From positions 1 through 64,000 of the forward strand of contig JAJDAG010000032.1 of the NCBI GenBank assembly GCA_029262005.1: a DNA stretch of 64,000 nt, in the 5' to 3' direction. A model generated the notes under the pieces. It was not told the DNA's origin. It saw only the letters and a program-made list of their open reading frames with translations, and did not search any database. A program made the position numbers and the translations under genes. Numbering within the stretch: position 1 is the first letter of the stretch; each line of letters opens with the position of its first letter. This DNA comes from Candidatus Zhuqueibacterota bacterium (lineage in GTDB: Bacteria > Zhuqueibacterota > Zhuqueibacteria > Oceanimicrobiales > Oceanimicrobiaceae). Shown one piece after another: positions 1 to 64,000 of the stretch.

Positions 1-120
1 TTCAGCGCTTTGAGTGAAGAGGAGGCTGCCTTCCGTGGACTCAGTTATAATGCTATTGGCGAAAAAGGCGTCTTGCTCAGTGGAAAGACAGAAGAAATGA
101 AGAATGCAGAGGTGATTTGA
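1..120 (+). CDS. Partial CDS, probable C-terminus of complex I subunit G
   Basis: Frame 1 is open from the first base to the TGA at 118-120, giving the last 39 residues of a gene that begins upstream. The tail (FRGLSYNAIGEKG...) is of the kind seen at the end of NADH-quinone oxidoreductase subunit G. The following genes are nuoH and nuoI, which matches the usual G-H-I order. The call rests mainly on that order, because the fragment shows no cluster-binding motif. Its stop codon shares base 120 with the ATG of nuoH, so translation is probably coupled. Confidence 0.55.
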   Translation, partial: FSALSEEEAAFRGLSYNAIGEKGVLLSGKTEEMKNAEVI

Positions 121-1202
121 TGGCAGAAGGAATTGGAATTATTCTTCTGAAATTTGGCTTCATTTTGCTGTTCGCTTTGGGCCTGGGCGGGTTGCTGACC
201 TGGGTGGAACGCAAACAGAGCGCGATCATGCAAGACCGAATCGGCGCAAACCGCGCATCCATTTTCGGGTTGCGTCTCATTGGCTTGTTTCACCCGCTGG
301 CCGATGCCATCAAGATGTTTACCAAAGAAAGTTTCACACCAGCAAGTGCAGAGAAATTCCTTTTTACACTTGCGCCGGCAATTTCGGTATTTTTCGCGCT
401 CATCGGGTTTGCGGTTATTCCTTTTGGTGATAAACTCATCTTCGGCGACACAGTGGTGAATTTGCAAGTGGCGCCGCTCAATGTTGGACTGTTGTATTTG
501 TTTGCCGTGGCAGGCCTGGCAGTTTATGGCGTTGTTCTGGGCGCCTGGGCCTCACGCAACAACTATGCGATGCTGGGCGGCATGCGTGCAGCCGCGCAAA
601 TGATTTCATACGAAGTCGCACTGGGCGTGACAATTTTCGGCTCAATCATGATTTACCAAACCGTGGACTTGCAGCAGATTGTCCACCTCCAGGGTGGTAC
701 TTTCTGGGGATGGCTGCCGGCATGGGGTATCTTCATGCAGCCGCTCGGATTTATTTTGTTCTTGACTGTGGGCATTGCTGAAACAAAGCGGGTTCCATTC
801 GATGCGCCCGAAGGGGAGTCTGAAATTATTGGCTATTTCATCGAATACAGCGGCATGGGTTTTGGCATGTACTTCCTGACAGACTTTGTGGAAACCGTCA
901 TGATTTCCGCCATAACCGTCACCTTGTTTTTTGGCGGCTGGCAGGTGCCGTATTTGCTTGCCGACGGTTTTCATTTTCCCTGGGGCGAAGTCTGGCTTCT
1001 GAATAACTGGACTGTGGCTCTTTTCCAGATTGCCAGTTTTTCGCTTAAAGTCATGTTTTTTCTTTGGCTACAAATGGCCATTCGCTGGACTTTACCGCGG
1101 TTTCGTTATGATCAGATTTTGCGGCTTGGGTGGAAATATATTTTGCCGATCTCTTTATTGAATATTGTCTTAACGGGCATCGTTATTATGGTATTGAAAT
1201 GA
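120..1202 (+). CDS. nuoH: NADH-quinone oxidoreductase subunit H
   Basis: This is the integral membrane subunit of respiratory complex I that helps form the quinone site at the junction of the peripheral and membrane arms. The 360-residue product is of normal family length and has about eight hydrophobic segments. Family signatures are visible: LTWVERK followed by QDRIGANR near residue 30, the ASRNNYAMLGGMRAAAQ stretch ending in SYEV, and ETKRVPFDAPEGESEI with FIEYSGM after it. The ATG at 120 is preferred over the in-frame TTG at 117 because it overlaps the upstream stop. Its own stop overlaps the start of nuoI (ATGA), so both belong to one operon. Nothing is missing. Confidence 0.97.
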   Translation: MAEGIGIILLKFGFILLFALGLGGLLTWVERKQSAIMQDRIGANRASIFGLRLIGLFHPLADAIKMFTKESFTPASAEKFLFTLAPAISVFFALIGFAVIPFGDKLIFGDTVVNLQVAPLNVGLLYLFAVAGLAVYGVVLGAWASRNNYAMLGGMRAAAQMISYEVALGVTIFGSIMIYQTVDLQQIVHLQGGTFWGWLPAWGIFMQPLGFILFLTVGIAETKRVPFDAPEGESEIIGYFIEYSGMGFGMYFLTDFVETVMISAITVTLFFGGWQVPYLLADGFHFPWGEVWLLNNWTVALFQIASFSLKVMFFLWLQMAIRWTLPRFRYDQILRLGWKYILPISLLNIVLTGIVIMVLK

Positions 1203-1789
1203 GTATAAACGTCCATGACAAATACAAACCACTGACTTTCTGGGAACAACTCTATTTCCCCACAATTCTTTCAGGGTTGGCGCTAACAGTAAGGCACTTT
1301 GTGCGCAACATGTTCGCACATACGCTGCGAGTGCTTGGCATAAAGCTGAAGTGGCCCGGCTCAGTCACCATTCAATATCCAGAGTACCTGCGGCCGCTGT
1401 TTCCACGGTTGCGCACATTGCATCGGTTGGCCAAACGCGAAGATGGTTCGCCTCGTTGTGTCGCCTGCATGATGTGCGAAACAGCCTGCCCGGCACGGTG
1501 TATCTACATCGTAGCTGAAGAAAGGTTGAGGCATCCGCAAATTGAGAAAGTGCCCCAAATATTCGATATCGACCTTGGGTTGTGCATTTTTTGCGGCTTC
1601 TGCGTTGAGGCCTGTCCAGAGGATGCTATTCGCATGGATACCGGCATCCTGGAAATAGCCAATTACGCGCGCACTGGCATGATTATGAATAAAGACATTT
1701 TGCTAAAACTTGAGCCGGATGAAACGCGGTTTGTGCAATACAATCAAGAGGGAGAAGTTGTCTCTACCAGCATTCTCAAACAGAGATAA
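1199..1789 (+). CDS. nuoI: NADH-quinone oxidoreductase subunit I (8Fe ferredoxin type)
   Basis: This peripheral-arm subunit of complex I carries two [4Fe-4S] clusters (N6a and N6b) that pass electrons towards quinone. Two complete cluster motifs are visible: CVACMMCETACP near residue 97 and CIFCGFCVEACP near residue 136. The longer open frame begins at 1130, but the ATG at 1199 overlaps the nuoH stop as ATGA and gives the usual MS-N-terminus and a 196-residue length, so I start there. It is the last complex I gene in this window; nuoJ and later subunits do not follow, so this appears to be the end of the operon or a split nuo locus. Confidence 0.96.
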   Translation: MSINVHDKYKPLTFWEQLYFPTILSGLALTVRHFVRNMFAHTLRVLGIKLKWPGSVTIQYPEYLRPLFPRLRTLHRLAKREDGSPRCVACMMCETACPARCIYIVAEERLRHPQIEKVPQIFDIDLGLCIFCGFCVEACPEDAIRMDTGILEIANYARTGMIMNKDILLKLEPDETRFVQYNQEGEVVSTSILKQR

Positions 1790-2412
1790 CAGATGCAGGA
1801 CAGCCTGAGAAATGCTTATATTTTTTGAAGGCTTTTTGTTCTGAACCACTAAAGTATTGGAAGAAATATACTGATATGCCGCACTAATAGATACTACAAC
1901 GCCATTTTTTTGGAAAAATGTTGTTGAATGTATTATTTTACTGTCCTTGAATTCCCGCTCCTGCCAACGACCTCATGTTTTTTAATCGTAAAAGAAAATT
2001 GTAAATTACTAAAACACCTTTTCTGGGTTTGATAATACAGAAGTCCAAGCAAAGGTGTTTATGAAAACAAGAGTACTTTAGTATTAAAAGGACATTTGAG
2101 CATATCGGAAAGGCCACTCGAATACCTGTGCCATGAGGCTGTTATCGTGGAATTTAGGTTGGCCAATATCAGAAACGGTGTATGGCATTTTGGATTTGAA
2201 TGAATTTATGGAGCGTTCAAAAAGCAGTTGAAATTGACCTTATTTATTTTATATTTGGTCGTGCTTCTCTATATTGATAAGCGAAGCAACAACAAATCGG
2301 TCTTTGCTGTGCAGGTACAACGTGGCACGATTGTTTGTTTGGCGGCAATAATGTGAAAATGCAAAAGAAGATAAAAAAAATAGCATGTGTTGCAAATAAT
2401 GGTGAAATACTT
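1790..2412. other. AT-rich intergenic region without a supported gene
   Basis: About 620 bases separate nuoI from the tRNA. No open frame has a convincing start, RBS or protein pattern. Inverted repeats are present: AAACACCTTT at 2012-2021 with its exact complement at 2051-2060, and a 9-base pair at 1848-1856 with 2074-2082. A weak 5-bp AGCCT/AGGCT stem with a 22-nt loop at 1802-1833, followed by a run of T, could terminate the nuo transcript. The region may hold decayed sequence, but I cannot identify its source. Confidence 0.5.
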
Positions 2413-2487
2413 GCCCCTATAGCTCAGTCCGGATAGAGCAGTGGTTTCCTAAACCATGTGCCGCAGGTTCGAGTCCTGCTAGGGGCA
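2413..2487 (+). tRNA. tRNA-Arg (anticodon CCT)
   Basis: A complete cloverleaf can be drawn. The acceptor stem is GCCCCTA at 2413-2419 pairing with TAGGGGC at 2480-2486. The D arm is at 2422-2439. The anticodon stem is 2441-2445 with 2453-2457, around the loop TTCCTAA. The T stem is GCAGG/CCTGC with loop TTCGAGT. The anticodon at 2448-2450 is CCT, reading AGG (Arg). The discriminator is A at 2487 and CCA is not encoded. It sits exactly between the housekeeping nuo genes and the accessory locus. Confidence 0.95.
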
Positions 2488-2678
2488 CAATTATTTGGAA
2501 AACTTGGTACATTTTTTTGTTAGGCACCAATATCTGCCCAGCGCTTAAAACTCTCAATTTAGTGTTTTTTCGGGAAAAATAGACCAATGTGTCGTTTTTT
2601 GTGGCGGACATTGTCGGAACTTCATTCCCCAATGAATTAAAAATAGTACTAATTTCGCAAATTTATGCAAATAAATGC

Positions 2679-2707
2679 TTGACGTTTTTGTACCAAATTG
2701 TTACATT
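2679..2707 (+). promoter_or_regulatory. Predicted sigma-70-type promoter of the accessory locus
   Basis: TTGACG at 2679-2684 and TACATT at 2702-2707 are separated by exactly 17 bases. This is the best promoter-like pair I found upstream of the polysaccharide genes. Transcription would start near 2714 and leave a leader of several hundred bases that contains the hairpin and JUMPstart-like element listed below. Prediction is by eye only. Confidence 0.4.
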
Positions 2708-2798
2708 GTGTCGATAAAGATGACAGACAGTTCAAAAGATAGAAGTTGAACAGTTGTAGTTCAGTCAACAAAATACATTCTTACCCGTTTAGGATGTT

Positions 2799-2816
2799 TT
2801 GAATCTTCAGATTCAA
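2799..2816 (+). repeat. Perfect hairpin in the leader
   Basis: TTGAATC at 2799-2805 and GATTCAA at 2810-2816 form a perfect 7-bp stem with a TTCA loop. It lies about 85 bases after the predicted transcription start and 36 bases before the JUMPstart-like element. No T-run follows, so it is not an ordinary terminator. It may be a pause or attenuation structure. Confidence 0.45.
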
Positions 2817-2851
2817 TATCGTTTCCCTTTAAGATTCAGTTTGGCTCATGG

Positions 2852-2883
2852 CAGTGCTCGCGTGAGCGATTTAGAGGTGGTAG
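2852..2883 (+). promoter_or_regulatory. JUMPstart/ops-like antitermination element (candidate)
   Basis: CAGTGCTC at 2852-2859 is followed 16 bases later by GGTGGTAG at 2876-2883, one base different from the ops core GGCGGTAG recognised by RfaH. The order and approximate spacing resemble the JUMPstart leader of enterobacterial polysaccharide operons, as I recall it. GCTC-GCGT-GAGC within it can form a small hairpin. A NusG-family protein that could act here is encoded at 5790. The match is short, so the assignment is tentative. Confidence 0.4.
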
Positions 2884-3037
2884 AAATATATCCGCTATTT
2901 TGAACTAACTTAATTTTGGCTGTTAGTTTCTGTGTTTGAAAGGGTTCGTATGTACATAAGCTAATAATCGAACGATTCTGTTGGTGATGGAATCATTTTG
3001 GATAATTCTCCTCTGTCGGAGGTTTGTGGTTTGATTT

Positions 3038-3472
3038 ATGCGATTAAGTTGTAAAGAAGCGTGGATGGGGGAAACTACTTTATTTTTACTCAAATATGTA
3101 GTCATATTTACGATCAGTGTTCGCGTTGTGTGCGTCTTATTGGCAATCTCGATCCCGCCTATTGATAACGGGCTCCCCCTTATATTTTTGGCCCATTCTG
3201 CAATGTTTTATTTTTTGATGAGACATCTTTTCGTTTCAGTCATGAAGGTTCACGGTGTTGTGGCAGCCAAGTGGGGTGAGAATTTTTCAATGAATGCCCG
3301 GTCTTTCTGTGCTAATTTATTGTATTTTTGTTTGCCGTTGATGTCAGTCCTTACGATGCCGCGCAGATATTTACTGATGGGGCAGGCAGGTCAACGACAG
3401 CGAAGCTGTACCGACGACTTTAAACTGTTTGTCAGCTTCCCTTACAGTCAAGGAACGGTTGTTGAATCATGA
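3038..3472 (+). CDS. Hypothetical small membrane protein
   Basis: I do not recognise this 144-residue frame. It has two or three hydrophobic stretches (about residues 14-38, 44-60 and 92-106) and a basic C-terminal part. An alternative start is the ATG at 3065 (MGETTLFLLKYV). No clear ribosome binding site precedes either start. It sits in the long leader between the JUMPstart-like element and the PEGA protein, in AT-rich sequence. It could be a genuine small membrane protein or a chance frame in the leader. Confidence 0.25.
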   Translation: MRLSCKEAWMGETTLFLLKYVVIFTISVRVVCVLLAISIPPIDNGLPLIFLAHSAMFYFLMRHLFVSVMKVHGVVAAKWGENFSMNARSFCANLLYFCLPLMSVLTMPRRYLLMGQAGQRQRSCTDDFKLFVSFPYSQGTVVES

Positions 3473-3488
3473 AACCAAGAATTTAATT

Positions 3489-4298
3489 ATGATAAGTTTA
3501 GTATCACAGTTTTTGCCAGTACGCTTTTTGGTGTTTGCCTTTTTTCTTTTGTTGGTTTTTTTGTTTGGACCTGCGCCGTCTGTTTTTGCACAAGAAGCGG
3601 TTACTGATGAAGAAGTAGTGAAAACACAGGATGTTGAGGAACCCGATAAAAATAATTTAATCACTGTGGAATCCAAGCCAACGGGTGCCCTTGTGCGCAT
3701 CTCAGGCGTGTATTCCTTTGTCGGACGCACCCCATTTGTCGTGCCTTATCCCTTGCAAGGCAGGTATGAGGTTAAGGCCACAAAACCGGGATATGAAACT
3801 GAAACTTCATACGTTGACTTCTTATCTAATGAAGAGAGCAGCATTGTAATCAGGCTGACACCAAAGAAGCGGTGGAAAGCTGGCTTGCGCTCTATTGTTT
3901 TTCCAGGTTGGGGACAGTTTTATTCCGGGCAAGAGTTGCGAGGATTGATATTTAGTGCTGCAGAGGCCGCTTTACTGGTACGCACGGCTTTTGCAATAAA
4001 TGAGTATAGAGATGCAAAAAACGAGCTGGATCGCGCCGTTGAAGTTTTTGAAAGTAATCTCGATGAGGCCTCATTTCAGGATGTTCAGGATGCTCTTACA
4101 ACTGCAAAGAACGATCATAATTTTCAAAAGACACTGGTGGTCATCGCCGCCGGCTTTTGGGCGATCAACGTGTTTGATGCGATTATCTTCTCAGCGTCAA
4201 GTCATAGTGGGGGCAACATAGAGCTGGGCACAAGGCCTCCGCTTTCATATAACTATGACGGTAGTAAGATTATGTTAACATGGAAAATAGGACTGTAA
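3489..4298 (+). CDS. Secreted PEGA-domain protein with DUF5683-like C-terminus
   Basis: The 269-residue product starts with a signal peptide (residues 1-35, ending PSVFAQ). A PEGA domain follows at about residues 45-120 (KPTGALVRISG, then KATKPGYETETS), a beta-rich module common in envelope proteins. After it come FPGWGQFYSGQELRG and further hydrophobic segments, typical of DUF5683 proteins. I chose the ATG at 3489 because it begins directly before the signal peptide, while the longer frame from 3429 would bury it. Function is unknown; an envelope role at the head of a polysaccharide locus is inference. It ends 5 bases before the preferred start of the next gene. Confidence 0.75.
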   Translation: MISLVSQFLPVRFLVFAFFLLLVFLFGPAPSVFAQEAVTDEEVVKTQDVEEPDKNNLITVESKPTGALVRISGVYSFVGRTPFVVPYPLQGRYEVKATKPGYETETSYVDFLSNEESSIVIRLTPKKRWKAGLRSIVFPGWGQFYSGQELRGLIFSAAEAALLVRTAFAINEYRDAKNELDRAVEVFESNLDEASFQDVQDALTTAKNDHNFQKTLVVIAAGFWAINVFDAIIFSASSHSGGNIELGTRPPLSYNYDGSKIMLTWKIGL

Positions 4299-4303
4299 TT
4301 ATC

Positions 4304-5530
4304 ATGTTTTTTGATGTTCTTCGGACAAGTCTGTATCTCGGCATTGCACTTCTGGTTGGTTGCGTAAAGGGGCCTTCTAATCCTGTTGAATTTAAGGGCG
4401 GGGATTTTCCTGAGCCGCCAATAAGCTTCAAAGTCTCGATTACTGATCGTGTTGTGGGTTTGTCCTGGAACCACGCTGCGCCAAGTCAGGTGGCAACGTT
4501 TCGTATTTTTCGGCAGGACTCTACAAATCGCCCGTATCGCAAAATTGGTTTTACAGATAAATTCTCGTTCGAAGACTCAAACCTTCAGAACGGTCGGCAA
4601 TATAGGTATAAAGTTGCATCTGTTGGCGTCAATGGGCTGGAAGGAAGGCAGTCAGATCCTGTCACTGCGATACCGGCGATTTTTAGCATTGAAATTGGTA
4701 ACAATCAAGAATTCACTAATACGCTCAATGTTTTACTTTCATTCGGCGCTCCGGCCAGCACTTCTCTGGTGCAAATCAGCAATGATTCAAGCTTCAGCGG
4801 TAGTCAATGGGTTAATTTTTCATCGACCAAAAGTTGGGTACTGAATATTGGCGACGGCGTTAAGACGGTGTATGCAAAGTTCAGGGATTCTCGGGATGTG
4901 GAGATTGTTAAGCCCGTCGACGATAGCATTATTCTCGATACGGAGGCAACGATACGTCAGTTTCTGCACAATGGGAACGGGCGTATATTAACCCCGGCAG
5001 ACACGCTACACCTGGTGCTAAATGCCGGCGAAGCTGGTGGTAAAGCATTTGTAAATATTAATAATGTGCAGCTTGGCATCCCCCTGTTTGATGATGGTAC
5101 CAATGGCGACACTGTTGCGCGGGATGGCATTTATGAGTTGGACTATAAGATTCCAACCGGCCCAGAAGTCGAAAACACACTTGTTGTCGGCATCTTCACT
5201 GACCGTGCAGGGAATGTTGCAACCAATCTGACAGCATCTTCCGGGCGGGTTAGCGTTAGACGATTACCGACGCCCGTTACATTGCTTGAAGTTAGACCAA
5301 AGATAGGGTCTTCAAGGAAATTGAATTTGTTCTGGTCGCAAAATTTCGATAATGATTTTTCGAATTATAGAATTTTTCGCTCACTGACACCTGGGGTGGA
5401 TGGCAATTCTCCTCTGGTTACAATCATACAATCAAAAACTACACTGACGTTTACGGATTCTACTCTTGTCCCGAACACGACTTATTATTATCGCGTTTTT
5501 GTTTTTGATATTACGGGGCTTTCATTCTGA
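4304..5530 (+). CDS. Lipoprotein with fibronectin type III domains, possibly with a premature stop
   Basis: The product of about 408 residues begins with a lipoprotein signal ending in the lipobox LLVGC, so it should be lipid-anchored. FnIII-type modules are visible near the N-terminus (GLSWNHAAP, YRYKVASVGVNGLEG) and at the C-terminus (LNLFWSQNFDNDF, YYYRVFVFDITGLS), with beta-rich sequence between them. The ATG at 4304 has AGGA 11 bases upstream; an ATG at 4280 overlapping the previous gene is the alternative. The last FnIII strand is cut by TGA at 5528-5530. The same frame then reads SNERSGTTNPQ and stops at TAA 5564-5566, which looks like the natural end. The likely role is surface or export scaffolding. 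Confidence 0.75.
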   Translation: MFFDVLRTSLYLGIALLVGCVKGPSNPVEFKGGDFPEPPISFKVSITDRVVGLSWNHAAPSQVATFRIFRQDSTNRPYRKIGFTDKFSFEDSNLQNGRQYRYKVASVGVNGLEGRQSDPVTAIPAIFSIEIGNNQEFTNTLNVLLSFGAPASTSLVQISNDSSFSGSQWVNFSSTKSWVLNIGDGVKTVYAKFRDSRDVEIVKPVDDSIILDTEATIRQFLHNGNGRILTPADTLHLVLNAGEAGGKAFVNINNVQLGIPLFDDGTNGDTVARDGIYELDYKIPTGPEVENTLVVGIFTDRAGNVATNLTASSGRVSVRRLPTPVTLLEVRPKIGSSRKLNLFWSQNFDNDFSNYRIFRSLTPGVDGNSPLVTIIQSKTTLTFTDSTLVPNTTYYYRVFVFDITGLSF

Positions 5531-5789
5531 AGTAATGAGCGGAGTGGAACCACTAATCCGCAGTAACGGATCGCTGCGCACCAGGGTGCGATCTCAAGTT
5601 TGACCGGTTCGATATTTCTCGTCCACATCAATCTTGTTGTTATCGCTTGGTTATCTTTTGGGAATTGCCATGATGAGCATATTTTCATTTGAACATTATA
5701 TTTATAGCTGCTGAGGTTCTATCTATGATGGGACTGACCGGGCGGAGCTGTATCTGCAGGAATACTGGAGTAATCATTAGGAGAAGTTG

Positions 5790-6362
5790 ATGCATCAAGT
5801 GCCGGGTGAAAAAACAGCAACTGAGCAACGGCATTGGTACGCTATTTATACTCGTCCGCGTTTCGAAAAAAAAGTTGAACGCGAATTAACTGATGCATTG
5901 ATAGATGTGTTCCTGCCCCAGATTACCCTAACCAAAGTTTGGAGTGATAGAAAAAAAAAGGTCGTTCAGCCACTGTTTCCATCATACATTTTTGTTCATG
6001 TGACTCAAGCAGAACGCTTCAGTGCTCTGCATCCCCAAGGTGCGGTGCGTATGGTTTGCTTCAATGGTGAGCCTGCCCGAATTCCTGATGAACAGATTGA
6101 AGCTGTACGGCGAATCCTTGATAGCGGCTTTATTCCAAGTTCAACCCAGATATTAAAGCCCGGGACGCCTGTTGAAATTACAGCAGGTCCATTGGTAGGG
6201 CTTCGTGGAATCGTGAATGAGGAACGCGGAAATTCGTATTTTTCAATATTTGTTGATGGTATTCGTCAGGCCATTGCCGTTCATGTTGAGGCACACAATT
6301 TAAAGGTCATAAAATCGCAGCAGTTAAACTCCGAGTATATGCGACAATTGACAGCGGCTTAG
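5790..6362 (+). CDS. NusG/UpxY/RfaH-family transcription antiterminator
   Basis: The 190-residue protein has the NusG N-terminal fold (HWYAIYTRPRFEKKV near the start, then LFPSYIFVHV near residue 70) and a C-terminal KOW-type domain (GTPVEITAGPLVGLRGIV). Specialised paralogues of this sort (RfaH, UpxY, LoaP, TaA) bind paused RNA polymerase and allow long polysaccharide or antibiotic operons to be read to the end. TTAGGAGAA at 5778-5786 is a strong Shine-Dalgarno site and selects the ATG at 5790 over the TTG at 5787. It precedes the export genes of a locus of some 58 kb, and a candidate target lies in the leader at 2852-2883. Confidence 0.88.
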   Translation: MHQVPGEKTATEQRHWYAIYTRPRFEKKVERELTDALIDVFLPQITLTKVWSDRKKKVVQPLFPSYIFVHVTQAERFSALHPQGAVRMVCFNGEPARIPDEQIEAVRRILDSGFIPSSTQILKPGTPVEITAGPLVGLRGIVNEERGNSYFSIFVDGIRQAIAVHVEAHNLKVIKSQQLNSEYMRQLTAA

Positions 6363-6388
6363 ACAGGTTATAGAGTAGGATAATTCCT

Positions 6389-7408
6389 TTGGATGTGCGG
6401 TTTTTCACAACGAGGGCTTTGTCCGATATGCATAAAGTTGAGATTATGATAAAATCCAGGTTAAAAATAAACGTACTTGTTCTTTTGATTGCTATTGGAC
6501 TTTTAGCCTCGTCCGTTGGGAAAGGATATGCTCAAAGTGGCACTTACGTAATTCAGGTTCAAGATGTCTTGAAGATTGCATTTTGGGAGTATCCTGATCT
6601 GAACGCTCAAGTGAAAGTGAAACGCGATGGTAGTGTTGATATACCGCTTGTTGGCAAAATTACCGCTGCCGGCTTATCGGTAAATGTAATGCGCCAGAAA
6701 ATAATTTCGCAAATGTCTCTTTTTAACAGGATTGTTACACAGATCAGCATCGAAGTTCTTGAGTATGGTAGCAATATTGTTTATGTAACCGGGCAGGTGA
6801 GAAAACCGGGCCGATATTCTTTCGAGGAAATTCCCGATCTTTGGGATATCTTGCTGGAAGCCGGGGGGCCATTGGAAACCGCATTGCTGAGTGATATTTT
6901 GATCGTCCGGGCTGATGAAGGCGGGAAAGTCTACCGTGCGGATGTAACGGAAGCGTTACAAAATGCTGCTCTTGATCAGTTAATGGAAATTAAGCCTGGT
7001 GACACAATTCAGATCCAGGCTTCCGGAGTTCCTGGTGCAACCAGGTCACCGCTGGTTAAGCAGGACGTCATTTACATTTTTGGAGCAGTTGGGCGGCAGG
7101 GAGCACACAACTTTGCTGCCGGCACCGATATACTTCAAGCCATTGGAAACGCCGGTGGGCCGACGCAAAATGCAAATTTAAAGAAAGTAAAACACATTTC
7201 GGTCTCGCATGGAAGCACGAGTATTGTAACCTTAAATCTTAACGATTATATGAACAAGGCCGCTCCGCCACCTATGCCGCTCGGCCCCGGTGACTACATT
7301 GTTATCCCGCAGAAATCGTCGTTCGGGCGTAGACTTGTCAATATTGTAGTTACTACAACTGTAAGCTCAATACTAGGCACGATACTTTTCGTGGTGTTAC
7401 GTCGATGA
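6389..7408 (+). CDS. Wza-like polysaccharide export protein (OPX family)
   Basis: This is a periplasmic/outer-membrane export protein that forms the exit channel for capsule or exopolysaccharide. After a signal peptide ending GKGYAQ, the Poly_export domain begins (YVIQVQDVLKIAFWEYPDLN, then DGSVDIPLVGKI). Two SLBB-type repeats follow (VYVTGQVRKPGRYSF; IYIFGAVGRQGAHNF). A hydrophobic segment close to the C-terminus (VVTTTVSSILGTILFVVL) may span a membrane. The TTG at 6389 has AGGA 8 bases upstream; the ATG at 6446 would give a more ordinary signal peptide. Its stop overlaps the next start as ATGA. Confidence 0.9.
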   Translation: MDVRFFTTRALSDMHKVEIMIKSRLKINVLVLLIAIGLLASSVGKGYAQSGTYVIQVQDVLKIAFWEYPDLNAQVKVKRDGSVDIPLVGKITAAGLSVNVMRQKIISQMSLFNRIVTQISIEVLEYGSNIVYVTGQVRKPGRYSFEEIPDLWDILLEAGGPLETALLSDILIVRADEGGKVYRADVTEALQNAALDQLMEIKPGDTIQIQASGVPGATRSPLVKQDVIYIFGAVGRQGAHNFAAGTDILQAIGNAGGPTQNANLKKVKHISVSHGSTSIVTLNLNDYMNKAAPPPMPLGPGDYIVIPQKSSFGRRLVNIVVTTTVSSILGTILFVVLRR

Positions 7409-8976
7409 ATCTTTTTGATCCAAAAAATAACCTTGAGTTTCGTGATTACGTCAATGTGATGCTTCGGCGCAAATGGTACTTTATCTTGCCATTTACAATT
7501 GTGGTGGCAATAGGTGCTTACAAGATCACTTCCAATGTTCCGTTGTACCAATCTAAGTGTATTATTCAGATAAAAGCCAGCGCGATACAACTCTTACCGT
7601 CTTCCATCAAAGCAGCTTTACCTAAAGTCAGTGAGCCTGCGACTGCTTATGCTGTAAAAAAACAAATCCTCAGCTCTGAGTATTTACTTCAGGTTATTGA
7701 GCGACTTAATCTTGTTGAACACCCGGAAGTGGTGGAGAAGGCAGAAGAGGGAAAAGGCTCTTTTCCTGACAAAGACATAGATGAAGTTAAGGAGATTTTC
7801 GCACTCAGAAAACTGAGAAGAGATGTTAAGGTTGTCAATCGAACTCCGACAGTTGTCGCTATTACGGCTGTTTCCATAGACCCGGAAGATGCCTATGATA
7901 TTGTCCTGACCTTGACTGACATCTACATTGCCGATTCTTTTCGCAGATCCATGAGCCGCGTTCAAGGCGCCATTAGTTTTAATGATGAACAAATCTCGAT
8001 TTTCAAAGAGCGATTGGAAGATGCGGAAAAGAGGCTGGAAACTTTCAAGCGGAATCAAATAACAACCACCCTTCTTGAAGAAAACATCAGCAGCTCGGAA
8101 TTGTCGCGAATTCACAAGGCACTTGTGGCTGTTGAAATTACCATCAATGAAAAGAAAGATTATGTGACTTACCTGTCAACTCAACTTGGTGAGCATGGTT
8201 GGTTGGACAAGGTTCCGTCAACCCCGGTCATCAAAGAGAATTTGCTCAGTATCGATCAGAGAATCAATGAAATGGGCGAATTGATGAAACGCTTTTCCTG
8301 GAAAAGTCCAGAAGTGATCAATGTCAACCGCAAGATTAATGATCACCGCGAGGGGATAAGAGTCGAGCTTGATTCTTTTGTGAAAGTGAAGAATTCTACT
8401 GCCGATGCACCGCTAAATGGATTGATGCTGGAGAAGTTGATCAGTCATGTCGATATCGATATCCTTGAAAGGAAGCGAGCTGCCTTTAACCAGCTTATTG
8501 ATTCTTTCAAATATGCCAGTTCTCAAAGGCCTGCTGAAGAAATGATATTGGCCAAGCTTATGGCCGAAGTAAGAGTCAATCGGCGGATTTATAACACCTT
8601 TGTGCAGCAAAACGAAGGTGTGCAAATTGAAGAAATGATCAGCCGCAACGATGCATCGGACAGGTTCAAAGTACTCGAACCGCCACGGCGGCCGTTGGAT
8701 CCGATAAACGCGGGCTCAAATATGCTTATGCTGGTCACTGCACTAACGGCTCTTGGGATGGGTTCCGGAGCTGTTTACTCTCGAGAATTCCTTGATAGTT
8801 CGTTCCGAACAGTAACTGAAGTTGAAGACTATTTGGGTATTGAGGTGCTGGGCGTCGTGCCAAATCTGCAGGAAACCGTGCTGGCGTCTCCGCAAAAACG
8901 GCCAATTTTATTGATTGTTGCCATCGTAGTCATTGTGCTTTTGGCGGCATTATTTGCTTACTTGATGTTGGTTTAA
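7405..8976 (+). CDS. Wzz/GumC-type polysaccharide chain-length protein (PCP)
   Basis: This inner-membrane polysaccharide co-polymerase of 523 residues has an N-terminal membrane segment (RKWYFILPFTIVVAIGAYKI, about 22-41) and a long periplasmic coiled-coil region rich in charged residues. It has a second membrane region near residues 435-460 and a last hydrophobic helix at the very end. Unlike Wzc it has no kinase domain; that is encoded separately by the next gene, the arrangement found in CapA/CapB pairs. It would set chain length and connect synthesis to the export protein. The ATG overlaps the previous stop. Confidence 0.88.
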   Translation: MNLFDPKNNLEFRDYVNVMLRRKWYFILPFTIVVAIGAYKITSNVPLYQSKCIIQIKASAIQLLPSSIKAALPKVSEPATAYAVKKQILSSEYLLQVIERLNLVEHPEVVEKAEEGKGSFPDKDIDEVKEIFALRKLRRDVKVVNRTPTVVAITAVSIDPEDAYDIVLTLTDIYIADSFRRSMSRVQGAISFNDEQISIFKERLEDAEKRLETFKRNQITTTLLEENISSSELSRIHKALVAVEITINEKKDYVTYLSTQLGEHGWLDKVPSTPVIKENLLSIDQRINEMGELMKRFSWKSPEVINVNRKINDHREGIRVELDSFVKVKNSTADAPLNGLMLEKLISHVDIDILERKRAAFNQLIDSFKYASSQRPAEEMILAKLMAEVRVNRRIYNTFVQQNEGVQIEEMISRNDASDRFKVLEPPRRPLDPINAGSNMLMLVTALTALGMGSGAVYSREFLDSSFRTVTEVEDYLGIEVLGVVPNLQETVLASPQKRPILLIVAIVVIVLLAALFAYLMLV

Positions 8977-8984
8977 TAGATTCG

Positions 8985-9731
8985 ATGCGTGTGGAAAAGA
9001 ACTCGGTAAGAAATGGGAGTGTCATCACTAAAGAAAAGGAAACACAGCGTCCTTCTTCCTCTTATGGCTATTACGATGACACACCCGGCAATGCAGAAGC
9101 ACAGCGACTGTTTGTCAAACTAGAAACCATCCGAAATGGCAGCGAAAAACATTGCTTGTTAGTCACCAGCGCTATGCTGGGAGAAGGGAAAAGCACGATT
9201 TCCTCCCACATTGCTCTTGCCTCTTCACGAAATCGGCGCAGCCCGACACTCTATGTAGATTTTGATCTCAGGCGCCCGAAGGGACATAAACTCTTCAATT
9301 TGGAGAAAGAGTGTGGTGTTGCTGAGGTGCTTGCCGGGCAAAAATCTTTCGGTGAATGCGTCAAGGATTCGTTCGTGGACAATCTCAAGATTATGACAGC
9401 CGGGGAACTTAATTTCAGCCCTCTTGAAGTTTTTAATTCTGAAACCGCAAGGCGGTTTATGGAAACGGCTCGCAGTCATTTTAACTACATAATTGTTGAC
9501 TCCCCGCCGGTGATCCCTGTGAGCGATCCACTTACTTTGTCCAGATTGGTTGATAATGTGGTTTTTGTGGTTAAGGCCGGCGCAACTCAAAGAAAAATTG
9601 TCAAGAGAGCGCTCGATGTGATGGCAGGTTCCAAGATTGCGGTTTCAGGCATCATTGTAAATAACATGGATAATGTCTTGCCATGTTACTTCGATCCCAA
9701 ATATTACGGCTATCAGTATTATTCTTACTAA
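8985..9731 (+). CDS. BY-kinase (CpsD/CapB/Wzc-C type) tyrosine autokinase
   Basis: The 248-residue cytoplasmic kinase partners the chain-length protein just upstream. The bacterial tyrosine kinase motifs are all visible: Walker A GEGKST at 66-71, Walker A' VDFDLRRP at 91-98 and Walker B VDSPP at 171-175. The C-terminal tail holds seven tyrosines in its last 14 residues (235-248), the usual autophosphorylation cluster. Cycles of tail phosphorylation normally control assembly of the co-polymerase and so polymer length. It starts 8 bases after the previous stop. Confidence 0.92.
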   Translation: MRVEKNSVRNGSVITKEKETQRPSSSYGYYDDTPGNAEAQRLFVKLETIRNGSEKHCLLVTSAMLGEGKSTISSHIALASSRNRRSPTLYVDFDLRRPKGHKLFNLEKECGVAEVLAGQKSFGECVKDSFVDNLKIMTAGELNFSPLEVFNSETARRFMETARSHFNYIIVDSPPVIPVSDPLTLSRLVDNVVFVVKAGATQRKIVKRALDVMAGSKIAVSGIIVNNMDNVLPCYFDPKYYGYQYYSY

Positions 9732-9771
9732 AGTTCTTCTCATTCACCTTAAGTAAAGGAAAGCTCAAAAT

Positions 9772-11001
9772 TTGAACAGATCCGCATCGCTAAAGTCTGC
9801 TGTTGTCAGACAGCCACTAACTAAATCTATCCCATATTGCCAGCACAGCATTGATGATGCGGAGGTAAAGGAAGTCGTTTCCGCCTTGAATTCCAACTGG
9901 TTGACCATGGGCCCCCGAACCGTGGAGTTCGAAAAGAAGTTCGCCGAATATGTTGGGTGTCAGCACGCGGTTGCAGTTAGTTCCTGCACTGCCGGCCTAC
10001 ATCTGGCTTTGCGTGCTGCCGGGGTTGGTGCCGGGGACGAAGTCATCACGACGCCGCTTACTTTTTGTGCAACTGCTGAGGTTGTTGAGTACCAGGCGGC
10101 AAAGCCGGTTTTTATCGATGTAGAGCCTGGTAGCTTTAATCTGGATCCCAGTCTCATCGAGGAGAAAATTACGTCCCGCACAAAAGCGATTATACCGGTG
10201 CACTACGGTGGCATTCCTTGCAATATGGCGGCCATTAAAAAGATTGCTCGCCAGCACGACTTGGCTATCATTGAAGACGCGGCTCACGCTTCGGGAACTC
10301 GAATTGCTCACCGGAAAATTGGTAGTTTTGACAATCAGGCCGTATTTAGTTTTTACCCGACCAAAAATATGACAACCGTCGAAGGCGGTATTATTACCAC
10401 GAATGACTCCAAGCTAGCCGAGACCCTTAAAGTTCTCAGTTTGCACGGGATTTCCAAAGACGCCTGGAAACGTTACTCGAGTCAGGGCCAGTGGTACTAT
10501 GAAATTCATCAACTCGGTTACAAGTACAATTTTACTGATTTGCAGGCTGCGATCGGGTTGCCGCAGTTGCGGAAACTAGATGAATTTAATGCAACGCGGG
10601 AACGATACGCGCGCATTTATATTGACGCGCTTAGCGACATTCCAGAATTTGAGCTGCCTGCATGGTACGCCAAATATTTTGATGATCTCAAAGAGCAAGG
10701 CTACACCAGTTCATGGCATTTGTTTGTGCTGATGCTTAAACTCGATCGCCTGAGTATTGGCCGCAATCAATTTATTGAAGAATTAAAGGAAAAGGGAATC
10801 GGGACGAGTGTTCATTTCATTCCGCTACACCTGCAACCTTTTTATGCGAAGAAGTATGGCTACACCGAGGGTGACTTCCCGGTTGCTGAAAAAATTTATA
10901 GCAAAATTATTTCTTTGCCGCTTTACCCGAAGTTAGCCCACGATGAGATTTTGTACATCATCGCTGTTCTCAGGGAGTTGGCAAAAAAATATCGACTGTA
11001 G
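9772..11001 (+). CDS. DegT/DnrJ/EryC1 family sugar aminotransferase
   Basis: This PLP-dependent enzyme usually transfers an amino group from glutamate to a keto-sugar nucleotide. Of 409 residues, it shows the substrate and cofactor motifs of the family: HAVAVSSCTAGLHLALRA near residue 65, PVHYGGIPCNM, IIEDAAHASGT, and SFYPTKNMTTVEGG containing the PLP lysine. The start is TTG at 9772, with AAAGGAAAG about 8 bases upstream. A PglF-type dehydratase (13798) in the same locus could supply a 4-keto sugar, in the manner of a PglF-PglE pair; this is inference. The stop overlaps the next start by one base. Confidence 0.92.
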   Translation: MNRSASLKSAVVRQPLTKSIPYCQHSIDDAEVKEVVSALNSNWLTMGPRTVEFEKKFAEYVGCQHAVAVSSCTAGLHLALRAAGVGAGDEVITTPLTFCATAEVVEYQAAKPVFIDVEPGSFNLDPSLIEEKITSRTKAIIPVHYGGIPCNMAAIKKIARQHDLAIIEDAAHASGTRIAHRKIGSFDNQAVFSFYPTKNMTTVEGGIITTNDSKLAETLKVLSLHGISKDAWKRYSSQGQWYYEIHQLGYKYNFTDLQAAIGLPQLRKLDEFNATRERYARIYIDALSDIPEFELPAWYAKYFDDLKEQGYTSSWHLFVLMLKLDRLSIGRNQFIEELKEKGIGTSVHFIPLHLQPFYAKKYGYTEGDFPVAEKIYSKIISLPLYPKLAHDEILYIIAVLRELAKKYRL

Positions 11002-11609
11002 TGGCTTTTACAACCGTTCTAAAAGGCATGTCTCTCAAAACCCAATACATTATTAAGCGAATTTTTGACGTCCTGGTTTCTTTCGCTTTGCTTGTTTGTC
11101 TCCTGCCACTCTTTGTGTTGCTGGCTCTTGTCATTAAGCTTGATAGCCCCGGCCCCATTTTATACAAAGCAACCCGCGTCGGAAAAAAACAAGCTCCTTT
11201 TAAGATGTGGAAATTCCGTACCATGCAGGCAAACGCCGACAGGGTTGGCCCCGGGCTGACTGAACATGATGACCCGCGTATTACAAGTGTTGGTAAACTG
11301 CTTCGCCGCCTTAGTTTGGATGAATTGCCACAATTGTTCAATGTACTTTTCGGGCAGATGAGCCTTGTTGGTCCAAGACCGGAGATAACTGAAATAGTCA
11401 AAAATTATAGCGCAGGCCAATTGAAAGCGCTATCGGTCTATCCGGGTATTACCGGACTTTCGCAGATCAACGGTCGGGACGATTTGCCGGTTGATAAAAA
11501 AGTAGGATTCGATCTTGAGTACATTGAAAAATTTTCTTTGGTGCAGGATTTCATAATAATAGTCAAAACAATTCCTGCTCTGCTCAACGGTCGCGGTAAC
11601 AGATTCTAA
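11001..11609 (+). CDS. Phosphoglycosyl transferase (PglC/WcaJ family sugar transferase)
   Basis: This enzyme starts glycan assembly by moving a sugar-1-phosphate from a nucleotide sugar to undecaprenyl phosphate. It is about 202 residues with one re-entrant membrane helix (FDVLVSFALLVCLLPLFVLLAL). The family motifs are intact: DSPGPILYKATRVGKKQAPF, WKFRTM, and SLDELPQLFNVLFGQMSLVGPRPE, which includes the catalytic Asp-Glu pair. The GTG at 11001 overlaps the previous stop; an ATG at 11028 is the alternative. The intact dyad contrasts with the second copy fused to a dehydratase at 13798. Confidence 0.93.
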   Translation: MAFTTVLKGMSLKTQYIIKRIFDVLVSFALLVCLLPLFVLLALVIKLDSPGPILYKATRVGKKQAPFKMWKFRTMQANADRVGPGLTEHDDPRITSVGKLLRRLSLDELPQLFNVLFGQMSLVGPRPEITEIVKNYSAGQLKALSVYPGITGLSQINGRDDLPVDKKVGFDLEYIEKFSLVQDFIIIVKTIPALLNGRGNRF

Positions 11610-12293
11610 TTGTACGGAACGGCGGATAATTTGAATATCGTAATTATTGCTGCGCACCCGGATGATGAGGTGCTCGGGTGCGGTGCTACTGCCGCACGAA
11701 TGGCTGGGGAAGGGCACCGGGTGATCCCGGTAATTGTTTGCGAAAACGCGTCTGTCCGGTATGATTCGCACATGCAATCTGTGTTGGAAGAAAACGCCAT
11801 CACAAGCGCTGACATCCTCGGAATGCAGCCACCTGTATTTCTGAGAATGCCGGACCAAAAACTGGATACTTTTTCTGCTCTCGAAATGGCTCAGGCCATA
11901 GAGAGGGCTTTTGAGGAAACAAAGCCCGAGGTTGTCTTTACGCATCATGGTGGCGACATTAATATGGACCATCGTGTCCTTTTCGAGGCTACCATGGTTG
12001 CCACCCGTCCGACTCCGGGGAACCGTGTTCGAACAGTATTTACATACGAAACCATTTCATCGACGGAGTGGGCCGCTCCAGGTTATCATTCCGTTTTTAC
12101 GCCAAACACTTTTTATGACGTTTCTTCAACGCTGGCACTGAAGATAAAAGCATTTAGTGTTTATGAATCTGAGGTCAAAGAATACCCGCATCCACGTTCG
12201 CTTGAGGGTATAGAAATCAGGGCAAAGGACTGGGGGACGCGTGTGGGCAGACACGCTGCCGAGGCATTTCAACTGGTTCGAAGCGTATTGTAG
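11610..12293 (+). CDS. PIG-L family deacetylase
   Basis: This is a zinc-dependent N-deacetylase of the GlcNAc-PI/LmbE fold with 227 residues. The metal-binding motifs AAHPDDEVLGCG (near residue 14) and THHGGDINMDHR (near residue 112) are complete. The start appears to be the TTG at 11610, directly after the stop of the sugar transferase. The neighbourhood suggests it deacetylates an N-acetyl amino sugar, on a nucleotide or lipid carrier, to expose an amine. A formyltransferase follows after a gap, and a free amine would be its natural substrate. A second, longer PIG-L protein is at 20959. Confidence 0.9.
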   Translation: MYGTADNLNIVIIAAHPDDEVLGCGATAARMAGEGHRVIPVIVCENASVRYDSHMQSVLEENAITSADILGMQPPVFLRMPDQKLDTFSALEMAQAIERAFEETKPEVVFTHHGGDINMDHRVLFEATMVATRPTPGNRVRTVFTYETISSTEWAAPGYHSVFTPNTFYDVSSTLALKIKAFSVYESEVKEYPHPRSLEGIEIRAKDWGTRVGRHAAEAFQLVRSVL

Positions 12294-12355
12294 AAAATAG
12301 GTGTCAATACCATTGCACTCAAATTGGTTGTTTAAACTCTTGAAATGATTTAAGT

Positions 12356-12396
12356 GAAGCAGTCGGTTTGTTCACTGTTGTGACAAACTCTGCTTC
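12356..12396 (+). repeat. Long interrupted hairpin
   Basis: GAAGCAG at 12356-12362 pairs with CTGCTTC at 12390-12396. Inside, TTTG and TCAC (one bulged T between them) pair with GTGA and CAAA around a TGTT loop. No T-run follows, so it does not look like an intrinsic terminator. It lies 62 bases after the PIG-L stop. Confidence 0.55.
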
Positions 12397-12661
12397 CTCG
12401 CGCCTGCCAAAGCCTTATCATTGGTTCGAAATTTTCCCTTTCCGCAAACTTTGCACTTGCACGAATTGCGGAATTGACAAAGTCAGCATTCTACCTGATT
12501 GAGGTAAGCATAACTGACCAAATGAACTATTAACAATTAGCGTGCCAGAATGATAAGGATATTTTCGAGCTAATGTTTTTGTTTTAATTTCGTTTAAAAA
12601 CAATGACTTGTGTAAAAAAACAAACAATGACGATGCACCGGCAAGGCGCTAAAAAGAAAGG

Positions 12662-12682
12662 ATGCGACATTTTGTGTCGCAT
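12662..12682 (+). repeat. Perfect 8-bp hairpin upstream of the formyltransferase
   Basis: ATGCGACA at 12662-12669 and TGTCGCAT at 12675-12682 form a perfect stem with a 5-base TTTTG loop, about 147 bases before the next start codon. It could be an RNA leader structure or a binding site for a dimeric regulator. Confidence 0.5.
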
Positions 12683-12828
12683 GTGGCGACGTAGATCATC
12701 GTTTGGTGGCAGCCTGTGTTTGCATGGTTGGGATAGTTGAAACCAGTCGTTAATTGCTTGCTCGCACTGAATTGTTTTGAAAAGATAGTTACAGTAACGC
12801 TTCTGAACATTTTTTGAGTTTATCGAAA

Positions 12829-13794
12829 ATGGCTGCAAAATCAAGAATTGTTTTTGTTGGTTGTGTTGAAGAGGGAAAAGCGTGTTTAGGTGAAATCCTG
12901 GATGCCGGGGGTAATGTCATCGCAATTCTAACTTTTACCGATGAACTTGCCCAAAAAACTTCCGGTGCTGTGCGGTTTGAAGATCTTGCCGAGGCTCATA
13001 ATATATCACTACACAAAGTTAGAAGCACGAACACGCCTGAAGCGGTTTCCTTGCTCCGCCAAATGCAACCTGATGTCATCTTTGTAATTGGTTGGACTCG
13101 GCTTGTCAGTTCTGATGTGTTGGCAATCCCGAAATTAGGCTGCATCGGTATGCATGCATCCAGGTTGCCTAAATATCGGGGTCGCGCGCCGGTTAACTGG
13201 GCCATCATCAACAACGAAGAAATATCTGCCAACACAATGCTTCTGCTTGACGAAGGTGTTGACACAGGGGACATTTTGTTACAAAAAGTCTTTCCCATCA
13301 GTCTCGCGGACACATGTAAGACAGTTTACGAAAAAGTGGCGACGGCGGGACGCGAGATGATTAGAGAGATCATGCCTTTTCTCGATAGCGGCCAATTGCC
13401 GAGAAAACCCCAGCAGCACGACCAGGCCACCATTATGCCCAAACGCACACCTGAAGATGGGCGCATTGATTGGAATAAGTCGGCATTTGAATTATTCAAT
13501 TGGATCAGAGCGCTGACGCACCCTTATCCCGGGGCATTTGCATTTCTGAAGGAAAAAAAAATAATAGTCTGGCAGGCTCACCCGGCGCACTTTTCGGATA
13601 ACATTGAACGTGCTGGTGCAGGAGCAAAATTGAGGCCTGGTGAAGTTGTTTCAGTGAGCGATGGCATTACGGTATCTACCGGCTGCGACGAATTGCTCAC
13701 CCTGCGTCGCATGAACTACGTGGGCGAAAATGAAATTTCCTGGCACGAATTCCTTTCACACAGTCAATTGTCAGTTGGCGATATTCTGGGTTGA
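12829..13794 (+). CDS. Formyltransferase family protein (sugar or Met-tRNA type fold)
   Basis: The product of about 321 residues belongs to the N10-formyltetrahydrofolate formyltransferase family. The core motif region is visible: GMHASRLPKYRGRAPVNWAI, then MLLLDEGVDTGDILLQK. A C-terminal part follows with PKRTPEDGRIDW, as in ArnA-type sugar formyltransferases. The ATG at 12829 is chosen; an in-frame TTG at 12814 is less likely. In a polysaccharide locus the substrate is more likely an amino-sugar nucleotide than initiator tRNA. The deacetylase upstream and aminotransferase at 9772 could provide the amine. Confidence 0.85.
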   Translation: MAAKSRIVFVGCVEEGKACLGEILDAGGNVIAILTFTDELAQKTSGAVRFEDLAEAHNISLHKVRSTNTPEAVSLLRQMQPDVIFVIGWTRLVSSDVLAIPKLGCIGMHASRLPKYRGRAPVNWAIINNEEISANTMLLLDEGVDTGDILLQKVFPISLADTCKTVYEKVATAGREMIREIMPFLDSGQLPRKPQQHDQATIMPKRTPEDGRIDWNKSAFELFNWIRALTHPYPGAFAFLKEKKIIVWQAHPAHFSDNIERAGAGAKLRPGEVVSVSDGITVSTGCDELLTLRRMNYVGENEISWHEFLSHSQLSVGDILG

Positions 13795-13797
13795 ACA

Positions 13798-16362
13798 ATG
13801 ATTAAACGATTATTGGACATCACGATCGCGTTCTTGGGTATCTTGATTTTTTTACCGTTCTTTCCGGCGGTATGGCTCATTGTGAGGCTGAGCGCAGATG
13901 GTTCGGCCATTAACACTGCCGAATACGTTGGAAAAAACCGCAAGCGTATACAACTAAGTCGATTCAAAGTCGCAAATGGAAGAATTAAGGACATGGCGAG
14001 GAGTGGCTGGTTTAGACGCTTAGTCAGCCGTTGCCATCGCCTGCTTTGCGACTTAAGGGTTAAGAGTTGGCCTTTGCTTTTTAGTGTAATAAAAGGTGAT
14101 TTAAGTCTTATTGGCCCGCGGCCCGAAACGCCAGAGGTGGTGGCTATGTATGACGAGACGCAACTAAGTGTCCTGTCTGTTCGTCCCGGAATTTGGGGTC
14201 CTTCTTCCTCAAAGGGGGATATTGATTATGATGAAGGCCGGGCCACGCATGCTGATCCTGGCAAATGGAAAGCACATTATTACGAGAATATCCTGCCGGA
14301 AAAGCTCAAAGATGAACTGCACTACGCGCAAAACAGATTTCTGAGTCGTGACCTGAAAGTGATTTCTGGAATTTTGAAACGAACTGTTAGCCGCTCTATT
14401 CATTCTCAATTAATGCGTGAGGCCAAAGACCGCAATTTCTTTCTGCCTTTGGATTTGTTTCTGGTTTTTTGTTCTTACCTGATTTCTTACCACCTGCGAT
14501 TCGAATGGTCTCTTCCGGACAATGACTATATTATACTTTTCAAAAGCCTGCCATTTATACTATTCTTGCGAATTGTTACCTTTTATTCTTTTGGGCTATA
14601 TAAAAATCTGTGGAAATATGTCGGTGTAAGAGATCTTGTAACAATTATTAGAGCTGTGAGCATGAGTTCAATTCTCTGCGTCACTGCAATTTTCTTGTTT
14701 GGTGTCTCTGAGCATTCCCGCTCCATATTCTTAATTGACTGGCTTCTTTGCATCATGTTTATTGGTGGCGCACGACTCGTAATTAGGCTGTTTAACGAAA
14801 GTGTGCGTACAGAGCAGAAACTCAGGAAAAATGTTTTGATTATCGGTGCCGGTGATGTGGGAGAAATGCTGTTGCGTGAGTTAAACAAGGGCGGGAGAGA
14901 CACTTACAATGTTGTCGGGTTTGTCGATGATGATGATAGCATTCACGGCAGAACCATCCATGGTATTAAGGTAATGGGAAACTGCTTGGACATACCAGAG
15001 ATTGTCCAATTGTTCCGTATTGATGAAGCGCTGATTACGTTCAACCATTTCTCATCGGAGCAGATGAAAACGATACTCGGCTACTGTAAACAGGGCAACG
15101 TGCGTCATCGTGTTGTGCCGGCGGTCAGCGATGTACTCAGTGGTACGCTTCATCTTTCGCGCGTGCGCGAAGTTGAAATCTCAGATCTGTTTGGCCGCGA
15201 TGCGGTTGAACTGGATCTGTCTGCAATTAACAAATCTCTCAACGGAAAGCGGGTCCTGGTGACGGGTGCCGGAGGCTCAATTGGCTCAGAACTATGTCGA
15301 CAGATTGCAGAATACGAACCGGCCTGCCTGGTCCTTGTCGATAAGAATGAAAATTATTTGCACGAAATTTATTGTGAGCTGCGGGCTTCATTTGAAACAA
15401 TGGAAATTCACTGCAGCCTGACCGACATCACGAACCGCACAAAGCAAGAAAGAGTTTTTCAGAGTGTCAAGCCGGAAATTGTCTTTCATGCGGCCGCACA
15501 AAAACATGTGCCTCTAAGCGAAGAAAATCCGGAAGAAGCGGTTATCAACAATGTCGTTGGCACAAAGAACATTGCTGAACTTTCCGATAAGTTCGGGGTG
15601 CTTGCTTTTGTGATGGTTTCGACTGACAAAGCTGTAAATCCAACCAGTGTGATGGGCACAACCAAAAGAATTGCTGAACTGTTTGTACAGGCGTTGTCGC
15701 AAAAAAGCCAAACCAAGTTTGTGACAGTTCGCTTTGGAAATGTCTTGAACAGTAATGGCAGTGTTGTTCCTATTTTCACCAAACAGATCGAACGGGGCGG
15801 TCCGGTTACGGTTACACACCCGGTTGTTGAACGTTATTTTATGAGCATTTCGGAGGCTGTTCAGCTTATTCTGCAGGCAGCCACCATGGGTAATGATTGT
15901 GAGATTTTTATCTTAAACATGGGTAAATCCATTCGAATTGTCGACTTGGCTGTCGAGTTGATTAAGCACGCCGGCCTTAAACCGTATGAGGATATTCAAA
16001 TCAAGTTTACCGGTCTGCGTCCTGGCGAGAAATTGTTTGAAGAACTTATCGGGAATAACGAGAAACTGCTGCCTACGAGCCATGCAGATATTAACAAACT
16101 TAAGTCAAAGTATGCAATAAGCCTTGAACAAATGGAGAAAGACATTGCTGAATTGATTCAGGCCGCGTATGACAATCAGACCAGCAAATTGATGCGGAAG
16201 TTGGCTGATGTAGTGCCGGAATATCGCCCCGACATTTCTGATACAATTCCTGAGATACCTTCAGAAATGATGGTAAATGCGCCAACAATGGAAGCGCAAT
16301 CGTCAGATTCTCACCAACGTGTTGCTGGCCAGCAACTGACACCCTTAGTGCAAGCTGGATGA
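13798..16362 (+). CDS. Fusion of degenerate sugar transferase with PglF/CapD-type nucleotide-sugar dehydratase
   Basis: The 854-residue protein has two parts. Residues 1-210 resemble the phosphoglycosyl transferase family (membrane helix 5-30, GDLSLIGPRPETPEV at 100-114). The catalytic Asp-Glu of SLDELPQLF is replaced by Lys89-Ser90 (RVKSWPLLF), and the KFRTM region is also altered, so catalysis is doubtful. Residues about 215-330 hold four membrane helices. A first Rossmann domain (VLIIGAGDVGEMLL) follows, then the dehydratase domain with GAGGSIGSEL near residue 486 and the catalytic TDKA (Asp610, Lys611). The C-terminal half should be a UDP-HexNAc 4,6-dehydratase. Its stop overlaps the next start as ATGA. 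Confidence 0.88.
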   Translation: MIKRLLDITIAFLGILIFLPFFPAVWLIVRLSADGSAINTAEYVGKNRKRIQLSRFKVANGRIKDMARSGWFRRLVSRCHRLLCDLRVKSWPLLFSVIKGDLSLIGPRPETPEVVAMYDETQLSVLSVRPGIWGPSSSKGDIDYDEGRATHADPGKWKAHYYENILPEKLKDELHYAQNRFLSRDLKVISGILKRTVSRSIHSQLMREAKDRNFFLPLDLFLVFCSYLISYHLRFEWSLPDNDYIILFKSLPFILFLRIVTFYSFGLYKNLWKYVGVRDLVTIIRAVSMSSILCVTAIFLFGVSEHSRSIFLIDWLLCIMFIGGARLVIRLFNESVRTEQKLRKNVLIIGAGDVGEMLLRELNKGGRDTYNVVGFVDDDDSIHGRTIHGIKVMGNCLDIPEIVQLFRIDEALITFNHFSSEQMKTILGYCKQGNVRHRVVPAVSDVLSGTLHLSRVREVEISDLFGRDAVELDLSAINKSLNGKRVLVTGAGGSIGSELCRQIAEYEPACLVLVDKNENYLHEIYCELRASFETMEIHCSLTDITNRTKQERVFQSVKPEIVFHAAAQKHVPLSEENPEEAVINNVVGTKNIAELSDKFGVLAFVMVSTDKAVNPTSVMGTTKRIAELFVQALSQKSQTKFVTVRFGNVLNSNGSVVPIFTKQIERGGPVTVTHPVVERYFMSISEAVQLILQAATMGNDCEIFILNMGKSIRIVDLAVELIKHAGLKPYEDIQIKFTGLRPGEKLFEELIGNNEKLLPTSHADINKLKSKYAISLEQMEKDIAELIQAAYDNQTSKLMRKLADVVPEYRPDISDTIPEIPSEMMVNAPTMEAQSSDSHQRVAGQQLTPLVQAG

Positions 16363-17417
16363 AAAGACAAATAAAACTCATTTTTTGCTCAATTCTTTAC
16401 TATTCCGGCCTGTTTGGTCTTATTCGATTTGCACAGCGCCTGAGCGGACGAAAATTAACGGTGCTTACTTTCCACCGTGTTACTACTGAGAATACAGCAA
16501 ATTATCATCAGGGATTGACCACCATTAGTATTTCCTCCGCAAATTTCAGTCATCTCATAAATTTTGTTCGGAAACACTATACAGTCATTTCTTTGGGTGA
16601 CTATCTGCGGATGGTTGAAAAGCAAGAAACGCTGCCTGCAAACAGCATAATCCTCTCTTTTGATGACGGCTACCGGGACGTGTTGAAAAATGCAGTGCCT
16701 GTTTTGCAAAAACAAGGACTCCCGGCCATTCTTTTTGTGCCAACTGCTGCAATCGATGCCGGCCAGACATTTTGGTGGGATGCACTTTTTGCCTTGCTAC
16801 AAAATGGCTCGGCTGCCGGTTTTAATACCACGGTTTCTGCGGATCCGGCAGTTCAGCCATATCTGAAAAGAGTAGAAAATATATTGAATATGGAAAATGG
16901 CACGCGCCAGACAGAAATATTTGCCTTTATTGATGGCTTGCAGACTGTCAATGCCGAAATAAGAGAGCGCGTCCTGCACTACCTGCTTAAAGGACAATCT
17001 CGTATTCATGCACAGGGTGATTCATTTCCACAGGTGTTGACATGGGATGAGATCAGACAGTGTACGATATCGGGTTTCGAGATTGGCTCACATACTGTTA
17101 CACATCAGTTTTTGACTTCGGTGCCACAATCAGATGCAGAATATGAAATTGTAAAGTCCAAGTCAAAACTAGAGCTTTTTCTTGGCAGCGAAGTAACCAG
17201 TTTCTCCTATCCTGGCGGTCATCATGATGGCAATACGGCGCTGCTTGTTGAAAAGGCGGCGTACTCATGTGCATTCACCTCAGTTGAGGGTTTGAATTCC
17301 ACCAACACAAACAGGTTTAAGCTTAAACGAATAAATGTCTCAGATGATAACCTGATTACTGCCAGTGGTAGATTTTCACCAGTGATTGCAGCATGGAGTC
17401 TTTTCCTCAGGTGGTAG
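16359..17417 (+). CDS. Polysaccharide deacetylase (NodB-type, CE4 family)
   Basis: The 352-residue protein has an N-terminal hydrophobic stretch, then the CE4 metal-dependent deacetylase fold. Motif 1 is SFDDGYRD near residue 106. Motif 2 is GSHTVTHQFL near residue 244, giving the two metal-binding histidines. A later FSYPGGHHDG matches the family's C-terminal motif. Its likely role is removal of N- or O-acetyl groups from a glycan. It overlaps both neighbours: 4 bases with the fusion gene and 25 bases with the glycosyltransferase after it. A second member lies at 53355. Confidence 0.87.
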   Translation: MKRQIKLIFCSILYYSGLFGLIRFAQRLSGRKLTVLTFHRVTTENTANYHQGLTTISISSANFSHLINFVRKHYTVISLGDYLRMVEKQETLPANSIILSFDDGYRDVLKNAVPVLQKQGLPAILFVPTAAIDAGQTFWWDALFALLQNGSAAGFNTTVSADPAVQPYLKRVENILNMENGTRQTEIFAFIDGLQTVNAEIRERVLHYLLKGQSRIHAQGDSFPQVLTWDEIRQCTISGFEIGSHTVTHQFLTSVPQSDAEYEIVKSKSKLELFLGSEVTSFSYPGGHHDGNTALLVEKAAYSCAFTSVEGLNSTNTNRFKLKRINVSDDNLITASGRFSPVIAAWSLFLRW

Positions 17418-18574
17418 CTGAAAACCGCAAGACTTCGACACGAAGAATAAAGATACTGTTTTTTATTGATTTTTTGCACGGGTTTGGTGGCACGGAGCGG
17501 CATTTATTTAATCTGGCCGGCAGGTTGAATCGTGATCGGTTTGAATGCACAGTTTGTCCTTTCCGTTTTAACTCTGAGACCATTGAAATTTTTCGGAATG
17601 CGGGTATTGAAGTTGTTCCGGCGCCTTTCAGCCGAATTTACGGCCTGTCTGCCATAAAGCAGGCTCGCCGACTTACCCGGTTTATTCGGGAACGTCGGTT
17701 CGATGTTGTGCAAACATTTAATATTGATTCAGATATTTATGGTACACTCGTCGCCCGCTTGGCCGGGGGGCCGGTCGTAATTGGCAGTCGCCGTGATTTA
17801 GGGGCATTTCGTAAGAACCGACATATTAAAATTACCAAAATCACGAATCAATATATCAGGCATTTTTTGGCAGTTTGTGAGTCGGTAGCAAGAAGCATGA
17901 CGGAGCGGGAGGCTGTTCCGGCAAGCAAAATAACCACTGTGTATAATGGCTTTGATCTTGCAACTCTGAAAACTATCAACCAGGCTAGAGTCGCAAAGTT
18001 GAGGGCGGCACTTGACCTGGGCCCGAATAGCTTTGTTATTGGCAATGTATCGCATTTTCGACCTGAAAAGGGACACGATATTTTCCTGGAGGCCATTGCC
18101 AAAATTCGCAATCAGATTCCGGATTTGCGAGTGCTTATGCTTGGAGGGAGTGCCGGAAGCACGTTACAGGCTAGGTATCGCCAAAAAATTAAAGATCAAA
18201 AACTGGGCGATCACCTGTTTATGCCGGGATATATTGACCATGTTTTGGACTATTTGGCTGTAATGGATATTGGTTGTCTGACTCCGGTGAGTAATGAAGG
18301 ATTTTCCAATGCGATTTTGGAACAAATGGCCATGGGAATTCCTGTGATAGCAAGCGACATAGGCGGCAATGCGGAAGCCGTTGCGGATGGTGAGTCAGGC
18401 TTCATCGTTCCGGTCAATGATGCAGATGCTGTTGCCGATGCAATTTTAAAGCTTTACCACAATCATGATTTGAGAAAACAGTTTGGTGATGAAGCCCGGC
18501 GTCGGGTAGAAACTGAATTTAGCATGGACAAAATGATTGAGCGCATGGAATCCTTCTATTTTAGCCTGAACTGA
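17393..18574 (+). CDS. Glycosyltransferase family 4
   Basis: This is a 393-residue GT-B enzyme. An N-terminal acceptor-site motif (HGFGGTERHLFNLA, near residue 30) and a C-terminal donor-binding region (GNVSHFRPEKGHDIFLEAI; LTPVSNEGFSNAILEQMAMG; PVIASDIGGNAE) identify the family. The EX7E-type Glu pair lies in NEGFSNAILEQ. Substrates cannot be told from sequence. The first 25 bases overlap the end of the deacetylase gene, so the two are probably translated together. Confidence 0.9.
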   Translation: MESFPQVVAENRKTSTRRIKILFFIDFLHGFGGTERHLFNLAGRLNRDRFECTVCPFRFNSETIEIFRNAGIEVVPAPFSRIYGLSAIKQARRLTRFIRERRFDVVQTFNIDSDIYGTLVARLAGGPVVIGSRRDLGAFRKNRHIKITKITNQYIRHFLAVCESVARSMTEREAVPASKITTVYNGFDLATLKTINQARVAKLRAALDLGPNSFVIGNVSHFRPEKGHDIFLEAIAKIRNQIPDLRVLMLGGSAGSTLQARYRQKIKDQKLGDHLFMPGYIDHVLDYLAVMDIGCLTPVSNEGFSNAILEQMAMGIPVIASDIGGNAEAVADGESGFIVPVNDADAVADAILKLYHNHDLRKQFGDEARRRVETEFSMDKMIERMESFYFSLN

Positions 18575-18636
18575 GTGATTTGATTTTAGCATAAATTAAT
18601 GAAATAATATTGGTCATAATTAGTGGAGTTGGATGT

Positions 18637-18855
18637 ATGAGCACTGAAGAAAGAGAAGACACAATGCAATACAAAGTGGTCTTAAATCATGAGGAGCAAT
18701 ACTCAATCTGGCCTGCAGATCGAGAAAACGCTCTTGGCTGGAAAGATGCCGGTAAAAGCGGTTCAAAAGAAGAGTGCCTGGCTTACATAGAAGAAGTTTG
18801 GACGGACATGCGCCCCTTGAGCTTGCGCAAGCAAATGGAACAATCCGGAAACTAA
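18637..18855 (+). CDS. MbtH-like NRPS accessory protein
   Basis: The 72-residue protein matches the MbtH family from end to end: [19 protein letters not shown], a central Gly and [12 protein letters not shown], then TDMRPLSLR. MbtH-like proteins bind adenylation domains and are often needed for their folding or activity. The preferred start is the ATG at 18637, which has GGAG at 18625-18628. The usual Pro before the GW pair is replaced (NALGW). It lies 4.4 kb upstream of the first NRPS, the first sign of peptide synthesis in the locus. Confidence 0.92.
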
Positions 18856-18884
18856 TCCGGAATAACAGGTTCGATTCGATAAAT

Positions 18885-20108
18885 ATGAAATCCTGTATCA
18901 TAATAACCTTCCCGCATGCACTTGGCGTGCCCGGTGGTGGAACACACGATTGTCTGCAGACGGCGCTGCACTTGCAGGTTGCCGGAGCAGATGTCATTGT
19001 GGTTGCCGTTGCCAGTCACACCATATCACGGTACCCGCGCTCAGAGCCACCGCCGGAACAGCGTGGCAATGCGGCTATTTCTGAATTGGAGGCCAAAGGC
19101 ATTGAAGTCATCTATGTCAAGCAGAATCGGTTTCATTACCTGCTCGACGGGTTGGCTGTGCGGCGTGCTGTAGCCGAAATAATTCGCTCAAGAAAGGTGG
19201 ATGCTGTTTTTGGTTGGCATCAGGAAGTGGCATTTCTCAGTCCTTTATTGCGTGCCAACGGAATTCTGTTCGGCATGATAGCCACAAATGGCAACTACGC
19301 GGCATGGTATGACGCGGCCCGTGGCGTGAGAAAGGTCATACAAAATTTCGCTGTCGTACGCCAGTTGCAGTCTGCTGACATTGTTTTTGCCCGCTCGAAT
19401 TTTATGAAAAACCTCATTTCGGAGCTTTTTTCACTTGATGTGCATCGTATTCATGTGGTGTATTGCGGCATAGAGCCGATCTTTGGACACATGGAGCGCG
19501 TATTCTCAACCGAGTTGACGCGCTTTCTTTTTTTTGGATGGTTCATTCCGGAAAAAGGACTATTTGACGTGCTGGAGGCACTTGGCAAAGTGACGGCAAG
19601 GGGGCATGTAAATTGGACGTTAAGGATAGCCGGTTGGGGTGATGAAAAAAAAGTGCGTCAAGTGGCTGGTGAACATGGTGTGGCTGATCACATTGTCATG
19701 CTGGGCAAACTTGACCGGCCGGAATTGATTAATGAATTAGGCGAAGCGCAACTAGCAATCCTCCCCTCATATGCCGAATCCTTCGGACTTGCAGTGGCTG
19801 AAGCCCAGCTTGCAGGCTTGCCGGTTATCGCTTATGAAGTGGGTGGCGTACCCGAGGTTGTTGAAAAAGGTGTAACCGGCTGGTTGACGCCAATGGCAGA
19901 TAAAAATCTTCTTGCTGATGCCATTATTGCGGCAGTGAGCCAACCAAAAGAAACTTATGAAATGGGACTGGCCGGCCGTGGCCGTGTTAGTAAATGCTTC
20001 AATTGGCAGCACACCGGCGAATTGATGCTGGACTGTCTGCAGAAAGTAAAAATGAATGACAATGACAGGGTGGGGTGCCGAGGGGCCGTAATGAGGGCTA
20101 ACGCGTGA
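18885..20108 (+). CDS. Glycosyltransferase family 4, paralogue of the gene at 21888
   Basis: The 407-residue GT-B enzyme starts at the ATG at 18885 (MKSCIIITFPHALGVPGGG); the longer open frame before it overlaps the MbtH gene. The donor region has FFGWFIPEKGLFDVLEAL and SYAESFGLAVAEAQLAGLPVI. It resembles the protein encoded at 21888 over its whole length, including LDGLAVRRA, EKG/TKG-xDxxxALGK and an FNW near the C-terminus, so the two arose by duplication. The stop overlaps the following GTG by four bases. Confidence 0.88.
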   Translation: MKSCIIITFPHALGVPGGGTHDCLQTALHLQVAGADVIVVAVASHTISRYPRSEPPPEQRGNAAISELEAKGIEVIYVKQNRFHYLLDGLAVRRAVAEIIRSRKVDAVFGWHQEVAFLSPLLRANGILFGMIATNGNYAAWYDAARGVRKVIQNFAVVRQLQSADIVFARSNFMKNLISELFSLDVHRIHVVYCGIEPIFGHMERVFSTELTRFLFFGWFIPEKGLFDVLEALGKVTARGHVNWTLRIAGWGDEKKVRQVAGEHGVADHIVMLGKLDRPELINELGEAQLAILPSYAESFGLAVAEAQLAGLPVIAYEVGGVPEVVEKGVTGWLTPMADKNLLADAIIAAVSQPKETYEMGLAGRGRVSKCFNWQHTGELMLDCLQKVKMNDNDRVGCRGAVMRANA

Positions 20109-20956
20109 TTGATATGAAAACAAAGACGATTGAAAAAAGCGGCAAACAAAGCCGTATAGAACTGGTTGAAGATTACTTTGGGACACATGCTGACTACTGG
20201 TCCAACGCCTATCTCAAGCCTGACAATGTTGGCGATTTGGTGCTTCTGGACAGAAAAACGATTGCTATGGATTTTCTGCTAGCGCATTTAAAGCCGGATG
20301 CTGTTGTTCTTGATGCGGGTTGTGGTGCCGGTCTGGCTACCCTTGATTTGTTGCAAAAGGGATTTGTAGTTCGAGCTTATGATGTTTCGGAAAAGATGCT
20401 CAACTTGTGCCAGGCGACTCTGGATAGTGCCAAAATCCCGGAGGAGCTTTATTCACTTCACTGTGGCGATCTGTTTGCCGCCGATTTGCAAGATCACTCC
20501 TTTGACGCAATTGTTGCGCTTGGATTTCTACAATATCAGGCAGATGAAGGCAAGGCACTGCGTGCACTGAACAGGTTACTCAAACCGGGTGGCATTCTGG
20601 TTGTTTCTGGTCCGGTTAAGGTTAGGTTGACGGAGTACTTTGGCCTGTCCGCCATCTATTATAAGTTGAGAGATTTGGTGAAAAAGACTGAACCGCACCC
20701 GGAATTGGCCGTACTCAATGCAATTTCAACACACTATTATAGTGTGGGCCGCTACAAAAAACTGCTGAGCAATTCGGATTTTAAATTGATCGAATATAAA
20801 GGTCACGGTTTTATAAATTTTGCAATTTTTCGGGATTGGACTAGTCGTGGTCAGCATCTCATTTATCGTCTTTTTAAGCGTCTGTCTGGCTTTTTGCCAA
20901 TTGGTAGATTTGGGAATGACATGGTTGTTTTGGCCCAAAAGCGCGACGAAGCTTAA
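20105..20956 (+). CDS. Class I SAM-dependent methyltransferase
   Basis: The 283-residue protein shows the SAM-binding motif VLDAGCGAGLATLDL near residue 68, a YDVS acidic loop and GGILVVSG at the post-motif strand. The substrate is not visible. It sits between two duplicated glycosyltransferases and before a PIG-L deacetylase, so a sugar or lipid-linked intermediate is likely. The GTG at 20105 overlaps the previous stop; an ATG at 20114 is the alternative start. Confidence 0.85.
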   Translation: MIDMKTKTIEKSGKQSRIELVEDYFGTHADYWSNAYLKPDNVGDLVLLDRKTIAMDFLLAHLKPDAVVLDAGCGAGLATLDLLQKGFVVRAYDVSEKMLNLCQATLDSAKIPEELYSLHCGDLFAADLQDHSFDAIVALGFLQYQADEGKALRALNRLLKPGGILVVSGPVKVRLTEYFGLSAIYYKLRDLVKKTEPHPELAVLNAISTHYYSVGRYKKLLSNSDFKLIEYKGHGFINFAIFRDWTSRGQHLIYRLFKRLSGFLPIGRFGNDMVVLAQKRDEA

Positions 20957-20958
20957 GC

Positions 20959-21837
20959 ATGTTCCATTTCCTGAAACGAAAGGCAAAAAGTGCCTTGCGC
21001 AGAGTTGCTCTGCGATATGCCCCACCGGAAGTGATGGTGCTTCTACGCCGGTTCGAAGCACGCAATGGTGCCTTTCCCCAAAAAAATGTTCAAGTTGAAA
21101 GTTCGGTTCCTGCTGAATCCGTGCTTGTGCTTTCGCCGCATCCGGATGATGAAGCCATTGGACTGGGGGGCGTGCTCAGTAAGCATTTAGCGCAAGGGGA
21201 TGAGTGCACAGTTCTCTACATGACCAATGGCCGCGGGCTTGGCTCAACAAATGATGATCTGCCAAACATACGAAAAAAAGAAGCTGAATCTGTTGCCAGG
21301 GAATTTGGCTTCGAGCAGATTTTTTGGGATGTTGAAGATATGGCTTTGACTAATGATGATAAAACAGTGTCTTCGCTGCGAAAGATTCTTGACAAACTCA
21401 AACCATCATCGGTGTATTTGCCCTCATTTTTCGATCATCATTTTGATCATTTTGCCGCAAATCAGATTTTGGTTGACGCACTGGGTAAAAGCAGCCACGG
21501 GGATATTACCGTGTATGGTTACGAGGTTTGGGATAACATGCCTTTCCCGAATTTAATTGTTGATATTTCCAGGAATTTTGAACAAAAGGCCGCCATGCTC
21601 AGGCTTTACGTAGAGCCGATGCAAGCGACTGATTTTATCGAGTTGTGCCGCTGCCGCAACGCTTTGCACTACACGCTGAACATTGACAGCCGCATTCTCA
21701 AATCCCGTGGATATGCAGAAGCATTTTATCGTTTTGACGCCAAAAGTTACTGTGCGGCGTTCATGGCTGCGATGCAGGCGATGCAAGACAGTCGTAGCAT
21801 GTTGCCTGCACATGTTCGCCAGGAACTGTTGTCCTGA
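20959..21837 (+). CDS. PIG-L family deacetylase, longer form
   Basis: The 292-residue enzyme has a basic N-terminal extension of about 50 residues before LSPHPDDEAIGLGG, the metal-binding motif. The second histidine motif lies in FFDHHFDHFAAN. LmbE-type enzymes remove acetyl groups from amino sugars. It begins two bases after the methyltransferase stop. It differs clearly from the shorter PIG-L enzyme at 11610, suggesting two deacetylation steps in the locus. Confidence 0.88.
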   Translation: MFHFLKRKAKSALRRVALRYAPPEVMVLLRRFEARNGAFPQKNVQVESSVPAESVLVLSPHPDDEAIGLGGVLSKHLAQGDECTVLYMTNGRGLGSTNDDLPNIRKKEAESVAREFGFEQIFWDVEDMALTNDDKTVSSLRKILDKLKPSSVYLPSFFDHHFDHFAANQILVDALGKSSHGDITVYGYEVWDNMPFPNLIVDISRNFEQKAAMLRLYVEPMQATDFIELCRCRNALHYTLNIDSRILKSRGYAEAFYRFDAKSYCAAFMAAMQAMQDSRSMLPAHVRQELLS

Positions 21838-21887
21838 ATTTGTCCCGTATCCATAAAAGATAGAAAATAAATTTAGCAGGAACTGAA

Positions 21888-23198
21888 TTGCAGATTTCAC
21901 CAAACAAATTGAACAAATCACAGCGCGATGACGCTGCATGCTTATCAGTCGTTATCACCTATCCTTTCCCAATAGGGCAGGCAAGTGGTGGTTCCAGGAT
22001 GACCCGCGAAATTGCCCGTAATCTCGGGCGCCTGGGCGTGAAGGTTGTAATCATGCCTGTGTCATCAAACGCACGCAAACCAATTTTCCCGCGGGCAGAA
22101 GTAGAAAGGGAATCGCTCGGCTTTCAGTTTGACAGTGAACTGGCAGAGGATGGCGTGGAAGTGTTGCGGGTAGCGCAGCATCAATTTCATTTACAACTGG
22201 ATGGGTTGGCAGTACGACGGGCATTGAATGAGCTGTTAAAAACGCGTCATATAGATTGTGTGCTCAGTTATTATAATGAGGGCGCCTTTTTACACTCGTT
22301 TTTACGCGCCAGGAATATAAAATTCGGATACATCGCCACCTGGCAGTCATACGCCTGGGGCAAAGTTGCTGCCGACAGTCAAAGGCGCCTGAGTGGTCTG
22401 GTTGCTAAAAAAACCTACGACCGCATTATTTCAAAGCCGCATAAACAAGCGGATATTTTATTTGCCACCTCCCGCTTTACCAGGGAAGAACTGATAGACG
22501 TGATCGGAGTCGCGCCCGAGCGCATTGTCGTTAACTATTTGGGTGTTGAATCGCACTTTGCCCGGATTCCTCGCAAACGACCAGACAAAATCACGCAGCT
22601 TGTTTATTTCGGTCGGATAGTTTTCACAAAAGGCATTATTGATGCCATAAAAGCACTCGGAAAACTCGCGGCCAGAGGAATAACGGATTGGAACTTTCGC
22701 GTGATTGGGGAAAGCGGCAAGCCCGCTCTTGCAGAAACAAAGCGATTGGCCGATGAATTAGGCATTTCGGATAAAATCAGCTATTGTGATGCGCTTGACG
22801 ACCAGGGCCTTTGCCGTGAACTAGAGCAAGCAGATCTGGCTATCATGCCTTCTTACTCCGAATCGTTTGGGTTGGCATTTGCAGAAGCGCAAGCAGCAGC
22901 CGTCCCGGTAGTTGCTTACAAAGTCGGTTCTTTATCTGAGGTGATTGAAGACGGCGTCACAGGTTGGCTTGCGCCTGTACACGACATTGAACACCTGGCC
23001 GGCTTGATTGAAAAAGCGCTCGCTGATCCGGATGGAACCTGGCAGGCGGGCCTGGCAGGCCGTGAGCGCGTTATACGCAAATTCAACTGGAAAAACACCA
23101 GCGCAACCATCATGAACAGCCTTGAGCAACTCCTGCAACGTGAAGCTGCGGCAACTGGGCAACATTCCCAGTCGGATAAATTCTTAATTTCTGCTTAA
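21888..23198 (+). CDS. Glycosyltransferase family 4, paralogue of the gene at 18885
   Basis: This GT-B enzyme has 436 residues. The TTG at 21888 is supported by AGGAA at 21878-21882. The donor-side motifs are YFGRIVFTKGIIDAIKALGK and SYSESFGLAFAEAQAAAVPVV. It aligns along its length with the 18885 product. The duplication brackets the methyltransferase and PIG-L genes, so the two enzymes probably add related sugars. It ends 10 bases before the first NRPS gene. Confidence 0.88.
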   Translation: MQISPNKLNKSQRDDAACLSVVITYPFPIGQASGGSRMTREIARNLGRLGVKVVIMPVSSNARKPIFPRAEVERESLGFQFDSELAEDGVEVLRVAQHQFHLQLDGLAVRRALNELLKTRHIDCVLSYYNEGAFLHSFLRARNIKFGYIATWQSYAWGKVAADSQRRLSGLVAKKTYDRIISKPHKQADILFATSRFTREELIDVIGVAPERIVVNYLGVESHFARIPRKRPDKITQLVYFGRIVFTKGIIDAIKALGKLAARGITDWNFRVIGESGKPALAETKRLADELGISDKISYCDALDDQGLCRELEQADLAIMPSYSESFGLAFAEAQAAAVPVVAYKVGSLSEVIEDGVTGWLAPVHDIEHLAGLIEKALADPDGTWQAGLAGRERVIRKFNWKNTSATIMNSLEQLLQREAAATGQHSQSDKFLISA

Positions 23199-23208
23199 CG
23201 AGGAAAAA

Positions 23209-26200
23209 ATGACACAACAGCAGGCTCCTGCTTCCACAGAAAAGGTAAATAGCAACCCTGAACTCAACGAGTCTTATTGGCGCGAAAAGCTCTCTGGTTT
23301 TATTGCGCCAACGCCCATCGCCATTGACAAGGGGATAAGCGTTCTTAACACATTAAGAAACGACTATCGCTCTGAGCAGATTTCTTTCACTGCCGAAGAA
23401 ACACGCAATTTACAATCCTTCGCACAGCAAAACAGCCTGACACTCACCAGTGTCGTCATGGGCTGCTGGGCATTATTGCTGCACCGCTGCAGTGGTGAAG
23501 AAGATATTTTGTTCGGCGCTACAGTAAGAAATATGAATGAAGACCCAAATCTGCTTGCAGCGCAGGTTGGTGTAATCAAATTGATTGTTCCTCATCACTC
23601 AAGTGCATTGACATGGTTCAAAGCGATTCAAAGCGATATTCAAGAGCAGGTAAGCCGTAGCCATGTATCGCTCGAAACGCTCAAAGCCTGCAGCGGCATC
23701 CCGACAGAACAGACACTGTTTGATAGTCTTTTGGTATTCGGCAACTTGGCCGAAGGCAACAATGCTGTTGAACAAGCGCTTGTAAGTCTTAAATGTCCAT
23801 TCGCGTTGACGATGGCGCAGGGTGCCGTGTTGTCACTCGTAATTTGCTATGCTGCTGCGCGCTTTGATAACAATGCTGTCGCCCGAATGCTTGGTCATAT
23901 GAAGACACTTCTTCTTTCTATTACCGAAAAGCCAGAACAGCCATTGTCGAATGTAAAGATGTTGACGGATGCGGAGCTGGACCAGATTCTTGTTCAGTGG
24001 AACGATAAGGCGGTTGCTTTCCCCAGCGAAATGTGCCTGCATCAACTGTTTGAGCGCAGCGTAGAAGCGTCGCCGGATAAAGTGGCAATGGTATTTGCCG
24101 GGGACACTTTAACCTATGCCGACCTAAATCGCCGTGCCAATCAAGTAGCGCGTTATTTGCAAAAGCTGGGTGTGGGTCCGGATGTGCTGGTCGCCGTTTT
24201 ACTGGAACGCTCTCTCGATATGATTGTCAGCATTGTCGCCATTGCCAAGGCCGGTGGTGCCTACGTACCCCTGGATCCATCTTATCCAAAAACACGTCTG
24301 GAATTTATGATTGCCGATACCCGGGCCGGGGTTCTTTTGACCCAACAGAGTCTGTTAGAGCAGATCGGTGATGTTGAAGCGCACATCGTTAACCTCGATT
24401 CAGAACGGGTTGTGATCGCCGCGGAGACTGATGCGAATATCAGCAGCGATGTAACCCCGGAACATCTTGCCTATGTCATCTTTACATCGGGTTCTACGGG
24501 CAAGCCCAAAGGAGCGGTACTCAATCACCGTGGCCGGGTAAACAACTTCTGTGATTTTAATAGAAGATACAATATCGGTTTAGAAGACCGTTTGCTGGGT
24601 TTGGCCTCTCTGAGTTTTGATATGTCGGCTTACGATATTTTCGGTACCCTTGCAGCAGGCGGCAGCAACATCATTGTCGAAGGTGAGGCCTTGTTAGAGC
24701 CGGGGCGCTGGGCTGAATTGATGCAGGAGCATAAAATTACTGTCTGGCATTCTGTGCCGGCACTGTTGGAAATGCTGGTCGACCACATTAGCGAACGCCC
24801 GGAAATGGCGCCGCAGTCCTTGCGGCTGGTGCTGCTTGGTGGCGACTGGATACCTGTGAGCTTGCCGGACCGGCTAAAGGCTCTGATCCCGGGCGTCAAG
24901 GTTGTAAGCATGGGCGGTGCAACCGAGTGTTCAATGGATTCAACTATTTACGATATAGAGGAAAAATCGTCTAACTGGAAAAGCATTCCTTACGGCGTTC
25001 CGATGGCAAACCAGCTTACTTATGTGCTTGATCGCGCTTTCAACCCTTTGCCTGTCGGGGTTGCCGGAGAACTTTATCTTGGCGGTATTGGCGTGGGCAG
25101 GGGGTATTACAATCGCCCCGAATTAACGGCTGAAAAGTTCATACCCAATCCTTTCAATGGCGTAGAAGGCGATAGAATGTACCGCACCGGCGACCTTGCG
25201 CGATATCGGCCCGATGGCAACCTTGAGTTGCTCGGACGTATCGATTTTCAAGTGAAAGTTCGTGGTTATCGTGTTGAATTGGGGGAAATCACTTCAACGC
25301 TTGCACAACATCCTGCGGTAAAGGAAGCCGTGGTTATTGCCAGGGATGATCGGCCTGACGATGAACCGGCGAAACGAAATAAGAGCCTGGTTGCCTATGT
25401 TGTGCCGGAGCAGAAAGAAGCTGCTACAACCACTGTTGAGGAGGAGGAGTTGCACGAGGGGCATATAACTCAGTGGCAGATGGTTTATGAGGAAATGTAT
25501 GGGCAGACTGAAAAAGAAAAGGATTTGACTTTCAACACCATTGGCTGGAATAGCAGTTATACGGGAATGCTGATTTCCGATGATGAAATGCGCGAATGGG
25601 TAGCCCAATCGGTCGGCCGGATTCTGGCTTTGAAACCACGCCGTTTGCTGGAAATCGCTTGCGGCAATGGCCTGCTTTTGTTCAGAGTGGCGCCTCAATG
25701 TGAAAAATATATGGGCATTGATTTTTCATCAGTTGCACTGAACCAAATTCAGGCTCAACTGTCCCGTCCGGGCAGTGAGATGCCACAAGTTGAGCTGTCC
25801 CAAAGATTGGCAGATAACTTTGAGGGCATCGCTACCGATTCTTACGATACGGTCGTGATAAATTCTGTTGTACAACTCTTTCCCGGAATCGATTACTTTG
25901 TAAGTGTTCTGGCAGGTGCCATTGACGCTGTGCAGCCGGGAGGACGCATTTACATAGGCGATGTCATTAGCTTTCAACAACTTGAGACATTTCACACATC
26001 GATTCAGTTGCATCAGGCTCCGGCTTCTCTTTCGCTGGCCGAATTCAGTCAACGTGTAAAAAAACAGATTTCACAAGAAGAGCAGATGTTTATCGATCCG
26101 GCATTTTTTCATGCACTGAAACATGAGTTTCCGAAAGTGAGCGCGGTTCAGATCCAGTTGCGACGCGGAAGGCATGAGAATGAAATGACCAAATTCCGTT

Positions 26201-27195
26201 ACGATGTGATTCTGCATATTGCCGACCCTTCCACTCCGAATGTCGCGGAGAGTTTAAGCTGGTCTTCAGATGAGCTGACACTTGCCGGGCTGCGTGAAAG
26301 GTTGGAGCAAGCGCAGCCAGACTTATTGTGTGTCACGGATGTGCCGAATGCGCGGCTTGATAAAGAAATGAATGCATTCGAATTACTGAAGAAACTACCC
26401 AATGGCGAATCGCTGGGTCGGCTGCGTCAAGCGTTGTCTTCTGCCGCAGGCGTTGCCGGAATTGACCCTGAGGATATGTGGGGACTCGCCTCAGAGTTGC
26501 CATATTCTGTGAAAATTGATTGGAGCGCTTCCGGCAAAAGGGGTTATTTCGATGTTCTTTTCCAACGGACATCGTCAAATGGCGAGTCTGAGTCCGGCAG
26601 AGCGGTTACATTTGGCAGCGGTTGTTGGGACAAAGGTTTAAAGCCGTGGAGGACGTATGCCAACAATCCGCTACAAGGCATGCTTGCGCGTGAACTGGTG
26701 CCACAGCTACGTGAGTATATGCAAAAGGAACTGCCTGATTATATGGTACCTTCCGCTTTTGTACTTCTCAATGCGCTACCATTGTCGCCAAATGGAAAAA
26801 TAGACCGCAGGGCGTTACCTGCGCCGGATCACACCCGTCCTGTGCTGTCACAGACTTATGTAGGCCCTCGCGACATGCTTGAGCAGGTGGTTGCGGATAT
26901 TTGGGCTGAAGTCTTTGAGTTTGAGCAAATAGGAATTCATGATAATTTTCTGGAAATGGGTGGGCATTCGTTGATCGCCACTCAGATAATGGCGCGATTG
27001 CAAGCTATGTTCCCGATTGCTCTGCCATTACGTTATCTTTTTGGCTCACCTACGGTTGCAGAACTTGCAAAAAAAATCGCTCAGGCCGGCGAGGAAACAG
27101 GCGTGGATGTTGCCGAAGTGGCGCGCACGGTAATTGAGTTGGGAAAACTTTCTGATGAAGAAGTAAAGGCCATGTTGGCGGGTGAGACCCTGTAA
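23209..27195 (+). CDS. Nonribosomal peptide synthetase: partial C - A (inserted methyltransferase) - T
   Basis: The 1328-residue synthetase starts with AACGAGGAAAA before the ATG. Residues about 15-270 match only the C-terminal lobe of a condensation domain; the HHxxxDG lobe is absent, as in some starter modules. The adenylation domain runs from about 276, with FTSGSTGKPKG near 425 and GRIDFQVKVRGYRVELGEI near 676-694. A methyltransferase (LLEIACGNGLLL near 813) sits between A8 and A9, the place of N-methyltransferase insertions. A9/A10 follow near 1175-1200 (NGKIDRRALP) and the carrier-protein Ser is 1254 in GGHSL. By-eye specificity residues are D-M-Y-H-L-G-M-M-D-K; the GGATE at A5 recalls Cys/Gly-type domains. 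The substrate is unassigned. It ends one base into the next gene. Confidence 0.93.
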   Translation: MTQQQAPASTEKVNSNPELNESYWREKLSGFIAPTPIAIDKGISVLNTLRNDYRSEQISFTAEETRNLQSFAQQNSLTLTSVVMGCWALLLHRCSGEEDILFGATVRNMNEDPNLLAAQVGVIKLIVPHHSSALTWFKAIQSDIQEQVSRSHVSLETLKACSGIPTEQTLFDSLLVFGNLAEGNNAVEQALVSLKCPFALTMAQGAVLSLVICYAAARFDNNAVARMLGHMKTLLLSITEKPEQPLSNVKMLTDAELDQILVQWNDKAVAFPSEMCLHQLFERSVEASPDKVAMVFAGDTLTYADLNRRANQVARYLQKLGVGPDVLVAVLLERSLDMIVSIVAIAKAGGAYVPLDPSYPKTRLEFMIADTRAGVLLTQQSLLEQIGDVEAHIVNLDSERVVIAAETDANISSDVTPEHLAYVIFTSGSTGKPKGAVLNHRGRVNNFCDFNRRYNIGLEDRLLGLASLSFDMSAYDIFGTLAAGGSNIIVEGEALLEPGRWAELMQEHKITVWHSVPALLEMLVDHISERPEMAPQSLRLVLLGGDWIPVSLPDRLKALIPGVKVVSMGGATECSMDSTIYDIEEKSSNWKSIPYGVPMANQLTYVLDRAFNPLPVGVAGELYLGGIGVGRGYYNRPELTAEKFIPNPFNGVEGDRMYRTGDLARYRPDGNLELLGRIDFQVKVRGYRVELGEITSTLAQHPAVKEAVVIARDDRPDDEPAKRNKSLVAYVVPEQKEAATTTVEEEELHEGHITQWQMVYEEMYGQTEKEKDLTFNTIGWNSSYTGMLISDDEMREWVAQSVGRILALKPRRLLEIACGNGLLLFRVAPQCEKYMGIDFSSVALNQIQAQLSRPGSEMPQVELSQRLADNFEGIATDSYDTVVINSVVQLFPGIDYFVSVLAGAIDAVQPGGRIYIGDVISFQQLETFHTSIQLHQAPASLSLAEFSQRVKKQISQEEQMFIDPAFFHALKHEFPKVSAVQIQLRRGRHENEMTKFRYDVILHIADPSTPNVAESLSWSSDELTLAGLRERLEQAQPDLLCVTDVPNARLDKEMNAFELLKKLPNGESLGRLRQALSSAAGVAGIDPEDMWGLASELPYSVKIDWSASGKRGYFDVLFQRTSSNGESESGRAVTFGSGCWDKGLKPWRTYANNPLQGMLARELVPQLREYMQKELPDYMVPSAFVLLNALPLSPNGKIDRRALPAPDHTRPVLSQTYVGPRDMLEQVVADIWAEVFEFEQIGIHDNFLEMGGHSLIATQIMARLQAMFPIALPLRYLFGSPTVAELAKKIAQAGEETGVDVAEVARTVIELGKLSDEEVKAMLAGETL

Positions 27196-29054
27196 TGCTC
27201 TCCGATGTAAAAAGCAGGATTGTAAATTTTTTCTCCGCTCCGGGTGAGCCGTTGGCAACAACATATTTTTTGCTGCTATCCTGCTGGTTTGGGTTGGTGA
27301 CCGGCTTTTTTGAGGGCATCATGTTGTTGGTGCGACGTTCTTTTTTATTGCGAGTTTACAGCTTGAATCCGCACTGGTTTTGGATGCGGCCTCTGATGAA
27401 CCTCATCCTGTTCATACTTGTTGCCGGGTTTCTTATCCTGATCGGTAGAAAACTGCGCTTTGTTTTAACCCTGCGCTTTGTTGCGGCAACCTTTATTTTC
27501 CTCAACATTGGCGCCTTACTTCTGATGATTCCGGGATTATACACCAAGGCGGTGCTTATCCTGGCTCTTGGTTTTGCTGTGCAAATGTCACTTTTTATTT
27601 CAACGCATGCTGTGACCTTTGGTGTGATAGTGCGTCGCAGTATTCCATGGCTGGGCGTTGTACTTGCGGTCATGATTCTGTGCATTAATATTTGGCCGTT
27701 CTGGAAATTACACCGGGCCACTGCTGAACAGGGCAAAGCGCGTCCCGGCGCCCCGAATGTTTTGCTCCTGGTGCTGGATACAGTTCGCGCGCAGAGTTTG
27801 AGCCTGCACGGTTACCAACGCAAGACTTCCTCATACCTGGAGTCTATCGCTCGGGAGGGTGTCCGATTTGAGAAGGCGTTTTCAACGTCACCATGGACCT
27901 TGCCCTCGCATGGCAGCATGTTTACCGGGCGTTACCCGCACGAACTTTTTTTTGCTACTGACACCCCGTTTAATGCCATGACGCCGATTCGAGCGAACTA
28001 CCCAACTCTGGCAGACGCGTTCACCGAGCATGGTTATGCCACGGCTGGTTTTGTTGCCAACCTCAGTTACTGTTCTTATGCGCATGGCCTCAGCCGGGGG
28101 TTCGGGTATTATGATGATTATACCTTGTCGTTGGAGTGGTTTCTGGACAGCGCTTCATGGACGCACGAAATTCATACGATGCTGCGCCCGAAAATGAAAA
28201 ACCGTCAGCTTGTGAGTCGCAAAAACGCTGCGGCTATCAATCAGTCTTTTCTTGATTGGGTTGAAGGCAATCCTGATCGCCCCTTCTTTGCGTTTCTCAA
28301 TTATTTCGATGCGCATGATCCTTATGTCCTTGAGCCGGGCTACGGAGACCTGTTTCGTGAACATGACGCTGCAACAGTCACGCAAGAAATGAATAAGAAA
28401 CAAGTGGTTCGTGACTTGCAGGACGATTATGACCGAACTCTGACATATCTCGATGCGCAAATAGGCAGGTTATTCGCGCAGCTTAAGAATCGTGCTATAC
28501 TTGAAAATACGCTGGTAATCATTACTTCGGATCACGGTGAGCAGTTTGGCGAGCACGGTTTTTTTGCTCACGGCAATACTCTTTATTCGCAAGCGCTTCA
28601 CATTCCGCTCGTCATGAAACTGCCACATGCAATGGCGCAGGGACTGACTGTGAAACAGCCTGTTTCTCTGCGTGATTTGGCGGTAACGATAATCGATCTG
28701 GCCGGGCTGACCGGCGATAATGTTTTTCCTGGCGCCTCTTTTGCCCGGTTTTGGCAAGACGGCTCAGAAGGTAAATTCGTTACAAAGCCGCCGTACTCTG
28801 AATTTCTTGTGGTCGAACGTGTGCCGCGGATGTGGCGTTCATCATGGCCGGGCTACACTTCAGGTATACAATCGGTTGTCCTCGACGACGGTCGTCATTA
28901 TATCCGTTACGGTGAAGGCGGCGGCGAATTGTATGATTTCGACCGGGACCCGGAAGAAAAAGACAATCTTATTCAGGGCGAAAAAGTTGAAACATTGCAG
29001 CAATTGAATATAGTGCTTAATTCTGTTAAAGCACATACACGGGCTGCGAACTAA
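27195..29054 (+). CDS. Membrane-anchored sulfatase-fold hydrolase or transferase
   Basis: The 619-residue protein has four to five N-terminal membrane helices (to about residue 175), then an alkaline-phosphatase-superfamily domain. Metal motifs are LLLVLDTVRAQSLS, the DAHDPY stretch and ITSDHGEQFGEHG. The active-site loop reads SPWTLPSHGSMFTGRYP: there is no CxPxR, so a formylglycine sulfatase is unlikely and a Thr nucleophile is more plausible. Related folds transfer phosphoethanolamine or phosphoglycerol, or cleave such groups. It closely resembles the protein at 33781, including the membrane part, and its start overlaps the NRPS stop by one base. Confidence 0.85.
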   Translation: MLSDVKSRIVNFFSAPGEPLATTYFLLLSCWFGLVTGFFEGIMLLVRRSFLLRVYSLNPHWFWMRPLMNLILFILVAGFLILIGRKLRFVLTLRFVAATFIFLNIGALLLMIPGLYTKAVLILALGFAVQMSLFISTHAVTFGVIVRRSIPWLGVVLAVMILCINIWPFWKLHRATAEQGKARPGAPNVLLLVLDTVRAQSLSLHGYQRKTSSYLESIAREGVRFEKAFSTSPWTLPSHGSMFTGRYPHELFFATDTPFNAMTPIRANYPTLADAFTEHGYATAGFVANLSYCSYAHGLSRGFGYYDDYTLSLEWFLDSASWTHEIHTMLRPKMKNRQLVSRKNAAAINQSFLDWVEGNPDRPFFAFLNYFDAHDPYVLEPGYGDLFREHDAATVTQEMNKKQVVRDLQDDYDRTLTYLDAQIGRLFAQLKNRAILENTLVIITSDHGEQFGEHGFFAHGNTLYSQALHIPLVMKLPHAMAQGLTVKQPVSLRDLAVTIIDLAGLTGDNVFPGASFARFWQDGSEGKFVTKPPYSEFLVVERVPRMWRSSWPGYTSGIQSVVLDDGRHYIRYGEGGGELYDFDRDPEEKDNLIQGEKVETLQQLNIVLNSVKAHTRAAN

Positions 29055-29142
29055 TATTTACATCTGTCAATGCAATACGCCTCACTCGTAAGCTAATGTA
29101 TAATTGAAATCGGTTGTTGTACGGTTCAAGCTCTCGAATTTT

Positions 29143-29148
29143 TATAAT
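29143..29148 (+). promoter_or_regulatory. Possible -10 element before the radical SAM gene
   Basis: A perfect TATAAT lies 35 bases upstream of the ATG at 29184, in a 129-base gap. Another TATAAT is at 29099-29104. Neither has a good -35 at 16-18 bases (TTGTAC at 29117 is 20 bases away from the second), so this is weak evidence for an internal promoter. Confidence 0.25.
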
Positions 29149-29183
29149 AGTATCTTTGCATACATTATTAAAAGGAGATTATC

Positions 29184-31325
29184 ATGAAGGATTCAAATAT
29201 TCGAGGTAGTAATAACTCAAATAAGATAAATCGGAAAGTGTTGCTTGTGGTACCACCCTTTCACGCGACACGCTGTCCGGCATTGGGTGTGAGTCAACTC
29301 AAAGCAAACCTGACGGCCAATGGCTATTACGTTGAGGTACTTTATCTGAACCTGCTATTTTCAGAGCGCGTGACACCACTGGTTTATGAATGGTTAACCG
29401 GAACCGGCAAGAGTTTATTCGGCGAGTTTATTTTCTCCTTCGCTGTTTTCGACCGTGAGGATGAAGAAATAGATCGTTACCTTGAGGCCGTATTGTGTAA
29501 GTCCGATTTTGCAGGAGTACTCCGCAACTTATTTCCCAATAAACCTCTGGGTGAAATTGTCAGACACCTTATTAACGAGGCGGTTGAATTCGTCAACACC
29601 GACGCAATCAAGGCCGTACTCGATCGTGACCCCTGGTTGGTGGGTTTCAGCTCTACCTTTGAATCCAATTGTGCTTCTCTGGCAGTAACTAAACAAATTA
29701 AAAAGCAGCGGTCAGAGATTGTAACCGTTATGGGCGGCGCCAACTGCGAGGGTGAAATGGGTGAGGAGCTCAAGTCACAGTTTGCTGAAGTAGATTTTGT
29801 TGGCCAGGGGGAATGTGACCATACATTTGTCGGATTGGTCCGCGCACTTCACGATGGCAAACCAGATTCGGGCCTGGAAGGTTTTATGTCAAATGAACTC
29901 GATAGCAGGACCGGAAGCTCCAGCCCGTTAAACGGTGAGCAACTCGATGCGCTTCCTCATCCGGATTTCACTGATTTCTTTTCCCAGTTTGCTCAATTTC
30001 GCTATCGCGATCAAATCAGGCCCGGGCTGGCAATGGAAACTTCGCGCGGATGCTGGTGGGGGTTCAAGCAGCACTGCACTTTCTGTGCGTTCAACCGGTT
30101 GGGCATGATTTATCGCAGCAAATCGCCTGAACGTGTGTTAGCAGAAATGGAGGCTCTGATGCAGAAACACGGCATTTCTCGCATGGAGCTAACCGATAAT
30201 ATTCTCGACATGAATTACTTTAAAACAATCTTACCAAAGTTAGCGGAGAAACCAAAAGCCGAGCTCTTTTGGGAAACAAAATCAAATATGAGCCGCGAAC
30301 AGGTGGCCATGTTGCGCAAAGCCAAAGTCGTTTGGATTCAACCAGGGATTGAAAGCTTGAGTGACAAATCCCTCAAGCTGATGAAAAAAGGCACAACCCA
30401 GGTTCAAAATATTCAATTGCTCAAATGGTGTACGGAATATGGCATTAAAATCAGTTGGAACTGGTTGTACGGTTTTCCTGGTGAGGATGAAAAGGAAATA
30501 GATGAACTGGTTGAAACAGTGAAAAAGATTCATCATTTGCAGCCTCCAAATGGCAGTGCCGTGCTATTCCTGGAGCGCTTTGCGCCTTACCAAATGACGC
30601 CAGAAGAATGGGGTATTACCAACATTCAGCCGACCGAGGCCTATCGGCATGTGTACCCGTTTTCCGATGAATCGCTTGACCGCATGGCATTTTTCTTTGA
30701 CTGTGATTCTTTTGACAAAAAAGAAAACAGTGAGGCTTATCAACGCTTGAAACGTGCCATTGGTTTGTGGAAAGAAGTCAATTCAGAGGCCCATCTCCTT
30801 GCGGTTGCACATGAGAAAAAACTTGTAATTTATGACACGCGGCCCTGCGCCAAACGGTTTATCCAGCAATTAAGCGGTTTAAAGCGCCAAATGTATGAAT
30901 ATTGTGACAAAGGTCACAACCTGCGTGACATCACAAAAACATTTGGCGATCAGGCGACTTCTGAACAAATATCCGGTATCCTGGCTTCGTTTGTGGCCGA
31001 TGACTTGATGTTGGAAAAAGAGGGTCGTTATTTGAGTCTGGCGACTGATATTCGTGTTGGCTATCGAGCGTTTCCAAAGACCTTTCCCGGTGGTCACATT
31101 TTAGTTGATCACGAAGAGACAAATGGTCACAACGGAGTTGCCGGTAAAATTTTCGATCTTTTACGGTTTCGAATTACCCCCCGCCAGGCTGCAGAGGGTG
31201 TACGACGTAGAATCCACGCCGCGAAAATCGACAGGTTATTGCCGGATGAGGACAATCAAAACGAAGATAACGGATACGTAAAGTATCTTCAGGAAAAGCC
31301 CGGACAAGTAGCGGAAATGAGCTAA
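29184..31325 (+). CDS. B12-binding radical SAM protein, RiPP-maturation C-methyltransferase type
   Basis: The 713-residue enzyme has an N-terminal cobalamin-binding-like domain (VPPFHATRCPALGVSQLK; VMGGANCEGEMG) and then a radical SAM core. The cluster cysteines are in RGCWWGFKQHCTFCAFN, a C-x7-C-x2-C spacing followed by YRSKSPERVLAEM. This pattern is the hallmark of the RiPP maturation radical SAM protein 1/C-methyltransferase group. A small helical domain (residues about 570-620, ending KEGRYLSLA) follows. AAGGAGAT at 29173-29180 is a strong RBS. No RiPP precursor is visible nearby, so its substrate may be the NRPS peptide or a lipid/sugar; that is inference. Confidence 0.88.
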   Translation: MKDSNIRGSNNSNKINRKVLLVVPPFHATRCPALGVSQLKANLTANGYYVEVLYLNLLFSERVTPLVYEWLTGTGKSLFGEFIFSFAVFDREDEEIDRYLEAVLCKSDFAGVLRNLFPNKPLGEIVRHLINEAVEFVNTDAIKAVLDRDPWLVGFSSTFESNCASLAVTKQIKKQRSEIVTVMGGANCEGEMGEELKSQFAEVDFVGQGECDHTFVGLVRALHDGKPDSGLEGFMSNELDSRTGSSSPLNGEQLDALPHPDFTDFFSQFAQFRYRDQIRPGLAMETSRGCWWGFKQHCTFCAFNRLGMIYRSKSPERVLAEMEALMQKHGISRMELTDNILDMNYFKTILPKLAEKPKAELFWETKSNMSREQVAMLRKAKVVWIQPGIESLSDKSLKLMKKGTTQVQNIQLLKWCTEYGIKISWNWLYGFPGEDEKEIDELVETVKKIHHLQPPNGSAVLFLERFAPYQMTPEEWGITNIQPTEAYRHVYPFSDESLDRMAFFFDCDSFDKKENSEAYQRLKRAIGLWKEVNSEAHLLAVAHEKKLVIYDTRPCAKRFIQQLSGLKRQMYEYCDKGHNLRDITKTFGDQATSEQISGILASFVADDLMLEKEGRYLSLATDIRVGYRAFPKTFPGGHILVDHEETNGHNGVAGKIFDLLRFRITPRQAAEGVRRRIHAAKIDRLLPDEDNQNEDNGYVKYLQEKPGQVAEMS

Positions 31326-31536
31326 ATGCCAACCATGCATTCGCCAGGGTGTTGCAGTGCGGAATTATATGATATGCTCTGAAGCACTGCAGACGCAGAT
31401 TTAGGCAGCGAAAACAGGAGTAGTCTGGCACAAATCAGTGTAGTCTGCAGGCGGTGAAGGCATGATTCCAAGCGCCGAATTAACAATTTAACGCAATATA
31501 ATTTGAGTCAGTTTATGTGTCATTCAGGAGGTAAAG

Positions 31537-31752
31537 ATGTTTATCGAAAATGTATTCTTTGATTCGCACCACGCTATGAATTTATTCTTTATGTACATTG
31601 GTCCTGAGACATTTATGCCTCTATTGTCGGCGTTAGCGGCTGTGACCGGCGTGTTGATGATGTTTTGGCGCAACGTGGTTGCGGTCCTGCGCAAGCTATT
31701 CAGGATTGGCCCGAAATCACAAGAAATTATTGAAACCGACAAAAGCGCCTGA
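31537..31752 (+). CDS. Small single-span membrane protein
   Basis: The 71-residue protein has one central membrane helix (about residues 26-44: GPETFMPLLSALAAVTGVLMM), then a basic amphipathic stretch (FWRNVVAVLRKLFR) and an acidic tail. CAGGAGGTAAAG before the ATG is an excellent Shine-Dalgarno site. It ends six bases before the phosphodiesterase gene, suggesting the pair acts together, perhaps as a membrane anchor or activator for that enzyme. I do not recognise a named family. A 211-base gap without other supported genes separates it from the radical SAM gene. Confidence 0.7.
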   Translation: MFIENVFFDSHHAMNLFFMYIGPETFMPLLSALAAVTGVLMMFWRNVVAVLRKLFRIGPKSQEIIETDKSA

Positions 31753-31758
31753 TCTGAA

Positions 31759-33732
31759 ATGAAAAAAATCATTGTAATCGGCCTGGATGGGTTGGAACCG
31801 AAGATCGTGTCTGAAATGCTGGCAAAAGGCGAATTGCCGAATCTGGCCAGTTTGCAGGAACAGGGTGGTTATTCACCGGTACAAACAACCTCTCCGGCAC
31901 AGACACCTGTTGCATGGTCAACATTTGCCACGGGAACCAATCCCGGGGCGCACGGCATTTTTGATTTTGTAACGAGGAATCCGAAGAATTATCTTCCGGA
32001 CCTCGCACTCAATCGTTTCCAGCGAACCAATTCTTTTATGCCGCCAAAGTTGGTGAACATGCGGCGCGGTACACCCGTGTGGAATTTGCTTTCTGATGCA
32101 GGCATCGCTTCGACGATTTTGCGCTGCCCATGCACGCATCCGCCGGATAAAATTCGCGGCAATATGCTTGCGGGTTTGGGTGTGCCGGATTTGCGTGGTG
32201 GACTCGGTACGTCGACGTTTTACTGTTCAGATGACAGCGTCACAGCACTGGAAAGCGAAAACGTGCTGCACGTGAATGCGGATAGTAACGACTTGATCAA
32301 AACACACCTGCTGGGGCCTTTGAATCCGAAGGGTGGTGATTTTAAGTTTGACATTTCTTTGGAGCTCAACCGTTCCGAGAAGCGCCTGGTGGTGAAATCT
32401 AAAGGGCAACCCAAAGCACTGGAAGTACGAGAAGGGCAGTGGAGTGACTGGTTGCAGGTAAAATTCAAGCAAGGGCCACTTCAATATGTTCGTGGCACCG
32501 TGCGCTTTTATCTTGTTAGCACCGCGCCGAAATTAGAACTCTATGCCTCGCCAATCAACTACGATCCCAACTCAATTCCTTTATACCCGATTAGTTCACC
32601 TCCGGAATATGCGAAAGAGCTGGCTGGAAAAATTGGCACGTTTTACACGACAGGGATGGTTGAAGACCATGGAGGCCTGAACAATGGCCGCATCGACGAA
32701 GAAGCATTTTTGCAACAGTGTGACATCGCCCTGCGTGAACGCGAGCAAATGATGCTGCACGGGCTGGAGCGATTGCGGGAAGGCCTTTTCTTCTGTTTGT
32801 TCGATACGCCGGATCGCGTTCAACACATGTTCTGGCGGTTTCGTGAATCCGACCACCCGGCTAACCAGCGTCCGTTTAACCCTGAATTGTCAAAGGTGAT
32901 TGAAAACCACTATCGCGCCTGTGATACCATCGTTGGTAAGGCCATGCAATACGTTGATGATGATACACTTTTTATCGCCCTCAGCGATCACGGGTTTAAC
33001 AGTTTCCAAAGGGGGGTCAACGTTAATACCTGGCTGTGCGAGCATGGGTTTCTCAAACTTCGCAATGGAATGAAACCAGGTGAGGAAAATGGTGAGTTCT
33101 TCCCGAACGTGGATTGGGGACAGACAAAAGCGTATGCACTCGGTTTGAGTGGCATTTATCTCAATCTTCGGGGTCGGGAGGAAAAAGGCTGTGTACGCCC
33201 GGACGAAGCCGAGTCGGTTAGAACCGCGATTTCCAGTGGTCTGACCGGCCTCATGGACGAAGCGAGAAATGAGACTTCAATACGTAGTGTGCGGACACGC
33301 GAGCAAATTTATACCGGCGCTTGCGCTTCTGCTTCACCTGATTTGATTGTCAATTTTAATGCTCGCTACCGTGTATCCTGGGAGACTGCGCTCGGGGGTG
33401 TGCCGCAGGGCCTGTTTGCCGACAATACTCGAAAATGGAGTGGCGACCACTGTATTGATCCGGCGCTTGTGCCCGGCGTACTTTTTATGAACAAACCGTT
33501 CAAAGCAGAAAGTGCCGGCCTGGTCGATCTTGCACCTACAATTCTGGCCGCATTCGGTGCGCCAAAAGGGGCTGCGATGGAAGGTGATTCACTGCTTCAT
33601 GATCATCCAACAAAGGCACAAACAACTGGTTTCAAACCGCTGGAGTCGGAGGAAACGCCCCCTGCAACACCTGAAATCGATGATGATGAAGCCCGTGTTA
33701 AAGAGCGCTTGAAAGGACTTGGCTACATTTAA
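31759..33732 (+). CDS. Type I phosphodiesterase/nucleotide pyrophosphatase family protein
   Basis: This is an alkaline-phosphatase-superfamily enzyme of 657 residues. It starts at once with the metal motif VIGLDGLEPKIV. The nucleophile region AQTPVAWSTFATGTNPGAHGIFDF follows near residue 52, then ALSDHGFNSF near residue 410 and a late GDHC motif. Such proteins cleave phosphodiesters, or act on phosphorylated lipids and glycans. No signal peptide is visible, so it may act in the cytoplasm or be recruited by the small membrane protein just upstream. It sits between two membrane sulfatase-fold proteins. Confidence 0.85.
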   Translation: MKKIIVIGLDGLEPKIVSEMLAKGELPNLASLQEQGGYSPVQTTSPAQTPVAWSTFATGTNPGAHGIFDFVTRNPKNYLPDLALNRFQRTNSFMPPKLVNMRRGTPVWNLLSDAGIASTILRCPCTHPPDKIRGNMLAGLGVPDLRGGLGTSTFYCSDDSVTALESENVLHVNADSNDLIKTHLLGPLNPKGGDFKFDISLELNRSEKRLVVKSKGQPKALEVREGQWSDWLQVKFKQGPLQYVRGTVRFYLVSTAPKLELYASPINYDPNSIPLYPISSPPEYAKELAGKIGTFYTTGMVEDHGGLNNGRIDEEAFLQQCDIALREREQMMLHGLERLREGLFFCLFDTPDRVQHMFWRFRESDHPANQRPFNPELSKVIENHYRACDTIVGKAMQYVDDDTLFIALSDHGFNSFQRGVNVNTWLCEHGFLKLRNGMKPGEENGEFFPNVDWGQTKAYALGLSGIYLNLRGREEKGCVRPDEAESVRTAISSGLTGLMDEARNETSIRSVRTREQIYTGACASASPDLIVNFNARYRVSWETALGGVPQGLFADNTRKWSGDHCIDPALVPGVLFMNKPFKAESAGLVDLAPTILAAFGAPKGAAMEGDSLLHDHPTKAQTTGFKPLESEETPPATPEIDDDEARVKERLKGLGYI

Positions 33733-33780
33733 GCGGCCTGACTATTATTTGCTGAATATTGAATATTAGAGAAGTTACAC

Positions 33781-35808
33781 ATGTCTAAACGTCCCTATTC
33801 CTGGAAAAGGATTTTCTCACTATTGCTGATTCTTGCGGGAGCGACTGCGGTTGTTATTGCGTTTGCAGCAGACTCGTTGGGTTTCGGCGGTTATCCGGGA
33901 CTTGGCCCGAGACAGATTATTCTGGCGCTGGTTGGTGCTTGCTCTCTGTTTGTGGGTATCATTACCCGGTATGATTTGCCCTGGAAAAAAATGTTCAGTG
34001 CAGATAGCCAGGCCATTGGCTTTGGCTCGATGCTGCGACTGGCCCTTTTCTTTGGATTGCTATCCGGCATCTTTGAGGTCGCGGTTCTGGGCTTTAAGAA
34101 ATTCTATCATGGAGAATTCATTTTCCTTAGCCAGGATGTAATCTGGATGGCACCGGTTGCAGATGCTGTGTTATTTGTCTGTATTGGAATACTGCTCATC
34201 CCTGCAATCTTGCGCAAGTCTGAGCTTGTTAATGTCACCTCGTGCATCTGGTTGTTTTTTTCGCTCGGACTGCTAGGTGTGCTTCTGATGATTCCCAAGC
34301 TCCATATTATGGCGTCACTGCTTCTTGCTGGAGGAATCGCTTCGCGCGTTGCAAAATCATTATCGCGGCGGATTGGGCTTCTTGTCGGCCGTGGCTTAAT
34401 GGCTGTTTTCGTTCTGATTGCTATGCTTGGGGTTGTACGTTTCAGTTTTTTGTGGCCGACAGAGCAGGTCGAAATCACACAAAAGACGAACAGTCGAGAG
34501 CAGTCTGCCAATGTGCTGCTCATTGTGCTCGACACTGTCCGTGCTAAAAGTCTTAGTCTTTATGGTTATGAGAAGGCCACCACGCCAAACCTGGAAAAAC
34601 TTGTTGAGACTTCTATCATTTTTGATAACGCCATTGCTACGTCGCCCTGGACTTTACCGACACACGCCAGTCTCTTTACTGGCAAATATCATCATGAATT
34701 GTCTGTAACTTGGGCAAAGCCTCTTGATGCCGAGTTCCCGACACTGGCTGAAGTTTTGAGCCGGAACAATTATCGCACCGCCGGCTTTGTCGCCAACTAC
34801 AACTATTGCGGGTATGAATCCGGTCTCGCGCGCGGGTTTCAAGCGTACCGGGATTACCCGGTTTCGGCCGGACAGATTCTATTAAGTTCTTCGCTAGGGC
34901 GCACGGTGATAAATTCGGTCTGGCTGCGTGATCTGGCAAATTGGCATTTAGGCGTGAATCACAAGCTTGCTGAAGATGTCAATGCGGATTTTCTTTCCTG
35001 GCAGGAAAAAAAATCAGAGCAGCCCTTTTTTGCGTTTCTCAATTACTATGACGCACACCAGCCTTATTTTCCACCGGCCAGCTACCTCAACAAATTTGGT
35101 CACACGGAACCGCGTGGAAAGTACCGCTACCAACTCAATCTGGCTGAAGTTGATAACTGGTACCAAATGTCACCACATCAGATCCAGGCTGAGCAAAACG
35201 CGTATGAGGCGGGCATTGCTTACATGGACAATGAAATTGACAAACTCCTGCAAGCGCTAAGTAATCGTGGCGTGCTGGAAAATACGATCGTTATCATCAC
35301 TGGAGACCATGGTGAATTTTTTGGTGAAAAGGATGTGTTTAGTCATGGGAGCGCCGTTTACATGCCGGGCATTCACGTGCCTTTGTTAATTTCCTATCCG
35401 CGCGGTATGGTTTCCGGAAAACGTATTTCTGAAAAAATTAGTCTGCGGGATATACCGGCTACAGTCCTTGAACTCACTGGCTTGTCTGCTGACTCGCCGT
35501 TTCCGGGGAGTTCGTTGACACGAGTTTTGAACGATGAGAAAATAGCTGATAATAATAACTTTCTCCTGTCAGAGGTGCGCGTGTTTGTCGGCCCGCATAA
35601 GGGTTTTATGAAATCGATACTGTTTGACAAGTTTCATTATATTCGAAACGGTGACGATTTTGAAGAGCTGTATGATCTTGCCGCGGACCCGAATGAGATT
35701 AGCAACCTTGCTGAATTGGAAAACTTTCAACAAACGCTGCAAACAGGCAGGAACATACTGGCGGCCGCCCTTGGTGAAGACATGTCATTAGCGCAGAGAG
35801 GCAACTGA
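33781..35808 (+). CDS. Membrane-anchored sulfatase-fold protein, paralogue of the gene at 27195
   Basis: The 675-residue protein has about six N-terminal membrane helices followed by an alkaline-phosphatase-superfamily domain (LLIVLDTVRAKSLSLYGY; SPWTLPTHASLFTGKYHHE; YYDAHQPYFPP; ITGDHGEFFGE). The active-site loop lacks a formylglycine CxPxR motif and would use Thr. Sequence and layout match the 27195 protein, including the AVLGFKKFYHGEF/FEGIMLLVRRSF segment between helices. A phosphotransferase or phosphohydrolase acting on envelope glycans is the likely class. It ends 4 bases before the HAD-UbiA gene. Confidence 0.85.
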   Translation: MSKRPYSWKRIFSLLLILAGATAVVIAFAADSLGFGGYPGLGPRQIILALVGACSLFVGIITRYDLPWKKMFSADSQAIGFGSMLRLALFFGLLSGIFEVAVLGFKKFYHGEFIFLSQDVIWMAPVADAVLFVCIGILLIPAILRKSELVNVTSCIWLFFSLGLLGVLLMIPKLHIMASLLLAGGIASRVAKSLSRRIGLLVGRGLMAVFVLIAMLGVVRFSFLWPTEQVEITQKTNSREQSANVLLIVLDTVRAKSLSLYGYEKATTPNLEKLVETSIIFDNAIATSPWTLPTHASLFTGKYHHELSVTWAKPLDAEFPTLAEVLSRNNYRTAGFVANYNYCGYESGLARGFQAYRDYPVSAGQILLSSSLGRTVINSVWLRDLANWHLGVNHKLAEDVNADFLSWQEKKSEQPFFAFLNYYDAHQPYFPPASYLNKFGHTEPRGKYRYQLNLAEVDNWYQMSPHQIQAEQNAYEAGIAYMDNEIDKLLQALSNRGVLENTIVIITGDHGEFFGEKDVFSHGSAVYMPGIHVPLLISYPRGMVSGKRISEKISLRDIPATVLELTGLSADSPFPGSSLTRVLNDEKIADNNNFLLSEVRVFVGPHKGFMKSILFDKFHYIRNGDDFEELYDLAADPNEISNLAELENFQQTLQTGRNILAAALGEDMSLAQRGN

Positions 35809-35812
35809 GCCA

Positions 35813-37282
35813 TTGGCAGAAGTGATCAAAGGCCCAGCTATCAGGCCCAGGCAAGCGACAAAAAAGAAGTCGACGGTACTTTGTGTTGATCTGGACGGCA
35901 CTTTACTGGCAACGGATGTTTTGTGGGAATCTGTTCTGTTGCTGTTAAAAAAGCAACCGTGGATTGCAGCCCTGTTACCGCTTTGGTTGGCTAAAGGCAA
36001 AGCACACCTCAAACGTGAAATCGCCGACCGGGTGAAACTTAATCCGACAACCCTTCCCATTAGAAAGGATGTTCTGGAATATCTTCACGAAGAAAAGGGG
36101 AAAGGTCGAAAAATTGTGCTTGCCACTGCTTCGACAGGTTCGGCAGTAGCAGGCATTGCCAGTCATCTGGGCATTTTTACAGAGGTGCTCACCAGCGATG
36201 ACACCGTGAACCTTGCCGGCGCCCGCAAGCGTGATCTGCTCGAAAAGAAGTATGGAAAAGGCGGGTTCGATTATATCGGCGACAGCGCAATTGATCTGCC
36301 CGTCTGGCAAGCGGCCAAAAGATCTTTTCTGGTTCAACCCTCTGGCAGGCTTCTGAAAAGAGCCGAAAAATGTGCAAATGTTGAGCAGGTTTTTTACTCA
36401 AAAGGAAGCGTACTGAAAGATGCCGTCAAAGCGATTCGTGTACATCAGTGGGTGAAAAACATTCTGATTTTTGTGCCATTGCTCATGGCCCACAAAGTAC
36501 AGGCCGGCGCACAGATGTGGCAGGCTGTTTACGCCTTTATTGCATTTAGCCTTTGCGCTTCGAGCGTTTATATTTTAAACGATTTGTTTGACTTGCAATC
36601 AGACCGGGAGCATCCTAAAAAACGGCAACGTCCTTTTGCCGCAGGTAGGGTTTCGCTCCTGGCTGGATTTGCAGCAATCCCGGTTTTGCTGGTTTTGGCA
36701 TTTGGCCTCGCCTGGTTTGCTTTGCCGAGCTCGTTTCTTAAGCTCATGGCGGTTTATCTTCTCGTCACTTCCTTTTACAGTCTCTATTTCAAGCGTGTGG
36801 CCATACTTGATATTATGATTTTGGCTGCGCTTTACTCACTGCGCTTGCAAGCAGGCGGCCTGGCCGTGGAAGTCAGCATTTCTTCATGGTTGCTGGCATT
36901 TTCAATGTTTCTTTTCCTCAGTCTGGCTTTTGTCAAGCGCTACACAGAGTTGACCCTGCACAACGAAAATGGAGGAAAGCTTGTTGGACGAGGCTATTGC
37001 AAAAGCGATATTGAGATATTGCGCAGCATGGGTGCGGCAAGTGGCTACATTTCTGTTCTGGTGCTGGCGTTTTACGTGAACAGCCCTGAAGTCCGGGTGC
37101 TTTATTCCAACCCTGAAATACTCTGGGGCATGTGCCCACTTTGGCTTTACTGGATAACGCGCATCTGGTTTCTTGCGCATCGTGGCACCATTGAGGATGA
37201 TCCGATTGTTACGGCTCTTAAAGATCCGGTGAGTTATGTGACGGTTGCCATAATCTCTTCAATCGTGATTTTGGCGCTTTAA
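35813..37282 (+). CDS. HAD phosphatase - UbiA prenyltransferase fusion (polyprenyl-phosphate phosphoribosyltransferase type)
   Basis: Residues about 20-215 are a HAD-type phosphatase (VDLDGTLLATD; GDSAIDLPVW). Residues about 230-489 form a UbiA membrane enzyme with NDLFDLQSDREHPKKRQRP carrying the NDxxDxxxD metal site. In mycobacteria Rv3806c (UbiA) makes decaprenylphosphoryl-5-phosphoribose, and a separate phosphatase removes the 5-phosphate; here both activities would sit on one chain. The next two genes are DprE1- and DprE2-like, which strongly supports this reading. The start is TTG at 35813. Confidence 0.87.
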   Translation: MAEVIKGPAIRPRQATKKKSTVLCVDLDGTLLATDVLWESVLLLLKKQPWIAALLPLWLAKGKAHLKREIADRVKLNPTTLPIRKDVLEYLHEEKGKGRKIVLATASTGSAVAGIASHLGIFTEVLTSDDTVNLAGARKRDLLEKKYGKGGFDYIGDSAIDLPVWQAAKRSFLVQPSGRLLKRAEKCANVEQVFYSKGSVLKDAVKAIRVHQWVKNILIFVPLLMAHKVQAGAQMWQAVYAFIAFSLCASSVYILNDLFDLQSDREHPKKRQRPFAAGRVSLLAGFAAIPVLLVLAFGLAWFALPSSFLKLMAVYLLVTSFYSLYFKRVAILDIMILAALYSLRLQAGGLAVEVSISSWLLAFSMFLFLSLAFVKRYTELTLHNENGGKLVGRGYCKSDIEILRSMGAASGYISVLVLAFYVNSPEVRVLYSNPEILWGMCPLWLYWITRIWFLAHRGTIEDDPIVTALKDPVSYVTVAIISSIVILAL

Positions 37283-37294
37283 AGCAGACGATTT

Positions 37295-38647
37295 ATGACA
37301 ACAAAAATTTCAGCCGAATCATATCAGTCGTGGGGTCGGTACCCGCAGGTTGAACACAAATATGTACTGCCAATCTACTGGGGCCATGCGCTGCCGAACC
37401 TGGCTACAATTGATGAGCCGGTTTTACCTTATGGGTTTGGCAGAAGCTACGGCGACTCCTGTCTGAACGAGAATGGCGCATTGTTGGATGTAAGCCCCCT
37501 GAATCGCCTTATTTCATTTGATCGTAAAAAGGGCCTTCTGCGCTGTGAGGCAGGTGCTTCGCTTGAAAATATTCTAGCGGTGATCGTACAAGACGGGTGG
37601 TTCTTGCCGGTGGTGCCGGGCACGCGATTTGTTTCAGTTGGGGGTGCCATAGCCAATGACATCCATGGGAAAAATCATCATCGCGCCGGAACATTTGGAT
37701 GTCACGTCAAACGATTCGAACTCCTGCGTTCAAACGGTGAGCGTTTTATTTGTTCCTCCCGAAAAAACACTGCGCTTTTTCGAGCGACAATTGGCGGTCT
37801 GGGCTTAACCGGCTTGATTCTTTGGGCTGAAATTCAGCTAACGCCTATTACCAGTCAACTGATTGATGTTGAGAAGATTCGTTTTCGCTCATTAACAGAT
37901 TTTTTTAAACTTTCTGCCGAATCGGACAAAAATTTTGAGTACACCGTTGCCTGGATTGATTGCCTGGCAACAGGGGCGAATCTAGGTAGAGGTATTTTTA
38001 TACGTGGAAATCATCACCAGCCTGCGCAAGTGGAATTGTCACAGCCATACATGAAACAGGGGTTTGGAATCCCATTTGATCTGCCGGACTTTTGTTTGAA
38101 TCGATATTCGATGTCGGCCTTTAATGGCTTTTACTATCGAGCCCAATTTAAGGAGCACAGCCACGGGCAAACACCATTCGATAAATTCTTTTTTCCCTTA
38201 GACGGAATTCAGCACTGGAATAGAATTTATGGGCGGCGTGGGTTTTTACAATATCAATGCGTCATTCCAACCGCCGCCGAGGAAAGTGCAATTGCTGAGA
38301 TTTTGACCCTGACGGCAAAGTCCGGCGGCGGGTCTTTCCTTGCAGTGCTAAAACGGTTTGGTGAAATTAAATCTCCTGGACTGCTATCCTTTCCGCAGCC
38401 TGGTGCAACCCTGGCATTGGATTTTGCTTTTCGGGGACAAATGACGCTCGATTTTTTAGAAACGCTTGATACCGTCGTTCGGAAACAGGGTGGGGCAGTT
38501 TATCCTGCGAAGGACGCGCGGATGTCGGCTGAAAGTTTTCAAGCCTACTTTCCTCAGTGGGTTGATTTTCAGCAGCACGTTGATACTAAATTTCATTCCC
38601 GGTTTTGGCACAGGGTGACTCAGCCGGCAAATTCAAAGCAAAAATAG
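37295..38647 (+). CDS. dprE1: DprE1-like FAD-dependent decaprenylphosphoryl-ribose 2'-oxidase
   Basis: The 450-residue FAD-linked oxidase contains the VAO-type FAD-binding domain: LPYGFGRSYGDSCLNENG, then VVPGTRFVSVGGAIANDIHG and KNHHRAGTFG. These segments match mycobacterial DprE1 closely in order and wording. The reaction is oxidation of the ribose 2'-hydroxyl of decaprenylphosphoryl-ribose to the keto form. It begins 12 bases after the HAD-UbiA stop. The substrate polyprenol chain length is not readable from the sequence. Confidence 0.88.
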   Translation: MTTKISAESYQSWGRYPQVEHKYVLPIYWGHALPNLATIDEPVLPYGFGRSYGDSCLNENGALLDVSPLNRLISFDRKKGLLRCEAGASLENILAVIVQDGWFLPVVPGTRFVSVGGAIANDIHGKNHHRAGTFGCHVKRFELLRSNGERFICSSRKNTALFRATIGGLGLTGLILWAEIQLTPITSQLIDVEKIRFRSLTDFFKLSAESDKNFEYTVAWIDCLATGANLGRGIFIRGNHHQPAQVELSQPYMKQGFGIPFDLPDFCLNRYSMSAFNGFYYRAQFKEHSHGQTPFDKFFFPLDGIQHWNRIYGRRGFLQYQCVIPTAAEESAIAEILTLTAKSGGGSFLAVLKRFGEIKSPGLLSFPQPGATLALDFAFRGQMTLDFLETLDTVVRKQGGAVYPAKDARMSAESFQAYFPQWVDFQQHVDTKFHSRFWHRVTQPANSKQK

Positions 38648-38686
38648 CGCGCCAATAATAACACCACTTTCTGAAAGACATCTGCA

Positions 38687-39433
38687 ATGAATCAACCAAC
38701 CAAAATATTGATAATTGGTGCAACATCGGCGATTGCTCACGAAACTGCGAAGCTCTTTGCCCGGGACAAAGCCGAGCTCTACCTGGTTGGACGATCTCCT
38801 GAAAAGTCAAAGTCTGTGCAAAACGACTTGCTCGCGCGTGGCGCCACTTCCGCGACTTGCGTCACTTTGGATCTTGCAGAACTCGGCAAGCATGAGAAGC
38901 TCATCACCACGGCTGTAGAGAAATTAGGCCGACTTGATGCTGTTTTGATAGCGCATGGTTCGTTGGGCGAACAGGCGCTGTGTGAACAAGACGTGGCCGC
39001 GACTCTCAGCGAATTGACCACCAACTGCTTGAGCGTGATTTCTCTTCTGACGATTTTGGCCAATTATTTTGAAAAACAAAAGAAGGGTTGCATTGCCGTA
39101 ATTTCTTCGGTTGCGGGTGAGCGTGGTCGCAAAAGCAACTATGTTTACGGCACAGCAAAAGGCGCGGTCTCTATTTTCCTGCAAGGTCTGCGCAACCGTT
39201 TAGCCAGCTCCGGTGTTCGGGTTGTTACGATTAAGCCCGGCTTTGTCGACACACCCATGACCGCAGCCATTCCCAAGAATGCGCTTTTTGCCAAACCGGG
39301 TGATGTTGGGGCGGCAATTTACAAGGCCATGCAGAGTGGCAAGGAAGTTGTGTATACACCAGGGTTTTGGTGGCCAATTATGGTTGTCATCAAGAGTATA
39401 CCTGAGTCAATTTTCAAAAAGTTAAGTTTGTGA
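38687..39433 (+). CDS. dprE2: DprE2-like short-chain reductase
   Basis: The 248-residue SDR has the cofactor loop IGATSAIAHETAK at the N-terminus and the catalytic Y-x3-K in YVYGTAKGA, preceded by a Ser in ISSVAGERG. Together with DprE1 it would reduce the 2'-keto intermediate to polyprenylphosphoryl-arabinose. Membership is inferred from the DprE1 neighbour and length; SDR sequences alone are not specific. Confidence 0.83.
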   Translation: MNQPTKILIIGATSAIAHETAKLFARDKAELYLVGRSPEKSKSVQNDLLARGATSATCVTLDLAELGKHEKLITTAVEKLGRLDAVLIAHGSLGEQALCEQDVAATLSELTTNCLSVISLLTILANYFEKQKKGCIAVISSVAGERGRKSNYVYGTAKGAVSIFLQGLRNRLASSGVRVVTIKPGFVDTPMTAAIPKNALFAKPGDVGAAIYKAMQSGKEVVYTPGFWWPIMVVIKSIPESIFKKLSL

Positions 39434-39469
39434 ACAGAATGGTGAGAGATAACTGATGAGACAAACTAA

Positions 39470-40813
39470 ATGTTAAAAAAGAAAACAATCTTTTTCATCG
39501 CTTTTGTAAGTTTTGCATACGGTATTGTGACGGCTACCTATAACCTTTTTCCCTATAGCGCGCTGCGTTATGGCTATAAAGCGGCCCAACATTTACTCAC
39601 CAAAGAAGAGACCCGGAGTAGCGGGTTCTGGCATGTTGCCCGGCAGATGGAGGACGAGGCAATAAGCGATGAACAGCGCGAGGGCATTGAGAAACTGGCT
39701 TCACTGCCGTATTTGCGTGGCTCAAAAGCGGCGAAAGATGTTCAGGATGTCACTATTTATGACAAAACCTTTGCGCAGGATGGATTCAATTTTTATGTTT
39801 CCGGCCACGGACCGGAAGCTTTTCTGCTCGATATGCAAGGAAATCTGCTGCATAAGTGGCGTTATGCCTACGAAGAAATTTGGCCGGATGAGCTGCCCTT
39901 TGATGAGTGGGAAATACACAAAACCTTTTGGCGGCGTGCTCATCTGTTCGCTAACGGAGACGTTCTTGCTGTGTTTGAGGGCATCGGTCTCGTGAAAATT
40001 GACAAAGATTCAAAGCTGCTTTGGGCCAAACAAATCAGGAGCCATCATGATGTTTTCGTTGACGGCCAGGAACAAATTTATACATTGACCCGAAGATGGC
40101 GACAAGAGCACGACAAATTGAGTTTTGAGGGAAAGTATCTGGAAGATTTTGTCACTGTGCTTTCAATGGAAGGAAGGGAAATTCGGAAAGTGTCTGTGCT
40201 GGAAAGCTTCCTTAATTCGGACTATGCATCGTTGCTCATAAATACGGCCCGAAAGGGTGATATTCTTCATACCAATACTGTGGAAGTCATAGATAGTCAA
40301 GTCGCTGCTACATCTCCGATGTTCAAGGAAGGAAATGTGCTGATATCCAGTCCGACATTGCATGTCATTGCCGTTATTGATATGGAACTCGAAAAAGTGG
40401 TATGGGCATTGTCGGGGATGTGGAAATATCAACATCAACCGACGTTGCTGAACAATGGCAATATACTGCTTTTTGACAATTTGGGCGATGGCGGCAAGTC
40501 GAAAGTCGTTGAGTTCAATCCGCTAACCCAGAACGTTGTGTGGGCTTATCGCAGTACCTTGGAAAACGAGTTTCTGTCAAAGACCAGCGGCTCGAATCAA
40601 CGACTTGCAAATGGGAATACACTTATTACCGAGTCAAACAACGGTCGCGCTTTTGAAGTGACACCAGACAAAGAAATCGTTTGGGAGTTTATGAATCCAT
40701 TCAGAGCCGGTGACAAAAAGGAACTCGTCGCCACGCTGTTTGAGGTTGTTCGCCTAAATAATTCGATGTTTGCAGATGAGACCTGGTTAGACATTGCTAC
40801 GGGCACAAACTAA
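39470..40813 (+). CDS. Arylsulfotransferase (ASST)-like beta-propeller protein
   Basis: The 447-residue protein has an N-terminal signal-anchor (residues 5-30), then a propeller with repeated N-G-N/N-x-L blades ([36 protein letters not shown]). A histidine-containing [17 protein letters not shown] and YQHQPT are in positions where ASST enzymes keep catalytic and binding His residues. ASST enzymes move sulfate between phenolic donors and acceptors in the periplasm without PAPS. Whether it is catalytic here is uncertain. It interrupts the DprE2/AftB-like pair. Confidence 0.7.
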
Positions 40814-40823
40814 GACGAAATTT

Positions 40824-42449
40824 ATGTTGAATTCCATTGCAACAAAGGGTTCTGAGCAGAAAAAAACGCTCGCCATATTGGTTCTTGTGACCATCGCTTC
40901 GGTGCTGGCCAGCCTTTTTATGGTGAATCAGGAGATCTGGTTAGATGATTCCTTTATCTCTTTTCGCTATGCGAAAAACCTGCACAATGGCCTGGGGCTG
41001 GTGTTCAATGCCGGCGAGCGGGTTGAGGGTTACACCAATTTCCTTTGGACGTTGTTTTCTTATGTGGGGATTAAACTTGGCTTCGAGGCAATCAACTTTA
41101 GTCACGCGTTGAGCATTTTCGCGCAAGCCGTAACACTGTATTTAATTTTTACTCTGGGTAATACTGTATCCCGGACCGCCTATTGGGCGCTTCTGGCGCC
41201 GGTGTTTTTGGCTTTCAATGTGGCATTTGTTTCCTACCCGGCAATGGGCATGGAGACCACTTTTTTTACCATGTTGGTTATTCTGGCATTTGTCTGTTTT
41301 TCGCGCAATGTTCACCAAAATGTTCCCGGAGGCCTGGTTGTGGGGGCCATCTTGCTGGGCATTGCATTAACGCGCTTTGACGGCTTCGTGCTGGTTCTGA
41401 TCATGCTGGGTTATCGCGTGCTGGTTGCACGGGAGATCAAAAAGAACATTCCGGTTGTTCTGGTCTTTGTCGTCGGGTTGGCGCTTTACAACTTTTGGCG
41501 CCTGAGCTACTATCCGACACCACTGCCCAATACGTTTTATGCCAAAGTGGGTTTTTCTATGCAGCAGCTATGGCATGGAATGAAATATGTTTTGCACTTT
41601 TTCGTTGACAGCGGCCACTATCTTATTATATTAGGAATTGCATCTCTTCTGCAAAAGCGCATTTCACCGCTGGTCAGATTTGCCGCATGGGTTGTTTCCT
41701 GGCAACTGGTTTATATTATCCTTGTAGGGGGAGACTGGATGCCGTATTTCAGGTTTATCATCCCGGTCTTACCGCTCCTGTTTTTTTTGATGCAGGAAGG
41801 TCTTTGGTCCGTTTTCGAACGCATGAAATCAGTACAACGGACAGGTCGGCTGCCTGTGGCACTGGCGGTGGTAACCTCGCTACTATTTTTTCTATTTGTA
41901 TGCAAACCGCTCGTTGGCGCATCATCGTTTAACCGGCAGATGCGGGGTGGCTTTTTTCGGCCTCTGCACGCACGAACAATCGGACTGTATTTGGATAAAG
42001 CATTGCCTTCAGATTATGTTGTCGCTATCGAATGGGCAGGCATTATGCCCTATTATATGCATCAGCGCGTGTTGGATACGGCCGGCTTGACGGACAGGGA
42101 CATTGTTTTGCAAGACTTTCCAAGCTTTCCAATGGGGCGCGCATCGACGCCTGAATACATTGCCGGCAGGAAACCACACTTAATTGTCACCTGCGCTCAA
42201 ATTTTTGATTCATTGGCAGAGGCTGTGGCCGGCACCACTCGGCGTTTCAGTTTTCTGCCGGAGGGTAATTTTGTTCACGACTATTATGCAACACTGAGTA
42301 GTCCGGGTTCACCCTACAGTGCGCGTATTATGAAGATTAGCGACCAGGCTTATTGGCCGGTTTTGGTGCGACGGGATTTACTGGATTCACAACTCTTTAT
42401 AGAAGGCGATTTGATTGGTAGTAGTAAACAGGAGGAAGGAAAACGATGA
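40824..42449 (+). CDS. AftB-like GT-C glycosyltransferase
   Basis: The 541-residue multi-pass membrane protein has about ten helices. The first loop carries the acidic GT-C motif in [20 protein letters not shown], followed by [17 protein letters not shown]. This wording is typical of the AftB arabinofuranosyltransferase group, which uses decaprenylphosphoryl-arabinose as donor. The DPA pathway genes lie directly upstream, so it is probably the enzyme that consumes that donor, transferring arabinofuranose to a periplasmic glycan. The ATG at 40824 is chosen over 40794, which overlaps the previous gene. It overlaps the SHMT-like gene by 4 bases. Confidence 0.82.
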
Positions 42450-43849
42450 GCGATAAGGTATTGACTGAATTTGTACAACGTGGAATCGAACTTTTGCGTG
42501 AAGGTGACCCGGCACTGCACGGTTTGCTGCACGATGAATATAAGCGTCAGGCCAATGTGTTAACCATGGTGGCCGCTTCTAGCGTGGCGCATCCATCGGT
42601 GCTGATTTGTGAGGCTATGACGCCGGTAAATGTCACTGCGGAAGGGTATCCGGGTGCTCGTTTTCATGCTGGGTGTCCAGTTATTGATAAAATTGAGCAA
42701 CTGGCCATCGACCGGGCAAAAACCGCTTTCAAAGCTCAGTTCGCAAATGTACAAGTACACTCTGCGACGACCGCCAACCAGATTTTGATGTGCAGCCTGC
42801 TCAAGGCCGGCGACACATTGCTCGGGCTTGAGCTGAATTCAGGCGGTCATTTAACCCATGGGGCCAGGCCGTCAATTTCCGGTCAATACTTCAATGCAGT
42901 CGGTTATGCGCTGTGTGAAAACGGCGATATCAATTACGAGCAAGTAGCGCAGTTGGCACGGGAACACAAGCCTAAGCTCATTATCTGCGGAACCACGGCA
43001 TATCCACGCGTCATTGATTTTGCGCGATTCAGAGCCATTGCGGATGAAGTGGGTGCATATCTGCTTGCTGACATTACCCACATCGCAGGCCTTGTTGTTG
43101 CTGGTCTCCATCCAAGTCCGATCGATCATGCGCATTTTACTACCACCTGCACCCATAAGCAACTGTACGGCCCTCGCGGTGGCCTGATCCTGATTGGCAA
43201 AGACCATGACACGATTGCCTCTGACGGAAAAACCCCCCTGTCACAAATGGTACAGCGTGCTGTTTTTCCTTTTTTTCAGGGAGCGCCAAACCTGAATTCA
43301 ATCGCGGCCAAGGCACGCGCTCTGGCACTGATTGTAGAACCGGCGTTTATTGAAGTTGCCAGGCGAATCAAGGCGGACGCGAGCGCTCTGGCCGAATGGT
43401 TCATCGCAAATGGCTATGGCGTAGTGACCGGCGGTACAGATAATCACCTTGTGGTTGTTGATGTTTTTGCAAAAGGAATTACCGGCATTGTCGCTGAAAA
43501 AGCGCTTGAGGATTGCAACATCATAGTTAATAAAAACAGAATCCCCGGTGACCAGAAATCGGCGTTTGTCACCAGCGGCATTCGCATCGGCACCAACAGC
43601 CTGGCCCTGAAAGGGATGGGACCGGAGGAAATGCAGATATGTGGTGCTTTGGTGCATCAAGTTTTGGCCAATGTACAAGCTGTTGACGACAAGAATTACA
43701 CTCTGGATGATTCTGTTCGGCATGAAGTGAGAAGCAAAGTAAAAGAGATGTGTGCTAAATTCCCGATTCCATCTTATCCCGCTATGAACAGCACTGAACA
43801 GCCCTCAGTTTTTCAGGATAGTTTATCAGCAGTGTCGGCCTCTTTGTAA
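42446..43849 (+). CDS. SHMT-like PLP enzyme with altered active site
   Basis: The 467-residue protein aligns along the whole of serine hydroxymethyltransferase. The PLP Lys is 238 in [13 protein letters not shown], and the residues equivalent to E. coli Asp200, His203, His126, Glu57 and Arg363 are kept. Other usually invariant residues differ: the ASEN segment reads AASS, Tyr55 becomes Thr (TAEGYPG), and RYYGG becomes RFHAG, losing Tyr64 and Tyr65. Such changes occur in SHMT relatives that perform transaldolase or alpha-methylserine-type reactions. It is next to a condensation domain and an NRPS, so making an unusual beta-hydroxy or alpha-substituted amino acid is a sensible guess. Confidence 0.85.
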
Positions 43850-43887
43850 GTATATTTCTATGATGTATTTGATTAAAGTGAGCTAAT

Positions 43888-45468
43888 GTGAGCAGCTTTA
43901 CACAAGACAGAACAAAATTGCTCAGTCAATTGCTGCAGCAAAAGGGCATTACAGGTGCGACAGCAAAGCCAATTCCTCGCAGAGAAAGCGGTGATGCACC
44001 GGTGGCTTCTTTTTTACAGGAAGGCTTGTGGTTTCTGGATCAATTGGATCCTGGAAGGGCTACATACAACGTGCCCGGAGCCACAAGAATCTGTGGCCAC
44101 CTGGATGTCGATGCATTGCAGCGAACTTTGAGCGAGATTGTCAGGCGACATGAAGCGTTACGTACCAGGTTTCGCACTGAGGCTGGAAAGCCGTATCAAG
44201 TGATTTTGCCTGAGTTGCGCGTTGACCTTGAGTGCACGGATCTGGCAAACCTCCCCCTCGAAGAAAGCGAAGCAGAAGTATTGCGCAGAGCCACCGACGA
44301 GGCTCGCAGCGGCTTTGATCTGGCAACCGGTCCCTTATTTCGTTTTGCTTTGCTGCGACTTAAAGCGGATGAGCATGTTCTAATTTTGAATATTCATCAT
44401 ATTGTTACAGACGGCTGGTCCATGGGTGTTTTCACGCGGGAATTGTTTGCTCTTTATGAAGCGTACAGCAAAGGGTTGGCGTCTCCTTTGCCGGAATTGC
44501 CGATTCAATTTTCTGATTTTGCTGTCTGGCAACGCAAGTGGCTGCATGGAGAAAATTTAAACCGGCAGCTTTCTTATTGGCAAAAACAACTGAGAGGCCC
44601 GCTGCCCAATTTGGAATTACCCACAGACAGGCCCCGTCCGGCATTTCAGACACCCGGCGGCAGTCATCTGACAATGAAGCTGTCGGATTCCATGAGTATT
44701 GCCCTGCGAATGCTCACCAAACGTGAGGATTCGACTCTTTTCGAGCTCTTGCTGGCGGCGTTTAATATTTTGCTGCATCACTACTCCGGACAGAAGGACA
44801 TCATCGTTGGGTCGCCGGTGGCAAATCGCAACAGAAAAGAACTTGAGCCACTCATCGGCTACTTTGTAAATATGTTGCCACTTCGCATGGATTTATCGGG
44901 CAATCCGGGGTTTTCACAACTGCTTGAACGCGTCCACAAAGTCACAATGGAAGCGCATGAACATCAGGATTTACCTTTCGCAAAGTTAGTTGAAGAGCTT
45001 GGTCTGGCACGCGATATGAGCAGAAATCCTGTGTTTCAGGCTGAATTTATCTTGCTAACCGAGGAGCACGCACCACCTGTTTATGGTTATGGTTTTCGTT
45101 CGCCCATTCAGGAAGCGCGCCATTTGGCCGGGTTAACTCTAACGCCAATTGATGTTGAAAGTGGTGTTTCCAAATTTGATTTGGTGGTACTGCTGTGGGA
45201 CATGCCCGATGGCATTAGCGGTACTTTTGAGTACAAAGCGGATTTGTTTGATGCGGAAACCATCCAACACATGATGAAGAATTTTGAACTGTTACTCAGT
45301 ATAATTGTTGCGCATCCGGAGATCCACCTGGATACATTCAAAGATAAGCTCGCCGCGCCGCGGCAAAAAGTTGCGGAGTTGGCGCCAAAAAGTCTTAAGC
45401 GTGCAAGTACGCTCAAGTTGAAGAACATCAAACGTAGATCCGCAGTGACCACAAGTTCGGAGGAATAA
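43888..45468 (+). CDS. Stand-alone condensation domain
   Basis: The 526-residue protein is a single NRPS condensation domain with an intact active site, HHIVTDG at residues 170-176, plus a short N-terminal and a basic C-terminal extension. No A or T domain is attached. It lies between the SHMT-like and dioxygenase genes and before the second NRPS, whose own C domain lacks the catalytic His. It may supply the condensation step in trans, or release the peptide onto an amine. Start is GTG at 43888. Confidence 0.92.
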   Translation: MSSFTQDRTKLLSQLLQQKGITGATAKPIPRRESGDAPVASFLQEGLWFLDQLDPGRATYNVPGATRICGHLDVDALQRTLSEIVRRHEALRTRFRTEAGKPYQVILPELRVDLECTDLANLPLEESEAEVLRRATDEARSGFDLATGPLFRFALLRLKADEHVLILNIHHIVTDGWSMGVFTRELFALYEAYSKGLASPLPELPIQFSDFAVWQRKWLHGENLNRQLSYWQKQLRGPLPNLELPTDRPRPAFQTPGGSHLTMKLSDSMSIALRMLTKREDSTLFELLLAAFNILLHHYSGQKDIIVGSPVANRNRKELEPLIGYFVNMLPLRMDLSGNPGFSQLLERVHKVTMEAHEHQDLPFAKLVEELGLARDMSRNPVFQAEFILLTEEHAPPVYGYGFRSPIQEARHLAGLTLTPIDVESGVSKFDLVVLLWDMPDGISGTFEYKADLFDAETIQHMMKNFELLLSIIVAHPEIHLDTFKDKLAAPRQKVAELAPKSLKRASTLKLKNIKRRSAVTTSSEE

Positions 45469-45469
45469 A

Positions 45470-46528
45470 ATGGATACAACCGAGATTAAGAAGATTGGCA
45501 GGAAGCCACTGCCTGGAATCAAACGCAAGAGTGTTTCAGTTTCTCAGGAAAGCTGGGTGAAGACAAGGCCTATGTTTGCGGACAAAAGCATTCCACTGCT
45601 TGTTGAGCCTAATATGGATGGGATGAATCTGGTAGAGTGGGCAGGGAACAACCGCAGCTATGTAGAAGGATTGCTGCGAGAACATCGTGCGCTGCTTTTC
45701 CGGAATTTCAACATCAAGGATGTTGACAAATTTGAAAATTTTATTGTAAACCTGTCCGACGGCGAGCTTCTCGAATACAGAGATCGCACAACGCCGCGGC
45801 ATTCGGAGGGTGGTAAGTCAGAGCACGTTTATATTTCGACAATTTACCCACCGGCTGAAACCATTCATGCCCACAATGAAGGCTCCTACTGGTTACAGTG
45901 GGCAAGAAAACTATTTTTCTGCTGTTTAATTGCTCCGGATGAAGGTGGAGAAACGCCCATTTTTGACGTACGTCGTGTTCATGACCGCATCGACCCGGAA
46001 ATACGGGAACGCTTTATTGAAAAACAGTGGTTACTAGTGCGCAATTACAATGATGGTTTCGGCCTGCCATGGCAAGAGGTTTATCAGACTGAAGACAAAG
46101 CAAAAGTTGAGGCTTATTGCAAGGAAAATAACATAGAAATTGAGTGGGGAGATGACGATCGGGTACGTACGCGCTCTTTGCGCAAAGCCGTGCACACACA
46201 CCCGGATACTGGAGAAAAAGTCTGGTTTAATCACGCTGCGTTTTACCACCACACATCTTTACAGCCGGCCATGCGTGAGGCGCTGCTTGCTGAGTTTTCT
46301 GTTGAAGAGTTACCATACACAACTTTTTACGGAGACGGTTCGCCCATTTCTGATGAGGATGTCGCACATATTCGACAGGCGTATGATGATGAAAAAACAA
46401 AATTTTTGTGGCAGGAAGGCGATGTGATGCTGCTCGACAATACCACTATTGCGCATGCACGAGAGCCGTACAAAGGCGACAGGCGGGTAATTGTCGGTAT
46501 GACGGAACCAATAAGTGATTGTATTTAG
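45470..46528 (+). CDS. TauD/SyrP-like Fe(II)/2-oxoglutarate dioxygenase
   Basis: The 352-residue enzyme has the facial triad: His135 and Glu137 in HAHNEGSYW, and His329 in TIAHAREPYKGDRR, followed by the Arg that binds 2-oxoglutarate. HNE in place of HxD is common in SyrP-type hydroxylases acting on carrier-bound amino acids in NRPS pathways. It overlaps nothing but starts 2 bases after the condensation gene, so the two are probably translated together. The likely reaction is beta-hydroxylation of the residue loaded on one of the NRPS carrier domains. Confidence 0.88.
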   Translation: MDTTEIKKIGRKPLPGIKRKSVSVSQESWVKTRPMFADKSIPLLVEPNMDGMNLVEWAGNNRSYVEGLLREHRALLFRNFNIKDVDKFENFIVNLSDGELLEYRDRTTPRHSEGGKSEHVYISTIYPPAETIHAHNEGSYWLQWARKLFFCCLIAPDEGGETPIFDVRRVHDRIDPEIRERFIEKQWLLVRNYNDGFGLPWQEVYQTEDKAKVEAYCKENNIEIEWGDDDRVRTRSLRKAVHTHPDTGEKVWFNHAAFYHHTSLQPAMREALLAEFSVEELPYTTFYGDGSPISDEDVAHIRQAYDDEKTKFLWQEGDVMLLDNTTIAHAREPYKGDRRVIVGMTEPISDCI

Positions 46529-46560
46529 TCAGAAATGTATTCGGATATTAGGAGTGAAAT

Positions 46561-49500
46561 ATGAGTTCTGAGCAAGTCGAAGGTTTTAGGCTATCACCTC
46601 AACAAAAACACATCTGGTTGCAGCAGGATAGTGACTCGCAAGCTGCCTATCGTGTTCAGGGTACTTTGAAAATCGCCGGTAACATAGATCAGGAAATTCT
46701 TGGCCAGGCACTGACATTTGTTGTGCAACGCTATGAAATTCTCAATACGACGTTTCATTTACTCCCCGGCCTGACCGTTCCGGTTCAGGTGATTAATGAG
46801 CCCAATGGCACAGTGTACAATGAACACGATTTAGCAAATCTTGATTCTGATGAACAAGCCGCCAGAGCGACTGCCCTTCTCGACAATGCTCGGAAGGCAA
46901 CACCAGAGTGGGAGGGTGGCCCGCTTTTGCACATTGAAAAAGTGCAACTCGCGCCGGAGCTTATGTTGCTGCATTTGAGTCTACCTGCTATGTGTGCCGA
47001 TGCAGTCTCCCTTGCGAACTTAACTCAAGAAATCAGCCAGGCATATTCCGCTATTCTTGATGGCGGCGCGGTGGAGGCTGAAGAGCCTCTGCAATTTGCC
47101 GATGTGGCGGAATGGCAAAATGAAATTCTGGCATCTGAGGATGGCGAAAAGGAGACAGAATTCTGGTATCGGAAAATGCTAGCAGCGCCGGCTGCTTCCA
47201 TGATGCCATTTGAAAAGCAAGTCAATGCGGATGCCGTGTTTGCCCCGCGTTCAGTAAGTCGATTTTTGCAGTCAAATGTTGTTGCAAAAATTGATGAGAT
47301 TGTGGCCGGAAACAAGGTTTCACCGGCCGCATTTTTCCTTGCTTGCTGGCAGATATTGTTGCATCGGCATACCGGCCAGTCAGAGTTGATGTTTGGTGTT
47401 GGCTGCGACGGTAGAACCGCGGATGAACTGGTTGACGCGGTTGGTCCCTTAACAAAGTACCTGCCCCAGCCCGGACTCCTTCATGAGGATATACCCTTTC
47501 CCGATGTTTTAGCCTCCGTGGAAAAGTCGTTGGCGGAAGCGCTTGATCGTCAGGAGTTTTTTTGCTGGGAACAGTTTGGCACAACAGCCGACAGTGACCT
47601 GGCAATCGGGTACTTTCCCCTTAGTTTTGACTACGTTGAGCAAGCTGCGACGCAGCAGCAGGGTGATATTTCATTTTCGGTTGAAAACCACCAGTATGTT
47701 TGTCTTGAAAGATTTCACCTGAAGCTTCAGTGTGAACGGCGTGAAGATGGGCTCTCAATGGAATTTTATTACGACTCCAGCCGTTTTGAAAACAAAGCAA
47801 TCGAACGTCTGTCCGAACAATTTAACCAGTTGCTGACCAGCATTCTGGCTTCCCCTGCTGCGGCTATTGGTAGTTTTAACGTATTGAGTGAATCGGAGAG
47901 AACGCAGCTTCTTGTTTCTTTCAACGAGAGTAAGCATGATTTTCCGGACGGCCGACTTATCCATGAGATGATTGAAGAACAGGCTGAAAAATACCCTGAT
48001 AATTTGGCCGTTATATTTGCGGATCAAGAAATATCTTATTCCGAGTTGGACAGAAGAGCCAACCAAATGGCAAATCACTTGCACAAACTTGGGATTGGAC
48101 CAGACGTGATGGTCGGCTTGTTCATGGAGCCTTCCATCGAAATCATGGTGGGGCTGCTGGGCATTCTCAAGGCAGGAGGTGCTTACGTCCCCATTGATCC
48201 GGAATACCCGCAGGAACGACTTGACTTTATTATGGAAGATACGCAGGCGCCCGTTCTGTTGACACAGAAACGCCTGGTCGGAGACACTCGCGCCCACACG
48301 GCAAAGATAATTTGTCTTGACACAGAATGGGACAGTATTTCCGGTGAGAGCGAAGCTCGGCCCACCAATGAAATGACTGCGGAGAACTTGGCCTACGTTA
48401 TTTATACCTCAGGTTCCACAGGAAAACCCAAAGGTGTCCTGGTAACGCATCGAAATCTGGTTCACTCAACTTATGCGCGTGTCCTCTATTATCCCGAGCC
48501 GGTGGGACGCTACTTGTTGTTGTCCTCCTTTTCTTTTGATAGTTCTGTGGCCGGCATTTTCTGGACGTTAATTCAGGCAGGAGCCCTTGTTTTGCCTGCT
48601 GCAGGTACCCAAAGGGATCCGGGCAGCATATCAAATTTGATAGCCACGAATAAAGTCACGCACACTTTGTGCCTGGCCTCTCATTATGCTCTGATAATGA
48701 CGGAAACAGACAAGCAAAAGATGGCTTCACTGAAAACAAATATCGTGTCTGGGGAGGTCTTTTCCATGGCACTGGTAAACCGGCATGACGAGCTTGCACC
48801 ACAGTCAAAGCTTTATAATGAATACGGGCCGACAGAAGCCTCTGTTTGGTGCATTGTCTTTGACTGCCATGATCCATTTTCAGGGAATCAGGTTCCAATT
48901 GGGAAACCCATTGCCAATACGCAAATATATGTACTGAACTCACATATGCAGCCGGCTCCCATCGGCGCCCCCGGTGAAATTTACATCGGCGGTGTTGGCG
49001 TCACAAATGGTTATCTGAACAGGGCCGAACTGACCGAAGAGCGATTTGTACCGGCGCCATTTAGCAGCGATCCGAATGCAAAACTTTATAGATCCGGCGA
49101 TGCAGCTCGCTTTCTCGCAGATGGAAATATTGAGTTTTTAGGCCGGGATGATGATCAAGTAAAAATTCGTGGCTACCGCATCGAACTTGGTGAAATCGAA
49201 GCCGTGCTTGGGCAACATCCGAACATTCGGGAAGTTGTTGTTCTGGCGCGTGAAGACACACCGGGGGAAAAACGCCTGGTTGCTTATTTGGCCACAAAAC
49301 AAAAAGAAGCGCCAACAGTTGGCTCTCTGCGGGAATATCTGAGTGAGAGAATGCCGGATTACATGGTGCCCACTGCATTTGTTTTTATGGCGGAACTGCC
49401 CAGGACACCGATTGGCAAACTTGATCGAAAGGCGTTGCCTGTACCGACCAAGGCCCGCCCCAACCTTGAATCGGTTTTCGTTGCTGCAAGGACACCGGTA

Positions 49501-49803
49501 GAGGAAATTCTTACCGGCATCAGCGCCGAAGTGCTCGGCATTGACGAAGTTGGTGTTGATGACAATTTTTTTGAATTAGGTGGCCATTCGATCATAATCA
49601 CCCAACTTGCCGCCCGGGTTCGGGACACTCTGGCTGTTGAAGTGCCATTGCGCACTATTTTTGAGGCGCCTACAGTCTTCGGCTTGACAGAAGCAATTTT
49701 TCAACATTCAGCGGATCGCGAAAAGGTCGAGAAAACGGCTGAACTCGCGCTCAAAGTAGCGCAAATGTCAGAGGATGACGCCGAAGCAATGTTGACGCAA
49801 TAA
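46561..49803 (+). CDS. Nonribosomal peptide synthetase: degenerate C - A - T
   Basis: This is a 1080-residue synthetase. In the C domain the HHxxxDG motif is replaced by L141-P142-AMCA-D147-A148, so both histidines are missing. The A domain starts near residue 465, has YTSGSTGKPKG near 614, NEYGPTEASVW at A5 and GKLDRKALP near 952. The carrier Ser is 1010 in ELGGHSIII. The product ends about 60 residues later with no thioesterase or reductase domain. By-eye specificity residues are D-S-A-C-I-S-E-V-W-K; I cannot name the amino acid. The C-terminal tail (MSEDDAEAML) resembles that of the first NRPS (LSDEEVKAML), perhaps a docking helix. Confidence 0.93.
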   Translation: MSSEQVEGFRLSPQQKHIWLQQDSDSQAAYRVQGTLKIAGNIDQEILGQALTFVVQRYEILNTTFHLLPGLTVPVQVINEPNGTVYNEHDLANLDSDEQAARATALLDNARKATPEWEGGPLLHIEKVQLAPELMLLHLSLPAMCADAVSLANLTQEISQAYSAILDGGAVEAEEPLQFADVAEWQNEILASEDGEKETEFWYRKMLAAPAASMMPFEKQVNADAVFAPRSVSRFLQSNVVAKIDEIVAGNKVSPAAFFLACWQILLHRHTGQSELMFGVGCDGRTADELVDAVGPLTKYLPQPGLLHEDIPFPDVLASVEKSLAEALDRQEFFCWEQFGTTADSDLAIGYFPLSFDYVEQAATQQQGDISFSVENHQYVCLERFHLKLQCERREDGLSMEFYYDSSRFENKAIERLSEQFNQLLTSILASPAAAIGSFNVLSESERTQLLVSFNESKHDFPDGRLIHEMIEEQAEKYPDNLAVIFADQEISYSELDRRANQMANHLHKLGIGPDVMVGLFMEPSIEIMVGLLGILKAGGAYVPIDPEYPQERLDFIMEDTQAPVLLTQKRLVGDTRAHTAKIICLDTEWDSISGESEARPTNEMTAENLAYVIYTSGSTGKPKGVLVTHRNLVHSTYARVLYYPEPVGRYLLLSSFSFDSSVAGIFWTLIQAGALVLPAAGTQRDPGSISNLIATNKVTHTLCLASHYALIMTETDKQKMASLKTNIVSGEVFSMALVNRHDELAPQSKLYNEYGPTEASVWCIVFDCHDPFSGNQVPIGKPIANTQIYVLNSHMQPAPIGAPGEIYIGGVGVTNGYLNRAELTEERFVPAPFSSDPNAKLYRSGDAARFLADGNIEFLGRDDDQVKIRGYRIELGEIEAVLGQHPNIREVVVLAREDTPGEKRLVAYLATKQKEAPTVGSLREYLSERMPDYMVPTAFVFMAELPRTPIGKLDRKALPVPTKARPNLESVFVAARTPVEEILTGISAEVLGIDEVGVDDNFFELGGHSIIITQLAARVRDTLAVEVPLRTIFEAPTVFGLTEAIFQHSADREKVEKTAELALKVAQMSEDDAEAMLTQ

Positions 49804-49862
49804 AACGATTGAAGCAGATCGTTTAGGAGGAATGTGGAGCGAAAAACCGCTCTTCCACTTTT
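49803..49862 (+). terminator. Two hairpins between the second NRPS and the AlaX-like gene
   Basis: AAACGAT at 49803-49809 pairs with ATCGTTT at 49818-49824, directly after the stop. Further on, GTGGA plus GCG at 49834-49841 can pair with CGC plus TCCAC at 48-50 and 54-58 (49848-49858) around an AAAAAC loop, with TTTT after it. The second could act as a weak terminator or partial attenuator before the next gene, which has its own strong RBS (CCAGGAGGAAGG). Confidence 0.35.
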
Positions 49863-49904
49863 AACTTGTAATTTGCGGTTCCGCCGCCAGGAGGAAGGAA
49901 AGTT

Positions 49905-51119
49905 ATGGCAACCACCCTGTTGTACCATCAGGACGACTATTTGACCAATTTTGAGGCGAAGGTTCTCTCAGTGGACAAAGAAACGCAGTCCATCATTCTG
50001 GACGCGACTGCATTTTATCCCACTGGTGGGCACCAGCGATGTGATCAAGGGCAGATTAAGAAAGGCCGTCGTAACTACCTTGTCATAACGGATGTCAAGA
50101 AAGATGATTCCGGCGTGGTATATCATCGTTATCTTGCCACCAAGGGGGCTATTGATGCGGGCGATACCATTGCAGGAACCATTCATTGGGAACGGCGTCT
50201 CCGGCACATGCAATTACATACTTCACAACACATTTTCACACGATTTGCGCAAGATAGATTTGGCATCTGCACCGGTCGTGCTGACTTTGGCCCTGATGGT
50301 GGGCTTGCTGTTATGGAGAAGCCACTTACCTGGGAGGAGATACTGCTTCTTGAAGATGATGTCAACCGCGTCATTGCCGCTGGGCGGCGCATATCACGTT
50401 CCATCGATTCGGAAGGGGTGATCACCATAACCGTCGACCAGGTTGATGACAGTTTTTGCGGTGGCACCCATGTACGCTCCACTTCTGAAATAGGTCTTTT
50501 TAAAGTGACTTCTGTGCAGAGCAAGAACATTTACTATGAAGTCGGGGACAGAGCACGCCAGGTGGCAATCAGGATGGCCAATGACGCAATGGAGGCTGCC
50601 GCCGTGTTGAATGTTTCAGATACACGTGGGTTGTCCGGGCAGACCAGTATGTTACTTGCGGAAAAAGAGGCAGCTGATAGCAGGCTTCACGAGTGGAAAG
50701 AGAATACGACTCGCGAACAAATCACAAAAGCCAACCAAACAGCCATTTCATTGAACGACAAAACAACAGCTTTCACGTTGGACTTGTCGCACATGAACAC
50801 CAAGGCAGTAAAAAATCTCGTCAAGGCTGATTTGCTGAATGAGCAGCAGGTGTGGGTGTGTCTGGCTGAAAGAAGGAACTTAATTATTTCCAGCGCTTCG
50901 GCAGACGTTAATGCCAGGAATGTACTGCAAAAACTGATCGATGAATGGGGTATGTCTGGAGGTGGGAACCCGGGCCTGGCTCAGGGTGGGCCGGTTCCGG
51001 ATCAAATTCGGGATCCCCTTGGCAGCGTAACCAGTTTGCTACTAAACGGAAACGGACGGCAGCAGGAACCTGTTGCTCAATTACTAGTGGATATTGAAGA
51101 AGGAGGAGGCGTAGTATGA
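49905..51119 (+). CDS. AlaX-like alanyl-tRNA editing hydrolase
   Basis: The 404-residue protein matches the editing domain of AlaRS as a free protein. The zinc site is visible as HTSQH near residue 105 (HxxxH) and CGGTH near residue 183 (CxxxH). A helical stretch follows, then a DHHA1/C-Ala-like C-terminal domain (GMSGGGNPGLAQGG). AlaX proteins hydrolyse Ser- or Gly-mischarged tRNA-Ala. Within an NRPS locus it may protect translation from a serine- or alanine-like precursor; that is inference. An RBS CAGGAGGAAGG precedes the ATG. It overlaps the radical SAM gene as ATGA. Confidence 0.9.
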   Translation: MATTLLYHQDDYLTNFEAKVLSVDKETQSIILDATAFYPTGGHQRCDQGQIKKGRRNYLVITDVKKDDSGVVYHRYLATKGAIDAGDTIAGTIHWERRLRHMQLHTSQHIFTRFAQDRFGICTGRADFGPDGGLAVMEKPLTWEEILLLEDDVNRVIAAGRRISRSIDSEGVITITVDQVDDSFCGGTHVRSTSEIGLFKVTSVQSKNIYYEVGDRARQVAIRMANDAMEAAAVLNVSDTRGLSGQTSMLLAEKEAADSRLHEWKENTTREQITKANQTAISLNDKTTAFTLDLSHMNTKAVKNLVKADLLNEQQVWVCLAERRNLIISSASADVNARNVLQKLIDEWGMSGGGNPGLAQGGPVPDQIRDPLGSVTSLLLNGNGRQQEPVAQLLVDIEEGGGVV

Positions 51120-52132
51120 GAACTGAAACAACTGTTGGCGTTTATGAAGAAAAACCAAGTTTTGCGCATCTTATTCTGACCATGGCTTGCAATCTAACTT
51201 GCCCGCAGTGCTTTGTGGATGCAGGTTGCAAAATGGACAATGAGATGGACACGCTCGATCTCATGAAAGTAGCAGACGATCTCGTGAAAATGGGTATTCA
51301 CACCGTGCACGTTGAAGGTGGGGAAGCGCTACTAAAACCGGATGCCGTTGAGGTGTTGGAACGATTGAGTGAATTGCGCGATCTGTTGCTGGTTACAAAT
51401 GGAACGCTGGTAACACAGGAAGTTGCTGAACGGCTGGCTGCCACCGGGATGAAGAAAGTTGCCTTGTCACTGGATGGCGCTACCGCAGAAACGCATGACT
51501 TTTTTCGACCGGGAACATTCGACAAAGTGGTTGATGCCATTCGTTATTTGCGCGAAGCCGGGCTTGGAGTCAGGATAAGCACCACATTGATGAAGCCGAA
51601 CTTCAAGGAAGCTAACCTTTTGTTGGAGAAGTGTCTTGATTGGGGCGTGCAAATCCTAAATTATGATGCTTTTGACATGATCGGCAGGGGCATGGAACAC
51701 CCGGAGTTACAGCTCTCCGGCAGTGATTGGAAGCACATTAGTTATGAATTATTTCCGCGGGCCATTGAAGCTGCTTCGCAAATGCAGGTTAAGGTGGCTG
51801 TCCCAAGTAAATATGTTGAGTTGCTGGATATTGATACCGAGGACCCGCATTTTGATTGGATCTCTTGCACATCCGGCGTTTCGCAACTTTCCATTCTGCC
51901 AAACGGAAATGTCATTCCTTGTTTTGCGCTTCTGACAATGCCTGAGTACACCGCCGGCAATGTTCGGTCGGAACCGTTAAATGATATTTGGCACAAGTCA
52001 CCGTACATGCGCTACTACCGAACGGTTGGCATGGACCGTCGTTGTCCAATGGGATATGAGGGGCACCTGTTTTTTAGCAACACACGATGCAGCGAAGATG
52101 AACCTGTTGGTGAGGACAAAGTCAGATGTTAG
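51116..52132 (+). CDS. Radical SAM/SPASM-type protein
   Basis: The 338-residue enzyme has the canonical CNLTCPQC cluster motif near residue 25, a GGEALL motif near residue 70 and a C-terminal cysteine-bearing region (ISCTSGVSQLSILPNGNVIPC; then DRRCPMG and a final C), which suggests an auxiliary SPASM-like cluster. Such enzymes modify peptides or small carrier-bound molecules. ATGA overlap with the AlaX-like gene implies tight coupling. The target may be the NRPS peptide or a sugar; no RiPP precursor is visible. Confidence 0.88.
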   Translation: MRTETTVGVYEEKPSFAHLILTMACNLTCPQCFVDAGCKMDNEMDTLDLMKVADDLVKMGIHTVHVEGGEALLKPDAVEVLERLSELRDLLLVTNGTLVTQEVAERLAATGMKKVALSLDGATAETHDFFRPGTFDKVVDAIRYLREAGLGVRISTTLMKPNFKEANLLLEKCLDWGVQILNYDAFDMIGRGMEHPELQLSGSDWKHISYELFPRAIEAASQMQVKVAVPSKYVELLDIDTEDPHFDWISCTSGVSQLSILPNGNVIPCFALLTMPEYTAGNVRSEPLNDIWHKSPYMRYYRTVGMDRRCPMGYEGHLFFSNTRCSEDEPVGEDKVRC

Positions 52133-53358
52133 ATGCGCCGAGACTTACCAAAGTTGATCTTTCAGGGAAACGCGTTCTTGTAACCGGTGGTACCGGCTTT
52201 ATTGGTGGCCGGTTAATCGAGCGCCTGATTTTAGACTGCGGCGCCGAGGTGCGGTCACTGGTTCGCAATTTAGCCAGGGTCTCCCGCATCGCCCGGTTTC
52301 CTGTTGAGTTTGTTCAAGGGGATGTTCTTGATTCGCAAAGTGTCAAGAAGGCCGTTGACGGCTGTGATATTATCATTAATTGCATGGCAGGCACGGATGG
52401 TAGCGCTGCAAAACAACGGCAAGTTAACTTTGCAGGCGTGCGCAATGTGTTTGATGCGGCGTTGCAGGCAAAAGTATCGCGAGTCGTTCATGTCAGTACC
52501 GTCATGGTTTATGGCGCTACCCCGGATGGTATTCTCGACGAAACAGCGCCCAGAAATTACAACGGCGATGTCTATTCCGACAGCAAACTCGACGCTGAAA
52601 AACTTGCATTTGAATATGCTGAGCAACATGGTTTGCCGGTCACTGTTTTGCAACCCACCGTTGTGTACGGTCCGTTCGGCCCGGCATGGACGACAAGAAT
52701 AATAAATGATGTAAAATCAGGCCGCGTCATTCTTGTGGAAAAGGGAGAGGGTTTGTGCAATGCTGTTTACCTGGACGATATTGTGAGCGCCCTGCTTCTG
52801 GCTTCAGTAAAAGATGAGGCAGTTGGCGAAGCGTTTTTGATTTCCGGGCAGGAGCCGGTCAAATGGGATCAATTCTACGCCGGCTATGAACGCATCGCCG
52901 GTTGTACCAGCACAAGCAGAGTCTACCTGAGCATGTCTGAAGCGGAAGAAATCTTCAACAATCTCTTCAAAAAGAAAAGTCTGGTAACTGAATCTCTGAA
53001 CATTTTGCTTGAGAGTGCTGATTTGCGCTGGCGGGTTCGCAGCTCCAGCGAGGTCGATGCGTCTCTGCGATTGGCCAGAAAGTTAATCCCGGCACCGATT
53101 CGGATGGCCTTAAAAAACAAGTTGACCAGGAGTTCAAATGGAACCCCTGTTCCCGTGCCAAATAAGCACGAAAAACCCATCCTTCCGGCTCACCCTTCAG
53201 CCTTGCGAAATCAGGCAGCCAAGACACATGTTTGCATTGACAAGGCGAAACGTCTGTTAGGTTATGAACCGGCTTTTGATTTTGCTGCAGGAATGCAGCG
53301 TACAGAACAATGGGCCAGATGGGCGCGATTGGTGAACTCAAATGTCGGTGAGAAATGA
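52126..53358 (+). CDS. NAD-dependent epimerase/dehydratase (extended SDR)
   Basis: The 410-residue protein has the extended-SDR cofactor motif VTGGTGFIGGRL near residue 22 and the catalytic Tyr-Lys pair in YSDSKLDAEK, with HVSTVMVYG before it. The C-terminal part is longer than the usual 310-330 residues and ends in a typical KRLLGYEPAFDF segment. The extension of about 80 residues between 290 and 370 is basic and poorly ordered. It probably modifies a nucleotide sugar. It overlaps both neighbours. Confidence 0.85.
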   Translation: MLDAPRLTKVDLSGKRVLVTGGTGFIGGRLIERLILDCGAEVRSLVRNLARVSRIARFPVEFVQGDVLDSQSVKKAVDGCDIIINCMAGTDGSAAKQRQVNFAGVRNVFDAALQAKVSRVVHVSTVMVYGATPDGILDETAPRNYNGDVYSDSKLDAEKLAFEYAEQHGLPVTVLQPTVVYGPFGPAWTTRIINDVKSGRVILVEKGEGLCNAVYLDDIVSALLLASVKDEAVGEAFLISGQEPVKWDQFYAGYERIAGCTSTSRVYLSMSEAEEIFNNLFKKKSLVTESLNILLESADLRWRVRSSSEVDASLRLARKLIPAPIRMALKNKLTRSSNGTPVPVPNKHEKPILPAHPSALRNQAAKTHVCIDKAKRLLGYEPAFDFAAGMQRTEQWARWARLVNSNVGEK

Positions 53359-54404
53359 GGTTGCGGTCGGGAATTTTAAAATCTGCAATTGGCTTATCTT
53401 ATGCTGTTGGCGCACACGCCATCTGGAGCCGAATAAAAGGCGGCAATATCAAAGTTTTGATGTACCACGGTGTCTCTGGAAATGCAGAATTTCCCGGTGT
53501 TGCAAATCACTATGGCTACAATGTTTCCGTCAAAAACTTCGAACAGCAATTAGTTGCTCTCAAACGGCACTGTAACCTCATCAGCCTGCAGGACATGCTT
53601 TCCGGCAGAGGCCTTTCAAGCAAACGAACAAACATAATTATTACATTTGATGATGGCTATGAAAACCTGTACAGGCAGGCATTTCCGCTGTTACAAAAAC
53701 TCAACGTGCCTGCATTAATCGGGCTGCCGACCGCGTTCATTCTGAAGCATGAACCTTTATGGAACGATGTTGTGGAATACGCGGTGGTTAATTCTTCAAA
53801 ACAGCTCGTTCGAATTTATTGGGAAGATGATGAGCGTGAATTTAATCTTCAGGAACCCGGCGGTCGTTTGAGTTTGTATGAATGGCTACTGTTCAAATGT
53901 GTAACCATTGAGCAAGAAAAGCGCAGAGATTTTCTGCAAGCAGTGGGTAACAGTTTGGACGTCAATCTTGATTCCAAGTTCGTTTTCCAGGATGATGATT
54001 ACCGCCCGCTATCCTGCGAGCAGATAAAAGAGATGGTAAACTCCGGACTCATTGAGTTTGGTTCGCACTCAGTCCATCATTTGCTTTTGGCAAAAATGAA
54101 GACAACGGCAAAACGACTTGAGTTAAGAGAATCCAGAAAAGAGATAGAAAAATTAACGGGTGTGTCCTGCACTTCATTTTGTGTTCCGGGCGGCTCGTAT
54201 GATGCTGAACTTGTGGAAGAAGCATTCGACGCGGGATATAATTGTGTCCTTACTTCAGATATGGGTTTGGTTGAGACGACCGACCGTGTTCTTAATCGAA
54301 ACTGTATCATGCAGAACTATAATATCTCGAAGTTTGTTGATATGGTTTATGGGCCGGTGCAGGCATTGCTTCAGTCCGGACGTCAGGCATTTGCCTCAAG
54401 ATAG
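53355..54404 (+). CDS. Polysaccharide deacetylase (CE4), second copy
   Basis: The 349-residue protein shows the CE4 motifs: an N-terminal hydrophobic stretch, VLMYHGVSG, ITFDDGYENLY near residue 97, and FGSHSVHHLLL near residue 236 with the metal histidines, then FCVPGGSYDAEL. It has the same order of motifs as the gene at 16359, which also begins with a glycan-handling region. The ATG overlaps the previous stop as ATGA. Removal of acetyl groups from a polysaccharide intermediate is the expected role. Confidence 0.87.
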   Translation: MRLRSGILKSAIGLSYAVGAHAIWSRIKGGNIKVLMYHGVSGNAEFPGVANHYGYNVSVKNFEQQLVALKRHCNLISLQDMLSGRGLSSKRTNIIITFDDGYENLYRQAFPLLQKLNVPALIGLPTAFILKHEPLWNDVVEYAVVNSSKQLVRIYWEDDEREFNLQEPGGRLSLYEWLLFKCVTIEQEKRRDFLQAVGNSLDVNLDSKFVFQDDDYRPLSCEQIKEMVNSGLIEFGSHSVHHLLLAKMKTTAKRLELRESRKEIEKLTGVSCTSFCVPGGSYDAELVEEAFDAGYNCVLTSDMGLVETTDRVLNRNCIMQNYNISKFVDMVYGPVQALLQSGRQAFASR

Positions 54405-54418
54405 GGAGTTTTAAAACA

Positions 54419-55210
54419 ATGAACAAAAATATGGCCATGCGGAATTTTTGGGATGAACTTGCGATTGATGGTACATGGACATCCCATTATGATGGCAAAA
54501 CAGATTTACGAACCTATAATTTTTACACCCGGCGTGAGGCTGTGCTGAATCTCCTTAAGAATGAAGGCGATTTTGAGCGCATGCTTGACATTGGTTGCGG
54601 TAGTGGTGATTACGAGGATGTCGTTAAGCGGCACAACAGTGTTTATTTCGGGATAGACTATGCAGCCGAAATGATTGTCAAGGCAGTTGAGCGCCATGAA
54701 GGGCAGCCGGCAAACGGCAATTTTCTTGCCGGTTCAGGGGCTCAATTGCCATACAATGACAATATGTTCGATCTGGTGATTGCAATGGGGTATATCGAGT
54801 ATTTTGAAAATCCCAATGTAACCATGAACGAAATCCGCCGTGTGCTCAGACCAGGCGGCACATTGGTTATGCAGTCCTATAAACCGGAATTACTTTCATG
54901 GCTGGATCAACGATTCTTTGATCCTTTTCTTTCGTTTATAGGCCGGGGCAGGCCGAAACCTAAATTGCCGGATTCGTGGGTTAATAAGCAATACTCCAGA
55001 GTGCAAATGGACGCATTGGTGCAGCATTTTGACTTTACAATCAAAGATTATACTTACAATAATTTTTATTCACTTCCCGGCGTCATGCGACTACGATATC
55101 CTAATTTGTACATTAAGCTATCAGAGGCAATCACACGTGTCTGCCCGAGATTTGCTGGTTTTCTTGCAACCAACTATGTTGGCAAGTATCAACTGAATAA
55201 AGACGAATAA
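54419..55210 (+). CDS. Class I SAM-dependent methyltransferase
   Basis: The 263-residue enzyme shows MLDIGCGSGDYEDV near residue 59 and an RPGGTLVMQS strand after the substrate region. The C-terminal half is hydrophobic and may recognise a lipid-linked substrate. Preceded by GGGAGTTTT before the ATG. It differs from the methyltransferase at 20105. Its stop shares one base with the next start codon. Confidence 0.87.
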   Translation: MNKNMAMRNFWDELAIDGTWTSHYDGKTDLRTYNFYTRREAVLNLLKNEGDFERMLDIGCGSGDYEDVVKRHNSVYFGIDYAAEMIVKAVERHEGQPANGNFLAGSGAQLPYNDNMFDLVIAMGYIEYFENPNVTMNEIRRVLRPGGTLVMQSYKPELLSWLDQRFFDPFLSFIGRGRPKPKLPDSWVNKQYSRVQMDALVQHFDFTIKDYTYNNFYSLPGVMRLRYPNLYIKLSEAITRVCPRFAGFLATNYVGKYQLNKDE

Positions 55211-57114
55211 TGGCAAAAATCACCCAGCCTGTAGTAACCATCATCATACCGTGCTATAACCACGGGCATTATTTGCAAGAGTGTCTTTCGAGTCTTCAGG
55301 CACAAAAATATGAGCACTGGCAAGCTATTGTTGTTGACGACGCATCGCCTGACCAAGCACTTATTCAATCCGTCATGGATGAGGTAAAGGACAAACGTAT
55401 TCGTCTGGTTCGGCATGAAAAAAACAGTGGTCTGGCTGCTTCCAGAAATACTGGATTTGTTGAAAGCGCTACAGAACTGGTGTTGCCTGTGGATGCTGAT
55501 GACAAAATCGAACCTGACTGTCTTGAGAAACTTGTACCGGTAATCACCGGGGATGATGCAGTTGATTGCGTTTATCCTGATGTGCGTTTGTTTGGCCGCA
55601 GGAATGATATTTTGGAGTTTCCAGGGCCGGGACCGGGGAAAAAAATATTGCATCCAAAGGATACGATTCCCGGGGCAGGGACTATGATGCGCCGCCGCCT
55701 TTGGGAACGATTGGGTGGATACGACGATGGCAAGGAACTGCGCCGGGGCAGAGAAGATTTTGAGTTCTGGATTAGGGCATTCAATAATGGTTGCGTGGCC
55801 AAACGCGTAGAAACGCCTTTGTATTTGTATCGAATTGCACATACTTCCATGAGTATTGAGTGTTACCATGAAGACAATATCGTGGCCAAGTACATTCACG
55901 ACAAAAATCGCGATGTGTTTTCCTCAAGACGCGAGGCCAATGAATTCCTCAGTTATTTTTACCAAAGAGCGGCTCTTGCTTCTTATGACAAGCATTTTCA
56001 TGGCAAGGCTTTCAGGCTGGCCTTTGATGCCTTTCGATTTGCACCTTCAAAGGATCGTTTGATCTCTGTGGGAAAGACCGCATTACCGCCGGCTGTTGTA
56101 CGCGGCCTGCGACAAGGAAAAATCCGCAGACATATTCCATTTGCCGGATATCCATTGAAGGGAGGCCAACGATTCAGGCCATTTTTTATCATTGGTGTTG
56201 GGCGTAGCGGCAACACGCTTTTTCGCAGAATTCTGACAGCACATTCAAAAATATATATCCCGCCGGAAACATTTGTTTTAGGTGCCTGCATTCAGAAATT
56301 CAAGCGTTTCGGCTCAAAAATGAGCTGGCCCGACCTGGTTCATTTCACCTTTTCTCAATTTGAGTTTCATCCTGAGTTCCACACATTTGATGTCTGGCTC
56401 GGGCCGCTGGTGAACCGACTGCTTAACCTGCCGCGTCAGCAGCGCAATCTGGCTTTTCTCTTGAACAGCTTTTATAAGTACCACGCGTCCATGCATGAAC
56501 AGCCGATGCAGCGTTGGGGCGATAAAACACCGATGAACTCATTGGATGACACACTTATTCGGGGTGATTTCCCCAGTCAGATTGGCAAGGGTGTGCCACA
56601 AACTTTAGTGCGACTGCTGAAAGTCTTTCCGGATGCACAATTCTTGTACATTTATCGCGATGGTTGTGACGTGGTCAACTCCTTTTTACGCGGCGGGTTT
56701 GTGGCAAATCTTGAGGAGGCAGCCAAGCGTTGGTTACACACAAATCGTCAAGCACGAAATTTTGTGGCGCGTTACCCCGGGCAGTGTCATTCGGTACGTT
56801 ATGAAGATTTGGTATCTACTCCTGAAAAAACAGTGACTGCAGTTTGTGACTTTCTGGATTTGGATTTCGAACTGGAAATGCTCTCTTCAAATGAAACAGC
56901 GTCTCAGTTGGGGGATGTTCCAGCCTGGGTTTGGCATAAGCAAGTCAATGAACCCATTAATCCTGCCAATCCCGGTAAAGGCCGTCTCTATTTTTCCGAC
57001 GAGCAAAAAATGCTTTTACAAAACATAATTGGTGAAGAATTAGCGCTGCTTGGCTATCAGCAAGCCACGTCAGATATACTTTCAAAAAACGACAAAGTCA
57101 AACGAGGCAAATGA
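55210..57114 (+). CDS. GT2 glycosyltransferase - sulfotransferase fusion
   Basis: Residues 1-270 form a GT2 glycosyltransferase (VTIIIPCYNHGHYL; VVDDASPD; VLPVDADD as the DxD motif; GREDFEFWIRAF). Residues about 325-630 are a PAPS-dependent sulfotransferase with the 5'-phosphosulfate loop GVGRSGNTLFRRIL near residue 330 and the 3'-phosphate region IYRDGCDVVNSF near residue 481. A single chain could add a sugar and sulfate it. The fusion is in one frame with no sign of a frameshift. It overlaps the Gfo/Idh gene as ATGA. Confidence 0.9.
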   Translation: MAKITQPVVTIIIPCYNHGHYLQECLSSLQAQKYEHWQAIVVDDASPDQALIQSVMDEVKDKRIRLVRHEKNSGLAASRNTGFVESATELVLPVDADDKIEPDCLEKLVPVITGDDAVDCVYPDVRLFGRRNDILEFPGPGPGKKILHPKDTIPGAGTMMRRRLWERLGGYDDGKELRRGREDFEFWIRAFNNGCVAKRVETPLYLYRIAHTSMSIECYHEDNIVAKYIHDKNRDVFSSRREANEFLSYFYQRAALASYDKHFHGKAFRLAFDAFRFAPSKDRLISVGKTALPPAVVRGLRQGKIRRHIPFAGYPLKGGQRFRPFFIIGVGRSGNTLFRRILTAHSKIYIPPETFVLGACIQKFKRFGSKMSWPDLVHFTFSQFEFHPEFHTFDVWLGPLVNRLLNLPRQQRNLAFLLNSFYKYHASMHEQPMQRWGDKTPMNSLDDTLIRGDFPSQIGKGVPQTLVRLLKVFPDAQFLYIYRDGCDVVNSFLRGGFVANLEEAAKRWLHTNRQARNFVARYPGQCHSVRYEDLVSTPEKTVTAVCDFLDLDFELEMLSSNETASQLGDVPAWVWHKQVNEPINPANPGKGRLYFSDEQKMLLQNIIGEELALLGYQQATSDILSKNDKVKRGK

Positions 57115-58145
57115 GTAAATTAAAAATAGCAGTCATTGGTTGCGGCGCTGTGGCAGAGGCCCATCTTGCCGCGATGGCAAATTCGGAAGCAGTTGAAGTG
57201 AGCATGCTCGTCGATAAACTTTTGAGCAGGGCAGAGGACATGGCCAGACGCCATGCTGTGCCGAAAGCAGTTGAGAATTTTCATGATGTAATCGGTAAAG
57301 TAGATGCTGCCATCGTTGCTTTGCCGCACCATTTACATGCCCCCATTGCAACCGAGCTATTGCAAAAGGGTGTCCATGTTCTGGTTGAAAAACCGATGGC
57401 GCTCAATGTCGCTGAGTGTGATGCCATGATCAAAGCTGCTCATCAGGCTAAAGTTGTGTTGGCAGTAGGGCAGCTTCGTCGTTATTTTTACTCATCAAAA
57501 TTTGTGAAAAGTCTAATTGAAACCGGTGCACTGGGCAAAATTGTCCATTTTGAGTTTCGTGAGGGTGTGGAATACAGTTGGCCTGCTGCATCTGACTTCA
57601 CTTTCCGTAAGGAATCCGGTGGCGGTGTCCTGGCAGATCAGGGTGCACACACGCTGGACTTGCTGCTTTGGTGGTTAGGCGATTACGAGAATTTCGAATA
57701 CCGGGATGATTCCGCCGGGGGTGTGTCCGCAGATTGTTTACTCAATATTCGCCTTAAATCAGGGGCAGAAGGAACGGTCGAGTTGAGCAGAATGCGGGAT
57801 TTGAGCAACACCTGTATTGTCGAGGGCACAAAGGGCAGGATTCAAGTTGATTCACAGTTCAACTCTGAGGTGAAGCTCTGGCTCGCCGGGCAAGAGGCCG
57901 TACTTACGGGAAGACCCCTTCCTTCGGGTATTAAGAAGGAGGATCCCATTGGCCTTTTCGCGCAGCAAATAGAAGATTTTTCTGCTGCGATTCAAAATAA
58001 GCGAAATCCGTTTGTAACAGGCGAGGAAGCACGAAAAGCAGTCCAGCTAATTAATGAATGTTATGAAAATCGCCAACCACTTGAATTTGAGTGGAACGCC
58101 TTTTCTGTCCCTTCAACGAATGAAATAGCAGCCAATGAAAATTGA
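57111..58145 (+). CDS. Gfo/Idh/MocA family oxidoreductase
   Basis: The 344-residue NAD(P)-dependent enzyme has the nucleotide-binding start VIGCGAVAEAHL and the family motif EKPMALN near residue 94. The following genes (DegT aminotransferase, second Gfo/Idh, hexapeptide transferase) form a WbpB/WbpE/WbpD-like set. In that pathway the enzyme oxidises C3 of UDP-GlcNAc-uronate. Which of the two Gfo/Idh genes does so here cannot be decided from sequence alone. It overlaps the following gene by 11 bases. Confidence 0.88.
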   Translation: MSKLKIAVIGCGAVAEAHLAAMANSEAVEVSMLVDKLLSRAEDMARRHAVPKAVENFHDVIGKVDAAIVALPHHLHAPIATELLQKGVHVLVEKPMALNVAECDAMIKAAHQAKVVLAVGQLRRYFYSSKFVKSLIETGALGKIVHFEFREGVEYSWPAASDFTFRKESGGGVLADQGAHTLDLLLWWLGDYENFEYRDDSAGGVSADCLLNIRLKSGAEGTVELSRMRDLSNTCIVEGTKGRIQVDSQFNSEVKLWLAGQEAVLTGRPLPSGIKKEDPIGLFAQQIEDFSAAIQNKRNPFVTGEEARKAVQLINECYENRQPLEFEWNAFSVPSTNEIAANEN

Positions 58146-59238
58146 AAAAAGTACCATTCCCCTGGTCAATCTCGGGGCGCAATACGCCGACATTCAGGCT
58201 GAAGTAAGTGTTGCAATAAATCGAGTCTTAAGCCGTGGTGACTTTATTCTCGGCGAGGATCTTGCTTTGTTCGAAAAGGAATTTGCGCACTACTGCGGCA
58301 CGGAACATACCATTGGTTGTGGCAGCGGTACCGATGCACTGCATCTGGCGTGCCGTGCGCTCGGCCTCGGACCTGGCGATGAAGTCATTTTGCCTGCTTT
58401 CACTTTTGTGGCAACAGCGCTTGGGGTTACGCTTGCCGGTGCCACGCCGGTTTTGGTTGATGTAGACCCCATGAATGCCCTGATGGATTTAAATAAAGTC
58501 GCGGCGGCAATCACACCCAAAACGCGCGCGATCATGCCTGTTCATTTATATGGTCAGTGCTATGATATGCCGGCTTTGCTTGCCTTGGCCAAAGAACACG
58601 GTCTTTATGTAATTGAAGATGCCGCGCAGGCACACGGGGCTGAGTGTGAAGGGAAAAGAGCAGGTTCCTTCGGCGATGCAGGCTGCTTCAGTTTTTATCC
58701 GGGGAAAAATTTGGGCGCTTACGGCGATGGTGGTGCGATTACCGTTAACAATCAAGAGCTGGCCGACAAATTGAGGTTGCTTGGCAATTGGGGGTCGCGC
58801 AAAAAATATCATCACGAAGAGCCCGGCCTTAATAGCCGGCTGGATACGGTACAAGCTGCAATTCTGCGTGTTAAGCTGCACCGGCTTGATGGCTGGAATC
58901 AGAAGCGCAGGCAACTGGCAAGTGCATACTCAGAACTGTTAAGTGGCATCGAGAATATTCAGTTAACCAGGCATGATGGTGATTCTGTTTACCATCTTTA
59001 TGTCATTCGTCTGCAGAATCGCGATAATGTTTTGCGGCAGCTACATGAAGCGGGTATTCAGGCGGGGATACATTACCCGTTTGCAGTGCATGAATTGAAG
59101 GCCTACGAATGGTTGGGATATACGGCCGGTACTTTTCCCGTTGCTGAAGATTGGGCTCGCCGTTGCCTTAGTTTGCCTATTTATGCAGAGATGCCGGAGG
59201 AAGCCGTTTCCAGGGCAGCAGAGATATTGAAAGCTTAA
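58135..59238 (+). CDS. DegT/DnrJ/EryC1 family sugar aminotransferase, second copy
   Basis: The 367-residue PLP enzyme has GCGSGTDALHLA near residue 62, PVHLYGQCYDM, IEDAAQAHGAE and SFYPGKNLGAYGDGG with the PLP lysine. It is close to WbpE/WlbC-type 3-amino transferases in motif wording and neighbourhood. The likely reaction is transamination of a 3-keto sugar nucleotide made by an adjacent Gfo/Idh enzyme. Confidence 0.92.
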   Translation: MKIEKSTIPLVNLGAQYADIQAEVSVAINRVLSRGDFILGEDLALFEKEFAHYCGTEHTIGCGSGTDALHLACRALGLGPGDEVILPAFTFVATALGVTLAGATPVLVDVDPMNALMDLNKVAAAITPKTRAIMPVHLYGQCYDMPALLALAKEHGLYVIEDAAQAHGAECEGKRAGSFGDAGCFSFYPGKNLGAYGDGGAITVNNQELADKLRLLGNWGSRKKYHHEEPGLNSRLDTVQAAILRVKLHRLDGWNQKRRQLASAYSELLSGIENIQLTRHDGDSVYHLYVIRLQNRDNVLRQLHEAGIQAGIHYPFAVHELKAYEWLGYTAGTFPVAEDWARRCLSLPIYAEMPEEAVSRAAEILKA

Positions 59239-59266
59239 CACTGATTTTGCAACAGGAGAGAGAGCA

Positions 59267-60388
59267 ATGATTAAAATTGGTTTAGTTGGAGTCGGGTATT
59301 GGGGACCGAATATTGTCAGATCATTCGAGTTGACCAGAAAGGCAACTGTGAGTTGGCTTTGTGATCTCAACCCCGACAACCTTTCCAGAATTGCAGATAG
59401 GTATCCCCAAGCAAAACCAACGCAGAACTTCGAAGATATTCTGAATGACAAAACTGTTGATGCCGTGGCCATATCCACGCCTGCCGGCGCGCACTATGAA
59501 ATCGCCCATCGAGCTCTTTCAGCAGGAAAGCATGTGCTTATTGAAAAACCGATTACGGTTGACTCGCAGCAAGCCATTCACTTGATGGATTTGGCCGAGC
59601 AGGTGGATAGAGTCTTGATGGTAGGGCATGTGTTTGAATATAATTTCACTATCCGCGCGCTTAAAGACTTAATTGACTCCGGTGAACTAGGCGATATTCA
59701 CTACCTTAATTTTGTGCGAACAAATCTGGGGCCGGTGCGAACAGATGTCAGTGCACTGTGGGATCTCGCCGCCCACGATGTTTCCATTATGTGCTATTTG
59801 ATGGATGCCTGTCCAACGGATGTGACCGCCCGTGGCCAGAGCTACTTGAATGAGAATGTTGAAGATGCCGTTTTTGCAACATTCTCATTCAAAAAAGGCA
59901 TCATGGCACATGTCAATGCAAGTTGGTTGAATCCCAGAAAAGTAAGAAAAATTGTCGTGGTCGGCTCCAAGAAAATGGCGGTGTGGGATGACTTGAATCT
60001 TAGCGAGCCTATTCACATTTACGACAAGCGGATTGCTGCTTTGGATGAAATTCCTGATACATTCATGGATTACAAAACAAAAGTTGTGGAAGGGGGCGTT
60101 TACATTCCACATATCCGGCAAAACCAGCCATTGCAAACAGAATGTGAACATTTTATCGAATGCATTGAGTTGGGACTCAAGCCAATTTCGGGTGGCTATA
60201 GTGGGTTAAGGGTTGTGCTTGCATTGGAGGCAGCCACTGCCAGTATGAAAAAACGCAGTCGTATCGTATCAATTAAAATGCCAGCGCAAACGAATAGGCG
60301 GCGGGAAAAAGCAGCGCCAGGTGATACTGATTTATTAGAGAGAATCACTGAAAAAGTTCAGGATAAATTAAACAACACTATAAAATAA
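59267..60388 (+). CDS. Gfo/Idh/MocA family oxidoreductase, second copy
   Basis: The 373-residue enzyme starts with LVGVGYWGPNIVRSF and has EKPITVD near residue 94 and HDVSIM near residue 168. The wording resembles WbpB/WlbA-type sugar 3-dehydrogenases more closely than the copy at 57111 does. The tail after residue 350 is basic. CAGGAGAGAGAG precedes the ATG. Together with the aminotransferase and acetyltransferase it would convert UDP-GlcNAc-uronate towards a 2,3-diamino sugar acid. Confidence 0.87.
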   Translation: MIKIGLVGVGYWGPNIVRSFELTRKATVSWLCDLNPDNLSRIADRYPQAKPTQNFEDILNDKTVDAVAISTPAGAHYEIAHRALSAGKHVLIEKPITVDSQQAIHLMDLAEQVDRVLMVGHVFEYNFTIRALKDLIDSGELGDIHYLNFVRTNLGPVRTDVSALWDLAAHDVSIMCYLMDACPTDVTARGQSYLNENVEDAVFATFSFKKGIMAHVNASWLNPRKVRKIVVVGSKKMAVWDDLNLSEPIHIYDKRIAALDEIPDTFMDYKTKVVEGGVYIPHIRQNQPLQTECEHFIECIELGLKPISGGYSGLRVVLALEAATASMKKRSRIVSIKMPAQTNRRREKAAPGDTDLLERITEKVQDKLNNTIK

Positions 60389-60454
60389 GTAGGCATGTTC
60401 AACATTTGTAGCTTATATAGATAATTTTGACTCAATAAATTGGTTGGAGAACCT

Positions 60455-61174
60455 ATGTCTGAAACAAATATCACGGAAAATGCAGCAGGACATGAAAAGT
60501 TCAGAAAAGTCGATCCGAACACGGGATGCATTTACTATCTCTACCCAAATGTAAAACTAGGCAAGAGCCCTACAATTTTTCAAAATGCAATTATCGGCTT
60601 CCCGCCGCGAGGCAAAGAAATTGGGGAGCTGGAGTTGGTTATCGGTGACAATGCCGTGCTTCGGCCATTCACGACGATTTATGCAGGCAACCAGATAGGT
60701 GATGATTTTCAAACAGGCCATTGTGTGATGATGCGCGAAGGCAACCAAATCGGCAACAATGTTATCCTTGGCACAAATGCTGTGCTTGAATGCAACAACA
60801 AGTTCGGGGATAACATTACTTTTCACACCCTGTCTTGCGCCGGAAACGCTACTTTGGAAACCAATTGCTTTATTGGTCCGCATGTCATTATGCTTGACGA
60901 TCCCCACCCGATTTGCCCGAAATATAAAGAATGTAAAGGCGGCGCGGTGGTTAAATCTTATGCCCGCATTGGCGGCAATGTAACCCTTCTACCAGGTGTA
61001 ATTGTTGGGCGGGATACGCTAATCGGGGGTGGTAGCACGGTTACACGCGACATTCCGGATCATGCTGTTGCAGCCGGCAACCCCGCCAAAGTATTGACAA
61101 CTGTCCAGGAGCAAAAGTGTTATCCGGGTTTTTACGATGTGCCTTATGAGTGGCTGGATGGCGCGAACCTTTAA
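60455..61174 (+). CDS. Hexapeptide-repeat acyltransferase (WbpD-like)
   Basis: The 239-residue protein consists of left-handed beta-helix hexapeptide repeats (VIGDNAVLRPF; IGNNVILGTNAVLE; ARIGGNVTLLPGVIVG; LIGGGSTVTRDIPDHAVAAGNPAK). Such proteins acetylate amino groups of sugar nucleotides as trimers. GGAGA at 60446-60450 supports the ATG at 60455 over the upstream TTG at 60440. It closes the aminotransferase set; a 202-base gap without a supported gene follows. Confidence 0.9.
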   Translation: MSETNITENAAGHEKFRKVDPNTGCIYYLYPNVKLGKSPTIFQNAIIGFPPRGKEIGELELVIGDNAVLRPFTTIYAGNQIGDDFQTGHCVMMREGNQIGNNVILGTNAVLECNNKFGDNITFHTLSCAGNATLETNCFIGPHVIMLDDPHPICPKYKECKGGAVVKSYARIGGNVTLLPGVIVGRDTLIGGGSTVTRDIPDHAVAAGNPAKVLTTVQEQKCYPGFYDVPYEWLDGANL

Positions 61175-61376
61175 TTTTATAACTGGCCGGGATGACCAAA
61201 GATTGTCTCGTGGAAGCATCTGACGGTGAGTCTTTGAGTCGGTTGTTGAATGACGGCAATGCACTTTCTTAATGCCTCAAAAAAGATGAAGCTGAATGCG
61301 GTACCTTTGCGCATGGGGTAAACGAATATCGTGCCCTGTAACGCTGGTTACTTACCTTTTGATCTCAAGATGTTAA

Positions 61377-62099
61377 ATGTATAAAAATAAACGAATAATG
61401 GTACTGTCCTGTGCCTATAATGAAGAGGCTAAAATCGGCGATGTACTTCGGAGAATTCCGACAGATATCGTTGATGAGGTCTTGCTGGTCGATGACGGTT
61501 CCACTGACCGCACAGCGGAAATTGCAAAAGCGGCGGGTGCCCGTGTAATAAGCCTTGATCGCGTATATGGTGTTGGCTATGCCTGCAGGCGAGGCTACGA
61601 AGAAGCGCAAAAGGGAAATTTTGATATCGTTGTTACCGTGGCTGGAAACAACAAAGATACCCCGGAAGAGATACCAGCCCTGCTTGACCCGCTTTGTGAC
61701 GGGGATTTCGATTTTGTTATGGGGTCACGATTTTTAAGTGGCGGTCATTACGGCGGTGATATGCAGGCCTACCGCAAATTGGCCACGCGACTACATCCCT
61801 GGTTGGTTGGTTTTTTTTGTAAGAAGAAAATTACAGAAAGCACGAACGGGTTTCGTGCGATAAAGGTATCGATTTTAAGCGATGAGCGCATCAACCTGTA
61901 CCAAAGCTGGTTAGATCGCTATGAACTTGAAGTATATCTCCTGATGAAGATTTTCCTTCTTGGCTACAAAACAAAAGAAGTGCCCTGCACAAAAATTTAT
62001 CCGGAGAAAAAGTTGGGACGCACAAAAATGCGTCCTGTGATAGATTGGTGGAGAATGCTTCGCCCCATTTTTATGGTTGGATTGCGACTTGTTGATTGA
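61377..62099 (+). CDS. Glycosyltransferase family 2 (polyprenyl-phosphate sugar synthase type)
   Basis: The 240-residue enzyme has the GT2 start VLSCAYNEEAKIGDVL and VDDGSTDRT near residue 39. The usual DxD region is VAGNNKDTPEEI instead, an AGN variant. It lacks a membrane domain, like soluble Dpm1-type enzymes that make polyprenyl-phosphate sugars. The GT-C-like membrane protein after it could use such a donor. Whether the variant changes metal use is unclear. Confidence 0.87.
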   Translation: MYKNKRIMVLSCAYNEEAKIGDVLRRIPTDIVDEVLLVDDGSTDRTAEIAKAAGARVISLDRVYGVGYACRRGYEEAQKGNFDIVVTVAGNNKDTPEEIPALLDPLCDGDFDFVMGSRFLSGGHYGGDMQAYRKLATRLHPWLVGFFCKKKITESTNGFRAIKVSILSDERINLYQSWLDRYELEVYLLMKIFLLGYKTKEVPCTKIYPEKKLGRTKMRPVIDWWRMLRPIFMVGLRLVD

Positions 62100-62120
62100 T
62101 TGTAAAAACTGCTCCTAAAG

Positions 62121-63668
62121 ATGTCAGCTTACCCTGTTTTAAAAAATAAACGCCTTTTTCTACTCTCCGGAATTTTCTGTATTGTATTGGCAGCTCTGTT
62201 AAATGAATGGGTTGTTGCAGCTTTTCTAAGCGATGATGGGCAGTTGCATGAATCCATTCGCGCCGCGATTTGGTTGCTCGATATTTTTCTGCTCATAGCC
62301 GGTAGCATTCTTGTCGTTTACAGGCACCGCCTTCCTCTTGTGATTTTCAATGAGAAACGAAATGCTTTGCAGGCTATTTTTATTTGTGGAATTTTGCTTC
62401 GTATTCTAGTATACGTGTTTTTACAACCGGAGAATAATGACCCGCATCTGGAGGTCGTGCGTTTTATTGTTGAGCACGGACAGTTACCAACTTCCGAACA
62501 GTTGACAGACGCGTTCCATCCACCACTTTACTATCTTCTCGCTGCACCTCTGGCATTGGTCGGACCCGCGAAACTAGTGCAATTACTATCTCTTGCATTA
62601 TCATTATTGAATTTTTGGCTTTTGTTTCTACTCATCAAAGAAACAGAGTTGATTCAAACTTATAAGGCGCGTTGTCACGCCTTGATTCTGACAGCACTGT
62701 TGCCGCAATTTGTTATTTTCGGTAATTTTATTTCCAATGATTCGCTTTCTTTCCTAATTGGCACGCTTGTATTTGTTCTGGCCTTTCGTTATCTTGAACG
62801 GCCTTCTCGTGCGAACCTGGTCTGGCTTGCAGTCGTCCAGGGCATGGGTTTGCTAACAAAGGGGTCTTTTCTTGCATGGTTACCGCTTTTGTCAGCACTG
62901 ATTTTTGTCTCAGGCTTACGGGCAAGAATTTCTTTCACGAAACATTTTGTCGCCTTGGCGCTCTTTCTGTTGGTGGCCTTGAGCATCGGTTCGTATAAAT
63001 ATATTGAAAACACCCTTCACTTTGGGCGGCCCATTGTGGACAATTCGGACTTGAAACAGACTTGGGTGAAGCGCCAACAAGGCACCTACCGGGGACTAAG
63101 TTCCATCGCCGATATCAATATTGTTAAGTTGGTTCGTCATCCTTTTCTCAGCGAACATACTTTGCATTCAGTGCCTTTGCTGCTTTATGCTACATTTTGG
63201 TATGGCTACATTCCATATGAGTCAAATTTTGCTGCGACGCGGGAATTTCCGTTGTCTGTGGTCCCGAGATCCATCTACTTGCTGGGTGTTCTGCCAATTG
63301 CCTTAATGTTGTTTGGCGCGGCAAACTGGCTCAAGCGAGAACATGCGTTTCATATCTTATCCACTGTGGAAATGCGTGCTTTTAACAAGCGCATCGCGCA
63401 AAGCTTTTTGGTCTTGTTGCTGGTACTCAATCTAGCGCTGGTTGTAGCCTGGGGCGTGCGCCACGATGCATGGTCTTTTTTTCAGGCGCGATTGGTCTTT
63501 CCGTCATTCTTGTCTATTGCCATATTGTTTGGCAGTGGTGTTGAAATCGCCGGGCAATGGCGCCCTTATATCAGTCGCACTTTAGATGTTTCCTTGTTCC
63601 TGCTTTATATTTTTCTCACAGGCTATTTTTCAGTGGAAATTTTCACTGAAATGCTATTGGCAACATAG
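62121..63668 (+). CDS. Multi-pass membrane protein, GT-C/GT39-like
   Basis: The 515-residue protein has about ten membrane helices and a large loop between the first and third ones. That loop carries ENNDPHLEVVRFIVEHG, then HPPLYYLLAAPL, an arrangement typical of the GT39/GT83-type polyprenyl-phosphate-dependent glycosyltransferases. The acidic pair expected in the first loop is present but I cannot assign a substrate. It could use the product of the GT2 upstream. A gap of about 170 bases follows without a supported gene. Confidence 0.75.
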   Translation: MSAYPVLKNKRLFLLSGIFCIVLAALLNEWVVAAFLSDDGQLHESIRAAIWLLDIFLLIAGSILVVYRHRLPLVIFNEKRNALQAIFICGILLRILVYVFLQPENNDPHLEVVRFIVEHGQLPTSEQLTDAFHPPLYYLLAAPLALVGPAKLVQLLSLALSLLNFWLLFLLIKETELIQTYKARCHALILTALLPQFVIFGNFISNDSLSFLIGTLVFVLAFRYLERPSRANLVWLAVVQGMGLLTKGSFLAWLPLLSALIFVSGLRARISFTKHFVALALFLLVALSIGSYKYIENTLHFGRPIVDNSDLKQTWVKRQQGTYRGLSSIADINIVKLVRHPFLSEHTLHSVPLLLYATFWYGYIPYESNFAATREFPLSVVPRSIYLLGVLPIALMLFGAANWLKREHAFHILSTVEMRAFNKRIAQSFLVLLLVLNLALVVAWGVRHDAWSFFQARLVFPSFLSIAILFGSGVEIAGQWRPYISRTLDVSLFLLYIFLTGYFSVEIFTEMLLAT

Positions 63669-63838
63669 CTGTTTTTCTTTAGTAAAAAATTTATTTCAAT
63701 AGGTGAGTATAACTTTGTCGTGCTTAAGACGTGCGCGGTAAATAAAGAAAGCTACTTTCTAATTAACTCGAGGCTACTCAATTAATTCTTAGATAAAACA
63801 CCACTTGGGCTGCAGCATCAATTTCCATGGAGGCACCC

Positions 63839-64000
63839 ATGAAACTTGCAATATTATTTTGGTGTTACAAGAATCCGGAGCTTTGTTTAGACAGACTTAG
63901 GCTCATTCGTAGATGTAATAAACAAACGCCTATATTTGTTCTTTATGGCGGCAAGCCGCAAGATGCCCCGTTGTTTGAGGAACTGTTTCATGGCATTGTT
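63839..64000 (+). CDS. Partial CDS at the window edge, unknown
   Basis: A GGAGG site at 63829-63833 lies 5 bases before the ATG at 63839, and the frame stays open to the last base (54 residues, MKLAILFWCYKNPELC...). The N-terminus resembles those of glycosyltransferase-like proteins in polysaccharide loci, but too little is visible for a firm name. The gene continues past the window on the + strand. Confidence 0.75.
   Translation, partial: MKLAILFWCYKNPELCLDRLRLIRRCNKQTPIFVLYGGKPQDAPLFEELFHGIV

Follow-up and report, generated by a model that had tools for sequence, protein, structure and literature searches.

The 64,000-nucleotide stretch of DNA analyzed here (below, the window) carries, between an NRPS gene and an SDR gene, a gene for a free AlaX-type editing protein that is translationally coupled to a gene for a radical SAM/SPASM enzyme (Table 1). 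The identity of the AlaX protein, its intact motifs, the coupling, the absence of the pair from a sister locus and the presence of a separate housekeeping editing set in the genome were all computed directly. Our leading reading, which we put forward tentatively and hold to be possible, if a little short of probable, is that the two genes were acquired together and that AlaX protects translation from a non-standard amino acid of the pathway.

Table 1. Features of the window (positions of the whole stretch)
Feature	Position	Strand	Remarks
Polysaccharide export, Wza-type	6389		
Sugar transferase/dehydratase	13798		
NRPS C-A-MT-T	23209–27195	+	A-domain pocket DMYHLGMMD
SHMT-like enzyme	42446–43849	+	Thr/His at the Tyr55/Tyr65 positions
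Stand-alone condensation-domain protein	43888–45468	+	
TauD/TfdA-type dioxygenase	45470–46528	+	
NRPS C-A-T	46561–49803	+	A-domain pocket DSALISEVW(K)
NRPS-AlaX gap, 101 bases	49804–49904	+	Small hairpin and AlaX Shine-Dalgarno sequence
AlaX-L-type aminoacyl-tRNA editing hydrolase	49905–51119	+	ATG start, 404 aa
Radical SAM/SPASM enzyme, 338 aa	51116–52132	+	CX3CX2C at residues 25–32; later Cys 251, 269, 310, 325, 338
SDR (NAD-dependent epimerase/dehydratase)	52126–53358	+	Directly after radical SAM gene
Amino-sugar genes	57111–61174		

A strong Shine-Dalgarno sequence (AGGAGGAAGG) lies just 5′ of the AlaX-type open reading frame. Residues 1 to ~228 of its product form an editing core with complete zinc motifs, HTSQH (residues 105–109) and CGGTH (residues 185–189), followed by a divergent DHHA1-like C-terminal part in which the SGGG motif is retained. 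In the Pfam search, tRNA_SAD scored above its cut-off, only the end of the AlaRS core tRNA-synt_2c was matched (model positions 476–552), the aminoacylation (class II catalytic) domain was absent, and the DHHA1 match, at 24.2 bits, fell just under the cut-off of 25.9. The best NCBIfam matches were archaeal AlaRS and AlaX-M, both far under the equivalog cut-offs (122.2 bits for the AlaXM equivalog NF040865, whose curated cut-off is 300). Archaeal AlaRS and AlaX-M are also the closest solved sequences, PDB matches to AlaRS/AlaX being found at E-values of 1e-16 to 1e-17, far beyond chance, and identity to any protein found is at most about 34%. The predicted model is confident for residues 1–228 (blocks near 90, with two lower at 71) and of low confidence after residue 229; Foldseek matched it to AlaRS/AlaX with an E-value of 2e-19, archaeal AlaRS coming first, followed by AlaX-M 9IUW, 2E1B and C. 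perfringens 3KEW. The description of a free editing hydrolase with complete HxxxH/CxxxH zinc residues, given in the first-pass annotation, holds.

In its editing-core fold (Foldseek E-values of 1e-16 to 1e-18, TM to target about 0.8), its HxxxH and CxxxH zinc motifs and its AlaX-L length with a putative DHHA1-like part, the window protein resembles AlaX-L/AlaX-M of P. horikoshii (2E1B), P. furiosus (9IUW) and C. perfringens (3KEW). It differs from them in being only about 25–34% identical, in its long isolated branch, in the exopolysaccharide/NRPS setting and radical SAM coupling of its gene, and in the stretch FYPTGGHQ, where GGHQ replaces GGGQ/SGGQ and the Gln is retained. In the remaining AlaX rows, this Gln follows a Gly or, in many of the Asgard proteins, an Asn (GNQ), and GGHQ is also present in one Asgard protein, L031; on these alignments, GGHQ versus GGQ is a matter of one residue and not an absolute feature of the AlaX family. 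The changed loop would fit an altered specificity. We conclude that the 404-aa protein is an AlaX, probably of the AlaX-L subtype, whose C-terminal part is divergent and whose loop differs at one residue.

Five tRNA_SAD proteins are encoded in the genome: the window protein, a ThrRS-sized protein (648 aa), an AlaRS (877 aa) with HTSTH and CGGTH, an AlaX-M (239 aa) and an AlaX-S-sized protein (143 aa). Since the genome has its own AlaRS, ThrRS, AlaX-M and AlaX-S-sized protein, the window AlaX is not a housekeeping copy. The 143-aa protein (G000:C14:52948-53076, L154), found besides AlaX-M, makes the free-editing set of this one genome unusually rich. In trees of 33–54 AlaX/AlaRS rows, bacterial AlaX-L, Asgard AlaX-L and AlaX-M are well-supported groups, and the window protein, on a long branch, was placed with none of the three. 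The only candidate for a sister is an Asgard MAG protein, L031, which shares with it GGHQ and a GPDxGL stretch. Support for this join falls to 90/95 in a reduced tree, placement without L031 is unsupported (56/7), and the join may reflect long-branch attraction between the two sequences.

The start of the radical SAM gene lies within the AlaX stop (ATGA, a 4-base overlap) and is preceded by GGAGGAGG, which bears out the earlier claim of translational coupling, as the order NRPS, AlaX, radical SAM bears out that of a place between the two. The radical SAM gene in turn overlaps the SDR gene by 7 bases. The gap upstream of AlaX is possibly the start of a separate translation or transcription unit; its hairpin did not exceed shuffled sequences in stability (z −1.1), and promoter and terminator scans were not clearly above chance. 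No close homologue of the radical SAM enzyme was present in the relatives in the phylum, plasmids or viral contigs searched, and its single-sequence structure model was unusable (mean pLDDT 45). Its identification as a sulfatase-maturing enzyme is not favoured, there being no such model among the best 25 NCBIfam matches.

The window from ~6.4 to 62 kb is an exopolysaccharide-type locus with NRPS, sulfation and amino-sugar genes, which further holds several glycosyltransferases, sulfatases and an arylsulfotransferase. The term “biosynthetic cluster” used in the first-pass annotation is right in that NRPS modules are embedded here, but Wza-type export, sugar transferases, glycosyltransferases and amino-sugar genes make this mainly an exopolysaccharide/capsule locus and not a classical antibiotic cluster. 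At its head, the N-terminus of the 5787–6362 product looks, by eye, like a NusG/UpxY-type antiterminator. Consecutive genes for a UbiA-HAD fusion, an FAD-binding oxidase and an SDR (35813–39433) resemble the DprE1/DprE2 decaprenyl-phosphoryl-arabinose pathway, and a single protein (55210–57114) consists of a family 2 glycosyltransferase fused to a sulfotransferase domain.

A genome from the same family but another genus (G001) contains, in the same order and direction, the lone C protein (61% identity), TauD (59%), the NRPS C-A-T (53%) and the SDR (59%), with sugar genes intervening between the lone C and TauD; the evidence is a single draft contig whose end falls within the SDR gene. There, the SDR gene comes directly after the NRPS gene, within fewer than 100 bases, and AlaX and radical SAM genes are both absent. 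The NRPS adenylation pockets are nearly identical (DSALISEVW in the window, DSVLIAEVW in G001), and the two enzymes therefore probably have the same substrate. Elsewhere in G001, no close copy of AlaX or of the radical SAM enzyme was found, none scoring above housekeeping level. Since the two genes are missing together from the matching NRPS-SDR junction, they behave as one present/absent cassette, gained here or lost in G001. Among about 80 genomes of the phylum there is no close homologue of either, so gain would be the simpler reading. The earlier view that primary metabolism does not explain AlaX is upheld by this junction, by the placement of the protein outside the three AlaX groups of the trees, and by the separate AlaRS, AlaX-M and small AlaX-like protein of the genome.

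Replacement of SHMT Tyr55 and Tyr65 by Thr and His is the signature of alpha-methylserine hydroxymethyltransferases (PMC6411801), and it is in this pair of residues that the SHMT of the locus, 6 kb from AlaX, resembles these enzymes; its activity is a prediction from sequence. The second SHMT of the genome, 41–43% identical, has Tyr/Tyr at the same positions (segment NKYAEGYPGKRYYGG). SHMTs of this type also adjoin NRPS genes in Streptomyces, in Pseudonocardia and on a plasmid of Staphylococcus epidermidis. In Streptomyces and in the sister genomes G004 and G054, the neighbouring adenylation pocket is of the DM(Y/F)(H/N)LGM type, as in the window protein starting at 23209. Because the Thr/His SHMT pairs with such pockets across genomes, the locus is predicted to build, probably, alpha-methylserine into its product, the C-A-MT-T NRPS being the probable enzyme to load it. 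A serine/alanine-like amino acid is in any case plausible in the locus, since the SHMT carries the Thr/His pair.

Thr/His SHMT genes beside DM(Y/F)(H/N)LGM-type NRPS genes, as in the window and in L025, L026, L027 and L103–L105, may serve as a genomic marker of alpha-methylserine incorporation. The 28-kb plasmid of S. epidermidis FDAARGOS_1361 (L024) holds an NRPS cluster with SHMT, anthranilate synthase components, a phosphopantetheinyl transferase and a YcaQ-family crosslink-repair glycosylase; it looks like a cluster for a DNA-alkylating product with self-resistance.

The AlaX-radical SAM cassette is known from one genome. Neither an AlaX-radical SAM nor an AlaX-NRPS neighbourhood occurred among about 40 other AlaX genes, a sample of distant AlaX only, and relatives with matching modules are without AlaX, so the recurring neighbourhood anticipated earlier was not found. 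When 84,980 genomes were scanned with the window AlaX protein sequence, there were 17 pattern matches, none of them a relative. A degenerate FYP[x]GGHQ scan gave 31 matches, with one real AlaX among them (Asgard L031, which has no biosynthetic neighbours), and none in viral contigs; class and phylum searches retrieved only AlaX proteins about 30% identical. All four of the haloarchaeal plasmid AlaX-L genes examined (L093–L096, locus position ~7000) adjoin folP and lie among folate/one-carbon genes, with formate-THF ligase, formyl-THF deformylase, formate dehydrogenase and, once, glyA as neighbours. This setting suggests that free AlaX-L can be linked to serine/glycine one-carbon metabolism.

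In the mechanism that we favour, AlaX would be a true AlaX-L-type deacylase that edits aminoacyl-tRNA in trans, and its gene would have entered the NRPS-containing exopolysaccharide locus together with the radical SAM/SPASM gene, as a two-gene cassette that now separates the NRPS gene from the SDR gene. The locus would make or consume small Ser/Ala-like amino acids outside the standard set. These would include the alpha-methylserine supplied by the SHMT and, probably, another product whose formation depends on the radical SAM enzyme. Once such an amino acid had been loaded onto tRNA by AlaRS or a related synthetase, the AlaX zinc site would hydrolyse the mischarged ester, keeping the unusual amino acid out of proteins. 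That the zinc site is intact and that the pair behaves as a cassette both point to a real deacylase whose job is tied to the radical SAM step. Alpha-methylserine alone does not explain AlaX; we infer that the co-occurrence of the two genes is best accounted for by a product or intermediate that depends on the radical SAM enzyme.

The motifs and fold, the housekeeping set, the isolated branch, the G001 junction, the GGHQ loop and the SHMT signature all count in favour of pathway protection, as do the precedent of FthB and, as an independent parallel, the haloarchaeal plasmid AlaX-L among folate/one-carbon genes. Against it stand the lack of a second AlaX-radical SAM pair in the searches above, the single draft contig behind the G001 absence, and the genomes in which the same SHMT type and sulfated-glycan genes occur without this AlaX. 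Alpha-methyl amino acids, moreover, are usually poor synthetase substrates.

FthB is a fluorothreonyl-tRNA deacylase dedicated to its pathway, encoded in the 4-fluorothreonine locus of Streptomyces cattleya (PMC7162832, PMC11295145). The likeness to the window is functional: a tRNA deacylase is encoded along with the enzymes for a toxic analogue of an amino acid, and the pathway includes an SHMT-like transaldolase. The amino acid of FthB is known, whereas that of the window AlaX is predicted from genes. FthB was also considered as an AlaX-like protein; this was dropped, as the literature has it as ProXp-ST1-related, of the INS superfamily, unlike the AlaRS/ThrRS-type editing fold of the window protein, and it remains a functional precedent only. 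A full-text literature search for AlaX and biosynthetic gene clusters yielded nothing beyond a review on synthetases as drug targets.

A general AlaX-L might instead have been carried along into the locus by horizontal transfer, where it would only add to the usual editing of Ser/Gly-tRNA(Ala), for example under high Ser/Gly/one-carbon flux. This would agree with the complete catalytic motifs and ordinary AlaX fold, with the one-carbon/serine neighbours of AlaX-L genes elsewhere and with the nearest tree relative, the Asgard L031, whose GGHQ comes without biosynthetic neighbours; we regard it as rather unlikely, given that AlaRS, AlaX-M and an AlaX-S-sized protein are encoded in the genome besides it and that AlaX is coupled to the radical SAM gene and absent together with it in G001. 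If AlaX protected solely against an amino acid that the SHMT makes or uses, namely alpha-methylserine (or D-alanine/serine in excess), the radical SAM enzyme would be irrelevant; this reading draws on the Thr/His residues at the donor-specificity positions of the SHMT and on its pairing with an unusual A-domain pocket across genomes. It becomes very unlikely because G001, G004 and G054 have SHMTs 70–76% identical to that of the window and no such AlaX; alpha-methylserine alone, then, does not require AlaX, which weakens this narrower version of the protective reading.

Aminoacyl-tRNA could also be a substrate of the pathway, the radical SAM enzyme altering a tRNA-held aminoacyl group that AlaX releases, or AlaX transferring the aminoacyl group to a sugar or carrier-bound intermediate. 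That the two genes are tightly coupled and go missing together, and that the GGHQ loop is altered, is consistent with this, and synthetase-derived biosynthetic enzymes dependent on aminoacyl-tRNA exist, among them AlaRS-like AcmF and IleRS-like SbzA (PMC12945691). AcmF/AcmD (ascamycin) and SbzA share with the window the presence of an AlaRS-related protein in a biosynthetic locus, but AcmF keeps only the aminoacylation and tRNA-recognition domains and in the window AlaX only the editing part is present. The enzymes of this type that are known work through aminoacylation domains or other folds, and the review of such enzymes (PMC12945691) does not mention AlaX; amino acid activation is already provided for by the NRPS modules of the locus, and no cluster-borne synthetase is among the annotated window genes. 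We consider a substrate role quite unlikely. A more specific form, in which AlaX with its altered loop and the radical SAM enzyme would be a new tailoring pair that uses aminoacyl-tRNA as carrier and releases or transfers the aminoacyl group into a sulfated, amino-acid-decorated polysaccharide, is highly improbable; if true, it would mean an editing-domain enzyme working on a radical SAM-modified aminoacyl group. Equally doubtful is recruitment of the AlaX fold as a plain esterase or thioesterase that acts, without tRNA, on a carrier-bound aminoacyl thioester or aminoacylated sugar. The place between NRPS and sugar-tailoring genes and the divergent, long-branched sequence would suit such a role, but every zinc ligand is kept, the DHHA1-like C-terminal part typical of AlaX-L is partly kept, including SGGG, and we know of no precedent for such use of the fold.

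If the protective reading is correct, an AlaRS-type editing enzyme would be serving one pathway instead of general proofreading, and the tRNA-deacylase strategy of FthB would have arisen again in a different fold. It would also indicate which amino acids escape normal proofreading. For genome mining, an extra AlaX gene beside an amino-acid-tailoring enzyme would then mark loci that possibly make translation-toxic amino acids.
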